From: Zygnema cylindricum
Lineage: Eukaryota > Streptophyta > Zygnematophyceae > Zygnematales > Zygnemataceae
Direction of reading: 5' to 3'
Length of the DNA stretch: 64,000 nt
NCBI GenBank assembly: GCA_037447655.1
Contig: JBBHKE010000766.1
Coordinates: 62,001 to 126,000, forward strand
The notes under the pieces were generated by a model. It saw only the letters and a program-made list of their open reading frames with translations, did no database searches and had not been told where the DNA came from. Made by a program: the position numbers and the translations under genes. Positions within the stretch are counted from its first letter, which is position 1. Each line of letters starts with the position of its first letter. Of the stretch, positions 1 through 64,000 are shown in pieces.

Positions 1-195
1 TCCGAAGTCACGAGACTTTGAAAACTTGTGGGATTTTTATTTATTTTTTAGCTTCGATATATTGACGATACGATATATCGGCGATATATCGCGATGATTT
101 GAATTTCGATATATCGAAGCGATATATCGATTATCGGGTACCTGAAATTCGATATATATCGAATATCGGCAATGGGTCCTCGATACCCAACACTA
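1..195. mobile_element. Right part of a hAT-like MITE, CGATATATCG-rich
   Basis: The segment is dense in CGATATATCG-type palindromes and ends with TACCCAACACTA at 184-195, the same right terminus as the complete element at 20547-20918. The last 80 bases are nearly the same in both copies. The left end lies outside the window, so the target duplication cannot be tested. No coding potential. Confidence 0.6.
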
Positions 196-240
196 GTCTC
201 CACTGTTCGATTACTTGGTTTCTGGATTTTCAATGACTTA

Positions 241-1011
241 GGCTGGCGATCCATTAGGAAATTCTGTAATCGTACAAACAACATTACAGAATGCTATACT
301 TTGAACGTTGTTCTCTCGCGCAGAGTCTATAATCCACGTGCCCAGAAATGAGTGGTACCACGGAAGATAAGATCGTATATTGAAAATCGTCAAATATTTT
401 TTACACGGACCAACTTCAACTCGAAATCGTCATTTGCATACCATGTAAGTGCGGACCAGGGCATCGTACCACACACATTTTGTACTCTTTGCAAACGCTT
501 GTCAGATGCCAGCTCATTATTTGCAACACTTGTCAGATGCCAGTTCATTATTTTTAGGGTTTTTTCATTTTCGCGTGACAAATGAGCGCTTCCACAAATA
601 GTGTGACGAATGGCCGGTAACAAAAATAGCGCGAAGAAAGCTCGTTACGAGATCACTTTCGTGATTTCCGTTGAATTTTTGAATGCATATATCATGTGCG
701 AAATTTTTCAATTTCCGTTGGTTTACCGTCGTGACACGTACATTCTTTATCCAACGTGTCGCGGCTCAATTTTCTTTGTAAATGGTGATGTACCTCCTCG
801 AGGTACATCACCGTATACAGAAACTTTAGAAACAAATGCTTCGCGAAAAAACATCCAACGGTCATTGTTACCTCCTAGACCTTTGGGGAATATTGGCAAG
901 ATTCTTTGTAATGTTGTTCGCGTATAAAAACAAAATAAGAGGTACGGTGTAGTACGGATAGGTCCGGATTTCTGTAAAGAACCTCACTTTTCGTCTGATG
1001 GAACGCCACAC
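241..1011. mobile_element. PIF/Harbinger-like MITE, TTA target duplication
   Basis: The ends GGCTGGCGATCCATTAG and, inverted, GTGTGGCGTTCCATCAG are imperfect inverted repeats, flanked by TTA at 238-240 and 1012-1014. A TWA 3-bp duplication is characteristic of PIF/Harbinger. The body is collinear with the element at 55374-56214. A 13-bp-stem hairpin lies at 784-812. No transposase reading frame is present, so it is non-autonomous. Confidence 0.65.
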
Positions 1012-1014
1012 TTA

Positions 1015-1747
1015 GGGTAACATTCCATTAGACGAAAAGTGGAGTTCGTTACTGAACGCCGTACGTTTTTGTACAAAGCCGTACATAGCCATACCCTAAA
1101 AATTTTGTTTTCAGACAAAACATCGTTACTGGAAAGCTGTCGGGAAGCTCCAATGATGTAGGCGTAATTCTTGACCGTTGGATGTTTCACTTTTTGAGAT
1201 CCACGAAGCAATCGCGCACATCATCCAGTGGCCCCCAACTCTCCTCGCGAGGAGAGTTGGGGCCCACTGGATGATTGCCATTCATTACCATTGGTACACG
1301 TGAAAAAGCAAAATAATATCTACTTTGAACAAGCGATCACAAGCGTGCACGTCGTACAGGCCATGTGCCGCCTGCCACGCTGAATGCAGGTCAGGCTGAA
1401 AAATATCCTCGTACGCTCCGTCTGACATCCAGCGACATTCAAAGTTTGCCGTGACCTTCAAAGTTTGCATCGTCCTTTTGTAATTCCGTTTCGAAATTTA
1501 GATTTCCATTTTCAAAATCAAAATCTGGCCAAAAATTATGTACGAATCATCAAGTACCTCCGATCGTACAGATATTCCGTTTGTAGATTTATTTTAGATT
1601 TTTAGAATCTGTACTATAACCTATGTGGCGCCAATCATAGTTGAGGAAGGTTTGCTACTGGCCCGACATAATGGAGCAGACTTCTAGTAAACGATGTCAG
1701 TAGACTTGTCCGTACATTAACTGGGACCGCCTAATGGAATGTTACCC
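1015..1747. mobile_element. Second PIF/Harbinger-like MITE, adjacent to the first
   Basis: Terminal inverted repeats GGGTAACATTCCATTAG are perfect over 17 bp at both ends and bounded by TTA at 1012-1014 and 1748-1750. The left TTA is shared with the preceding element. A 54-bp palindrome at 1221-1274 sits inside. No transposase frame. The superfamily call rests on TTA plus related termini. Confidence 0.7.
1221..1274. repeat. 54-bp near-perfect palindrome (hairpin)
   Basis: The two 27-base arms meet at 1247/1248 with no loop and a single mismatch. The arms carry CCCAACTCTCC and its inverse. It lies inside the MITE at 1015-1747. Confidence 0.85.
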
Positions 1748-2049
1748 TTAAGGTACAAGCTTAATTGTCTTTTAGTGTGGTTTTGCCTGCAAAAAAGTGT
1801 GGATTTCGGGTGCGTGTGGTCCACACTACTATCTGAGTACATTGATGATTGAATCATTGAATCACAATGTCGTATAGTACATCGTGTATCGCTATTAGGG
1901 TACTTTCGCATGTGCTAAAGTTACAGTTATTTTATGTCGTTTTCCTTCATAACTTAGAAAAAAACGAGAAAATCCGCAGACGTACCAAAAAAATGAAATT
2001 GACACCGTACAAGTTGCGTTTCCTTACAACTTTTAAATGTACTGCAATT

Positions 2050-3860
2050 TGTCGTTTAGCGCGAAGCGTTTGTCGTCTAGGGCATTTCGACCCAATTTCG
2101 CGTCCCTCCAGCTCATCTTCAAACTTTATATTAAATCACATCGCGAGGTGATTTTACATAAAGTTCCACAAGGTAAACGAATAGGCAGATGCTTTCGCAC
2201 GTGCCAGAAGCTTTTACAATTTTTGAGCGCGGAGTACCAAAAAATAAAACCCACCGCACGTTTCCAGCCTGTGCGTGACTTTTTCTTTTTTCCGTACATG
2301 GGCCGTGGAGGGGGTGTCGACCAACGGACGCCATTTCGCAAAAGCAAAGTTTGTGAAAGCGCCTCTCTCTCTCCCTCTCCCAATAACGCGTCTATCTGAC
2401 AATTATTGCAATGAAAAAAGGCAAGAATGGTATCAAATGAAAGGTCTATGAAAAATATTTCTTTCGGCTGTCTTTTAGTATATTTTGGTGGCAAATAGAG
2501 TGAGAACGGACGAAAAAACAAAAGCGGGAAACCATGGCGGAATGTTTTGAAATTTGTGACGTCAACGCTATCATAAGTACGCGTGACGTCAAAATGTCAC
2601 AAACCCTAAATATCTACAATGTCACAAGTAGCTAGATGTCTACAACCGTCTCTATTTTGTAAACGTCATCAATTGTCGCGAGTTTTGTACGCGTCTACAG
2701 TTGTCACAAATTACACCCACGTCTACATCTGTCACAATATAAAGTTACGATTTCATTTCTTAACATACGAATGCTCTGAAAGCTGTACGGAATCTTCCCA
2801 AAAAACAAAGTAACAAGACTAAGTTTCGGTTACATGCAAAAGTACCCTTAATGTTAATAAATTTTTCGCCACTTAAAACATTTTTTATCGGTACACAATT
2901 ATCGGATTTTCAATTTGAAGCCGCCAATCGGAAGCCGAGACTGTTACCTTTCAATCGCAACCGTCAAATCCAAAATCCGATAAATGTGTATGGAGAAAAT
3001 ATGTTTTATGAGACCTAAAAACATTAAAACTAATAGCGATTCACGGTGTACTGTATGAGGGTATGTCCCCATGTAATTGGTATTTTAATAAAATATTTTG
3101 GACTGTAGTAAAGATTCTCCGTACTACTTTGAAAAGCGTCCTATGTGCGAAAATGAAATTGGAACTTTGACCATGTAACGGTTGTAGACGTAGGTACAAC
3201 TTGTGACGATTGAAGCCGACTACGAAACTCCCGACGATAAGTGACGCCAACAAAAACAGCGACAGTTATAGCCGTAGATTTTTGTGAAATCCTAGATGTT
3301 TAGGGTTTGGTGACATTGTGACGTCATGCTCACTTGTGACAACGTCGACGTCACAGATTCAATAACTTTCAGCCATGGTTTCTAAATTTCGTTTTTTCTA
3401 CTTTTCTCACTCGACTTGCCATTAAAAAACTTCAAAATTCTCAAAAATAATATTTTTAAAAGTTCTTTCATTTTATACCAATATTGTCTTGTCTAATTCT
3501 AAAAAGTGTGAGATAAAAACGATGGTGTGAGAGGGACAGGGGAGAGGCGAAAATAGCGCAAAAGTTTGCAAAGGACTCTATAAATGCAAGTGGAGGCTCG
3601 AAACCCCTGCAATTTTTTTTCCGTACATACGCGTGATAGGCATGGAGAAAAATAGCGAGGACTCTCCCTCGTCCTAAAATTTTCCCACTCTTGTGGCGCG
3701 TGCGTGGGTTGTTTTTCATTCGTTGTTTGGGCAGTACTTGAACTAAAATCACCCCCTCGAGTTGATTTTGGATGAAGGTTTTTTTTGGGTTGTATCATTT
3801 TGCCCAAGGGTCGAAAAGGAGAAAATACCAAAATGCGTTCACATGACAACAAATAATTTT
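2050..3860. mobile_element. Long-inverted-repeat element (foldback or MULE-like)
   Basis: About 2050-2650 and 3270-3860 are imperfect inverted copies of each other. Matching landmarks read inward are a GTGATTTTA word, a GGTAT-AAATGAAAG block, AAACCATGGC, two GACGTCA-type words, and AAACCCTAAA. The middle contains further GTC-ACAA repeats. Arms of about 600 bp suggest a Mutator-like or foldback element, but exact termini and a 9-bp duplication could not be fixed by eye. No credible coding region. Confidence 0.5.
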
Positions 3861-3907
3861 GTACTTCTACCTATTTTACCGTATATGCTACGACGACGGA
3901 TCTTGTA

Positions 3908-4042
3908 CACCCAAATCAGCGTTATGGAGAAATTACAATAAAACATTTTTTTAAAAATGGTATTGATACACAATTTAGCGTAAATGACAATAATTCATTA
4001 TATACACTAATCATTTCTATACGCTAATAACGATTCACGGTG
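3908..4042. mobile_element. Short TA-flanked MITE (CACCG..ATCG family), degraded
   Basis: The right end is the inverse of CACCGTGAATCGTTATTAGCG next to TA. The left end CACCCAAATCAGCGTTAT after TA is a degraded version. An isolated right end of the same family, without a clear partner, ends at 3048. Confidence 0.45.
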
Positions 4043-4044
4043 TA

Positions 4045-5851
4045 GCAGACGGCACAGGACGTAGTGTAACGTACTAATGTATACTGTACTCTGCCCACCA
4101 ATCGTCCACCTGCGGAATTTCATGCGGACACTGGTATTAAGGTGCGAACATTTTACAGTAAATAATTACTATTAAGTGCGATTACCCATAAAACTACAAT
4201 ATCTCAAGAAAAGTTCGATACTGTGCAAAAATTCTAAGGTGTGTCACGCACCAATTTTTGCATACTTTAGGGGGGCTCTCCATGTGCGAAACGTTCTTCC
4301 TTTTCTGTCTTTCAACGACGAATTTTGTCTTTTAGAGACTGGACATCGAAACCGTACACTGTCGTGAGGTTAAGGGAAGCTCGTGCTTATCATTTCACCT
4401 AGCTTTGAACCAGCTAAGAAGATGGTTTTAAAGTTTAGTATCGACAAGTGAGGATAGAGTAGACGAACGGGAATTCAAATTCACCCGTGGAAAATATGTC
4501 GCACATGTATAAACCTTTCGCAGGTGAATAAAGATTAACATCGCGTTCGATATTTCAATTTCCGTACAGTTCAAAATATATGTTATTTTAACTTGTTTGT
4601 CGAGCAGAGTTGGATAATAATAATAACACGAATCGGTTGTTTATTTCTAGTCTTCCCCTTCGTCTCCCCTCATTTCGCCATTCTTTCCTACTTCACACTA
4701 ATCTCCAATAGTTGAATTAAAAAAGTTGAATTTTATGCAGAAATATTGATTTGAAAAAACTTTACCCCGAGTGAGTATATTTAATACAATTTGGTTTAGG
4801 TTCAAGCTCAAAAGATAGAAAAAACGGAATCAACAAACCATGGAGTACAATTGTAAAATGTATCACGTTTTTTTTGCGGTCTTGTTCAAAATTCGTTTTT
4901 ATGGTTCCTATTTGATACTTTTCCGACACAAACTATTCCAATTATTCTATCTATATAAATACCTTGAAATATCACTTTCACATGTCGAGAAAATTTACAA
5001 TGCCGAAAACGCTGTGGTTACACAATCTAGGTTTGAAGCATGTTAAAACAATATCATGTTGACGACCATTTAAGGTTAGAAGCAAGAATCCATAAAAACG
5101 TCAAACATTGCAAACATAAAGCAAAATTATTAGAAGAAAAAGCAAGCCCTCGATCGATGGCATAAGAATATGCCCCACGTGAAAGGTCAAAATTTCAAAT
5201 ACTACACAAATACATTAGATGGCGCGAGGTTAAGTCTCAATGTTTTGGCCATCGTTCCCAACCATGCTTTATTAAATAAAGGTCGAAGCTTAGGCGCGAC
5301 CTATAGCAATGGGGATACGTTGACAAATAAATGTCTACACGAGAGGTGGGGAAGGGTTGTCAAGTCCCAACCAACTTCACAAAATCGACGAGCACAATCG
5401 TGTAAGAACTTGTTGAAAGACGAGTCGAAGGTCGTAAAGATCTCCGCAACAAATGGTATAAAGTTGTCATTCGGGTATCTATGCGAGTGATATGTTTTTT
5501 TAACCTAATGCATCTTGAGACAATACGTTTGTATGTAACGTTGCGCATGGGGAAACACGACACAACGTAGAGTATGTGAGTACTCACCCAATGCTTTTTT
5601 ACACATTGTGCAAATACACATTATTTACTCGAGGGCTTCAAATACCCTTCGGTTGAGAATGTGGCAAGACTATACGCGACACTTCCCATTCGGCTTTGTA
5701 TTATGTTTTGCTTGCCACGTACAATTATTGCATTTATGATATTGTGTGATTTTCGATCGCCATAGTTTAGGTTAGGAGCAAATGGACTCATTGCTTAATC
5801 CATACTGTAACAGAGTTACAAGGTTGAGTACTTAGTGGCTAGAAAATGGGC
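4045..5851. other. Intergenic stretch, nothing identifiable
   Basis: Only short, unrelated open frames occur here. They have no recognisable motifs, no splice-supported exons and no terminal repeats. Mixed-composition, AT-rich intergenic DNA. Confidence 0.5.
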
Positions 5852-6295
5852 TGTTATAGTTGCGGTCGCAGAGCAGCGTTGCTGCGATTCCAGATTAGCG
5901 CAACATAGCAGCATAGCAACTTAGTAGAATAACGTAGCGCAGCATAGCAACGCTGCGTAGCAGTATAGCAACGCCGCGGAAAGTAGATTTTACCGTATAT
6001 TTCTAGAAGAATATTGCGGATATATCTCGGTTGACCACGAAGGTCCACGTGTACATTTGTACAGTATTGGGTTGACTAGCAGTTAGTTTAAATAGTGAGA
6101 CAGACGTAGTACGAGCCTGACTCTTTGAGTAGACCTTCGCAGCGAGCGCTGAATATTGTAATCCTCCTTTGAGTAATAAAGCGCAAGTTTGACTGTTAAT
6201 TGCTGTGTGCGTCTGCTGTTGCTACGGGAAGATCCTAGGAACTTTCCGCTGTGCATCTTGGTGGACTGTGGTGCTTATATCTCATGTCCTTTTAC
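5852..6295 (+). repeat. Left LTR of the gypsy element
   Basis: It begins TGTTATAG and ends TTTTACA. The last 203 bp recur almost unchanged at 11150-11352, which defines it as an LTR. Inside, 5868-5980 is a run of degenerate GCAGCATAGCAAC-like units. The 5' limit is inferred from the TG start, because the matching part of the right LTR is missing. Confidence 0.65.
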
Positions 6296-6297
6296 AC

Positions 6298-6310
6298 TGG
6301 TATTGGAGCC
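6298..6310 (+). other. Primer binding site, tRNA-iMet 3'-end type
   Basis: TGGTATTGGAGCC lies two bases after the LTR and differs by two bases from the usual TGGTATCAGAGCC complement of the initiator tRNA-Met 3' end. Confidence 0.7.
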
Positions 6311-6330
6311 ATTCCCCGTGACCCGACAGC

Positions 6331-7878
6331 ATGGACGAACACGACGTATCTACTACAGAAATGTTAGCGCAAGTTCTTTGGGAGCTAGAAAGCGTGAGAT
6401 TACAGAACGCGCAGCTGAGCAACACCGTTGCAGCTTTGGAATCTCGTCTTGATGAGCGACCTCATGGAGGCATGGAGAGAGACTCTAGGAGACCTAAATT
6501 ACGACTTCCCGACGAGTTCGACCCCGCAAGACACATGAACCTGGACACATGGCTATTCTCTGTTGCGAATTATCTCGAGAATTTTCCTAGCCTGTCAGAC
6601 CGAGAGAAGATTCACTACGCGGGTGGTCTTCTTAAGGGGGTAGCGGGTGCATGGTGGAGGACATTGGTGGAGAGTGACGAGATATTGACCGTTTGGGCTC
6701 TCTTCGTCCAGTTCCTCCGAGACGCTTGGCAGCCTATTAATACGGTTAAGGCTGCACGAGATAAGATCACGCTGTTGAAGCAACGAACTTCGGTGTTGGA
6801 GTTTACGCAACGGTTTTTGGAGTGCAAGGTGCAAATACCTACGATGACGGAGGATGAAGCTGTGGATCGCTACGTGAAGGGGCTCAAATCATCCATTCGT
6901 AGGGATGTGGAGCAATGGCTCGCTCGGGAAAGCACAACTCCTAGTCTCTCAGCGATCGTTCAGTTTGCTGAGCGGACCGATTCAGTCGACTTCACCTTCC
7001 GACGACCTTTTCATTATGGGTCGAGTAGCGGTGGAGGGGGTCGTCGAGACAATGGTCCAACTCCCATGGAGTTCGGAGCAATTGATGAGGATAAGGAGGT
7101 GATCAACGTACTGCGGAAAAAGAAGAAAACTATCAAGACGAAGGCCAACAACTTGTCACCCGAGGAGCTCCAACGGAGGAGGCAAAATGGCTTATGCTTC
7201 CAGTGCAGTTCCCCAGACCATATGGCCCGTGAATGTCCAAAACGGAAAAATCCAGGGAAAGGGAAACTTACCGTCATGAGGTTAGCCGTTGAACGAGGAG
7301 ACCCTTTGATATTTCGGGGTCAAATGGGAGTATGTGCAACCAGCTTCATGGTGGACTACGGATCATTGGGAAATTTTATCAACAAGGCGACGGTGAAAAA
7401 GTTGAAACTGCCTCTCGTGGTACTTAAGGATCCTCAGTCGGTACAATTATCAGACGGAAGTTCCTTATCTATTACCCACCGTACTCCGAGGTTACGCGTC
7501 GGATTCGGGAAATTCCGATGGTACGACACTCTTCATGTGTTACCTCTTGGGGACCATGAGGTAATATTGGGGAAGCCGTGGCTGCAAAAATGGAATCCGA
7601 CGATCGATTGGAGAAGTGGGGCCATGAGAGTGAAGAAGGGCGAAGAAGAGTTTGAGGTAAAAGCGGGAGCGGCTGGTAAAGGATCGGAAGAGGGACGCCT
7701 ACTTTCGGCTTTACCGGTAAAGAGGGCACTCATAAAAGGGGAAACTATTAGTGTAGCGGTCGTCCACCCCATGGAGGAGGCAAAGGAGGAGATCCCGGAG
7801 GAATGGAAGAAGAAGGATTCCGACTTGGCCTCAAAAGAAAATGACGACAGTGGTAAGACTTCGGAAGAGGCCGCGTAA
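6331..7878 (+). CDS. gag: Gypsy Gag with zinc knuckle and aspartic-protease region
   Basis: A 515-residue open frame that starts at ATG 21 bases after the primer site. The N-terminus has a short coiled stretch (residues 8-35). A Ty3-type retrotransposon Gag core follows (about 60-220), then a CCHC knuckle CFQCSSPDHMARECPK near residue 290, then a protease-like segment near 340. The expected catalytic DSG/DTG reads VDYGSLGNFI, so the active-site residue after Asp is Tyr; this may be inactivating. The frame ends in a Lys/Glu-rich tail at 7878, and the RT frame follows after one stop. It is the best-preserved protein of this element. Confidence 0.8.
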   Translation: MDEHDVSTTEMLAQVLWELESVRLQNAQLSNTVAALESRLDERPHGGMERDSRRPKLRLPDEFDPARHMNLDTWLFSVANYLENFPSLSDREKIHYAGGLLKGVAGAWWRTLVESDEILTVWALFVQFLRDAWQPINTVKAARDKITLLKQRTSVLEFTQRFLECKVQIPTMTEDEAVDRYVKGLKSSIRRDVEQWLARESTTPSLSAIVQFAERTDSVDFTFRRPFHYGSSSGGGGRRDNGPTPMEFGAIDEDKEVINVLRKKKKTIKTKANNLSPEELQRRRQNGLCFQCSSPDHMARECPKRKNPGKGKLTVMRLAVERGDPLIFRGQMGVCATSFMVDYGSLGNFINKATVKKLKLPLVVLKDPQSVQLSDGSSLSITHRTPRLRVGFGKFRWYDTLHVLPLGDHEVILGKPWLQKWNPTIDWRSGAMRVKKGEEEFEVKAGAAGKGSEEGRLLSALPVKRALIKGETISVAVVHPMEEAKEEIPEEWKKKDSDLASKENDDSGKTSEEAA

Positions 7879-7881
7879 GTC

Positions 7882-10184
7882 GTGACAAAACTTCTCGAGG
7901 AGTACGTAGATGTTTTTCCCCCGAAGCTCCCCGAGGGCTTACCTTCGAAGCGCGAAGTAGACCATAAGATAGAACTTGTTCCCGGAGCCGTACCCACGGC
8001 TAATCGGATGTACAAGATGAGTTATACCGAATTAGACAAACTCAAAAAGCAACTGGCGGAGTTGGTCGAAGCCGGAGCAATAAAACCGAGCAAGTCACCG
8101 TATGGAGCTTCCGTTCTTTTCATGAATAAAAAAGATGGAGGTTTCCGTATGTGTGTGGACTACCGAGCGCTAAACAAGTCAATGATCAAGATGAGTACCC
8201 TTTACCGAGAATAGACGAATTGTTAGACCGACTGCGAGGTGCTAAATATTTCTCAAAGATAGATCTGCGGAGCGGCTATCACCAGATTAGAATTGCTGAC
8301 GAGGATGTGGAAAAGACGGTGTTTAGAACTCGGTATGGTCATTTCCAGTTTCGGGTAATGCCGTTTGGGTTAACAAATGCACCGGCGACTTTTATGCATC
8401 TAATGAACTCTATCTTTCGACAATATCTGGACGCATTTGTAATCATCCTTTTAGACAACATCTTGGTGTATAGCAGAACATTGGAGGAACACATGAAGCA
8501 CCTACGAACTGTCCTACAAGTCCTTCGGGAGAATAAGTTGTACGCAAAGAGGAGCAAATGTGACTTCTTGAAGGAGAAAATTGATTTTTTGGGCCATGTG
8601 GTTAGCCGGGACGGAATTGCAGTAGGTCCGAACAAAACAAGGGCAGTGGAGGAGTGGCCGCAGCCGGTGAACATTACGGAGTTACGAAGCTTTTTGGGTT
8701 TATGCTCCTATTATCGACGATTTGTCGAAGGCTTCGCCAAAATCGCTACACCACTCACGGAATTACTTGGGAATGACGTGCCCTACGAGTGGAAATCGGC
8801 GCAAGGGGCAGCTTTCAACACGCTAAAGGAACAGTTGGTTACCGCCCCTGTGTTAGCTGTTCCCGACTCGGACCTACCTTGGACGATAATTACAGACGCG
8901 AGCGATACGGCTATTGGAGCGATCCTTATGCAGGATCACGGGAAAGGCCTACAACCCATTGCCTACGACAGTCGAAAACTAAAGGCAGCGGAGCTTAACT
9001 GGGCCACCCATGAAAAGGAAACAATTGATATTATCAATGCGCTAGAGGTTTGGAAATGTTATGTTCAAGGGAAGCGGATCAAAATTATCACGGATCACCA
9101 CGCCTACCTGCAAACACAACCGAAATTGTCCAAGAAACAAGTGCGCTGGATGACGTTTCTCCAGACCTTCGGGCCGGAACTTGTCATTGAATACAAGCCG
9201 GGCAAGACGAATCCGACAAATGCGATGTCGAGAAGACCCAGAGACGTTGCTCCAGTGACGGAGCAACGATCGCTCACATCGCAGGATGTCGACATTAGCT
9301 TGGTGAAGGACACCGCAGCGGGGACCACAGCGCAAGATCCGAAACTCAGCGCAATCACCAGTACGGTGCAAGTGGACGAGCAATGGCTAGGTAGAATCAA
9401 GGCAGCATATGACAACGACAAAACATTACGACAACTGATAAAACGAAGGTATTGATTCGGACTGCCAATGGAATGTGGCGATACAGACCAAGTAAAACGA
9501 CGAGACTTTACGTACCGACAAACCAGGAGCTACGTCATTCGATACTGAAATTAAGTCACGATGAACCACTAAGTGGACAATTCGGCCGGGATAAAACAAC
9601 CGCACGTGTCGTTGAGGCGTATTATTGGCCAAACATGACTAGGACATTGCGGAGTATGTCCAAACGTGTGACTCTTGTAATCGAAACAAAGCGGAATCGG
9701 GTCACCAGGGTCTGTTGCAACCCCTTCCGATACCATCTGTTCCTTGGGAAGCGATTTCGATGGACTTCATCGTTGCTCTCCCGTTAACCAGGGAAGGTTA
9801 TGACTCTATCTTCGTCATCGTGGATTACCTGACAAAAATGGCTCATTTCTTACCCACGACAACCACCGCCACAACGCGAGATGTGGCAGACTTATTCTTT
9901 CGGGAGATATTCCGCCATCACAAACTCCTAAAGAGGATCGTTAGCGATCGGGATTCTTAAATTTGTGAGTCACTTTTGGAGGGGTCTGTTTAAGCTATGT
10001 GGAACGCAACTGGCGATGTCCACAACTTACCACCCTCAAACAGATGGTCAAACTGAAAGGGTGAATTGGACATCGGAGGAGGCGTTACGGGCTTATGTTT
10101 CGGTGCACCAAACGGATTGGGTAAACCATCTAACAGCCATTGAGGTGGCGTACAACAGTGCAGTGCACTCGTCCACAAATGCTA
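7882..10184 (+). pseudogene. pol: Gypsy Pol: RT, RNase H and integrase, frameshifted
   Basis: Several frames together cover Pol. The RT N-terminal part is at 7882-8214 ([20 protein letters not shown], then CVDYRALNK). After a frameshift, RT and RNase H lie at 8151-9455. The RT catalytic box reads LLDNILVYS where YLDDILVYS is expected, so the second Asp is Asn. RNase H retains TDAS, HEKE and TDHH but has TNAMSR where ADALSR is usual. Integrase is split over 9452-9787, 9715-9960 and 9965-10184 and keeps MDFI, SDRDS and TERVN around the DDE positions. The C-terminus is cut off by the LTR at 10185. Not functional. Confidence 0.85.
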
Positions 10185-11149
10185 TGAAACTTTGAGACCT
10201 CCATATGTCCTCAGAGTGGACAGCTTCCAAGAAGCCTCTAGGATAACCCTGACCCCTTTGTGTTTCAGCAAAAATAACTACCACCCTGGCAAACAAAAAC
10301 TCTCACCAATTTCACCCTTGTGAAGACAAGACTCCCATGAGTCGATAGCAAAAAGAATCTCTGAATTAGCTCCCTTGAGCAGTAAGTTATAGAGGGTCAA
10401 AGTTGACCTTTTGTACAGAAGCTCTCTGGGAGAGAGGGTCCTATCTTCTAAATTTTCTAAGTCCTATCTCTCTCACAGACTCTATCTACTGATGTACGGA
10501 GCCAATCAGATTTTAGTTTCGTACACAAAAGTACAGCTGCCGGTGTACTTTATGTACGGCCATTGTACGACATGGCTAAAATGTCGACACGTGGTATGTT
10601 CGGATTCGCTCCCTTAATCCTCGGAGATGCCGCGATCTAATGTCATTCTGCCACGTGTCATCCGATCTGGCGATGACCACAAACCGCCGAAATCCTCTTC
10701 CGCAATCTCGGCGTTAATTCCGGCCGTCCGATTAAATTCACATTTAATCGTAGCCGAAATAAATACATGCGCGGTATTCGTTTCACTAAAGAATTAAATG
10801 CGCGGTATTGGTTTCTTATCCGTACCGGACTCCGTACTTTTACATTTACTGGATATATGTCTCCTGTAATCAGTTACAGTTAAATGAACTATCCTACGTA
10901 TAAATGTTTAAGTAATTATCAAACCATATAGTACACAACACTACTCCTAGACTTAATGGCTAAGGCTACCGGCTACTGGCTGTCTGCCGGCCGGCAGGTA
11001 CCAAGATCAAATCCTGTCGCCGATACATATCTTTTAGTAAATTAAACCCCTAACTAAAATATATTTTCCCGTAAACCTCTGGATAGCCTAGGTAGCCATG
11101 GCTCTAGCTCCTTCTCCAATTTCTCAGTGACTGCGACAAGTTTGAGAAG
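10185..11149 (-). repeat. Truncated solo LTR of the C1 copia family inside the gypsy element
   Basis: Read on the plus strand it starts TGAAACTTTGAGACCTCC and follows the C1-family LTRs throughout: the GTACGG-rich middle, the CCACGTGTCA block, the tRNA-like block near 10955-11030, and the CCATGGCTCTAGCTCC block. It stops within GACAAGTTTGAGAAG, about 130 bp short of the LTR end, and joins the gypsy right LTR directly. A deletion or recombination there removed both the end of this LTR and the start of the gypsy LTR. Confidence 0.75.
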
Positions 11150-11352
11150 TAGTGAGACAGACGTAGTACGAGCCTGACTCTTTGAGTAGACCTTCGCAGC
11201 GAGCGCTGAATATTGTAATCCTCCTTTGAGTAATAAAGCGCAAGTTTGACTGTTAATTGCTGTGTGCGTCTGCTGTTGCTACGGGAAGATCCTAGGAACT
11301 TTCCGCTGTGCATCTTGGTGGACTGTGGTGCTTATATCTCTTGTCCTTTACA
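11150..11352 (+). repeat. 3' fragment of the gypsy right LTR
   Basis: 203 bp almost identical to 6093-6295, ending TTTACA. It shares the AATAAAG word that may serve as polyadenylation signal. The 5' half of the LTR is absent. Confidence 0.85.
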
Positions 11353-12018
11353 CATACAGTGGCCACAAATACGACGGTGTTTGCCCAAGAGCGAAAGGTG
11401 CGCCAAGTCAAAGTGCCAATCGATATACATAATATAATTGTGGAGAAGAGAAATGAAGAGATGCAAAAGTTAATGTAACAACAAGCTTAGGTCTTTTTTC
11501 TAACTTCGGACAAGTGCAAAGAGGAGATGTTTCCATTGAAAGGTGCGCCTCAAGAGGGTTCTTAAAATCAAGGACTTTTGCCTTACCGGGGACTTGTAGT
11601 TGAACCATTTAATTATAGTGACCACAAAGCTATACAACTATCACATCGTTGATTTTTTTAAGGTGACGCCAAAAGTATACCGCTATCACGTTATTGACAT
11701 TGTCAAGGTATTGTTGTACAACCACAATGACAATATAAAGTATTTTAGAGGCGAGATAAAATATTAAAATTCGTAGTAAGGTTCCCTATTGTTTCATTAG
11801 AATAATTTCCAAGATGTATTATTTGTTCCAAAAGTAGGCAACTTTGACTTTACTCTCATCGTTAAATTATTATTGTTCTACCCCAATGACATTATATAGT
11901 CTTATAGACCATACTAAGATTCTTATTATTTTATCATATTATTTGAATATTTTGCAACTTTTATGCATCATTTTGGTAATGTCCAAGTAGTATTATTTGT
12001 TCCCCGTTGCAGGTGGGT
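11353..12018. other. Intergenic, nothing identifiable
   Basis: AT-rich DNA with two loosely similar AAGGT-ACGCCA/GTGACCACAAAG stretches. No convincing coding frame or element termini. It lies 3' of the U2 gene. Confidence 0.5.
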
Positions 12019-12205
12019 TGAGTCTTCCTTGGAGGGAGTGCAATACCAAGGCAACGCTATTGGGATTGTTAGCAAGTTGACTTTGCACACCTCCTCCCTG
12101 AAAAATAAGGCTAATATCGTGCGGTTAGATCCACCGCGTATCAGATATTAAACTGATAAGAACAGATACTACACTTGATCTTAGCCTAAAGGCCGAGAAA
12201 GGTAT
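12019..12205 (-). ncRNA. U2 small nuclear RNA gene (possibly a variant or pseudogene)
   Basis: Read on the minus strand from 12205, it begins ATACCTTTCTCGGCC and follows the conserved first 67 nt of U2 with one change visible (GGCCTTTAGGC instead of GGCCTTTTGGC). The branch-point-pairing GTAGTA element is intact at about 12165-12171. Stem-loop II follows. The Sm-site region at 12098-12107 reads ATTTTTCAG rather than the usual ATTTTTTGG. The 3' part keeps a stem-loop IV of the U2 type (CCTTGG..CTCCAAGG at 12028-12050). U2 pairs with the intron branch site in the spliceosome. The altered Sm site leaves open whether it is expressed. The 3' end is estimated. Confidence 0.85.
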
Positions 12206-12228
12206 AAATTTTCATTGTGCATTGAAGG

Positions 12229-12273
12229 TATTTATGTAGTTGGGGATTGGTGGTTTATGTTTCGAATGTGGGA
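12229..12273 (-). promoter_or_regulatory. snRNA promoter: upstream sequence element and TATA-like box
   Basis: On the minus strand TCCCACATTCG (12263-12273) resembles the plant snRNA USE RTCCCACATCG with one inserted base. CATAAATA (12229-12236) sits about 24-31 bp upstream of the U2 start. The two are 26 bp apart. Known plant spacing is about 33-34 bp for Pol II snRNA genes and about 10 bp less for Pol III ones, so the spacing is closer to the Pol III type. Confidence 0.6.
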
Positions 12274-12613
12274 GAAATTTTAAAATTAAGCGTGTATTGT
12301 ACGGTACGTGGTATATCGCTATAGGTGTTAAATTTTTCTTTGTCACTCCAGTTAACGTTTCTCTCTGCACACGTGCCCAATTCCATTATGGAGACCAAGA
12401 ATCGAAAGGTTCAGATCTTTTCCGTTACATTGCACATTCAGAATTTGAAAAGTGTGCACGAAGAGAAGTTATTCAAAACAGTAAAACATTAATTTTAAGT
12501 AACGATACAAGGTGGCCGACTATGTCAGTATTTTAGGTGATATCGTTATGAATGGACATTTGTCCAAAGCGTAATTTTTTCAAGAACATATTGCAATATG
12601 TTATGCTGTGTAG

Positions 12614-13582
12614 TGCAACTCTGAGACCTCCATAGGTCCTCAGAGTAGGCAACTCACACGAAGCCTATAGGATAACCCTAACCCCTTTGTGTTTCAGTAA
12701 GGATAACTACCACCCTGGCACACAAAAATACTGACCATCTTCACCCCTATGAAGGCAAGATTCCCTTGAGCCAATAGCAAAAAAAAAATCTGTGAATTTG
12801 CTCCCCTAAGCAGTAAGTTATTGAGGGTCAAAGTTGATGTTTTGTACAAAAGCTCTCTAGGAGAGAGGGTCCTATCTATTAATTTTTTCTAAGTCCTATC
12901 TCTCTCTAAAACTCTATCTACTAAAGTACGGCACCAATCATAATATTGTGTCGTACAGAAAGGTAGAAGTGTCGGTGTACTTTTTGTACGACCATTATAC
13001 GACATGGCCAACAAGTCGACACATGTCATATTTCGTTTCGTTCCTGTAATCCCCTGAGATGTCGTAATCTAATGTGGCTGTGCCACGTGTCAATCGATGT
13101 GGCATTGATGGCAAACCGCCGAAAATCCTATCCCGCGATCTCAGCATTCTTCGCGGTTGTCCGATCAAAACCGGTTTTCAATCGTAGCTGTCATAAATAC
13201 TTGCGCGATATTTGTTTCGCTATCGAAACAAAATGCGCGGTATCCGTTTCGAGATGTTCCATATTCCGTACAACAGAAAGTGTATCTATGTCATAATATA
13301 CCGTTAAAAGAAATAGTCTAAGTGTAAACATTTATATAACTATCAAACCCTATAACACGTAACCTTGGTTTTAGACTAATTGGATAAAGCTACCAGCTAC
13401 TGACGGCTTTGACGGAAGACAGGTACTAGGTTCAAATCCTGGGTCCGCCACGTACTATTTTGGAAAATCTACCAATCTACTGTCTGTCTCCCTCTGGATA
13501 GCATAAGCAGCCATGGCTCTAGCTCCCTCTCCAATTTTTAGTGACTGCGACAAGTGTGGGACCTGAAGAGAGGAGTTAGAGG
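12614..13582 (-). repeat. C1 3' LTR, larger part
   Basis: It matches 19143-20178 from its start (AACTCTGAGACCTCCATAGG on the plus strand) up to GAGTTAGAGG, where the solo LTR is inserted. The remaining 78 bp of this LTR are at 14769-14846. Removing the insert gives about 1047 bp, against 1036 bp for the partner LTR. A tRNA-like A-box/B-box block lies at about 13372-13450. Confidence 0.8.
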
Positions 13583-14763
13583 TGTTTGAATTCAAGTGTT
13601 TTCTAGGTCTAGAGATTGCAAAATAAAAAGCAAATAGAAGATATTGACAGCTTGCCTCTAACTCCTCACTCAAGTCCCCACACTTGTCGCAGTCACTGAA
13701 GACTGGAGGAGGAGTTAGCCATGGCTGCCTGTGCTGTCCAGAGAGAGACAAGCAGTAGTTTCATTGGGTTTTCTAAAAGGGAGATTGACCGAGCCAGGAT
13801 TTGATCCTGGTACATACCGTACGTCAATTCCGCAATAGCTGGTTACCTTATCCTAATAGTTTAGATCATACGAAGGGGGTATGATAGTTATATAAATAGT
13901 TACATTTAGACTAATTCATTTAACGGGAACTATATACATAATGCATAGAAACAATTGTATAAAGTACGAAGTACGATACGGTTACGAAATAAATACCGCG
14001 CATTTTGTTTGACATAAAAAAAAATACCGCGCAAGTATTTATGACGGCTACGATTGAAATCCGGATTTGATCGGACGGTCGTGAAGAATGCTGAGATCGC
14101 GGAATAGGATTTTAGCCGTTTGCGATCATCGCCATATCGAATGACACGTGGCAAAACCACATTGGATTGCGGCAACTCCGGGGATTACAGAAACGAATCG
14201 TGATGTGACATGTCTCGACATTTTGGCCATGTCGTACGATGGCCGTACAGAAAGTACACCGGCACCTGTACTTTTTTGTACGACACAGTATTTTAATTGG
14301 TGCCGTACTTCAGTAGATAGAGTTTTAGAGGGAGATACGACATAGAATAATTTGGTAGATAGGACCCTCTCTCTGAGAGAGCTTCTATACAAAAGGTCAT
14401 CTTTGACCATTCATAAGAATCAATTTACTTGACCAATTTTAGTGATTCTTTTTGCTGCGGACTAAGTGGAGTCCAGGCTACATAGGGATGTAGTTGGTCA
14501 GAGTTTTTGCTTGCCAGGGTGGCTGCATTTCTAAGGGAAAGTCAAAGTGGGTGAATGTGTCCAAAACTCATATTCTAACTTTGCATTCTGTGGTAGAACT
14601 GAGCACACAGAAAGTCTTATTTCACAAAGGTGAAGCTATAATGGGTTTGTGATTGTCAAGGGGTCAGTCATTTGGGTTTATATCAGCTTGGAGTCGGCAC
14701 TATCTAGATTATCTTCTTTTGGATCTGCGTACTCTGAGGGCCAATCGAGGTCTCACAGTTTAA
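13583..14763 (+). repeat. Solo LTR, inverted, inserted in the C1 LTR
   Basis: 1181 bp in opposite orientation to the host LTR. It begins TGTTTGAATTC and ends CTCACAGTTTAA (the final CA has become AA). AGAGG is duplicated at 13578-13582 and 14764-14768, the 5-bp duplication expected of copia integration. It resembles the gag-only element's LTRs (the block near 14470-14760) more than the LTR it sits in. The internal region was lost by LTR recombination. Confidence 0.8.
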
Positions 14764-14768
14764 AGAGG

Positions 14769-14846
14769 CATACTACCTCTACTTCTTTTCTGCATTTTAT
14801 CTTTTACAAAACCTAAAAAATACTAAAAGAACTTTTAATTTCTACA
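14769..14846 (-). repeat. C1 3' LTR, remaining 78 bp
   Basis: It matches the last 78 bp of the partner LTR (20101-20178 region) and ends TTCTACA, next to the polypurine tract. Confidence 0.8.
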
Positions 14847-14859
14847 CTCCACTTATTCT

Positions 14860-16770
14860 CTAGTCACTCTTTAATTTAATACAACACTTCTCCGTGCAGA
14901 AAATTAGTTTAGGGGAAGGCACAGGTTTTGTCAATATATATGTTACCATTTCAATATATGGTTCATACTCTAAACTGATTATCTTGTTTTCTACTTTCTC
15001 TTTGACAAAGCTAAGACTAATGTCCATGTGTTTGGTTTTGAAGTGATGTTCAGGATTGGTAGAATTGGAAATGGCTACCTGATTATCACAAAACACCTTT
15101 TGGACACCACTCTTAAGATGACCAAGCTCACAAAGGAAAGACTTGTCCCACATTTATTCATTTACGGCATAGCAAGAAGCCATGTATTCAGCCTCTATGG
15201 TGGACTGAGCAATGACCTTTTGCTGCTTGTTGCTCCAGCAGCAAGCCCTATCACCCACATACAATACATATCTAGACGTGCATCTTCTCATAGGAGCATC
15301 CCTATAGTTGGCATCACTCTAACTGGTGATGCCAGTATTGTTCCCACCCAAATGCAACCATATATCTCTAGTCCCTATGAGATATCTAAGGAAACTCTTA
15401 GCTGCCTCCCAATCCTTCTTAGTGGGAGCATTCAGACTCCTACAGCTGCGGCTATGTCCGGCCGGGTACAATTCATAAAATATATTAGGCTGCCCACTAC
15501 TTGCCTATAAGGAATTGTCTACATAATTCTTTTCTCTTCAAGGCCTAACTCATGATCCAAGATTATAACTCCCTCGTCCACACTCCCCTCACTTCCCTTG
15601 TTTAGTTCGAATGGAGTGGTATAACTCTTAGCCTTGGCCATCTGGAATCTCTCGAACATGTTTCCAATGGCTTCCTTCTGATTTAATTTTATTATCTTTC
15701 TATCTATGTCTCTCTCTACCTGAATTCCCAAAATATACCTTGCTTCTTCCATATCATTCATCTCAAATCTTCCTTTTAGATCATTTTTTAACATATTAAT
15801 TTTATCCGTATATTTGCTTAAAACAAGCAAATCATCAATATAAATTGCAATAAAAATAGTTCCTTCCTCATCTTCAAACAAGTAAATCGAGTGATCTTAG
15901 CTGATCGGAATATATCCCAAACCTGTAAGAAACTCATCGCGCTTCTTATTCCATTGTCGGGGCACCTGTTTGAGCCCATACAAAGATTTGATCAATCAAC
16001 ATACCTTGCTCTCTTCCCCTTGCTCCACAAATCCTTCGGGCTATCGCATAAAAATCTCCTCTTCTAACTCTCCATGTTGGAAGGTCGTCTTGATGTCCAT
16101 CTGATGTACTTCCATGTCTTCTGTTGCAGCCATCCTGAGAAGTGTCCGGACAGAGGGAAACCTGACGATCAGGGCAAATGTCTTCTTGTAGTCAATTCCC
16201 TCTTTCTGGGTAAATCCTTTCGCCACTAACCGAGCCTTATATCGCTCAATGGTGTTATCTCGGTTGAGTTTCAACTTAAATACCCACTTACACCCAATTT
16301 GCTTCCTGTCGAAGGACAAACCACCAATTCCCATGTATCGACCGCCATAATTAAGGCCATCTCCTCATTAATGGCTGTCTTCCACCAGTTTTTCTCAGGA
16401 CAAGTAATTGCCTCATTATATGTCTCTCTTGCACTTTTTTGATGCTTTCTTCTTCCTCCCTCAAACTTGGTTGTTGGGATAGATGGCTCCTTTGGATTCT
16501 TCCGAACATTTTCTAATTCTCCCAATCCCTTACTTCCGGGTCAATTTCCACCACGTCTTCCGCTTCGGTTGGAGTTGATACCAGGGATTCCACATTTGGG
16601 TCTTTTTCGATTTGATCTGTACCTGCAAGATCATCATCTTCTTGAAATCCTGGAAAGTTAGGAAGCTCAAAGTCATCAGAATTTTCTGACTCAAATTTGA
16701 TTCTGATTGTCTTTGTATGCTTAAAAGGATCTATATATTTCCCTTCATCCATGACCACTAGTTGCTTCAC
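14860..16770 (-). pseudogene. pol: C1 copia RT and RNase H, broken
   Basis: Frames at 16271-16770 (linker, then the WWKTAINEEMALI start of RT), 16041-16334 (CKWVFKLKLNRDNTIERYKA, RT fingers), 15519-15881 (YIDDLLVLS catalytic box intact, then ARYILGIQVERD) and 14860-15153 (CDNQVAISNSTNPEHHFKTK, RNase H) cover RT and RNase H in copia order. At least two frameshifts and several stops separate them. The stretch 15150-15510 is RNase H sequence in a third frame. The element cannot make a full Pol. Confidence 0.8.
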
Positions 16771-16868
16771 TAGGATTATATCTTCTCTCTTGAGATCATA
16801 GACTCTATATCCTTTTACATCTTCATCATATCCTAGTAGATATCTTGGTTTCCTGTTGGATCTAACTT

Positions 16869-18090
16869 CTAATTTGACCGATCTGTGTCTAAACTGAACA
16901 CTTGACTACCGAAAACCTTTAAGTGTGAAATATCTGGTTTTCGGCCTGTCCATCTCTCATAGGGTGTTTGGCCTTTTACTGCCGCAGTAAGAACTTTATT
17001 CTTGAGATAATTTGCACGGTTCATTGCTTCGGCCCAAAACTTCTTTCCTATCTTTTTATGTGACAACATACTCCTAGCACTATCACTAAGTGTTCTATTT
17101 AATCTTTCAGCTACACCATTATGCTAAGCATTTTCAGGAACTGTCTTTTGGTAATGCACTCCATCTTCTCTCATAAAATCCTCAAACTGGTTAGAGGTAT
17201 ACTCTCCACCATTGTCACTCGTTACTCTCTTGATAAAGGTTTCATAGAGTATTTCACTCCATGCTTTATATTGTCTAAAATATTCTCGAGCCTTTGACTT
17301 ATTTTTCAAAAAATACACCCTACAATACCGATACTAATCATCGGTGATAATCATCATAAATCTCTTTCCTCCGGGTGAGGGCACTCAGCCAACCCCCCAA
17401 ATATTTGTGTACTATATCTATTACCTTTTCTCCCTTATAGGTGGCAGTTTTTGGGAATGGTAACCTGTGTGCTATATCTTGAGCACACCCACTACAATCA
17501 CTTAGATTCCCACTCTCACTGAACTGAATCCCTTCCACTACTCCCATCTTTTTCATCTCTCTTAACTTATCTAGATTCACATGCCCAAGCCTCTTATGCC
17601 ACAACATTATATCATGCAGACCAACATAAGAAAGTTTTTTCTTTTCATTGCTTAAAATCAACCTAAACATCCCTTGGCTACCTTTTTCAGCAGTGAAATG
17701 AACTTCCTCCTCAAAACTAGCAGTAAAGACTCCTTTCCTAGTGCTAATATCAAAACCCGTATCATCTAATACAGATGTAGGGATGAGGTTTTTGTTCAGC
17801 TCCGGAATAATCAATATATCGGAGAATGTAACTAAGGATGTCTTTCCTTCTACTAACACTTTCAGATATACCGATCCTACAAGAGTAGTAGTGACTATCC
17901 TCCCATCCCCGTACTCTATCTCGACGGTGGAAATCTTTCTTATCTTAGTGAACAGGTGTTTATCCTTAAACAGGTGCATGGAGGCACCTGAATCTACAAT
18001 CCAATGTGCTTTACCTTTGAATCCACCGAAAGCACATTCATGCTTTCGTGGAATTTCGACCTCGTCTTTCGCTTCCAACTCCTCATCCAA
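16869..18090 (-). pseudogene. pol: C1 copia protease and integrase, broken
   Basis: 17338-18090 encodes a copia protease (WIVDSGASMHLFKD) and the GAG-pre-integrase domain (IMLWHKRLGHVNLDKLREM..CSGCA). Integrase core pieces lie at 17124-17318 (RVTSDNGGEYTSNQFEDFM) and 16869-17069 (MLSHKKIGKKFWAEAMNRAN). A stop sits just before the HNGVAERLNRT motif carrying the catalytic Glu (about 17125), at a position where Gln is usual. DSG, DNGGE and AERLNRT residues are conserved, so decay is moderate. Confidence 0.8.
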
Positions 18091-18137
18091 TAGGAGTTCA
18101 TCGTCCTCGTCCTCGGATTCCGCCTCATGTACCTATG

Positions 18138-19162
18138 TCACAGGGGCCTTTTTTTTCCTTTTGGGGTTCCACCAGTCTGCCCCTCCTTTAACCGCAACTC
18201 GGTTAACTTAGTGCACTCCGCCATATAGTGCACTTGTTTCTTACAAAAGTGGTACAAACCCTTGGGAGTCCTTGGTCCGAACTCCTTGGTCTGATTTTTC
18301 TGCCCCCCCTTCCATAATTTCCGACCGGTTTCATGGAATAATTGTTCCTCCAATCGGTCCCACTTGCCAAGGCTTGCTCACTCTTTCCTCCCCTTCAGAT
18401 CTCAATCGTAGTCTCCCGAACGAGAATCATCCCTACCATTGAATTCAATATCCACCTTCAGTCCGGCAAGTCCTGCACACGGTTGACTATGTTCTCGAAC
18501 TCATCTGGTAACTTTATGAGCAACTTTATGAGCAAGCAGTTAACCTTCATCTTTTCAGTTTCAACCTGTCCAACACTCTATAGCTCCATGAAAAGTGTTG
18601 CGAGCTCACTAGAGAAATCCAACATCTTCCCCCCCTTGTATACATATGCGTTTATTTTCTGATCAGCCAACTGCTGTTGCTGAATCGTACCACTTCGGTA
18701 CATCTCTATGAGAGCCACCCAAAGATCGGATGCCCTCTCAACTTGCAAATGAGGAGATGCAAGCCCTTGAGTAAGATGGAGGAGGATGAAGTGCTTTGCC
18801 GCCATATTGTTGTAGTCCCAGGCATCGATATCATTCTCCCCGTTCCTTGGAACAGGTGATATAAATGCCGAACCGGTAGCTATTGGTGTTACCGTCTCCT
18901 TCTCTTTTCCTTTGTCCACCACCTCCCCTTCCTTTGTCTCCTCTGTTGGAGATGGATCTGCATCTCTGGTGAATTTGCTTCCCGTAAACCTTAGAGGGAT
19001 CTCAAGACTGGATGGACGCCTCATCTGTCCACTCACTATTCCCCAAAACCGTTTCTCACATATAGCTATTGTCATCATACTTTCCCAGTATATGAAGCCA
19101 GTTCCATTGAAGATGGGCACCCTAGAAGGTGGGCCCATAACCTTGAACTCTGAGACCTCCAT
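18138..19162 (-). pseudogene. gag: C1 copia Gag, starting inside the LTR
   Basis: The minus-strand frame starts at ATG 19160-19162, 20 bases inside the 5' LTR, and reads MEVSEFKVMGPPSRVPIFNG through the primer site. A UBN2-type copia Gag core follows (WVALIEMYRSGTIQQQQLAD), then a stop at about 18580. A knuckle-like FCKKQVHYMAEC lies at 18138-18353 in another frame and lacks one of the expected Cys residues. The same start arrangement is kept in the gag-only element at 52734. Confidence 0.75.
19128..19142 (-). other. C1 primer site complementary to the tRNA-iMet anticodon arm
   Basis: The minus strand reads GGTTATGGGCCCACC directly after the LTR. From established plant initiator tRNA-Met sequence, this is the exact complement of nt 26-40 (GGUGGGCCCAUAACC: anticodon stem, CCCAUAA loop, first two bases of the 3' stem). 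Priming by a cleaved 5' tRNA half is known for Drosophila copia. Confidence 0.75.
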
Positions 19163-20178
19163 AGGTCCTCAAAGTAGGCAGCTAACACGAAGCCTCTAGG
19201 ATAACCATGGCCCCTTTGTGTTTCAGCAAGAATAATTGCCACCCTGGAAGACAAAATGTTTGACCTCCTTCACCCCTGTGAAGGCAAGACTTCCCTGAGT
19301 CGATGGCAAAAAGTATCTCTGAGTTTTCTCCCTTGAGCAATAAGTTATGGAGGGTCAAAGTTGACCTTTTGTACAGAAGCTCTCTGGGAGAGAGGGTCGT
19401 ATCTACCAAATTTTTCTAAGTCCTATCTCTCTCTAAAACTTTATCTACTGAAGTACAGCAACAATTAAAATATTGTGTCGTATAGAAAGGTACAGGTGTC
19501 GGTGTACTTTTTGTACAACCATTGTACGATATGGCCAACAAGTCGACACATGTCATATTTGGATTCGTTCCTGTAATCCTCGGAGATGTTGTAATCCAAT
19601 GTGGTTGTGCCACGTGTCAATCGATGTGGCATTGACAGCAAACCGCTGAAAATCCTTTTCCGCGATCTCGGCATTCTTGGCGGTCGTCCGATCAAAACCG
19701 GTTTTCAATCGTAGCCGTCATAAATACTTGCGCGATATGTGTTTCGCTGTCGAAACAAAATGCGCGGTATCCGTTTCGAGATGTTCCGTATTCCGTACAA
19801 TACAAACTGTATCTATGTTCTAATATACTGTTAAATGAAACAGTCTAAGTGTAAACATTTATATAGCTATCAAACCCTACATCGCATAACCTTGGTTTTA
19901 GATTAATTGGATAAAGCTACCGGCGGCTTTGATGGACGGCATGTACTAGGTTCAAACCTTGGGTCCTAAGTACTATTTTGGAAAATCTACCAATCTACTG
20001 CCTGTCTCCCTCTGGATAGCATAGGCAGCCATGGCTCTAGCTCCCTATCCAACTTTTAGTGACTGCGACAAGTGTGGGAGCTGAAGAGAGGAGTTAGAGG
20101 CAGACTACCTCTGCTTCTTTTCTGCATTTTATCTTTTACAAAACCTAGAAAATTGTAAAAGAACCTTTAAGTTCTACA
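19143..20178 (-). repeat. C1 5' LTR
   Basis: 1036 bp matching 12614-13582 plus 14769-14846. On the plus strand it contains GTACGG words, CGCGATAT and GCGCGGTATCC blocks, a tRNA-like block at about 19900-19970 and a CCATGGCTCTAGCTCC block. It ends TTCTACA at 20178. Confidence 0.85.
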
Positions 20179-20546
20179 TCCAGACCCTAAAAGTTAAGAG
20201 CCACCGAGAAGCCCTATTACTCTATTAGGGAATTGTTTTACGATACGCACTACGTGGCATTAATTTTGTCTTTGATATGCGATATTTTATAGATTGTCAT
20301 ATTGATAAAAATAGCCGATATATGACTGCTAGAATATACAATAAGCGTCAGAATACAAATGGACGTTCGCAAGATTTTGCTAATCTGACTGATTTGAAGT
20401 CTAAGACACATTTTATGTGTCCACGTGTTAGGTGCACATAGGCTATTTGAGTACAATTTAGCACCTTAAATTGTCGTTTTCGGCCATTTTCAGGTTCATT
20501 ATTGCAATGTGAACAGAAATAACAGACCGTATAGGATACGTATTAC

Positions 20547-20918
20547 TAGTGTTGGGTACGGGCAGTTTCATATCGCGATAATTTCGATATTCGATATATC
20601 GAATATCGATTGAGCAAAGTCCTCGATATATCGTACCGCGACCAACATAAATTATCGCGATATATATCGCAAAAAAAAGCTGTCCGTACAGGTACCGCAC
20701 AGGCACCGTACAGGGAAGTACAGTATACCGTACGCAAAATCGTACGGACCCCCCCGTGGCGAGCGCTCAGTGGTGGGGGGGGGGGGGGGGGGGCTTTTTG
20801 AAAAAAAAAAATCCGGATATTTAGCTTCTCCGTACATGGTCTCGATATATCGATTATCGGGTACCTAAAATTCGATATATATCGAATATCGGCAATAGGT
20901 CCTCGATACCCAACACTA
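20547..20918. mobile_element. Complete hAT-like MITE, CGATATATCG-rich
   Basis: 372 bp with termini TAGTGTTGGGTA and TACCCAACACTA, perfect inverted repeats of 12 bp. The interior is rich in CGATATATCG-type words. It carries a run of 19 G at 20775-20793. The flanking 8 bp do not match (CGTATTAC and CTAAAAAT), so the superfamily is taken from the related element at 34775-35666, which has an 8-bp duplication. Confidence 0.65.
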
Positions 20919-21206
20919 CTAAAAATAACTTCATAGAAAAACATTTAAATATTTAATCACTAATGAAAAATACGATGACAAAAGTTTTAAAACGAAACCA
21001 ACGACCAGAACGTAGATGTCCCGTGCGCATATTACGCACGGAGTAAATTAATGAATATTAGATACAGTGCGCATCGAACTATTTTGAAATGTTGATAATA
21101 TCTTTGTACCCGTACATTTTTTCTTACATTTACGTACGGTATCCGTATATGATTGTACATTTTAGGGTTATTTGAAGGGGGAGTTTTAGAGTTTTCAACT
21201 TTCAAG

Positions 21207-22045
21207 CGTTGATGTCCAATTCGTACGGATTTCAACTTTTTTACGAAAACTACGTAGTATTCCTTGATTATATACTTTTCGTAAAATTCGTGTAGATTTC
21301 GCCGTACGGGCATCTGCGAAAGCGTACGAAACCGTAATCCTAAAAAATCTTAAAAATATCTTAATATGTACGAAAACTTAACAGAAATGTACGATACTTT
21401 ACGGAAAGTGTACCCTAAAAAACCTAATATAACGAAAAATCTAAGGCAGCCGTACTCAAACATAAAGAAGCGCACGGCAATGTAGCCTAAAAATCCTAAA
21501 ATAGTAAAATCCCCCCATTAATAACCCTAAAAAGTACGGTAATTTACAAACACTGTACCAGAATGTACGGAAAAATGTAGCGCACATGTACGGATACATA
21601 CGATAATGTACGAAAATGTACCCTACACACCCTAAAAAAACAACCCTAAAACGTACACTAATTACGGACACTGTACAAAAATGTAAAACAAATGTGACGC
21701 AGATGTACAACATTAAACGGGAATGTACGAGAATGCCCTACAAACCCTAAAATATTAACCGTAAAAGTACGGAAAATACTGACATCGTACGTACATTTAT
21801 GACAAGTGTGAGGGTAGTTATACAGAAAATACGGATGTACAAAAATGTACCCTAAAAATCTAAGAATCCCCATAAATAACCTTAAAAAATACGGACCTGT
21901 ACGGATAATTTAAATAAGCTTACCAAAATTGTACAGGTACAAAGCAAGGTACGCATTATATTTACTTTTCATCATCGTTTGATGCGTACCGTACGTAGTA
22001 TTCGTTAGTTTGTACCGTGCGTAATATGCGCACGGGACATCTATG
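21207..22045. mobile_element. hAT-like non-autonomous element, TSD CTTTCAAG
   Basis: 839 bp. The left end is CGTTGATGTCCAATTCGTAC and the right end, inverted, is CATAGATGTCCCGTGCGC. The 8-bp CTTTCAAG occurs immediately before (21199-21206) and after (22046-22053), which is diagnostic for hAT. The interior is spaced by GTACGG and CCCTAAA words. Confidence 0.75.
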
Positions 22046-22263
22046 CTTTCAAGGTACATTCTCTTACTTTGCCCGTATATTTCAGTACAGCTCCCTAAAC
22101 TTTCCGTACTTTAAGGTTTTTTCCTGTACACTTTCCGTATAGTGTCGTACATTACATTTTATTTCCAGTTCTTTTTCACATTTAAGGATTTCTTTTGGTG
22201 ACACTTTCGTATGTACAGCAAAATCTGTACACAATTTACGAAAAGTATGAAAGCGGACGAGTA

Positions 22264-22804
22264 CACCGCCAATCGTTATTAGCGTGTAAGTTTTTTTAGC
22301 GTATAAAAATAATTACCGTGGGGTACGCTATTTAAGAATTTGAAAATTTTGGAAAAAATCATACATTCTAATTGTTTGGTTATGGTAATTTTGGATCTTT
22401 GAAAAAAAAAATGTCGGTCTTAAACATGCTTACACTAATATAGGTCTCCGTACAAAATCTGACAAATCGTACACAAATCGTACATTCACACAGTCGAAAC
22501 GCAGCTGTCGGACGAATATGTGCGAGCAGGATTTTTTACGACCTGGTTTTTTTTCCTTTTTAGAACGCACATTCTCATGCGTCCGCGGTTACTAAAACTA
22601 ATTTATTGTATTTTTTAACTTAAAAAGGTACATTTATGTACGGTCTTTCATTGACCGTACACCACTCTATTTAAGGGACAACGTACTGAAAATAACCTTA
22701 AATAGAATAAAGAAAAAAATAGAATGAACTACACTAATGGAGAATAAAAAAAATAAAAAGAGGGACGGAATTAGCGTACACAACGCTAATAACGATTGGC
22801 GGTG
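22264..22804. mobile_element. TA-flanked MITE, CACCGCCAATCG family
   Basis: 541 bp with inverted termini CACCGCCAATCGTTATTAGC matching over about 22 bp, flanked by TA on both sides (22262-22263, 22805-22806). The subterminal words GTGTAAGTTTTTTTAGCG and ACGGAATTAGCG are shared with the shorter copy at 57930-58144. A TA duplication suggests the mariner superfamily, but the termini are not Stowaway-like. Confidence 0.7.
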
Positions 22805-23038
22805 TACTTACGTAATTTTCGCAAAATGTCTAAATCCGTACAATTTGGACAACTTTGGACGAGACTGTCGTCGCGCGCGGAAATGAGCCGACGTCTCTTT
22901 TTTGGAAATCTTCCGTACATCTAGCCCGTACATTATATGCGTACGAAAAGTATACGCATTTTACGAAAAATTCAAAAACTGAAAAGAATAACGAAATTTC
23001 GGAAAAATGTCAAAATCCGTACGAATGAGACATCTATG

Positions 23039-23737
23039 CATAGTTGTCCCGTGCGCATAATACGCACGAAACGAAAGGAGCGAATACTACGCACGATACG
23101 CATTTAACGATGAAAAAAATGTTATAAAATGCGTACCTACCGATGTACCAGTACATTTCCGTACATTTGCGTACTATTTTTGTACATTTCAGTACTTTTA
23201 GGGGGTTTGGGGAATTTTAGGGTACATTCCCGTGCGTTCTCAAATATTTATGTTAAACAGCCAACTATTATTCGTACATTTACGTACAGTGTCCGTATTT
23301 TATCGTACTTTTGACAATTATTTTTTTGAGAATTTTAGGGTACATTTTCGTACTTTTTCGTATACGGACTTACATTTTTCGTACATATACGTACGGCTTC
23401 CGTATATTCCAGTACTTTTAGGGTTAGTGATGGGGGAATTTTAGGGTGTTTAGGGTACTTCCCGTGCATTTCGTACATTACGGTAAAATACAGTACAGCT
23501 GCCTTACATTATCCGTACTCCTAGGTTTTCTAGGGTACACATGTTGTACAGCGCCGTACATTTCCGTATGTTTTTCGTACGTTTTTAGGATCTTTTAAGG
23601 ATTTTTTAGGGTTAAGGGGACGGATTCCGTACGTTATCGTACATCGTACAGCGAAAACTAACGAATGGTATGAAAGTAACGAATACTACGTAGTTTTCGG
23701 AAAAAAAGTCGAAATCCGTACGAATAGGACAACTATG
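23039..23737. mobile_element. hAT-like non-autonomous element, TSD CATCTATG
   Basis: 699 bp starting CATAGTTGTCCCGTGCGCAT and ending, inverted, CATAGTTGTCCTATTCGTAC. CATCTATG is duplicated at 23031-23038 and 23738-23745. The target is itself the right terminus of an older member of the same family. Confidence 0.75.
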
Positions 23738-24368
23738 CATCTATGGGTTAGTCATTAGTCTTTCCTCGCTACCAGTTTGCACGTGAACAGTTTGCACGTG
23801 TTCCTTTGTCCTCGGGTTGACGTGGTATTACTCCACGGCCTAGTTATCCTATTTGTACGGATTTCAACTTTTTTACTATTCGTTTCGTGCGTATTATGCG
23901 CACGGGACATCTATACTCCTCGGGTTTGGGAAGTCCCTTCAAGATGTGGCGCTTGCGGATTGAACGGGGAAACACGTTCCTTCTCGTGCAACATTGCACA
24001 ACAGGACAGGACGGTTGTTTGAGAAGCACTACACTTCCAAAAAAGAGATTATGGTCATCGACACCTGCTAAATCAGTTTGTCCCATTTGCATCAACCATT
24101 TTGTCTTTTAACGATTTTCTGCGCAATTGTGCGTGTCCAACTTTCGAACCTACAGGTCCAGGTGGTCCTCCGTTGAGTTTTCTCCCATCTTTCCACCGTC
24201 CACACGTGTGTATCGGCGAAGCGCAAGTCGCGACTCTCCTCCGACGAAGCACGGAAGCACGGCGGCAGACGACAAGAGGGGCCTCGCAGGCCGTTGACAA
24301 CATCGCACTTTGGATTCCTTTCTCGACCGCAGTCGAAAGCCGCTTTCCGACATCTCAAACCGCGGACC

Positions 24369-24377
24369 AAACCCTAA
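24369..24377 (+). promoter_or_regulatory. Telo-box-like AAACCCTAA upstream of the LRR gene
   Basis: A single AAACCCTAA about 95 bp upstream of the predicted start codon. This motif is common in promoters of plant growth-related genes. One copy alone is weak evidence. Confidence 0.25.
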
Positions 24378-24471
24378 CGGAACTGGAAAACGGATCTAAG
24401 TGGACGAAGATTGCCACCTGGCCTTAGGTTTAGATTTTTCGTGTCAGTGTGACGTGGCAACGCTACAGCCC

Positions 24472-24568
24472 ATGGCGCCCACCATGGTCATCGCGACGGT
24501 GCTGATGTTGGTGTGCCACGTGGCACTCGTCATGGGAGATTACATTGGAGTCATGGCGGAACCAGACA
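24472..24568 (+). CDS. LRR gene exon 1: signal peptide
   Basis: Starts at ATG (a second ATG lies four codons on, in better context) and ends at a GTGAGT donor in phase 1. It encodes a hydrophobic core [15 protein letters not shown] followed by [12 protein letters not shown], a typical secretory signal. Tandem acceptors for exon 2, both in frame, are at 24619 and 24676. Confidence 0.55.
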
Positions 24569-27500
24569 GTGAGTTTTCTAATCTCTTGACATTACTTTTT
24601 CTCTCATCTGTTGTGCAGTACATATCTTCACACGTGCGGAACATATCTCTAATTCGCTGCTCTGCCGCTTCTTAGTCGATCCTGCTGCTGCAGAGTCGGC
24701 TCTGGAGGCGGTGAAGGCGGCGATTGTGAACAACGGGAACTTTCCCAAAATCAAATGTGACGGGGGGTATTTCTCCTGCGATGATTCCCGTCGCGTGTAT
24801 GAAATGTGAGTGATTATCGATGCGTGCAATTTTTGCTGTCATGATTCCACACTAAATTGCATACGGAATCTCGCACTAAATTTCGCACTTTATTCTAATT
24901 CATAGGATGTGTGCAAGCTCTGCCATAATGCGCCCTCGAGTTCAATGAGACCAGATGGTCGGGGAGGTGGGAGAAAGGATGAAAGGATTTCATTTAAACT
25001 TCTTTGAGAGGGGGATGCAGATTTTTAGAAAACCTAGGACTCCAAGGGAGCATTGCGGCGGAGGTAGGCAACCTCACACGATTGGAAACATTGTGAGTGG
25101 ACACTGGGATAGGGGACGCATTTGATGCTCAAAAATAGTAAGAAAATCTGGTTAGTAAAACATAATTATATTAGAAGGAAAAAAAAATCATCTTACATTA
25201 GGGGAGAGGCAAGGGGATGTTATAAATTGTAAATGGTAAAAAATGGAACAAAAGTAGCTTTACCTTTTGATATTTTTTGTCAATATTTGATGGTTTTTTT
25301 TTTTAATTCGTTCTTTGTGTTTGGAAATTTTAGATTTCTTGTTTAATCAAAAAGTTTTAATTGTGGAAGTTTTCGTTTCATGATGGAAGAGGAGTGGTGT
25401 GAGGGTGGGTGGGGTGGGGTGTGTTAGGATATTGTACAAAGCACTTACTTAGCGACGAGATTCTCTCGTAGCTAAATTAGCGACGACTAGCGACGAAAGA
25501 AGTCTCGTCGCTAGATATTTGAAGTGACGTAGAATTTAGCGACGAAGTACTTTCGTCGCTGGATATTTGAAGTGACGTAGAAAATGTTTGTTCGTTTCGT
25601 TTCACGCAAGTTCTGGTCGTACCGTACAAGTGACGTGGAAATTATTTGTTCGTTTTGGTTCACGTAAAGTCTAGTCGTACCGTGTAGTTCAAGTTGGTTC
25701 ACAGTTGACCTTTTCTAGTCTTACCGTGTTGTTCAAACCGGTTCGCAGTTTTCGGTCGTATGTTTCGGCGCGTTGACTCTTACACGTTTTAGTTGTGTAC
25801 ATATATATACTTGTTGGGACTTAGTGGTTTATCTATCTTTTGGAGGCGTAGCTTGTTAAGGAGGCGTAGAAAGGTTAGAAGTAAAAGGAAGGAAGAAAAA
25901 GAGTTGTACTTGCATTGTGCTTAATATATTGAATGTTTTTGGAGGAACACCATTGTTGTGTGTGTATTGTATTTGGTTTGCAATCTTTCAATTGGTATCA
26001 GAGCGGGTTACTGGCAACACTTGCCGGTATAGCGGAGAAAGGGAAATCCCCGGCGGAACCTAGTGGAGGAGCTAGTGGGGGAGTTAGTGGAGGAGGAGTT
26101 ACAGGGACACAATATGATAAATATGACGAAGGGAGGGGTAACTCCCTCTAGATCGGGTAACTTTAAAAGCACCGATAGGGTAACCTTAAAAGCAGGCGTG
26201 GTTAGTCAAAAGTGGCATAAAGCTAAAAGTACGTGTTTTAGAAAATAGACCTCAAATTATATCTGTACAACTACATTTTTTTGGGTAATGATTTTAAGCA
26301 GACCTCATGTGTGTAACGGGCATGATAAACTAGCATGGAAAATAAACATGAAAAACGGCCATAAAAAACGGGCATTATAAATAGGCATGGAAAACGGGCA
26401 TGACAAATGTGCATGAAAAACAGGACACGGTCATTGCTCGTGTAACGGGCTTTGATTTACTTGTTTAAACAAATGATATGACAGAATCATGTCACTTGTC
26501 AGTTGATACGCATTTAGCTCTAATAATCCGGTGTAAACTGTAAAATATTCTCATCCCTTAATATCGTGCATTGCTTTTCCTCAAGCCTACTGCAAGGTCC
26601 ATCTCCTCGGCCTGAAAATAATGACGATCTAGCCGAGTTCAACGAGCTTGTAATAGTCATGCATAAAAGTACTAATTCAAGTAGTAGTTCAATTGTCCGA
26701 AAATAGGAATTTTTTTACCGAAAGGCCCAAATGACAGATTTTCTTTTTTCCTAATGGTTTTCAAATGGTCTGATTTTTTTAAAACATCGCTGGCACAAGT
26801 TTAAATCCCACGAATTTTGCAGGTGGGAGTGGGACTGGTTCTAATTGGTCTTTTATTCTAACTTTTAGTAGTTGTTCCTCTTCGAGTCCCGATCGTCCTG
26901 TTTTTCTTCTGTTAGGACGTACAATTTTTGAATCTACGTTTAAGCTACGTTGGTTCGTAGTTAGTGTGGATATAGATTTGACCGTGCGTTGGTTTGCGTA
27001 CTTTGGTTTTGTTTCGTATAGTTTGATGTATTATTTCGTGCGTGTATTTTTCACACGTACACGATTAGATTTGATTTCGTTTCGTTTAAGTTCTAGTACC
27101 TACGTCGAGAAGTTTCGTTTCACGCGACGTACGTCTAGTAGTTTCGTTGCGCGTAAGTTAAATTATTCGTACAGGACTTTGTCAGTTTCGTTTCTAGTAG
27201 TTTCATTTTGTTTTGTACCACATTTACGTCTAAGTACATTTAGACACTTCTAGAGTTAGTGTTCTAGATTGTTTCTACGGCTAAGTTATAAAGCCATTGT
27301 GTGAGTTAGATTGTATGGTTCACAGTTGACCTTTTCTAGTTTTACCGTGTTGTTCAAACCGGTTCGCAGTTTTCGGTCGTATGTTTCGGCGCGTTGACTC
27401 TTACACGTTTTAGTTGTGTACATATATATACTTGTTGGGACTTAGTGGTTTATCTATCTTTTGGAGGCGTAGCTTGTTAAGGAGGCGTAGAAAGGTTAGA

Positions 27501-30500
27501 AGTAAAAGGAAGGAAGAAAAAGAGTTGTACTTGCATTGTGCTTAATATATTGAATGTTTTTGGAGGAACACCATTGTTGTGTGTGTATTCTATTTGGTTT
27601 GCAATCTTTCAAATGGTATCAGAGCCGGTTACTGGCAACACTTGCCGGTATAGCGAAGAAAGGGAAATCCCCGGCGGAACCTAGTGGAGGAGCTAGTGGG
27701 GGAGTTAGTGGAGGAGTTACAGGGACACAATATGATAAATATGACGAATGTGCGGAGAAAAATGTGAAGATGGACGAGGGAACGTTTGAACGCTTTCAAG
27801 AGTTTCTCAAAACACAAGAAGATGATGGAGATGGAGGAGTAAATGGAGACTCACGCAACTCTAAGAAAATAAAGAAAAAGAAGGGGAAATCTAAACTTTA
27901 TGAGGAAGAGGAGGAGAACAAAGATGATGATTTTAAAGGGTTTAATAAAACCATGGTCTTCACCGGCTCCAACTATGCAATTTGGAAGAGATACATTCGA
28001 GGAGCATTCACACCAAAAAAACTTTAGGACATCGTTATCGGGGAAGAAACACGACCGGATCCTTCCGTGGATCCAGCTGGAGCACATAAGTGGGACAAGA
28101 AAGATATGGCGGCCTCCACCGCACTTATACAAAGTTGTGCTAGTTCTATGCATAAACACCTTCTAACTCATGATAGGGCTTTTGATTGTTGGACCGCTTT
28201 GCAAAATGCGTTTGAAAAGGGGTTTGAGGCAAATGAAAATTATCTCTTTGAAGAATGTATTGGGTTTAAAATGAAGGAGAATGAGTCCATTGATGATGGA
28301 ATCAAAAGGTTTAATGTCATCATAGAACAACTTAACTCACTCAATAACTTTCCTACAGAAAAAGAAAGGTTGTTTGTCTTTATGAGGAGTCTTCCAAGCA
28401 AGTTTGCAATAGCAAAGGAGGTTATCAAGGGGCGAGAGAAACCAACAATGCCATACGCTATCAATCACTTGAAGAGTACGGAGAAGGAGAAAGCGACACC
28501 AAAAGAGGAAAACAAGGGGTCATCTTATCAGGGTTATCAAGAGGAGGATGACAGAGGAGCTTACACCTTTAGGGGACCTAGGGGAGAGGAGGTGGACATC
28601 GTGGACGAGAAGGCAGGTCACAGGGCCCTGGGAGAGGCTCATATCAACGTGATACCTCTCAGATGACTTGTTAAAATTGTAACGAGATTGGGCATGGCTC
28701 TTTTGAATGCCCAAACAAAAGTAAACAGTGTAACGTTTGTCATAAATGGGGACACACTGGTCGCGGTTGTTATCAAAACAAGGGAAACAATCGCGGAGGG
28801 GGACAATTTAGAGGCGGAGGAAGTGGAGGAATTGGTTCATCAGGTAGAGGGGATTTTGTTGGGGATGGGCCAGTGGGACATGATCAAAAATTCTTCATTT
28901 CACTTATGGAGGAATCACGGGAAAAAGAGGATATCCTATTTCACACACGAGGCAAAGAGAGTAAAGTAAAATTTAACAATTGGATCATAGACTCAGGTGT
29001 TACCCATCACATGTGTTCAGACCCAAGACTGTTTAGTGATATTAGAAAACTCACCATACCAAAATCCATCATAGTGGCTAACGGTTCGATGATGGTTATT
29101 GATACAGTGGGAACAGTACGATTAGATCTACCAACACAAGATAGGGAAGGGAAAACTAGAGTCAATAGAGTACGTTTTAATAATGTGCTTTATAATCCGG
29201 GGGGGTGCATCAATCTTTTAAGTGTCCCTCAACTTCAGAGGAAAGGTGGAAGAGCCACATGCATGGAAGGGGGTACAATCATTTTGAGTAGTAAAACATG
29301 ACCATTTGCAGAGGGGGTTGTAACTGAAAATATGCAAAGTCGGCTGATTTGGAGAAAACCAAAAAATAGGACAGCGGACGAAGAAGGGCACCTTCATTCG
29401 GCTGAGGTCAATAAGGAGGACCTCACGTTGTGGCATCATCGTATGTGTCACACTTCAGAGAGTAATATCAAAGAGATGATTCCTCATGGTGCGGTTCGGG
29501 GACTAGACGTGACGACAAGAGAAAAGGTTATTGGATGTGTAGGATGCACATAATAGAAGCATAAAAGGAATTCTCATCCGGTGAAAGACCTTTAGTTCAA
29601 AGCGAATGCCCCTTTAGACCTAGTTCATGTAGACCTTTGTGGTGACATAAATCTAGAAACCATTGGAAAAAAAAAAAACATTATGGTGATAGTTGATGAT
29701 TTCAGCAGGAAGACATGGGTGTACCTTTTGAAGGCAAAATCAGAAGCATTAGAGACATTTAAAGATTTTGTGGTTATGGCTGAGAGGGAAAGTGGGAGGT
29801 TTATAAAAGCAGTACGATCTGACCGTGGAGGTGAATTTTTTGCCTTCGCCGAATATTGTAAGGAGACGCGGATTAAGCAGCAGTTCACGGCTCCTTATTC
29901 CCCACAATCAAATGGAATAGCAAAGAGGAAAAATCGGACATTGCAAGAGATGGTGAGGGCCATGCTCCATATGACAAAACTCACTCATCGTCTTTGGGGA
30001 GAGGCAATCAGGGCGGCTAATCATGTTACCAACCGGAGAATAAACTCGGCTTTAGGTAACAAAACATCGGAGGAGCTTTGGAGTGGACAAGTGCCTACGG
30101 TAAAACATTTAAGGATTTGGGGATGTGAGGCTATGGGGTAAGTAGAGGAAAGAAACCGGGAGGGGAAGTTTGGAGCACGGTCATGGGAAGGGTACTTTGT
30201 GGGATATATTGAAAACTTGATGCAGTATCAGATTTATAATCCAGTTACTAGGAGGGTCCGAGTGTCTAGAAATGTAGAGTTCAATGAAAATTTGGAATGG
30301 ATGGTAAAAGGAGCTAATGAGTCTAAACGGGCCCAAGATTACGAGGAGGATAGTCATTATGAAAAATTCACAGGAGAGGATGAGGAAGAAGAAGAAGTCT
30401 TGATGGAGGTAGGGACAAAGAAAAAGGTGCAATTTGTAGAGCAGGCTTTAAAGAAAGTTCCGAAACCTAAGTCCACCAGCAACAAAGCACAGAGGGACAA

Positions 30501-33500
30501 GGTCAATAGAGAATCATCCACTCACACAAACAATGTGACATCAGAAGAGACACCTTTTGAGAAAGAGGGTGATGAGAAGATTGAGAGCAGTGATTCGGAT
30601 AAGGAATTTGCAGAAGACGTTCGGAGAAGCAAGAGATCAACGAAAGGGAAGGCACCGGAACGATTCTAACTAGGGCAGTCTTATAAAAAGCAAACCAGTT
30701 ATCAAAGGGCAATTTCCGAGCTTAGAGAAGGAAGGGCGGAATCCTTTCTCTTATGAAAGGAAATTACAGAAAATCGTCCGGCCGATCCTCAATCATATCA
30801 AGAGGCTAGAGACTTGGACGGATGGGAGGAGAAGTGGAAACCAGCATTTATAAAGGAGTATAATTCCGTGAAAGCGAACGGGTGTTTCGAAGAAGTAGAC
30901 TTACCAGTGGGTAAGAAGTCAATAGACTCAAAGTGGGTTTTTAAGACAAAGACGGGTGCCTTAGGAGAAATTCTTAAGTATAAGGCGCGGTTAGTATGTA
31001 AAGGCTTTCAGCAGAAGGAGGGTATTGATTATTCAGAGACTTTTGCTCCTGTGGTTAAGTTTGATTCTTTGCAAGCAATTATTGCAATGGCGGCGGCGGA
31101 AGGAATGCATATCCAATAGATGGATGTAGAGACAGCTCTCTTAAATGGAGAATTAGAAGAAGAGGTGTATATGAAAATTCCAGAGGGAGATCCAAGAAAG
31201 AATGGAAAAGTATGGAGGTTGTGGAAGGCTTTGTATGGTTTGAAGCAGGCACCAAGAACATGGAACCGTAAGTTTCACAAGGTCTTACTAATTTTGGGAT
31301 TTAGGAGGCTTACTGCAGATTGTGGAGTGTCTGCAGATTGTGGAGTGTATATTCGGGGAGAAGGTAGGGACATGGTAATTTTCAGTGTTTACGTAGATGA
31401 TTTCATTTCTATCTCTCACAACTTGGATTTACTTGGAGAATTAAAGATTGAATTTCAGAAGTATTTTAGAATCACAGACTTAGGAGATGCACAATACATT
31501 GTGGGAATTCAGATTCAGAAGAGGAGGAACGGAGATATTAAGTTGAGCCAAGAACAATATGCAAAAGAGGTACTGGAAAGATTTGGGTTTTTAGATTGTA
31601 AGCCACTTAGAACTCCCCTTGATCCTCGTGATAAGCTTTCTAAGTTTGTTAAAAGTCTCGAGGTTGATGTTCCGTATAGGGAAGCGGTCGGTAGCTAGAT
31701 GTATTTAAGTGTCGGTACTAGACCTGACATTAGTGCCGCAGTGAGTGTTGCTAGTCGCTATTGTGGCAATCCGAAAAAAATACATTGGGAGGCGGTGAAG
31801 AGAATATTTAGGTGTTTGGCGAGAACACTTACTCTTGGAATAGTTTATAAAAAAAATGAGAGCTTGAGTTGTTATCAATATTGTGATGCCGACTATGGAG
31901 GGGACCATGATTCAGGAAGGTCTACGTCAGGATATGTGTTTTTACTTGCAAGAGGAGCCAACTCGTGGAATTCCCGTTTGCAACCTACCGTGGCACTTTC
32001 ATCAACGGAGGCGGAGTATATGGCTGCGTGTCATGCTGCGAAGAATGCTGTGTGGATTAAAGAATTTCTATCGGAGGTTGGAGTGGAAAAAGAATGCATG
32101 CAAATACTAAGTGATAATATGTCTTCCATTGCACTTAGTAAAAATCCTATTTTGCATAAGCGCACTAAACACATTAAAATTCAGTGGCATTTTGTTTGAT
32201 ATTTGGTTGCGAAAAAAGAAGTTGAATTTTTGTTTGTTCCTACAGCAAAACAAGCTGCTGATATGTTAACCAAAACAACATTGAAGGAAGTCTATGAAAT
32301 GGGAAAGAAGTTAGTGGGCATGGAGTAAGAGGGGGCTTTGAGTGTCTCAGTAAGAGGGGGAAAGTTAGGATATTGTATTGAGCACTTACTTAGCGACGAG
32401 ATACTCTCGTAGCTAAATTAGCGACGACAAGCGACGAAAGAAGTCTCGTCGCTAGATATTTGAAGTGACGTAGAAGGTAGCGACGAAGTAGTTTCGTCGC
32501 TGGATATTTGAAGTGACGTAGAAAACGTTTGTTCGTTTCGTTTCACGCAAGTTCTGGTCGTACCGTACAAGTGACGTGGAAATTATTTGTTTGTTTTGGT
32601 TCACCTAAAGTCTAGTCGTACCGTGTAGTTCAAGTTGGTTCACAGTTGACCTTTTCTAGTCTTACCGTGTTGTTCAAACCGGTTCGCAGTTTTCGGTCGT
32701 ATGTTTCGGCGCGTTGACTCTTACACGTTTTAGTTGTGTACATATATATACTTGTTGGGACTTAGTGGTTTATCTATCTTTTGGAGGCGTAGCTTGTTAA
32801 GGAGGCGTAGAAAGGTTAGAAGTAAAAGGAAGGAAGAAAAAGAGTTGTACTTGCATTGTGCTTAATATATTGAATGTTTTTGGAGGAACACCATTGTTGT
32901 GTGTGTATTTTATTTGGTTTGTAATATTTTTGGGTGGAGTGGGGTGGGGAGGGGGGTGGGTGGGGTTGGGGGGGAGAAGGTGGAGGGGGAGGGAAGGCGT
33001 CGTGATGGAAATTGGTGTGGGGTGAAAACACCACATTCATCTATATTTCCATCAATTTTTTTTGTGGGGTCCTTTCTTTCGTTGATTTTGCAAATTATTA
33101 TGTTTTTGTCATGGAGGAAAGAGGTGGGAGGGTGGGATCGTGCCAAAAGCCCTTTGGTGTCAAAAACAATGTATGTTGTAAATATGCTTTACCATAGGTT
33201 TTTTTCATTTAATTTCATTTTTTTACGTATTTTTTTTAGGTGTGAAAAAAGAGGGGCGCTCGTAAAGGTGTATCAAGAAATGCGGTTTTGTGTAAATATT
33301 GTGTGTCCAAAAGTCCAACCTATGGATTACACCAAAATGATGTTGACATTAATATAGGTAGTGTGATGGAGGAAAAATAATCCACTGTATATCTTTACTA
33401 GGAATTTGCCCTCGTTGTTATTGAATGTAGAAACCTGTAAGAGATACTAACTAGGAGACCCTTTGGGGGTGTAAGAGATACTAACTAGGAGACCCTTTGG

Positions 33501-36500
33501 GGGTGCGACTGTTGGTGGGGTGTGAATGTTTGATGCCACAGAAGTTTAGATTTGAACCATTTGAGTGGAAGCATTCCGTCGTCCATCGGTCAACTCACAT
33601 CCCTCAAAGGCTTGTAAGGCACATGAATGATAACCTTGTAATAAACAAGCTTAGATTAAAAGTAATAGGGATGATTAACAATGATAACAATAATATTTAT
33701 GTTGATAATCATAGAAAAATATAAGCCTAAAGATAAATACAAAATGATGTTGAAAATTAATATGATGGAGGAAAAAAAATCCACTATATGTCTTTACTAG
33801 GAATTTGCCCTCGTAATTTTTGAATGTAAAACTAGAGAGTTACTAACTAGGAGACCCTTTGGGGGTGTGACTATTGGTGGGGTGTGAACGTTTGATGCCA
33901 AAGATTTCTACATCTCAACCAGTTGAGTGGAAGTATTCCTTCGTCCATTGGTCAACTCACATCCCTCGTATACTTGTAAGACACATGAATGATAACCCCG
34001 TAAGAAATACGTAGCCAAATTTGAAAACAATAGTGATAATGTACAATAATTATAACTATAATAATAATATTTATCAAAGAGGCTTCATTCGTACGGATTT
34101 TGATTTTTTTACGAAAATGCGTTGTTTTTTTTAGTTTTTTAACTTTTCATAAAATTCGCATACTTTTCGTGTAAGGATAAAACGTACGAAAATTTTGTAC
34201 GGAAATTTCAAAAAATGGTTGAAAGTACACCGTGAATCGTTATTAGAGTAAAGAAATTGATACACATTCCCATGTTTTTAGGGTAGCCGCGATAGCATGT
34301 GTTCACATCTTTTCAATGCCTTCTCATGTAATTCATGTGTTCACATGTTTTCGACGCCTTGTCATCTATTTATGTGAGAACAAGTTCGCTATTTTTTCCC
34401 TCGTCTATAACACTTAGAATGAAATCTGAGTACGCCTTTACGTGCGACGCACTCAATCTCCCCTATCGTCGCCCTTATTTGACATTTATTTTGGACGTCT
34501 GTACGAAATAATGAGCAGTGATAGTACGGACTGACACATTTGTTCATTACACTATCTATATGTATTCGAAATTAGAGTAATTAACGCTAGTTAAACAATA
34601 GTAATATTAATGTAAATTTTCTTTTGAGTTAAATCCGATTAACTGCAATTTGATTCCGTACATGCGGGTGATGGGCAAAGAAAAAAATAGCGAGTGCACC
34701 GCCAATCGCTATTAGCGTCAATAACGCTAATTCAGTGCGCCCAAACTTTTGTCCAAATTCTTAAATAGAATTAGTAGTGTTGTGTATCGGTAAGGATCTG
34801 CCGATAACCGATATGGGCATTTTTTCGGGTAGCCGATAATCGATATATTGGTACGATATATCGTTATCGGTGTTATCGCCGATAAATAAACGATATTTAT
34901 GGCTTATTATCGGCGATAACACGGATATCGATAACTATAGGCGATATATGTACGGACCGTACAGATAAATGTGCGACAGTTCACTCAACTGTAAGTGTTT
35001 CTCCCCTGACGCGCCCTACTTACAACCCCTATCTACTGAGGTGCCTACCAATCAAATCATTTGTACAAGCCGAAAGTATAGTAACCGGCACATGATATGT
35101 ACGGCTTTAGTACGGCTCCAATTAAAACGATGTACCTTTCACATCCGACGCCATGGCTTTGTCCCTTTCTTCCTTAGGATCCACTGGAAACCTGCCACGT
35201 GTCAATCCGTTGGCTTTTCTGGCATAAGGCGCCAAAAGAGCCATCTCGGGATGCCGGCGCTCACGCTGGCCGTCCTCTCGTATTTTCTCATTGAAAGTCG
35301 TCCGTTCCATTCCGGCGGCGCGCGGAATGTTCTTTTGCGTCCGTTGTACTTTGAGTCCGCCGTCCTTTTTCCGTTCCATGATCATCAGTTTGTCGGTACA
35401 ATGCCGTACGTTCCCGTAAAAGTTCTGTTCAGTTAACCGGCCAGAAAGTACTACAAAGTGCAACGTATTTTTTCATCAAAGTCCGTACATTTCCTGTAAA
35501 AAGCCGTACATTTCCCGTAAATTTTCTGTTCAGTTTACTGGACAGAAAGTACTCCGGACAGAAAGTACAGAAAGTACATATATATCGGGACCTCTAACCG
35601 TTTAATAACCAATAACTATCGGTATCGGTGTTATCGCGATAATTTTTTTAACGATACACAACACTAAGAATTAGTAATTCAATTTTTTTCTTAACGCTTT
35701 TTAGGGTTCTTTTTCAATTAGCGTTATTCTCTCAGTACACTGCAATCTAAATAGTGTAGTGTACGGTCAATATATGATTGAAAAAAGATGTACCTCTGTA
35801 AGCTTAAAAGCACAAAAAAATATTTAACATAACGGCGCACGCATGTGAATATGCGCTCTAAAAAGTGGATGAAATAGGGTCGCAGAAAATCGCAGAAAGC
35901 GACGGTGTACGGTATGGCAGAGTCTGTACGTTACAGAAAGCGACGGCGTACGGTTTGTTACTTTTTGTATGTGTACCTATACTAGTGTAAGCATTTTTAT
36001 GGCGGATATTTATTCTTTGGATAAACCCGAATTAGATTTAGTAAAAAATTAGAGTAATTTTTTTTTTTAATTTCCAAAAACCCTTATTTGCGTTAATAAC
36101 ACTAATTATTTTTTTGCTCTATTTATTTCTTTACACTAATAGCGACTTGCGGTGTACTCTCCCTCGTTCTTATAAAAAACTCGGTACTTTTATACATGGG
36201 AACATACCCTAAGTTGTAGTAGTACTTTTGATTAAATGTTTTCTATTTTTTATTTTATTATGAAGTCAAAGTCGGTCAACGCATTTTATATACTTTTAAT
36301 TTTGTTCCGTGCGCATATTCATTATTTTTTGAGCTTTTCATGCGTGCGCATACTACGAATGAAACCTCTATGATATTTATGTTGATAATCATAGGAAAAA
36401 ATTAGCAACAATGATAAACATTTAAAAAGAACAAAAAAGGGAAAGGGGGGTAAAAAAGGGAGTGGGTGTTGGAGAATTGTCCGCTTTGGACTCCACACGT

Positions 36501-39500
36501 GTGTATCGCGTTCTAAGCTGGTTGGCTAGTGCGCCGCTAATCGCCGTATAAATTCGGTATTAGGCGCTTACGCACACATCGGCCGGGTAGCTCAGTTGGT
36601 AGAGCTAGTGTACGGTTCACACAGGTCCCGGGTTCGCACCCCGGCTTGGCCATTTTCCAAACTAAACACTTAGGCGCCCTTGTGATAGGTTGAATATCGC
36701 CGATTTATAACAGTGGGAAAGGGGTATCGAGGAGGGAGAGGAAGCAGGAGAGGGAGAGAGAGAGGAAAAAAGTGAGTGAGAGGAAAAAAGTGAGTGAGAG
36801 GAAGAGGGAGAGATTAAATGAGAGGGAGATCACAAAAAATATTAATCACTAAAAATAGCAATTACTAAAAATATTTAAAATATATTAATCATTAAATACA
36901 GCAATTACTAAAAAAAAAAGTGTATTTTTTGTTAAAATATATGCTAACGATCATAATAATTATTAATAAATACTTATTAATAATAAATGCTTGTAAAATA
37001 ATAATATTTTAATACTCATGTTTATTTAAAAAAAAATAAAAATTATAACAATAACGACTAACGTTTATTAGTAATCCAAACGAATAAAAATAATCTGTAA
37101 TAGTAATTTTCAATAATAATAATCTGTAATAATAGTAATTGTAATTTAAACTACGGACAAACAATAACATTAATTAATGACACCAGTAGCTAAAAATCAA
37201 TAATAATTAATGATAGCTATATATATATAATAGTAAAAATAGAAATGAATAAATAATAGTATATATAATTGCTATTATAATGCCAACTAACAATAAAAAT
37301 AAATAATAATAAAATAATTCATGACAAAACTACTTATAATAATAATAAGTAATAATGATAATTAAAAGTAATGATCGTTAAAAATAAAAAATGAGTAATT
37401 CATGTGTAGAAATATATTTTAATAAGCAAAGCTACAAATAAAATTACATAAAGGTTTGTTGTCCGCACCTTTTGTATGTCTTCTTTACATGAATCAAGCT
37501 TGATGCCTTCTAAACATGTTTATTTTTTTAGACGTGTTATAATGGATATTGATGGCTTGTCGCGTAATTTTCTTTTACGATGGCAAACCGTATTTGCAGT
37601 TTCATTGATCACAACTACATCACCGGACCGGTTGCCAGAGTCAACGGGCGCCCAGAATGTGACGGCTTATCCACCAATTGCCTATTCCGCCCAAACCTCC
37701 CAACCGGGTGTGCATCAAGTGATCAACGAAGTAAAAGCGACTGTGACGCGTTTTGCGACGCAACCCAACTAGGAGGCCCTTGTGGGGGAGGCGGTATTTG
37801 TTCCAATGGCACAAACGGGACATCATGTGCATGCAATGAAGGATACACGAATCAGGATAGCAAGTTCATTTGCAAATGTATGACCTCTTTTGACAAGATA
37901 CGCACCAATAACAAATGTCTTCTCCATGAAAATGATCTCGCTTTTTTGATTTTTTTTTTTTACGTAACCATTTATGCTCAATAAGAAATTCATGGTGGTA
38001 TTGTGCACGACAGTAATTTGTGGCCAATAAAGTTATAATTATGATAATTGCACAAGGACTTATAAGCCACAAATTTGGTTTATTGAATTTGCTATGTATA
38101 TCTACTTAAATGGCAAATCACACCTGTAAAAGTTTAAAAATATGAATGAAATATTTGATCCTAATTTAAATTGAATATGTTTATAAACTTATTGGTGAAC
38201 ATGAGGACAGAAACAAAGATAGTTTGATGTTGTTTTTGGAAACCCAGTTGTAAATTTTTAAATTAAGAATTACAGGCTGCTTTTGGGCCATTCAGGTGTG
38301 GATTCATACAAGTCAACTGTTTTTATAGCAGAATAATAAAGACATGTCTCAGAGTTGGTTGGTACTTCAATATTGGTGAATGCATAAGAAGCGGATCATT
38401 TGGAATTAGAGTTTTTGTTGATACAAAAACTCATAGAAGAGAAATAATGTTAAACCTGAACTTTTGGAAAGAACAGAATGATAAATAAGAATTCATAGAA
38501 AAGGGTTCAAATTAGGAAAATTTGGCACAATAATTTTTTTTATTGTTAATCGAAATTGAATGGAATAAACATGTGTATTCTTTCAAGGGGTATAATTTCT
38601 GTATGAAACTGAAACTTTGACAATAAACCTAGGGTTTTTTCACAAACAACCGCAAATACAAGCTTATGGTACCTCTACTTTAACATAACCTTTCTTAATG
38701 AAATAAAATTGTTTGAAAAAAAATCAATGCTTAAAATGCATTGCACTAAACCAGTCGTGTTATAACACAAATACCCCCTCCCTTCCCCTCCAAAACACCC
38801 CCCCACAACCGCGCCAAAATCCTCTCCCAAATCCCTTTCGAAAATTTTCTTTAGATGCTGTCCTAAATATTCCTCCTCCTTGCTTTTGGCTAAATCCTTC
38901 CATTCCAGTGGTCCAGCCCCCTCCTTTGCCTCCAGTGCGTCCTCCTCCCGTCTCTCCGACACCTCTTCCAGGTTTGCTCGCACATCTGTCTATTCATCGT
39001 GTAGATCACTCGATTCGGAAAATAGAGAAAATAATAAAAGATTAGAAATTTTCTTGTTGTTAATTGCATATGAACTGATTAAACATGCGTGTTCTTTCAA
39101 GGGGCATAATCTTTGCATGAAATTGAAACTTTAACAATAAACCTATTTTCAAAAGACTACCACAAATACGAGCTTATGGAGCCTCTAGCTTAAAGTAGCA
39201 ATTTTTTAATGAAATTAAGTTGTCTGAAAAAGAATCAATGTTTAAAATATAATGTCAAAGAATTGTGTTTTTTTGTTTTTTTTTTCTACAATGAAAACAA
39301 TTTTTAGACACAAAATGTATGTGTTAAAATACCCATTTTGAAGAATAACTCCAGGCTCTGCTATTGCTATTTGTGAAAAGCATACAAAAACAGTAACAAA
39401 AAAGGTGAGTTATGTTAATTAATGTAAAATCATAGATATTTTTTGTTGGGAACAATTAATGGCTTTTTATTTTGTAGCTAAGCTAGTAATAAACGTCATC

Positions 39501-42197
39501 AGAATGAGCCGTGTTGGTCTTTTGATTTTGACTTGTTTTCTGCTCGTTTCTATCGTTTCCCATGTGAGAGTTAGAACGCCTAAGTATCGGTTTTTTTTCC
39601 AAGATCGTTTGTTGCTAGTTCAAAACCATAGGAAAGAATAAGTTGTGGTAGAGATGAAATTTATTTTAAAATTTGATTTTGTATTGACGTTTCTCGATTT
39701 GAATCAAGATGCTTTGCGATGTTTCCATTTTAACTCACTTTATGTATCGATTCTTTGATGTGTTTGGTTTTTGGGTTTCAGTATCAGCCCCACCGCCGAG
39801 GAAATTGAGTGAGTGCTTTCAAAAACAAAACCTTAATGATACACAAAAATAGTGGTAAAGAGAAAAATAAATGTTAATATTAATTTTTGACTCAGATGAA
39901 CCCCTAAAGATGCATAGTTGATGAATAAGAAAAATCATCAGCCAAAATCAGGTTTTCTGTTGAACTTGAAAATAAGTTGTGTGTTTGCTTTTTCTTGTTT
40001 TAGGCTCCCTTGGAGGTCATGATCTTCTAAGACTAGCAGATTGTTGAGTACATGTTTTAATATACGTATGTGTATAGATGTATATTTATATATCCGACAT
40101 ATAAAATGTATATATATTATATGTAATGTTTATATGTATATACTAAGTTTTTAGCTACTCAGAAAATTGGTTTGGAAATTATTATAGGTCGTCTCTGTAC
40201 AATATTTAAAGAATATAATTTTGTCTTATTTTTGCATTATTTTGTGGACGTTTTTGTAAGTATGTTAAAAGAAAAAATACCACCACATCCATTGGTGAGA
40301 CATATGTTTGGAGATGAATCAACAAGTATATTTTACATGTCCCGTGTCAAATACTAGTTCGTAGGCCAACAAATTCTCACTATTAACTCTAGGGTTGGAA
40401 ACGAACCCATCCAATTGAAATGGCCAAAAAATTCGAAGCGCCTTTTCAATAACTTGTAAGTTCTGTACCACTAAAGTCCAAAAAATGATACTTCTCGTAC
40501 GTCAATCTACTTCTCAGCACTCTAAAATACAGAGCTTGTAATTTACGGTTTGGTAGTTAGACTTTGTGGCGTAACGTTGACTCAAGGAGTCGTGGCTATC
40601 CAACTTTTTGTCTAGGACAGCCACAATCTTTGTCGTTACATGCGAAATTATATACTTTGACGGTTGCAAATTCAAGTGTTATCATGAGTTCCCCAAGTGT
40701 TACTAAAAAAAGGTTAAATGTTTCACGCAAAACGACGTTTCACTTCTACAGGTGAGGAAAAACTTTTTCGGGCTCGATTTCCGCCACATCACACACTAAA
40801 ACAAATCCAGTATTACAAATATGCCAAAATTGTTCTTGTTTTTTTAATTTAGACTTTGAAGCTCCATTGAATTTCTCAATAATTATCAGTTGTTTTTATT
40901 TTACGTTCGATCACAATTTCGTATATTTTGTACCTACCAAAACATCATTTTTTTACCCAATCAAATTCTTTGTCCACATATTAGTTTAGGTACTTCGAAA
41001 TTCTATAACCTTGAAATTTTTGCAACCGGTACTTTTGTGTGTCTTCTACCATGCCACAAGATTTTGGACTTTTCTTGTCAATCTTGAGGGAGCTATTCAA
41101 AGGCACACCACGAACCGATTTTCATACTGAACAGATTTTATCGGTTCATTTATTTCTAGCTCTAGTGTCAAGACATCCGTTTTAGGTTCACTGTTCTATC
41201 ACCGTAATTAAACAATTATAGATGAACCTGTATTGTGGATAACAATATATGGTCTATGCTATATTGCGCACAAAAATTATGTGCCTATCTGGGTGCTCTT
41301 GGCCACCTTAGGTTAACAATTGTGGTAATCCGTAAAATTTGTTAGCTGGGTGCCAAAAATCCATGTCTAAAATAAGACATGGTCCATACTTATGATGGTC
41401 CATACAAGTCAGGAGGGGAGTGTACACAATTCCTCCTGCCCACGTATTTCTCGGCATACATCGTGTGGGTTTGTTTTTGGTTGTGTTTCAAATCTAAGCT
41501 GAATACGTTTTTACGGTGCCAATTATACGCAATTTGTATTTGCCAATAAAACGAATACGGCCATGTTTAATAGGCACTTAGACCAAATTCCAATTCTTCA
41601 TTAAAATAAAAACATACGATCCTTTTTGCAAAAAGTGTATTATTGGGATACCATTGGTCTGTCTATTATGATCCTACAAAGTTAATTCTTTTTGAAATGG
41701 TTACATTCTCTTTGTGCAATTTGCCTTTCTAGTTGGGCATTTTGATTAAATAAATTGGTGCAAATCATCATTCGAGAAACTACATTTCATTCACAAGCTT
41801 GTTCATTACATTCATTCTTTTTGGTAAAGAACAAGGCATTTTACAGGTCATTCTACCTTGGAAAGATGGCGGTAATTACTCCTCCAAGTATTTTATTTTG
41901 TATCTTTTTGAATGTCGTCTTTTGAACGTTTTGTTTTTTTAAAATGACTCATTTATTAAACATTATTCACAATTTTCTACAGGAGGGCGACATCCTCCAG
42001 GCGTTGGGAAACACCCTCCGAGTGTCGAAAAACATCCTCCCGGAGCTAGAAAACATCCTCCAAGAGTTGGAAAACATCCTCCTGGAGTTGGAAAACATCC
42101 TCCTGGAGTTGGAAAACATACTCCTGGAGTCGGAAAACATCCTCTTGGAGTTGGAAAACATCCTCCAGGAGTTGGAAAGCATTTTGGCGGTCAATAG
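24472..42197 (+). CDS. Secreted LRR / EGF-like / proline-rich protein, multi-exon (predicted)
   Basis: Exons by splice sites and phase: 24472-24568, 24619-24805 (or 24676-24805), 25021-25092, 37600-37877, 38909-38971, 39782-39808, 41983-42197. All junctions are GT..AG with agreeing phase, giving 312 or 293 residues. Order: signal peptide ([20 protein letters not shown]), LRR N-terminal cap ([30 protein letters not shown]), two LRRs, a Cys-rich EGF-like part ([14 protein letters not shown]), a Pro-rich stretch ([18 protein letters not shown]), and nine HPPGVGK-like heptads before the stop. It is probably a cell-wall or apoplastic protein; no kinase is seen. Exons 1-4 are well supported, the last two less so. 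An alternative exon at 39478-39563 could give a membrane anchor. I do not know a named orthologue. Confidence 0.55.
24619..24805 (+). CDS. LRR gene exon 2: LRR N-terminal cap
   Basis: Open throughout in the phase set by exon 1 and ends at a GTGAGT donor in phase 2. It encodes [16 protein letters not shown] and a Cys pair in [17 protein letters not shown], matching the LRRNT pattern of an amphipathic helix followed by a paired Cys before the first LRR. The acceptor at 24676 has the better pyrimidine tract and would remove 19 residues. Confidence 0.6.
25021..25092 (+). CDS. LRR gene exon 3: single-LRR exon of 72 nt
   Basis: Exactly 72 nt between GATGCAG and GTGAGT, the standard size and phase of a plant LRR exon. 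It encodes [20 protein letters not shown], i.e. LxLxxxxLxGxIxxEVGNLxxL. It joins exon 4 to complete the next repeat. Confidence 0.75.
25422..25990 (+). repeat. C2 5' LTR
   Basis: TGTTAGGATATTG to CAATCTTTCA. The first 160 bp contain four inverted/direct TAGCGACGA units around TCTCGTCGCTA. A tRNA-iMet 3'-end primer site TGGTATCAGAGC follows at 25993-26004. Confidence 0.85.
26131..26909. other. Unknown segment between duplicated C2 leaders
   Basis: Similarity between the two C2 leader copies stops at 26130 after TATGACGAA. The following 780 bp match nothing else in the window. It includes a minisatellite of degenerate AACGGGCATGAAAA units at about 26314-26456. Confidence 0.5.
26910..27611 (+). 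repeat. Hybrid LTR within C2
   Basis: The 3' 295 bp (from 27317) match the end of the C2 LTR almost exactly. The 5' 400 bp begin TGTTAGGACGTACAAT but then differ completely from the C2 LTRs. A second primer site TGGTATCAGAGC follows at 27614-27625. It reads as a recombinant or sister-family LTR supplying the 5' end of the coding element. Confidence 0.65.
27554..28665 (+). pseudogene. gag: C2 copia Gag
   Basis: Open from an ATG inside the LTR (27554) through the primer site (in frame as WYQS) to a stop at 28025, continuing at 28067-28665. An alternative start is ATG 27770. It has an acidic/Lys-rich N-terminus, then [20 protein letters not shown], a UBN2-type core ([26 protein letters not shown]), then two CCHC knuckles at about 28672-28790 ([11 protein letters not shown] and [14 protein letters not shown]), the first with a stop replacing a residue. 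Confidence 0.8.
28873..30310 (+). pseudogene. pol: C2 copia protease and integrase
   Basis: Protease [20 protein letters not shown] begins at 28981 with an intact DSG. GAG-pre-integrase [15 protein letters not shown] follows at about 29430. The integrase core at 29683-30141 has [13 protein letters not shown] and SDRGGEF, but the third catalytic position reads [10 protein letters not shown], Lys for Glu. A stop at 30139 precedes the [15 protein letters not shown] segment. Stops also lie at 29299 and 29551. Confidence 0.85.
30814..32330 (+). pseudogene. pol: C2 copia RT and RNase H
   Basis: RT starts [20 protein letters not shown] and has [24 protein letters not shown] and an intact YVDDF box at about 31390. 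TAG stops interrupt at 31117 and 31696. RNase H has [33 protein letters not shown] and [12 protein letters not shown], then a TGA after WHFV at 32198. An in-frame 18-bp tandem duplication (CTGCAGATTGTGGAGTGT) lies at about 31313-31348. Stops at the two later sites fit C-to-T or G-to-A changes. Confidence 0.85.
32363..32931 (+). repeat. C2 3' LTR
   Basis: 569 bp, same length as the 5' LTR, preceded by a purine tract AAGAGGGGGAAAG and followed by the GGGTG duplication. A G-rich stretch (32932-33000) continues the target sequence. Confidence 0.85.
33330..34020. repeat. Tandem duplication of about 0.4 kb
   Basis: The block from GATGGAGGAAAAATAATCCACT (33365) through AATGATAACC (33640) recurs from 33762 to 33990 with small differences. 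Shared landmarks are CTTTACTAGGAATTTGCCCTCG and ACTAGGAGACCCTTTGGGGG. A smaller 33-bp unit is tandemly doubled at about 33437-33504. It is intron sequence. Confidence 0.75.
34697..36154. mobile_element. TA-flanked MITE, long form (middle layer)
   Basis: Left end CACCGCCAATCGCTATTAGC, right end inverse of CACCGCAAGTCGCTATTAG, next to TG (decayed TA) and TA. Without the nested hAT insert it is about 560 bp. It shares AAATAGTGTAGTGTACGGTC with the copy at 54905-56286. Confidence 0.65.
34775..35666. mobile_element. hAT-like MITE, TSD AGAATTAG (inner layer)
   Basis: 892 bp with perfect 15-bp inverted termini TAGTGTTGTGTATCG and an exact 8-bp duplication AGAATTAG (34767-34774, 35667-35674). The left arm has CGATATATCG words like 1-195 and 20547-20918. 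The core at about 34990-35430 is collinear with parts of the C1-family LTR. Confidence 0.85.
36581..36651 (+). tRNA. tRNA-like gene or tRNA pseudogene (isotype unclear)
   Basis: 71 nt with a 7-bp acceptor stem (GGCCGGG / CTTGGCC, two G-T pairs), a canonical D arm GCTCAGTTGGTAGAGC, and a perfect T arm CCGGG-TTCGCAC-CCCGG. A-box and B-box promoters are intact. The anticodon arm GTGT-ACGGTTC-ACAC has C rather than T at position 33 and the molecule seems one base short there. GGT would be the anticodon (Thr) but this is doubtful. It lies in intron 3 of the LRR gene. Confidence 0.6.
36720..37455. other. Purine-rich then AT-rich low-complexity intron DNA
   Basis: 36720-36835 is GAGGGAGAGGAA-type purine repeat. 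36836-37455 is more than 80 percent A+T with AATAATAATAAA runs. No gene. Confidence 0.7.
37600..37877 (+). CDS. LRR gene exon 4: second LRR end and Cys-rich EGF-like region
   Basis: It follows TTTGCAG and ends before GTATGA in phase 1. Joined to exon 3 it yields [18 protein letters not shown], a full LxxLxxFxIxxNxIxGxV repeat, which is strong support for a 12.5-kb intron between them. The rest holds about a dozen Cys, with [12 protein letters not shown] and [10 protein letters not shown] as an EGF-like core, and two NGT N-glycosylation sites. Confidence 0.65.
38909..38971 (+). CDS. LRR gene exon 5: proline-rich
   Basis: 63 nt between ATTCCAG and GTTTGC, in phase with exon 4. It encodes [20 protein letters not shown], a Pro-rich extracellular-type linker. 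The donor is weak. Confidence 0.5.
39478..39563 (+). CDS. Alternative exon: hydrophobic segment (membrane anchor or a new signal peptide)
   Basis: Bounded by TTTTGTAG and GTGAGA and in phase with exon 5 (G|CT). It encodes [20 protein letters not shown], which could be a transmembrane helix of the LRR protein or the signal peptide of a separate short gene starting at ATG 39504. Used with the next exon it reaches a stop quickly, so it may define an alternative, anchored isoform. Low certainty. Confidence 0.3.
39782..39808 (+). CDS. LRR gene exon 6: micro-exon SAPPPRKL
   Basis: 27 nt between GTTTCAG and GTGAGT. In the phase left by exon 5 it reads SAPPPRKL and continues the Pro-rich stretch. 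A further possible acceptor with a short terminal exon is at about 40003 (GTTTTAG), which would end the protein in [12 protein letters not shown] instead of the heptad repeats. Confidence 0.35.
   Translation, partial: YQPHRRGN
40020..41982. other. Intron sequence, nothing further identified
   Basis: AT-rich intron between exons 6 and 7, including a TATATGTATA-type tract at about 40055-40145. No other exon could be joined in phase. Confidence 0.45.
41983..42197 (+). CDS. LRR gene last exon: nine HPPGVGK heptads
   Basis: It follows TTTCTACAG and is in phase with exon 6 (A|GA gives Arg). From 41991 nine 21-bp units encode [35 protein letters not shown] twice, [21 protein letters not shown], then HFGGQ and a stop. 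The periodic Pro-Pro-Gly-Val-Gly-Lys-His resembles hydroxyproline-rich wall proteins. The overlapping frame (NILLELE repeats) is a by-product. Linkage to exons 1-5 is inferred. Confidence 0.45.
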
Positions 42198-44110
42198 GAG
42201 AACACCTCAAAACTTGCGCATAAAAATTTCTTTTGGTAATGTTTGTTGTTGCTTTATATCAAAGAAATGAAGGTTTTTTGGTCGAGATGGGCTAGCCACC
42301 ATCCTCTTGGAATTGTGCTATTTGAGATCATAATACTGATCCGGTCCTTGTTTGTTTGCACCTTTGAAGACTAAACAGCATTACAATTAATATATTTCTT
42401 TTTGTTGTTCCAGTGAAACGATTTGGAAAATTTTGTAACACCACCTAAAAAAATGATGTCTCTAGTGTCATTTGGACTACTTAAAAACAGTGGAGGAGGA
42501 GGTGGAGGAAGAGAGATAGGGGGGAGAGGAGGGAGTTGTGTGGAGATAGTGGAAGGAAGACTGTCTTAGGGGGGTGAGAGAGCAAGAGAGGGACCTACCA
42601 AAAATTTGAAGGGCTCTAAATGCTAAAAATGGCTTGGAAAATCAGCAAGCATTTATGTTTGTTGGAAAAGTTGTATTCTTCTGTTTTGATTTATTTGCTT
42701 CAATGGTTGTTGGTGCCTTTTTTGTTTAGGATTGAATAACAGATTACCAATTTCTTGTTTGAAAATAATCATATTGGTTTTCCTTTTCTTATTAGTAACT
42801 CAAATGTGTAGCTTGTCTATAATCAACAAAAAATTAAGAGAGAAAGACCATTTACTCCGTAGAAATTTGGGAATCTACACTTACAAATACAAAGTTTTCT
42901 TGGTTTAATGTTTGGTATCGTTTTCTGTTGTTGTTGTGGTTGTTGTTCTTATTGTCCATTGAGGCTAATTTATTGGTTCGATGAGAAGTTGTGCAGGATT
43001 TATGGTAGTAATTGTTAGATACAAAACCTTTGGGCTTCCCTTCTTCATGTTTAATAATAGTAATATAAATAACGACAAATCAAAACCACACGTTGGTGAT
43101 CCATTCGAGTACATAGGGAAAAAAAAAGGGGCAACGTCTGAAGTAATCCTAGAAATCTATCATGATTATTCATTATATGGCCACGTGATTTGCATAAAGA
43201 TTTTGGAAATAAGGGGTAAAATAAAAAAAAAAAAACTACATCATGAATCAATAATAGTGTCAATGACATTTTTGATGCGTCAATCATCGTTTCTCCCTGC
43301 ACAAGTGTTTAACCCCCGTTTGGACACTACCAGTCGAAGGGTAATATCCTTACCTTTTCATCGCAATTTTCGGGTTAATAAAAAGACACGTGTGCACAAA
43401 GAAAGGATGTTTTCAGCGACGAAAAAAACATTGATTCTATAATGATTCATTGTTGTTGTGGACATCATGCCACTTGTCCGTTACAAAATCATTAATTCAT
43501 TTATGAGTAAATTTAGTATTGAAGATTAGCTCTCAAAGTTGACTGCTCTCGTAGTATAATCTTTTAAAGAAATTGGATTAAATTAGGCTTATTGAAGATG
43601 TTGAGGAATGATTGTCCTTTGAAACCTACTCCAATAATCATCATTAGAGGAAAGGTTTTTTTAAAGGGGAATTGATTTTCATGTTATTTACTCTTATTCA
43701 ACTCCTAATGCCGATCGGTTTAATTTAGTTGTAGTTGAATCGTCTTATTTAGGGATTAAAAAAAAAAGTAAGATTAACTATATGTTTATGTTTAGTTATT
43801 TAACATGTACTTAAGTTCGTGTTTGGTTGTGCTTTTTTATTTTGGCCAACCGGTAGAACTTCGCACACCTAAATGAGCACACGTAATCGAAAGAGTTGGT
43901 TATGCTCACATTGAGTCAAGCAAGGAAGCAGGCTCGTTACGAGTTGTCAAGATTAAGTGGATGGATGCACAAACGTTTTTTTGTTCAAGCAAATCAATGA
44001 ACAGTTATCGGTTCTATCGGTTCACGGAATGATCGATGGAAGTTTTAACGTGAACGCCCAACCTCTTCTTGCGGCTGTTCATGTTCGCGCCTCCCGTTTT
44101 CTATGCCGCC
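42198..44110. other. 3' flank and intergenic DNA
   Basis: No confident gene. A 153-codon frame at 42981-43442 is Lys-rich and contains an A-tract; it lacks any recognisable motif. A GGAGGAGG/GAGAG purine tract is at 42490-42590. Confidence 0.45.
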
Positions 44111-44115
44111 CAGGT

Positions 44116-44602
44116 TGTTAGCGTCAAAATTGAAATCGGCCGTCGCGGTGTGTCGCGCGGCCGGCTAGTTGTCTTTACGTGGTCCTTGTTTTGTTGTTAT
44201 ACGTTTCGCAGATTCGTGGTCTTGCGTAGATTCGGTTTTGCGACGACCAGGTTCATTTGTCGTTTGGTGTGTACGTTTGGTGTGTACGTTTGGTTGTTCT
44301 TTGTACGGCTTTGGTTGTACGTTTGTTTAGTACTTTAGTACTATGTAGTTTCGCGTGTAGACGCGATTTGATTGGTAGGCGCTTCGTGCGCACTTTATGT
44401 TTTGGTTTGGCTTTATAGTTTGAAGTAGTGACGTTATGTTTGTAGTACTATTTATTGGAACTTAGAGGGAGGGGGGAACTTAACTTTTAAGGGGAAAATT
44501 TCTATGGAATATATTGGCTTCCGTGGACTCTCTCTCTCTCTTGTGAATGTTCTGAATGCTTTCGCTGTTTTCTTGCACTCTGATTTTGTGTAAGATCCTT
44601 CA
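44116..44602 (+). repeat. C3 5' LTR and adjoining primer site
   Basis: 487 bp. The primer site TGGTATCGGAGCC (44605-44617) is the usual tRNA-iMet 3'-end type with one change. A CTCTCTCTCTCTTGTGAATG block near the end is shared with the 3' LTR. Confidence 0.88.
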
Positions 44603-44661
44603 AGTGGTATCGGAGCCTGTGTGCTCAATTGAGGTGTAGAAGGGTGGCTAGTTTGGCCGCC

Positions 44662-46013
44662 ATGGGTAGAAAGAACAAGAACACCCCTTCTCCTATGATG
44701 CCTTCTCCGATGATTCCTCGACCTCTGGATCCGGATCCGGATCCTCCGGATTCATCCGAATCATCATCGGATCCGGAAGTAGAAACTCCATTTGCTTTCA
44801 CCGGCAAAACTTTTGAGGAAATCGTTCCGATCGATCCGTTTGGTCAAAAGAAGGAGAATGAGGGGAAAAAGGAGGAAGATGACGCGATGGAAGATCGTCT
44901 TCAAAATTTAATGAACGGTCTTTTCCGTTATGTGGATCAACGGATCTCCGAGGCAAACCGTGTCACTAGATCTCCATTATTCAGAAATCCCATTCAGGAT
45001 CAAAGCGTCGGTGATACGAAAGGAGGTGAAGGAGATGAGGAGGAGAGGAGGGAATTGATTCGAAAGGGGAAACTTCCCATCGATGATGATTCCCATCTTG
45101 ATGATTGGAGTGAAGGGGACAAACAAGATGAATCTATGTCCGGAAAGATCGTCATCTTCAATGGAACGAATTATCAATCGTGGAAAAAGTACATCAAAGG
45201 TCAATTTAAACTAAAACGGCTTTGGAAGGTGGTAAAAGGGATGGAGAAAATGCCTACTTCGGATCGGAGGGCTTATCGAGTGTGGATGAAGAAAAATCTT
45301 TCCGCCGTCGGCAGTTTATTCCAATCATGTAGCACTTCTATACATGATTTATTTCTTACCCGAAGATTCGCCCATGATTGTTGGGTGGCTCTTGAAAATC
45401 ATTTTGAAAAGAGTCTTCAAAACAAGGAACAACACATTTACGCCGATTATACATCCTTCAAAGTGAAACCAAATGAATCTATCAATGAGGCCGCAAAGAG
45501 ATTTAATATTATTATTGAGCAACTCGCAAATATGGGAAAATTTATCGAAGAGAATGATAAGGCATCGGTCTTCACCCATGCTTTACCGGAGAAAATGATA
45601 CATTTAAGGGATTTTTTTCTTATCAAGGGATTCGAATACTTTGGACTCGATCATCACATTCCTTAAATTGACCGAGGCGAATCGTCCGAGCTCATCGAGG
45701 GGAACCCAACCGACCGGTTCTCAAAATACCACGTTACCGGAAACGCCCGATCTCAATTACCTTCGGGGAAGAGGAGGAAGAAGAGCGGGAAATCCGAGGG
45801 GAAGAGGGGGAAGACAACAAGAAAGGGCAAGGAGATCTCCTTCCCAGTCCGGATATTCAGATCTGTCCAATATTGCTTGTTTTCAGTGCGGCAAACTCGG
45901 CCACATGGCGTCTTCTTGCCCGGGTAAGGAGCGCCAATGCCACTTTTGCGGGAAATGGGGTCATATAAGCCCCCAATGTTACTCGAAGGCCGAAAATGGA
46001 GGCGGCGACGGTT
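44662..46013 (+). pseudogene. gag: C3 copia Gag
   Basis: Starts at ATG (MGRKNKNTPSPMMPSPM), with a Pro/Asp/Ser-rich N-terminus, then IVIFNGTNYQSWKKYIKGQF and a UBN2-type core (FAHDCWVALENHFEK, AAKRFNIIIEQLANM). A frameshift at about 45640 moves it to the next frame. That frame has an Arg/Gly-rich RGRGGRRAGNPRGRGGRQ stretch and two CCHC knuckles, CFQCGKLGHMASSCP and CHFCGKWGHISPQC. A Gly-rich repeat (46015-46135) follows a stop. Confidence 0.85.
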
Positions 46014-46186
46014 GAGGAGATGGCGGTGGTAGAGGAGACGGTGGCGGCCGAAATGGCGGTCGCGGCGGCGGTCGTCTAGGCGGCCGCGGTGGACGTGGAG
46101 GTCGCCATGGTAGAGGAGGAGGTCACTTCATAGGAGACGAATATTTTGAAGGAGGCGAAGGCGCGCAAATATTTTCCGCCATTAAC

Positions 46187-47340
46187 TTGTCGCTTGATCT
46201 TTTGGCAGGTGCTACGCTACAAGAAAAGGAGTGGATTATTGATTCAGGCGCGTCACATCACTTATGTATTGACGCTTCACTTTTTGACGAAATGCGCCAA
46301 CTCACGGTCCCAAAACGAATCACTGTCACAAGCGGACAAGTGATTTCGATAGGTACAGTGGGTACTGTACATTTGGATTTACCTATTTTGGACGCACGTG
46401 GCGCTAAAAAAGTGACGCAAACTAAACTAATCAATGTTTTGTACATAACTGAAGGTTCAGTGAATCTTCTAAGTGTGCCGCAGATTCAGCAAGCGGGCGG
46501 CAGCGTACTAGCGTACGGCGATTCATCTATAAAAATTGTAGGATCTGACGGTGTAATAATTGGCGAAGGAGAAGTCACAGATTCGATGCATAGCCGCTTG
46601 CTATGGCGTAGGCCGAATTCCCCCCCCATTTCTGGCGGCATTATCTCGCAAATTTCTGAATTAAAAGGGGATCTAACTTTGTGGCAACAACGGATGTGTC
46701 ACACATCCGAGGGGAGTTTACGTCAGATGATTAAAAATGGGAGCGTAAGGGGATTAGATTTGGCTTCGGGGGAGAAAATTAATGGATGTGAGGGGTGTAG
46801 TAAGGGAGACAAATCCGAAAGCCGCATCCGGTTAAGGATCCAATGCATCGATCCAAGCATCCGCTTGATCTAGTGCATATTGATTTATGTGGGGACGTGA
46901 AACCGGAGACGATTGGAGGAAACAAATATATAATGTTGGTGGTCGACGACTTCTCTCGCTTCACATGGGTAATATTACTTAAACACAAATCCAAAGCATT
47001 TTTACGCTTTCAAGAGTGGCATGTGATGGTCGAAAGGCAATGTGAGAGAAAACTAAAATCTATTAGATCAGATAATGGAGGGGGATTTCTTGCTTTTGAT
47101 CCTTATTGTAAAGTGTGGGGAATTTCTCACCAGTATACCGCATCTTACTCACCGGAATCGAATGGCGTTGCCGAAAGGAAGAACCGTACTCTTCAAGAAA
47201 TGGTACGATCAATGGTACACAGATCTGTAAGAAGCATTAATCTATGGGGAGATGCGATTTTGACGGCAAATTATATTTGCAATCGGAGGATTACATCGGT
47301 TTCGGGTGATAAAACTCCGTACGAATTGTGGAATGGCTGA
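46187..47340 (+). pseudogene. pol: C3 copia protease and integrase
   Basis: Protease WIIDSGASHHLCIDASLFDE (from about 46231) and GAG-pre-integrase LTLWQQRMCHTSEGS are in one frame to 46873. The integrase core is in another, 46843-47340, with HIDLCGD, VVDDFSRFTWV, SDNGGGF (Gly for the usual Glu) and NGVAERKNRTL, so the D, D and E positions are retained. A TGA ends it at WNG. Confidence 0.85.
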
Positions 47341-48012
47341 AAACCTACTCTTCACCGCATTCGGATTTGGGGGTATCGTGCATCGGTTTACATTCAATCT
47401 CAAAAAAAGAGCGGGAAATTTGCATCAAGGAGTTGGAATGGATGTTTTGTAGGGTATAGCTCTAAAGGGAGTCTTTATCGAGTTTATGATCCGGTTCGAA
47501 ATGTCATTGAGGAATCTAGGAATGTGGATTTTCACGAGGATTTATTATCCACGATTTCTCGATCGGCAAAGCGACCTTCTAATCTTGATTTTCATGAAGA
47601 ATTTGACATTGAGGATTTGGATGAAATTTAGGGTTCAGATTCGGAAATTGAGCCGGAATCCGCCTCCAATGTTAAGAGGGGGAAAGGTAAAATTCTGGAA
47701 AATGTAAATTTTGGTAACATTGGTGGGAATTCGCGAAGCGAAAATTCCCAAATGTCTTCGGACACGAGGAAATCTTCGTCTTCTAAATCGAGTGGAACAA
47801 ATATCATTGAGGAGGAACCGGCAAAGGAGGAGAAAGAGTTTGAGCCGAGGAGGAGTATGCGGGAAAATAGGGGAAATAAACCGGCTCGTCTTTCTTTTGA
47901 TGGTAAGGGAAATGTGGAAAATTCATATTATTTTATTTCGGTGGAGAGGGAGGATGATTTTCTTTTATAGCAATCATTATGTGAAAATAAGCCAGGCGAT
48001 CCGCAATCGTAT

Positions 48013-49478
48013 GTGGAAGCACGAAAATCATGCGATTGGGAGAAGCATTGGAAACCGGCGTGGGAAAGGGAACTTCAATCGATTATCGACAACCGTACTT
48101 TTGAGGAGGTAAGCCTACCGGAAGGTAAAAAGGCTATTGATGCAAAGTGGATTTTCAAAACTAAAACTGGTGTATCTGGGGAAGTAATGAAGCATATGGC
48201 TCGGCTAGTTTGTAAGGGCTTTCAACAACGGGAAGGAGTAGATTATATGGAAACATGTGCACCGGTAGTGAAGTTTGATTCTTTGAGGATGATTATTACT
48301 ATTGCCGCTGCCGGCAAAAAGCATATTCACCAAATGGACGTAGAAACAACGTTCTTGAATGGTGATTTAGAGGAGGAGGTTTATATGAAAGTTCCGGAGG
48401 GAGTAGTGTCGAAGGAGGGGAAGGTATGGCGGATGCGAAAGTCCTTGTACGGACTTAAGCAAGCGCCAAGGACTTGGTATTTACGTTTACACAAAGTCCT
48501 GACCGAATTTGGATTCGTACGAACAGTTTCTGACTCTAGCGTTTACGTCAAGGTGAGGGGAAGGATCGAATCATATTTTCAGTTGACTTTTTGATGATAT
48601 GTGACAAGCTGACGCGAATCGCGGAATAAAAGGATTATTTGCGTCTTCACTTTAAAGTCACAGATTTGGGGGACGTACGATATATTCTTGGAGTGGAAGT
48701 TTTGAGGTACGATAATGGTGATATTAAATTGTCGCAAGCGCAATATTGCAGAGAAGTACTGACAAAATTAGTTATGCTGGATTCTAATCTAAGCCGGTAT
48801 TGACACCACTACATTCCAAACTTCAATATCACAAATTTGAGGGGGAAACTGTCCACGTGCCCTATCTTAAGGCCGTTGAAAGTTTAATGTATTTAAGTGT
48901 GGCCACGCGACCAGATATTTCAGCCGCATTTTCTGTCGTGAGCCGATTTTGTCAGGCGCCCAAAAAGATTCATTGGGAGGCCGTGAAGAGGATTTTTCGT
49001 TACCTTGCAAGTACAGTCGAGATTGGTTTGTTTATTCGATCTGGACGGTCATCTTGGGAGTGCGTGGGATATTGTGACGCACATTGGGGTGGTGACTTCG
49101 ACAAAGGAAAGTCAACGTCAGGTTATGCTTTTGTTTTTGGCGGCGGGGCAGGTTCTTGGAGTTCGCGACTTCAACCGACTGTCGCATTAAGTTCTACCGA
49201 AGCAGAGTAAATGGCAGCGTGTCACACTTCTAAAGCGTCGATTTGGATTAAGGAGTTACTTGGAGAATTGGGGATTTCTATTGGCTGTATGAAAATCTTT
49301 TCTGACAGTATGAGTTCGATGGCGTTGGAAAACAATCATATCTTTCACAAAAGGACAAAGCATGGCAGCGTGTCACACTTCTAAAGCGTCGATTTGGATT
49401 AAGAGTTACTTGGAGAATTGGGGATTTCTATCGGCTGTATGAAAATCTTTTCTGACAGTAAGAGTTCGATGGCGTTGG
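48013..49478 (+). pseudogene. pol: C3 copia RT and RNase H, first part
   Basis: RT at 48013-48594: [60 protein letters not shown]. The catalytic YVDD region (about 48585-48600) is disrupted by a small deletion and frameshift. RNase H at 48800-49210 has PDISAAFSVVSRFC, CDAHWGGDFDKGKSTSGYAF and [10 protein letters not shown], then a stop. 49210-49478 holds a tandem duplication and is cut by the gag-only element. Confidence 0.85.
49210..49478 (+). repeat. Tandem duplication in C3 RNase H
   Basis: ATGGCAGCGTGTCACACTTC starts two copies at 49211 and about 49363. Each continues through GGCGTTGG. The first copy runs on to ACAAAGC. The second is cut by the nested element, and its continuation is at 54063. 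The duplication therefore predates that insertion. Confidence 0.8.
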
Positions 49479-50826
49479 TGAAACTTTGAGACCTCCATTG
49501 GCCCTCAGAGTATGCAGATCCAAAAGAAGCTAATCTAGATAGTGCCGACTCCAAGTTAATATAAACCCAAGTGACTGACCCCTTGACAGTCAGAAACCCA
49601 ATATAGATTCACCCCTGTGAAATAACACTTTCTGTGTGCTCAGTTCCACCACAGAATGCAAAGTTAGAATATGAGATTTGGACACATTCACCCACTTTGA
49701 CTTTCCCTTAGAAATACAGCCACCCTGGCAGACAAAAACTCTGACCGACTACACCCTTGTGTAGCTTGGACTCCCTTGAGTCCGCAGCAAAAAGAATCAC
49801 TGAAAATGGTCAAGTAAATTGATAGTTATGGCTGGCCAAAGTTTGCCATTTATCCAAGGTGCTCTCTAGGAGAGGCAGCTACCTACAGAAATATTCTAAG
49901 TCCTAAACCCCTCTCTAAACCCTCTAGTACTGAGGTACGGACCAATCACATTACTGTATAGTACACAAAGGTACAGATGCCGGTGTACCTTCTGTACGGT
50001 CATCGTACAACATGGCTAAAAAGCCAACAAATGTCCTATCCGGATTCGCTCTTATAATCTCTGGAATTCCTGCCTCCAAATCTTATCTCTCCACGTGGCG
50101 CCAGGTCATGCCGCGTCATAAAAATGGTACCGTACGAGAAAGTACAAGTGTCGGAGTACTTTCTGTACGTACATTATACGTTGTCGCCATAGTGCGACAT
50201 TTGTCATTCCCGGATTTGTTTTCTGCCGTTCCGGAAATTACGTAATACCGTACGATGTTGCCACGTGTCATCCGGAGTGGCGGCGTCTGCAAACCGCCAA
50301 ATTATCCTTTGTCGTAGCCGGCGCTAATCACGGCCATCCAATGTATTTCGGCATTCAATTGTAGCCGTTGAAAATTGGTGCGCGATATTTGTTTCGCTAT
50401 CGAAACAAATGCGCGGTATCCGTTCCGTCCCCGTACTGTACTCCGTACTAAACTAAACTGTCTTTATGTACTAAAAATCGTAACCTAGTTAAATGGAAAA
50501 TCCTATCTATAACTGTTTAAATATTTATCAAACCCTACACGTACTAGCACTAGTCCTAGACTAAATGGACAAAGCTAACGGTTACTGGATGTTTGGCGGA
50601 CGGTAGGTACCAGGATCAATTCCTGGGTCCGTCAAATATAATTTTGGTAAACATACCTATTATCTATTCCTGTCTCTCTGGAAAGCTTAGGCAGCCATGG
50701 CTCTAGCTCCCTCTCCAGCCTTCAGTGACTACGACAAGTGTGGGGGCTTGGAGAAGGGAGTCAGAGGCAGACTGCCTCTACTCTTTTCTATCTAACAAAG
50801 ACCTAGAAAATACCCAAATATCAACA
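49479..50826 (-). repeat. Gag-only element, 3' LTR
   Basis: On the plus strand TGAAACTTTGAGACCTCC to AAATATCAACA. It contains GTACGG words, a CCACGTGTCATCCGG block and a tRNA-like block at about 50565-50635. Only scattered single differences from the partner LTR are visible. Confidence 0.92.
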
Positions 50827-50854
50827 CTCCCCTTATTTTCTAGTCTATTTCCTT

Positions 50855-51523
50855 TCAACTCTTACAAACAAAATAAACAAAACACTCCCTCCCCTTTTTC
50901 CTTTTTCTTTTCTTTTTCCTTTTATATAACTTAAGAAATATGCTCTCGTATTTAAAACACTGCATTAGATGAAATGAAATTATAATTGCATCACACATTT
51001 CATTTAGCATCCCACTTATCATAAATCCGAGCAAAGATTTTATCCACCTTATCTCTTTTCTATCCACACTAAATCCACTTTCCCTCTTGCAATTCAAACA
51101 ACCAGCCCCATCTCCAATCTGCAACACACACCCTGAGGCTAACCCTTTTACAGGCACACCTTCATAAATACCATCACTCCCTTTAGTGAGGTCAAACCCA
51201 TTACCCCCAAAACATGAACTTTCCTCACTCTCTCCCATGGATGTCTTTCCACTCTCACTTTCTAAATTTATTCCCAATAAACATTTCTCCTCCCCTAAAC
51301 CTTTCATTAAGTATTCCTCTTCTTCCTTATCCTTTAAAACTCCTAGTTTCACTTCTCCCCTTTCCTCGGAATCCGTTGAAGTCTCCTTTTCCGACCAGTT
51401 TTCTTTTTCCAAAATATCTAAAAAATTCCCCTCATTATTTTTATTTTTCCCTTTTTCAATAATTGGTCCTAGATCCGACTTACTCATTTCTAAGTCATAC
51501 TTTCTACACTCCTTGACATCCAC
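50855..51523 (-). CDS. Unknown acidic 3' frame of the gag-only element
   Basis: A 222-codon minus-strand frame (conventional ATG near its start) between the Gag knuckle and the polypurine tract. It is Glu/Lys/Ser-rich (EKENWSEKETSTDSEERGEV) with a short Cys motif CVLQIGDGAGCLNC and a basic C-terminus KRKKKRKRKKGRE. No match to a retrotransposon domain is recognised. It occupies the place where pol would be. It could be a captured or drifted sequence; function unknown. Confidence 0.4.
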   Translation of the reverse strand: MDVKECRKYDLEMSKSDLGPIIEKGKNKNNEGNFLDILEKENWSEKETSTDSEERGEVKLGVLKDKEEEEYLMKGLGEEKCLLGINLESESGKTSMGESEESSCFGGNGFDLTKGSDGIYEGVPVKGLASGCVLQIGDGAGCLNCKRESGFSVDRKEIRWIKSLLGFMISGMLNEMCDAIIISFHLMQCFKYESIFLKLYKRKKKRKRKKGRECFVYFVCKS

Positions 51524-52734
51524 ATCATGTCTAACTCCCTCAAGTACCTCCCTTCCCTTTACTTCTCTAATACCTCCAAAAACACACTGTTGTCTTCGTG
51601 GAATTTCCGTGTACTTTTATTTCTTCTCCATTCTACCGATGTGAAGAAGCTCCAAAACTTTTTCATCTTCTTTCTCCTCTTCCCCTTCTTCCTCCTCATT
51701 CACACTCCAACTTCTAAGTTCTTCCAAACGAGGACACTCCTCCATATAGTGACCCGGTTTCCTACAAGCAAAGCAAACCCCTTGTTTCAAAGCTCCCCTT
51801 TCTTTTCCTCTCCTTCTCTTTCCACCAAAGTTCCGATAAGGTTTACCTTTGTCTTTCTTCCTCTCATCACGCTTCCGCTCGTCACCGCCTTCCTCTCATC
51901 ACGCTTCCGCCAATCACCACCAGCTGTAAATGCAGTCACCCTTTCACTTCCCCTACGAAGCTCCAAAGTGCTTTCCCTCACAAGTATTATCCCCATGGTA
52001 ACGCTCCAAGTCCACGAGGAGCCATCCATTTCCTGCATACGGTAAATGATGTCTTCGTACTCATCCGGGAGTTTCATTATTAGAGTATTAATCTTTCTCT
52101 CCTCAGATTCTACATATCCCGCACTAGCAAGCTCAACATATAATGCAGCAATATCATTGCAAAACTCTATCATGCTACCGCCTTTATAAACATAGGCCTC
52201 TATTTCTTGTTTCACTAATTGCTGCCTCTGTATAGTCTCACTCTTATAAATCTGAATTAGTGCTTCCCATATTTTTGAAGACTTGGTTAGACTTAAAAGA
52301 GTGATAGCTATGGACTTAGACACATATCTAAGTATGAGATGTTTTGCTATAGTGTTTTTATAATCCCATATTTTTCTATCATTTTCTTCAGTTTTAATCC
52401 CTACAAGTGGTACCATAGCCGAGAGCCTAGCTCCCCTCACCATAGGTGTCCCTTTTTCCTTCTCCCCTATTTCCCCATCCACGGAAAGATTCTTCCCTTC
52501 ACCTTCCGTTGCATCTGAGCTCCGGATGATATTCTGGGCAGCCTCAGATGAATCTCCATAGTAAGCTCCTCCAAAGCCAGGTGGCGGACATCTCACTTGA
52601 CCCGAAACAATTCCCCATAAGTGCTTCTCGAAAAGCAATCCCGCCATTGTAAACTCCCAATAAGTGAAGTCTGTTCCATCAAACATAGGCACCCTAGATG
52701 GTGGGCCCATAACCTGAAACTTTGAGACCTCCAT
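51524..52734 (-). CDS. gag: Gag of the gag-only element, starting in the LTR, one frameshift
   Basis: Starts at ATG 52732-52734, 20 bases inside the 5' LTR, and reads MEVSKFQVMGPPSRVPMFDG across the primer site. A UBN2-type copia core (KIWEALIQIYKSETIQRQQL, MIEFCNDIAALYVEL, LPDEYEDIIYRMQ) runs to a stop at 51787. In the adjoining frame comes an intact CCHC knuckle CFACRKPGHYMEECP (about 51735-51780), an acidic stretch, and TEIPRRQQCVFGG, which parallels the segment just before the C1 protease. The likely role is particle formation in trans with an autonomous partner. Confidence 0.75.
52700..52714 (-). other. Primer site complementary to the tRNA-iMet anticodon arm
   Basis: GGTTATGGGCCCACC on the minus strand, directly abutting the LTR end TTTCA, the same 15 bases as C1. 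It complements nt 26-40 of plant initiator tRNA-Met. The ATG inside it pairs with the CAU anticodon and also encodes Met-9 of Gag. Confidence 0.75.
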
Positions 52735-54062
52735 TGGCCCTCAGAGTATGCAGATCCAAAAGAAGCTAATCTAGATAGTGCCGACTCCAAGTTAATATAA
52801 ACCCAAGTGACTGACCCCTTGACAGTCAGAAACCCAATATAGATTCACCCCTGTGAAATAACACTTTCTGTGTGCTCAGTTCCACCACAGAATGCAAAGT
52901 TAGAATATGAGATTTGGACACATTCACCCACTTTGACTTTCCCTTAGAAATACAGCCACCCTGGCATACAAAAACTCTGACCGACTACACCCCTGTGTAG
53001 CTTGGACTCCCTTGAGTCCGCAGCAAAAAGAATCACTGAAAATGGTCAAGTAAATTGATAGTTATGGCTGGCCAAAGTTTGCCATTTATCCAAGGTGCTC
53101 TCTAGGAGAGGCAGCTACCTACAGAAATATTCTAAGTCCTAAACCCCTCTCTAAACCCTCTAGTACTGAGGTACGGACCAATCACATTACTGTATAGTAC
53201 ACAAAGGTACAGATGCCGGTGTACCTTCTGTACGGTCATCGTACAACATGGCTAAAAAGCCAACAAATGTCCTATCCGGATTCGCTCTTATAATCTCTGG
53301 AATTCCTGCCTCCAAATCTTATCTCTCCACGTGGCGCCAGGTCATGCCGCGTCATAAAAACGTTACCGTACGAGAAAGTACAAGTGTCGGAGTACTTTCT
53401 GTACGTACATTATACGTTGTCGCCATAGTGCGACATTTGTCATTCCCGGATTTGTTTTCTGCCGTTCCGGAAATTACGTAATACCGTACGATGTTGCCAC
53501 GTGTCATCCGGAGTGGCGGCGTCTGCAAACCGCCAAATTATCCTTTGTCGTAGCCGGCGCTAATCACGGCCATCCAATGTATTTCGGCATTCAATTGTAG
53601 CCGTTGAAAATTGGTGCGCGATATTTGTTTCGCTATCGAAACAAATGCGCGGTATCCGTTCCGTCCTCGTACTGTACTCCGTACTAAACTAAACTGTCTC
53701 TATGTACTAAAAATCGTAACCCAGTTAAATGGAAAATCCTATCTATAACTGTTTAAATATTTATCAAACCCTACACGTACTAGCACTAGTCCTAGACTAA
53801 ATGGACAAAGCTAACGGTTACTGGATGTTTGGCGGACGGTAGGTACCACGATCAATTCCTGGGTCCGTCAAATATAATTTTGGTAAACATACCTATTATC
53901 TATTCCTGTCTCTCTGGAAAGCTTAGGCAGCCATGGCTCTAGCTCCCTCTCCAGCCTTCAGTGACTACGACAAGTGTGGGGGCTTGGAGAAGGGAGTCAG
54001 AGGCAGACTGCCTCTACTCTTTTCTATCTAACAAAGACCTAGAAAATACCCAAATATCAACA
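52715..54062 (-). repeat. Gag-only element, 5' LTR
   Basis: 1348 bp, equal in length to 49479-50826. Minus-strand termini TGTTGATATTT and AGTTTCA. The tRNA-like block is at about 53800-53870. Confidence 0.92.
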
Positions 54063-54063
54063 G

Positions 54064-54258
54064 TTGGTAAAAAATCATGTCTTTCACAAAAGGACAAAGC
54101 ATATCAGGATTCAGTGGCATTTCGTACGCGATTTGGTCGCTGCGAAGGAGGTTGATTTTTTGTACGTTTCGACGTTGGAGGAAGCTGTGTATATGTTGAC
54201 TAAACCTGCGGCTCATGATGTGTTATTGAGGGGGAGACCTAAATTAGGATTGATGTAA
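54064..54258 (+). pseudogene. pol: C3 RNase H C-terminus after the nested element
   Basis: Continues the host frame with VFHKRTKHIRIQWHFVRDLV and AVYMLTKPAAHDVLLRGRPK, the usual copia Pol end, followed by a stop and the purine tract GAGAGGGAGG before the LTR. Confidence 0.85.
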
Positions 54259-54282
54259 TGATTACAAGTTTGAGAGGGAGGC

Positions 54283-54781
54283 TGTTAGCGTCAAAATTGT
54301 AATCGGCCGTCGCGGTGTGTCGCGCGGCCGGCTAGCTGTCTTTACGTCAAGCGTGTGTGGTCCTTGTTTTGTTGTTGTACGTTTCGCAGATTCCTGGTCT
54401 CGCGTAGATTCGGTTTTGCGACGACCATGTTCATTTGTCGTTTGGTGTGTAAGTTTGGTGTGTACGTTTGGTTTGTCTTTGTACAGCTTTGGTTGTACGT
54501 TTGTTTAGTACTTTAGTACTATGTATTTTCGCGTGTAGACGCGATTTGATTGGTAGGCGCTTCGTGCGCACTTTATGTTTCGGTTTGGTTTTATAGTTTG
54601 AAGTAGTGACGTTACGTTTGTAGTACTATTTATTGAAACTTAGAGGGAGAGGGGAACTTAACTTTTATGGGGAAAAATTTCTATGGAATATATTGGGTTC
54701 CGTTGACTCTCTCTCTCTCTTGTGAATGTTCTAAATGCTTCCGCTGTTTTCTTGCACTCTGATTATGTGTAAGATCCTTCA
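54283..54781 (+). repeat. C3 3' LTR
   Basis: 499 bp, matching 44116-44602 with small indels. Ends GATCCTTCA followed by the CAGGT duplication. Confidence 0.9.
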
Positions 54782-55373
54782 CAGGTTGGAGCTGCAATGA
54801 TTGCAACGGACTTGACAACGACGGCGACGGAAGGCCGTACCGTAGCGTGATAGGGTCTTGGAACGGCCTTAAGACTTGATGGAACGCCAGTTGAGGTGAC
54901 TCTACACCGCGAATCGTTATTAGTGGCAATAACTCTAATTTGGGTTATTAAAATTTTGATTTTTTTCCTCAAATAGGTTACATGATTTTAATTTTTCCTT
55001 GACGTTAATTAAGGTACCGTACAAAATAGCGTAAAGAATGATAGTACAATAAGATCTAAATAGTGTAGTGTACGGTCGATGTCATACCGTACATAAATAT
55101 ACCTTTTCACGTGAAAATTTTACAAAAAATGAATTAAATTAGACACGCACGCATAGGAACGTGCGCTCATAAAACGGGATTAGTCTGACACGTAAATTAG
55201 TTGACATGTACGAATATTTGAATTTCACGACGGCGTACGATTTTTAATATTTTGTACGGATACATATATTAATGTATATAATTGTACGGCGAATAATCCA
55301 TTTTTGTTGTTCCCAAATTAGCATTAAGCCAAAATTAGAATACACCGTTTTTTTTTTTAATTTCAAATTCTTA

Positions 55374-56214
55374 GGGTGATGTTCTATCAGACGTTTCTGT
55401 AATCGTAAGGCCAACTCTACAGACAGGGTCGATTGAGTCGAAGTTCCATCACGTAGAGTTTGTAAACCACGTGTTCTAAATTGATTGGCGCCACGCAAGT
55501 TACGATCCGATAGTGAGAATCTTTCAGATTTTTAGCACCGACAAACTTAACTACAAATATTCACTTGCGTACCATGTACTGCATACTTCGACAAAACTTT
55601 TATACTTTTTGCAGACGCCAGTCTGTACGCCAGCTCATTCTTTAGGGTTTATGTTTTTCGAACATAACCAAAGTCCTTTGAGAGAAATAGTGTGACGAAC
55701 AAAAGTTATCGAAAATAGCGTGACGAAGGAATGTTACGAAATTTCGTTTATATTTTCGGTTTTATTTTGTAAAGTGCGTGTCATGTACAAATCTTAAGCT
55801 TTTTCGTTGGTTTTCCATCATGACACGTAGCTTAAGTGTCCACCATGTCACAAATTTTTTTTCTATGTATCCCATCCCACCTCGTCGAGGTGGGTTGAGT
55901 CTGTGTATCCTAACCTTCCTCGTCGAGGTGGGTTGAGTCTAACAGAGAAAATTCCACCTCGTTGAGATGGGTTGAGTCTGTGTATCCCAACCCACCTCGT
56001 CGAGGTGGGTTGAGTCTAACAAAGAAAATTGAAGCGAACTCATCGCAGATGAACATCCGACGGCCAATATTACCTCCAAGACCTCCGAAGAGTATCGGCA
56101 AGATTCTCTGTAATGTTGGTTTTCGTATAAAAACAAAATAGGCGGTACGATCTGGTACGGAGAGTCGTGGATTTCTGTTAGAAACGCCACTTTTCGCTTG
56201 ATGGAACTTCACCC
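55374..56214. mobile_element. PIF/Harbinger-like MITE nested in the TA-flanked MITE
   Basis: Ends GGGTGATGTTCTATCAGACG and, inverted, GGGTGAAGTTCCATCAAGCG, with TTA on both sides (55371-55373, 56215-56217). It is collinear with 241-1011. Four copies of a CCACCTCGTCGAGGTGGG hairpin unit lie at 55868-56018. Confidence 0.7.
55868..56018. repeat. Four hairpin repeats CACCTCGTCGAGGTGGG
   Basis: Units at about 55870, 55914, 55950 and 55980, each followed by TTGAGTCT, most with self-complementary ACCTCGTCGAGGT cores (one decayed to CTCGTTGAG). The larger period alternates between about 45 and 35 bp. Confidence 0.75.
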
Positions 56215-56775
56215 TTAATTAGCATCAATTACGGTAAATTTTCTTCAACACTATTTAAATTTTGACACTAATAACGATTCGCGGTGTACCGAAATTGGGT
56301 GTGCACTTGACGAACTGAGTCCATGGAACTCGTTACCGGAGTCTCCTGTGAAGGGAATTGATCATGACAGTGACTGTTTTGGTTGCGCACAGTCACTTAC
56401 GTCATTTTGTCAAAAATTGTACTTTTGAAGTACACATTGGTACAAATAAAGCACCGTTGAGTACAAATTTGACGGTCAATCGGTTAGACAACTTTGACTT
56501 TCAAAATATTGTGTCTAACCGCTTAAAATTTTGCCGCGCTTGCGAACGTCGACAGTCATAATAAAATTAGCAATTCACACGGACGGCGAACGTTTACGGT
56601 AACAAAATTGCGGCAGCCACATGTAAATAAAAGTGTTGCAGACAGTCACTTTTTGTCGTTACGTGAGCCCCACGGTGAGAGCAATTAGCCGCAACATTTC
56701 CTCGAAATCGACCAACGTCGTACAAATGAATACCGCTCGCACCAAACCGAACCGACACAAAAGTACAGTAGAGTA

Positions 56776-57331
56776 CACCGTCGATCGTATTTAGCGTGTA
56801 GAAATTATTAGTGTGTAGAATAATTTAGTGTCATTCGAAAAAAAAGTTATACACTAATTTTTCAACGAACGCCAATATGGGTACAGCTGATTTGTCGAGA
56901 GGATATTCACAGTAATATAGGTAAAAGTACAAATTCTGACAATTCGTACACTGTCGCATACTTTCACTGTAATTAATTCCCAACTCTAATTTGGTTTTTT
57001 AGGGGTGTAGGCAATACGCGTTAAATAAATGTACACTAAAACAGGTACAGGTACGAAATCTTTTAATTCACAGGGCAGTTTTTCGTGTGATAGAAGATAT
57101 TTTTAAAAATATCTGTACTTGTATTAGTCAAAAGTACATTTTTATACGAACCGACACGTTCCGTTCTCCACACTAATAAAAATATTCATAAATTAAAATG
57201 GTGTACACTAATTGTTCATCTCGTAATTATCGTACAGGAAAAAATAGTATCGTTTACCCTATTTTAGGTAAAACCCTCAAAATTTAGGGGCGCCGAATTA
57301 GTGTTCAACACGCTAAATACGATCGACGGTG
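56776..57331. mobile_element. TA-flanked MITE, CACCGTCGATCG subfamily
   Basis: Inverted termini CACCGTCGATCGTATTTAGC, perfect over about 23 bp, with TA on both sides. The interior has no coding potential. Confidence 0.7.
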
Positions 57332-57929
57332 TAGTATTGTAAAATTTACGTACAATAGGCATATTGTATGGGTGTACTGTCACCTACTTTTGAACTATGC
57401 TATTCACTTATTTAAAAAATATATATCTTATTTTTTTGAAGGATAGATACTTCTAGCGGCTTAGGCGGTTCGGCTCGATGGAATCTAACGGTTTGGTTTA
57501 GTCCGGAATTTTCAAACTTGAATTTAAATTGTTCTCCCCGGACGCGCGGAACTAAGGAAAAAGTACGGAATGGTACAAACTGCTGTACCTTACATGCATC
57601 AGCTTGAAACGTAAAGAAAATTGTTATGAGAACAGCCCAAAATGCTAGTGGACACACTCGAAAATAAGTAGTACGAAAATGTACATTTTGAGGAGACCTA
57701 ATGGGCTGTGTGGGGTGTCCACCCAGCCCCGTCAAAAATTATGCGTCCGTACCGACGGCCGCTATCTCCAACGCCCTTGGAGACACCGCCAACGGGTGGG
57801 AAGTACGGATCCTTGATATGGTTGGCCACGTGGCATTGCGCCGGTATCATCCTTTTTAGCCGAACTAAGCCGACTATTTAGTGTTTAAAAAAACAAAATA
57901 GTGCTTGTGTTTGTGCAAAATATCAACTA

Positions 57930-58144
57930 CACCGCCAATCGCTATTAGCGTGTAAGTTTTTTTAGCGTATATGAATAATTAGCGTGGTTTACGCTAATTG
58001 GGAATTTGATTTTTTTTCGAAGAAATCGTCTATACTAATTAGGAATTAGGGTTTTTTTAAATAGTGTAGATAATTCTATTTGATAATAATAAAAAAAAAG
58101 CGGGACGGAATTAGCGTACACAACGCTAATAGCAATTGGCGGTG
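57930..58144. mobile_element. TA-flanked MITE, short form (215 bp)
   Basis: Termini CACCGCCAATCGCTATTAGC (left) and the inverse with one mismatch, TA both sides. Both subterminal regions match the 541-bp copy at 22264-22804, so this looks like an internal deletion of it. Confidence 0.75.
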
Positions 58145-58216
58145 TACAGTGCTATACTACGATAGTACGGTCACTAGGACAGCAGGCAGCAGACTGCGAG
58201 AACCAATGAAGGAAAG

Positions 58217-58460
58217 TACACCGCGAATCGTAATTAGAGTAAATTACTCTAATTCGGTCGCTTGAAATTTCGACTCTATTACATCAAATAGAGTAAATGA
58301 TTCTAATTTTTTCATTATTCTAATTTAGGTAAGTCTAATTAGCGTAACAAAATTGTAATATATGTTCGTTTTAAATAGTGTGGAGTACGGACGACGTTCG
58401 TCCGTGCAAAACTGTACTTTTTTAAGTAAAAAGGTACAAATAATGATTTAATATAATCGC
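58217..58460. mobile_element. Left part of a long-form TA-flanked MITE
   Basis: Starts TA-CACCGCGAATCGTAATTAG and later has AAATAGTGTGGAGTACGG and GTACTTTTTTAAGTAAAAAGG, paralleling 54905 onward. No right terminus found. Confidence 0.5.
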
Positions 58461-58699
58461 ACTCGCACGTGAAATCGCACTAAACGAAAAATTAATCACA
58501 TCGAAAAAAAGCCGTTCGCATAACTCTCGTCCGTCGACAGCATCGTCGTCAGTGTGAACATCAGCTGGGTTTTTTAGGGTTTGCCGTTGGTAATTTTTGA
58601 CGGGGTTGGGTGCACACTTCTCGAAACCCATTAGGTGTACTAAAAGTGTACATTTTTTACGGGACTTTTCTTTTGAGGTGTCCACTTGCATTTTGGTAA

Positions 58700-59461
58700 G
58701 TTCACATAGCAATTCTCAAACTTTGAATTGTCGGGTGAATCCTGCCTTCCTGGCGTCAATCCTGATTATCGCCAACTGTACTCACAATTATGTACTTGTG
58801 GATCCAGGATCTACGTGCCGGCTGTTAACGCTGAAGCTGCCAAAAAGTCAACGTTCGAAGGAAATCAACAATATTGAACAACTCGCTGACTTGTGGACCC
58901 ACTGGAGTTAATCCGGATCTAGTGTGTTCAGCTTTAAACTTTTCAAATTAAATTTCTAACTGGGGCCTAGTTGGATTCGGACTATTGAGCTCTATCCTGA
59001 GCAGAGGTCTCTTCGTTCAGGAGTTAATAAAAATATCCATGTAAAATGTTGTCATATCAGATATCTAATGGGGGTAACAATCACGGTTTTACCGGAAAAT
59101 AAGGACAGTATTTTCGGCTCTCGGTCTGTTTCTTTTAGAAAAGTAACTTGCTTTGCCAATTAGAAAATCTGAGAGTTTTTTTGTATTTTAACATTTTCCT
59201 TTTATCCTTTCTGGTTTATATAGTATGACACTAAATTCGATAATAGTTTCAGAAATTTGAACCTATTAATTATTCTCCAACTTTGTCAACTGATGTTGCT
59301 GATACTTTGATCCGTGTGAAAAATCAAATGTATGTTTTCCTTCCTAAAACTTTACCTGAAACATTGTTTTTGAGTGTTTTTACATTTTGTTTTTCTGTTG
59401 ATGTTCAATTGTTCTCACAAATCTTTGACTACCTGAGTAGGTTCAAGTAATATAGGTTGAA

Positions 59462-59469
<8 letters not shown>
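58700..59469. other. Region upstream of the ALY-like gene, nothing definite
   Basis: No convincing exon, although 58700-58910 has higher GC than its surroundings. A noncoding first exon or promoter of the downstream gene could lie here. Confidence 0.35.
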
Positions 59470-59723
<254 letters not shown>

Positions 59724-60085
59724 GCTTTTTATAAGATGGATTTACATTTTTCAGGGTCCAGTCAAGTACTTGCTACGAACATGATACATTGTTTGTCTTT
59801 TTGATATGCTATATAAATACCTTGCCTTGAGGGTTGAATTTGCAAGAGAATGTTTGATCTGATGCTTTGAAAACTTATCATTTTATTTGGTACATGTTTT
59901 ATTACAATATGAAGGCATAGAATAGTATAGTTTTCATTTGATTGATAGAAAGTTCTTTTTTGTATATCCCCATGACAAGGGAAAACCCATATCTGACATA
60001 AAGTTTGTGTGCTTTACTATTTATTGCTCTTCAATTAGGATGAAATTTGTGGAAATTGGGAGTGTGTAGTACTCGAGATTGTTAT

Positions 60086-60278
<193 letters not shown>

Positions 60279-60412
60279 GAAGCTATTTTATTTCCAAGAA
60301 TAAAACTACAGAGTGACACTTCAACGCTCTGGAGCGGTTTGGATCTTTCGCGCTTCCAGAAGTTAAACTCTTCATGAACCGCTGATTTTGGTGTTTTTTG
60401 TAACATATTTTT

Positions 60413-60728
60413 ATGCATCCTATTCGTGCCCTTGAAAGCAGATTGATCATGGAGGATGGTCAAGAGGAGCAAGGAGGCAAACTTTCATTTTCAAAAGTTA
60501 CCAAAGAGGGCAAGATTCAGAAGATACGGTTAAAAAAAGGGGTAGGAAAAGGCAGGGCAACCTTAACCCTGGAATGCCACCAAGGACAGGAAGTTTCTTA
60601 TAAAGAATCAGCCAATCACAAGCTGGCGAATGGTTCAAGTACGGAAGTAAATAAAGGACGAAAGCTAAGTGAACAGTCGTCTGGTACGGATTGGTCGAAA
60701 TCAAAAATCAAGGGCCAGAATCCACTAG
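60413..60728 (+). CDS. ALY-like exon 1
   Basis: Encodes about 105 residues, Lys/Gly/Ser-rich ([20 protein letters not shown]). Ends at AG|GTAGGC in phase 1; the next exon supplies GT to make Gly. The true start may be ATG 60449 ([14 protein letters not shown]), because a splice acceptor AAAGCAG precedes it. Confidence 0.6.
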
Positions 60729-63700
60729 GTAGGCGCATGACCAAAGTTCTTATTTGAATAAACTTCAGCTGTCATTCATCAATGTATGGTTCATTGCTTT
60801 CATTTTTGGGGTGATATTAGAAAAAGGGAACGTAATCAGCGCGGGAAAGGACAGGAAAATGGTGAGAGGTAGAGGAGAGGCTGAGGGCGAGGAAGAGGTT
60901 TAACTGCGAAAATGATGGTCAGAGGAGCTTGAAACTAGAATACTGTATTTTTTCTTGTTGACTTGTAAGTGCTTATAAAGGCCACAGTTATGAGCCGCCA
61001 TTTGAGAGTTTATTTGAAAGCGGCCACTTGCGGAGGTCACGTCTAGCTTAGAGGATATTACTGGAAATCAACAATTTTGTGCTCTCCAATGATGTGAATA
61101 AACTGATTCACTAGGTAAACGTTTACAGGATGGTGGAAAACTACACTTCCCATCGCTATTAGTGTTAATACTTCTAATTTAGTCATAACTTTTTTTGTCC
61201 GAAATTTGTAATTAATTGTTAATAACACAATTTAAGGGATTGGCCTTACATCGATTACTTAACTCTGCCCTAAAGTAGTATTGTTGATGCTTATTTCGCT
61301 TTAATACTAATAAATTTGTTTCACTAACGGCGACCGGCAGTGTATCATGAATTACATATACACATAATATCTATGAAAGCCAGAGGGCCACCATGATTTA
61401 TTTGAAATTTGAAAACGTGTACAGGTAAAAAACCCTGGCTTATGGGAAAAAGAACTTCGCGGTTTCTGGCGACTGATGAAAAGCAAGAGGATTTTCAGCT
61501 TGAGCGTAATAAGGACAACTCTGAGAAACAGACGACAAGCTCTACACACAGGGATGGAGACAGACCGGAAGCCTCACGAGAGTCAGTTTTGGCGGAAACT
61601 GGACCTGCCCGTGGGAAAACATCGTCCTTTCTATCGCCTGAAGGAGGTCGAAAGGTAGGATAGACTATTTTGTCTTTGTTAGGGTCTTAAGCGAAGGGGA
61701 ATGTCTATTGGAGGTTTGTGGTATTTTATTAGAGCTTTAGCCGCTTTGGTCCATCCAGGACGTCTGTCACACCTTTATGCAAGGCAGGATTAATCTAGGT
61801 GCTGAACTTGATGACGAGTTAAATGAATAGGGGTTACCTATCTTGCAAAATGAATAGGATTTGTTTAGAAAAACAAACAATTTTCATTGTAGAGAATTGA
61901 ATAGGATTTTTTAATTTAGAGAAATAAATAGGAGTTTGTTTTTTCAGAGAAGTGAGCTTGTATAAAGGCGCTTGCTCCGAGTTGTTGATGAAATGATCGC
62001 CCAAGTACTCGCTTAGATGTGGTCTTTGCCGTAAGTATTATGCTGGTTTCTGATCCAAAACTACGCTGGCCATCGCCATTAGAGTTGGTCGACTGTTAGT
62101 GTTAATTCTTTTCTAGAATCCACTACATTCAATTACGTTTTAACACTTGGCACACTGTGGGCCAGTTAATTAAATAGTGATACGGACACTAGTTTACGAT
62201 TTTTGGTCAAAAAAATTGGCACTCGAATTAGAGTGATTAACATTATTAGTGATGGACAGTGCAGTGCTTTTGCCACTATCTTGCTTGGATTGAAGGATTT
62301 CTCTTGTCTCTGCCTGCTCTCTTCAATGAACATCTCTGCTTGTATGATATGAGTAAGATGTTCAATTCCATAAGATGAGGCAAATTTTTCTATGATGTAT
62401 AGGAACTGCTCACTTCTCTTCCTTTACCCCCACTCTCTGCAAACTGTAATGCAGAAACGCAAAATTCATGACTTGCTCGGTCCTGCATGGAGCCAAAAGG
62501 AACTTGAGGCTTTTTACCAAGCATATCGACAATGTGGTAAAAACTGGGAACAGGTAAGCTTGTTGACAGGGGATTCTCACAGAGCTATTCACTTCACTAC
62601 GAATGATTATAGAATTGTGCAGCTCTGTTAGGGGAAATTGTATTATCCGCATGTGAGTAAAAGCATTCATATGTGGGTCCTGTATAAGGCCTCACCCTCG
62701 CCAATTGCTCTGGGCATGTATTTGATTTTGCCTGCCTTCTTTCCATTGTCGTTATTTTGTTGGCTTCCATGGGCAAGGAACAAAGGAACATAGAAAGGGT
62801 GAGCAGGAAATAGGAGGAATCTCCTCAGATGGTGGTTGCTGCCTTCATTTTTTGATCCATTTTGGCTAGAGGGTTATATATTTGTTGTTGTATTTTTTTG
62901 GATTAAAGAATTGTTTTGGTTGATTCCTATCGAATACAGCAACTAAGCAGTAACTGTCACGCCCTGTGAGCGAACTTGGTTTAATTTAGGGAGTTTCTGA
63001 GGCACTCAAACATTTGGCTGTCAGGTTGCAAGTAAGGTACCAAGAAGGACAGAAGAGATGGTGGAATCTCTGTTCAACATGAATCGAGTAAGTCACTCTC
63101 AGCTGTTTTGTTATTACTTGTAACTCTTGATCTTTGGCTAGTGATGATTACAGTGCCTTTCTTGTTTGCATGTAGAGAAACGGGCTCCTCTACGTTTGGT
63201 AGAGGCTCTGCATAGGCAGAGGTGACAAATTCTGTGTAATGGCAGTCAGTTTTTATGTCAAAGTGTTAGCTCCCATGTTAAGGCAGCCACTATAGAGTAA
63301 TGTTGCCTCATGATCCGTGAATAGCAGCAACAACTTGGTTTGCAGAAGCTTATTCTATGAGGGTTAAAAATAAAGGGGAGCAGGAATCTTTTTGGTGAAA
63401 TGGTATTGGCAAACAATGATGTAACCCATTGGTTGTTTCCATTTTCTGGGTATTTCAGCTATAACTGAACGAACTTGTTTGTTTGTTAACAATATTAAAT
63501 TGCAAACGCCCAATGATTTATTGGAAATAAATCCTCATTTTTCATGGGTAGGAGATTACGTACAAATATGTTGGCAGATCCACTATTAGTCTAAAATTTA
63601 TGTTTTCTAAGAGGCAACTGATGTTTTGCACCAGTATGGTATTTAAGCTCTTAAAGATCTGAAAGAGCTTGTCAATCATTTGCCAGGTTGTTGATGCATA

Positions 63701-63975
63701 TGAATTTTCTGAGTTGTTCCTGTTTTTTTTGGTTGTTTTTTTTGTAGTTCGTTTGTCAGTTTGCGACAGGAAGTGCTGGGTCTGTAGGATATTCGCTACT
63801 TTTTTAAGTTCAATCTGGCTTGTCTGCAGGATTTAAAAAATGGTCGTAGGTGATGGCCATGGTTTAATTTGAAAATTGCCATCACTAATGTCTGCAGGCA
63901 TACTTATCCCTTCCGGAAGGCTCTGCTTCAGTCGCAGGTTTAGTTGCCATGATGACCGATCATTACAGCATTATG
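60413..63975 (+). CDS. ALWAYS EARLY / LIN-9-like protein, 5' part (gene continues beyond window)
   Basis: Exons 60413-60728, 61425-61654, 62455-62553, 63025-63087 and 63898-63975 join with GT..AG sites and agreeing phases. The last three encode a SANT/Myb-like domain: [76 protein letters not shown]. This is the signature N-terminal region of plant ALY proteins, relatives of Drosophila Aly and LIN-9, subunits of the DREAM/MuvB cell-cycle transcription complex. The first two exons encode a Lys/Ser-rich region of about 180 residues, longer than I know from flowering-plant ALYs. A second in-frame ATG at 60449 follows a possible acceptor (AAAGCAG). The DIRP domain expected downstream is outside the window. 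Confidence 0.88.
61144..61342. mobile_element. TA-flanked MITE in ALY intron 1
   Basis: 199 bp, left end CACTTCCCATCGCTATTAGTG, right end inverse of CACTGCCGGTCGCCGTTAGTG, TA at both sides. It is a diverged member of the CACCG..ATCG family. Confidence 0.6.
61425..61654 (+). CDS. ALY-like exon 2
   Basis: Follows GTGTACAG and ends before GTAGGA in phase 0. Encodes [20 protein letters not shown] and a polar Ser/Thr/Glu-rich tail ending SPEGGRK, which joins KRKIHDLL of exon 3. Confidence 0.7.
62064..62261. mobile_element. TA-flanked MITE in ALY intron 2, diverged
   Basis: 198 bp, left CGCTGGCCATCGCCATTAGAG after TA, right the inverse of CACTGTCCATCACTAATAATG before CA. Same family and nearly the same length as the intron 1 copy. 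Confidence 0.5.
62455..62553 (+). CDS. ALY-like exon 3: SANT domain, first half
   Basis: 99 nt between TGCAG and GTAAGC, phase 0 at both ends. Encodes [20 protein letters not shown] and KNWEQ, the first helices of the SANT/Myb-like fold. Confidence 0.9.
63025..63087 (+). CDS. ALY-like exon 4: SANT domain, second half
   Basis: 63 nt between GTCAG and GTAAGT. Encodes [21 protein letters not shown], with [14 protein letters not shown] nearly as in plant ALYs. Confidence 0.92.
63898..63975 (+). CDS. ALY-like exon 5
   Basis: 78 nt between CTGCAG and GTAAAG. Encodes [20 protein letters not shown] and DHYSIM, the most conserved N-terminal block of plant ALY proteins. The gene continues to the right. 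Confidence 0.93.
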
Positions 63976-64000
63976 GTAAAGTCCAGTTTCCATTGCCAGT

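Follow-up and report, generated by a model that had tools for sequence, protein, structure and literature searches.

Several retrotransposons of the Ty1/copia group are primed by one half of a tRNA, and, to judge by the titles of Kikuchi et al. 1986 and Ke et al. 1999, this priming has reportedly been studied experimentally. The hemivirus-type elements Ty5, Osser, 1731 and copia are of this kind: initiation occurs at nt 40, with the cDNA starting from the 3'-OH of that nucleotide in the anticodon stem-loop (PMC1181622), and they live in Drosophila, in yeast and, for Osser, in Volvox, a plant or alga. Among plant copia elements, 1/2tRNA-Met primer sites are given for Osser, Bryco and part of Gymco-II, and a 1/2tRNA-Ile site for Bianca; half-tRNA sites make up about 2% of elements overall (Neumann et al. 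2019, PMC6317226). Ty1 of yeast uses an initiator tRNA primer and has its primer site inside the gag frame (PMC4974528).

Here we describe a copia family of Zygnema cylindricum. The window, by which we mean the whole stretch of DNA analysed, comprises 64,000 nucleotides (assembly GCA_037447655.1, contig JBBHKE010000766.1, positions 62,001 to 126,000 of the forward strand); positions are those of the window unless a locus is named. Two of its elements have, next to an LTR, the same 15 bases complementary to the initiator tRNA-Met (tRNA-iMet) of the host, which we call the half-site. We concluded that these bases are very probably the minus-strand primer site of a Ty1/copia lineage that would prime from the 5' half of this tRNA, with nt 40 of the anticodon stem as the last base of the primer. 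The domain order, the pairing with nt 40 and the site at the LTR end that mark half-tRNA-primed (hemivirus-type) Ty1/copia elements were all found, although priming is here read from sequence alone. Like Ty1, the family combines an initiator tRNA with a primer site inside the gag frame. Compared by published description, Osser, Bryco and Gymco-II are likewise green-plant elements of copia type with a half-tRNA-Met site beside the 5' LTR; the site inside gag, the U5 hairpin and the gag-only members seen here are not mentioned for them in the accessible text of PMC6317226. Bianca differs in its 1/2tRNA-Ile site as described there, our own comparison having been made with tRNA-iMet, which matched at 15/15 bases. 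The preliminary description had implied that half-tRNA priming would be novel in a plant copia lineage. Because half-tRNA-Met sites of plant copia elements have been in print since 2019 (PMC6317226), the present family is a clear, well-supported new case, and the half-tRNA principle itself has already been described in certain plant and animal elements.

Table 1. Features of the gag-only element and of element C1, in window positions.
Feature	Positions	Strand	Remarks
Gag-only copia-type LTR retrotransposon, non-autonomous	49479..54062	-	LTR pair, TSD, TG...CA termini, gag domain only
5' LTR of gag-only element	52715..54062	-	1348 bp; terminal TTTCA at 52715
3' LTR of gag-only element	49479..50826	-	1348 bp
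Target site duplication (TSD)	49474..49478 + 54063..54067	.	GTTGG on both flanks
U5 hairpin, AUG in loop	52719..52747	-	11 pairs in family; family covariation
U5 AUG	52732..52734	-	at -20, in frame with gag; ATG there in 55/60 sites
Primer binding site (half-site)	52700..52714	-	GGTTATGGGCCCACC; complementary to host tRNA-iMet nt 26-40
Gag reading frame from primer-site AUG	51787..52710	-	VMGPPSRVPMFDGT...; Retrotran_gag_2
Polypurine tract preceding 3' LTR	50827..50838	-	AAATAAGGGGAG
C1, old full-length copia	12617..20100	-	gag, protease/pre-integrase, RT remnants
Primer site of C1	19128..19142	-	same 15 bases as gag-only element

The LTRs of the gag-only element (Table 1) are 99.4% identical, and the gap between the 5' LTR (...TTTCA) and the half-site is 0 bases, which bears out the earlier observation of an LTR end followed at once by the site. 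A purine tract, AAGGGGAG, lies upstream of the 3' LTR. Retrotran_gag_2 was the sole Pfam domain; the second ORF returned zero domains, and a zinc-knuckle motif lies 3' of the gag frame in a different frame. Non-autonomous elements of the TR-GAG type carry two LTRs, a TSD, a primer site, a purine tract and gag without pol. The window element and a second locus, L013, show all of these features and differ from TR-GAG in that their primer site is of the half-tRNA type. The internal region measures 1.88-1.89 kb in the window element, L013 and L025; the latter two resemble the window element in being gag-only in size. The window element is a non-autonomous member of the family, probably moved in trans by pol-bearing relatives such as L009, described below. 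Two of the gag-only elements have an extra coding stretch 3' of gag (50855-51616 (-) in the window; L013:2965-3858, 298 codons), for which no Pfam match was found. The window element itself is housed in another element, C3 (44112-54781), whose LTRs (44112-44602 and 54279-54781) are 93% identical.

Searching the window with GGTTATGGGCCCACC at up to 2 mismatches gave two sites, those of the gag-only element and of C1 (Table 1); one additional place fits with 3 mismatches. In C1 the 15 bases follow the 5' LTR, as had been claimed, and stand in the same register; the terminal LTR bases there are GTTCAA, not TTTCA. Identity between the C1 LTRs is 88.3% over the aligned part, and Pfam recognized gag, Pol_BBD and pre-integrase domains in C1, which has RT remnants too. 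Inside C1, beside its 3' LTR, lies LTR sequence of the same superfamily in opposite orientation (13599-14761), which resembles two distinct LTR types. The ordinary-type primer sites attributed to the gypsy, C2 and C3 elements of the window were also located: TGGTATTGGAGC at 6298 in the gypsy element (2 mismatches), TGGTATCAGAGC at 25993 and 27614 in C2, and TGGTATCGGAGC at 44605-44616 in C3. In C2 and C3 the site, TGGTATC[A/G]GAGC, starts two bases past the LTR end (TTCA). The C3 site has one mismatch to the acceptor end of the tRNA gene at L069 and fits the ATCGGAG variant of host tRNA-iMet (L071, L074) without a mismatch; ordinary copia elements of this genome may therefore use differing tRNA-iMet isodecoders. 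Elsewhere the window holds a sequence resembling a U2 spliceosomal RNA gene, between LTRs (12013-12205 (-), 132.8 bits), and tandem arrays of 8-base and 21-base units at 59439-60308 and 41969-42203.

We compared the half-site with the tRNA-iMet genes of the host. A plant tRNA-iMet pattern matched 8 genomic places, exactly at 5 of them and with one or two changes at the other 3 (control 0), among which ARAGORN called 6 distinct tRNA-Met (CAT) genes; L070 repeats the L069 gene and L075 shows the L072 gene, each being counted once. The two uncalled places resemble decayed copies, and one of them, C561:273868, is altered inside the arm. All 6 called genes contain GGTGGGCCCATAACC, the exact complement of the half-site, so that 15/15 bases match at linear nt 25-39 and the local tRNA does not differ at any site position. 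In standard numbering linear nt 25-39 are Sprinzl 26-40, because position 17 is absent. The preliminary description had named the complement of tRNA-iMet nt 26-40, and this was confirmed in every gene aligned. The acceptor stems vary among these genes (ATCAGAG, ATCGGAG, ATCAAAG), a variation that should make no difference to the half-site. The first base of the half-site pairs with nt 40 (linear 39), and the LTR-final A before it does not pair with nt 41, so the complementary stretch reaches no further than the LTR edge. It ends at the position where Drosophila copia had been said to cleave its primer tRNA, nt 40 being the initiation point in PMC1181622. For one particular 15-mer, the probability of coinciding with some antisense word in ~60 tRNAs is ~3e-6.

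The half-site is abundant. In the genome as searched (352,776,454 bases, or 353 Mb, in 2689 contigs) there are 3019 + 2955 = 5974 exact copies, a count that takes in the few tRNA genes themselves; the reversed-pattern control gave 6. Of the first 100 places listed, 60 were fetched with their flanking sequence; all come from the first contigs rather than from a random sample of the genome. Once identical rows had been merged and places too close to a stretch end removed, 58 distinct fetched sites were left, and these together with the 2 window sites form the 60-site set. The two bases before the half-site are CA in 55 of the 58 fetched sites, CT in 2 and TA in 1. The residues MGPP occur in 58/58, which the search pattern forces and which has no evidence value. 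The frame stays open for 66 codons in 35/58. One of the 58 looks like another copia family: L018:2003 (+) is a seemingly different element (MGPPPWLPIFDGSNYHY...) in which CA precedes an identical half-site that contains a gag-like start. A second LTR was searched for in the L018 stretch and not found. This locus may show two families sharing the half-site device.

Complete copies place the half-site at the LTR end. An LTR pair was found in 8 of the 10 loci tried (none by the same rule at L015 and L017), and at all 8 the half-site begins at the end of LTR similarity or no more than 3 bases from it. L009 has LTRs of 1050 bp that are 99.8% identical, a TSD of GCAAA and one uninterrupted gag-pol stretch of 1444 codons; its order is LTR end, half-site, gag, and the half-site is its sole primer site. 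Searched in 4 pieces, the L009 ORF contains Retrotran_gag_2, CCHC (under cut-off), Pol_BBD, gag_pre-integrs, rve, SH3_retrovirus and RVT_2, which is the copia domain set in the copia order (gag, protease/pre-integrase, integrase, RT). L013 (LTRs 99.5% identical, TSD GTCAT) has a frame open to 3861, L025 (99.1%, TSD TCAGC) has a frame broken at codon 17, and L016 has an LTR pair with TSD TAGTT. Each LTR of L009, L013, L016 and L025 ends in CA immediately before the half-site. An RT lies 2.3-4.3 kb behind the site in 13 half-site copies, L009 itself included; the site is exact in 11 of them and has up to two changes in 2. These RTs share 65-96% identity with the L009 RT, some matches being short (47-150 residues), whereas the RT of C2 reaches 44%, and that of C3 51% over its main part.

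The TGGTATCAGAGC-type site that follows the 5' LTR in ordinary plant copia elements was absent from that place in the copies analysed. Scanning 8 elements from LTR to LTR, we found no ordinary site (up to 2 mismatches) at the LTR end, and so no full-length member with a normal 3'-end site there; the sole TGGTATCAGAGC-like match, with 2 mismatches, lies ~880 bases inside L019. Scoring the LTRs for a primer site gave a bimodal result. Of 49 distinct LTR ends at the fetched loci, 23 run into the half-site (0-2 mismatches), among them the sites used to select the loci; at the other 26 the adjoining sequence is unrelated (7 or more mismatches), and no end scored between 2 and 7.

The U5 hairpin (Table 1) spans -33 to -5 and lies 4 nt upstream of the half-site. 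Covariation was scored in 56 sequences, 50 of them distinct, leaving out of the 60 sites L018 and three with an indel. Paired cells made up 91.5%, compared with 78.2% when shuffled and 21-49% when slid, and 86 cells were changed on both sides, compared with 30.7 in shuffles; kinship among the sequences inflates the shuffle comparison, the slid comparison less so. Two other measures were weaker: for the number of pairs changed on both sides and for the number of pair types, 32 and 31 of 500 shuffles attained the observed value. A separate count over the 54 distinct rows of all 60 sites gave 89.1% paired and 100 two-sided changes. The window copy has one stem mismatch (C.A), and its own lowest-energy fold differs from the hairpin. 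Retroviral U5 inverted repeats that adjoin the primer site offer a parallel. We also considered pairing of U5 with the 5' end of the tRNA: 21 of 67 rows have, at -33, an ACTCTGA that could pair with tRNA nt 2-8. This set of rows contained tRNA gene loci, the source of its +19 to +24 matches. This candidate was rejected; the hairpin explains ACTCTGA better, because other subfamilies change this arm together with its hairpin partner, the tRNA arm not following.

Priming by a 5' tRNA half would proceed as follows. We infer that the tRNA is cut after nt 40, where an enzyme would cleave tRNA-iMet; the 5' half would anneal to the half-site, and reverse transcriptase would extend it into U5. Plus-strand synthesis would then copy the annealed 15 nt and rewrite the half-site from the tRNA in each cycle, so that the half-site would stay uniform. 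An uncut tRNA-iMet might instead anneal through its anticodon arm, with the 3' end coming from elsewhere, from a second tRNA or a self-primer. A co-varying hairpin beside the half-site would suit such an arrangement, and other copia elements of plants (TAR) have been predicted to prime themselves (PMC6317226). In the 8 scanned elements, however, the LTR is not followed by an ordinary site, and complementarity starts right at the LTR edge, which is where it should lie for a primer ending at nt 40. We consider the uncut tRNA improbable.

The half-site also sits within the gag reading frame (V-M-G-P-P), and it could be kept only as coding for the start of gag, the match to the tRNA being due to chance. 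Its AUG is in frame, and the frame continues with SRV in 44/58 fetched sites and with one or two residues different in 13 more. We therefore sampled the junction with a pattern blind to the site, ANTT-N18-HTCTAGGGTRCC, in which neither the site itself nor the final three bases of the LTR are specified. It gave 6289 matches, compared with 7 for the control. In the 100 matches listed, which come from the first contigs and which the anchors of the pattern bias toward better-kept copies, the half-site was exact in 58, with one change in 29, two in 10 and three in 3, and CA preceded it in 87. Of the silent positions in the half-site, position 4 was kept in 98 of these 100 matches, and positions 10 and 13, the fourfold silent ones, in 100/100 each; thus, coding alone does not account for the half-site. 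In the 60-site set, which was chosen by the site and so differs from the site-blind sample, the 14 silent positions of gag between +15 and +54 were kept at 0.63, 0.98, 0.98, 0.75, 0.50, 0.43, 0.50, 0.95, 0.88, 0.50, 0.63, 0.78, 0.37 and 0.62, with 10 of them at 0.37-0.78 and the other four at 0.88-0.98. The match to the tRNA is moreover exact, has its end at the LTR edge and takes in nt 40, the initiation point published for half-tRNA elements (PMC1181622). Conservation for coding alone is thus very unlikely, and the silent-site result largely refutes it. Taken with the 5974 exact copies, the 58% of exact sites suggests about 10,300 half-site junctions in the genome.

Conservation extends beyond the part that pairs with the tRNA, to +16 to +24 (TCTAGGGTRCC), where two silent positions stand at 0.98. 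The tight silent positions past the half-site are +18 and +21 (0.98 each), +36 (0.95) and +39 (0.88), and tRNA pairing does not explain them.

Within the half-site the first base is the loosest (G 79, A 15, C 6 of the 100 site-blind matches listed), the other 14 positions being tighter. Four of the 15 A-variants were fetched and none is both young and intact: three have LTR pairs of 86-94% identity and one has no pair in the stretch, and their frames are broken within 12-109 codons. Decay of CAG to CAA is expected at a methylated CHG site. As the four fetched copies are old, decay appears a simpler reading of the A-variants than a primer ending at nt 39; given the loose first base, the exact primer end would be nt 39 or 40.

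A reading of the half-site as an ordinary 3'-end primer site that has decayed or been misread is scarcely conceivable and is refuted as far as sequence can do so, since no supporting points were found, the C2 and C3 sites two bases past the LTR share no common register with the half-site, and the half-site is exact in young copies.

The gag start may be either the AUG in the U5 hairpin loop or the AUG in the half-site. From the U5 AUG the frame reaches through the half-site into gag in 49/60 sites and meets a stop in 6/60, including L009. The remaining ATGs in the last 150 LTR bases number 27 in total in the 60-site set, and the GTA control 58. Gag would presumably begin with the MEVSEFQVMGPP type from the U5 AUG and with MGPP from the primer-site AUG. 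We tentatively raise the possibility that the primer site doubles as part of the gag frame and, where a stop follows the U5 AUG (6/60), as the gag start codon. The initiator anticodon would then read one AUG twice, once in translation and once, as a cut half, in reverse transcription, and the AUG-bearing hairpin could switch the RNA between translation and copying. In searches of the open-access literature, none of the papers listed appeared to concern a half-tRNA site overlapping the start of gag.

We concluded that the match to the tRNA, the copy number, the silent conservation and the young copies lacking an ordinary site support the earlier suggestion of a plant copia lineage primed by a 5' tRNA half. 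With 5974 exact sites in 353 Mb, such a lineage is no rarity in this host. Its abundance and its young copies could make the mechanism accessible to experiment in a plant. The family offers a plain test case for how plants produce tRNA-iMet halves and, where the start sites overlap, for one RNA that serves both translation and priming.
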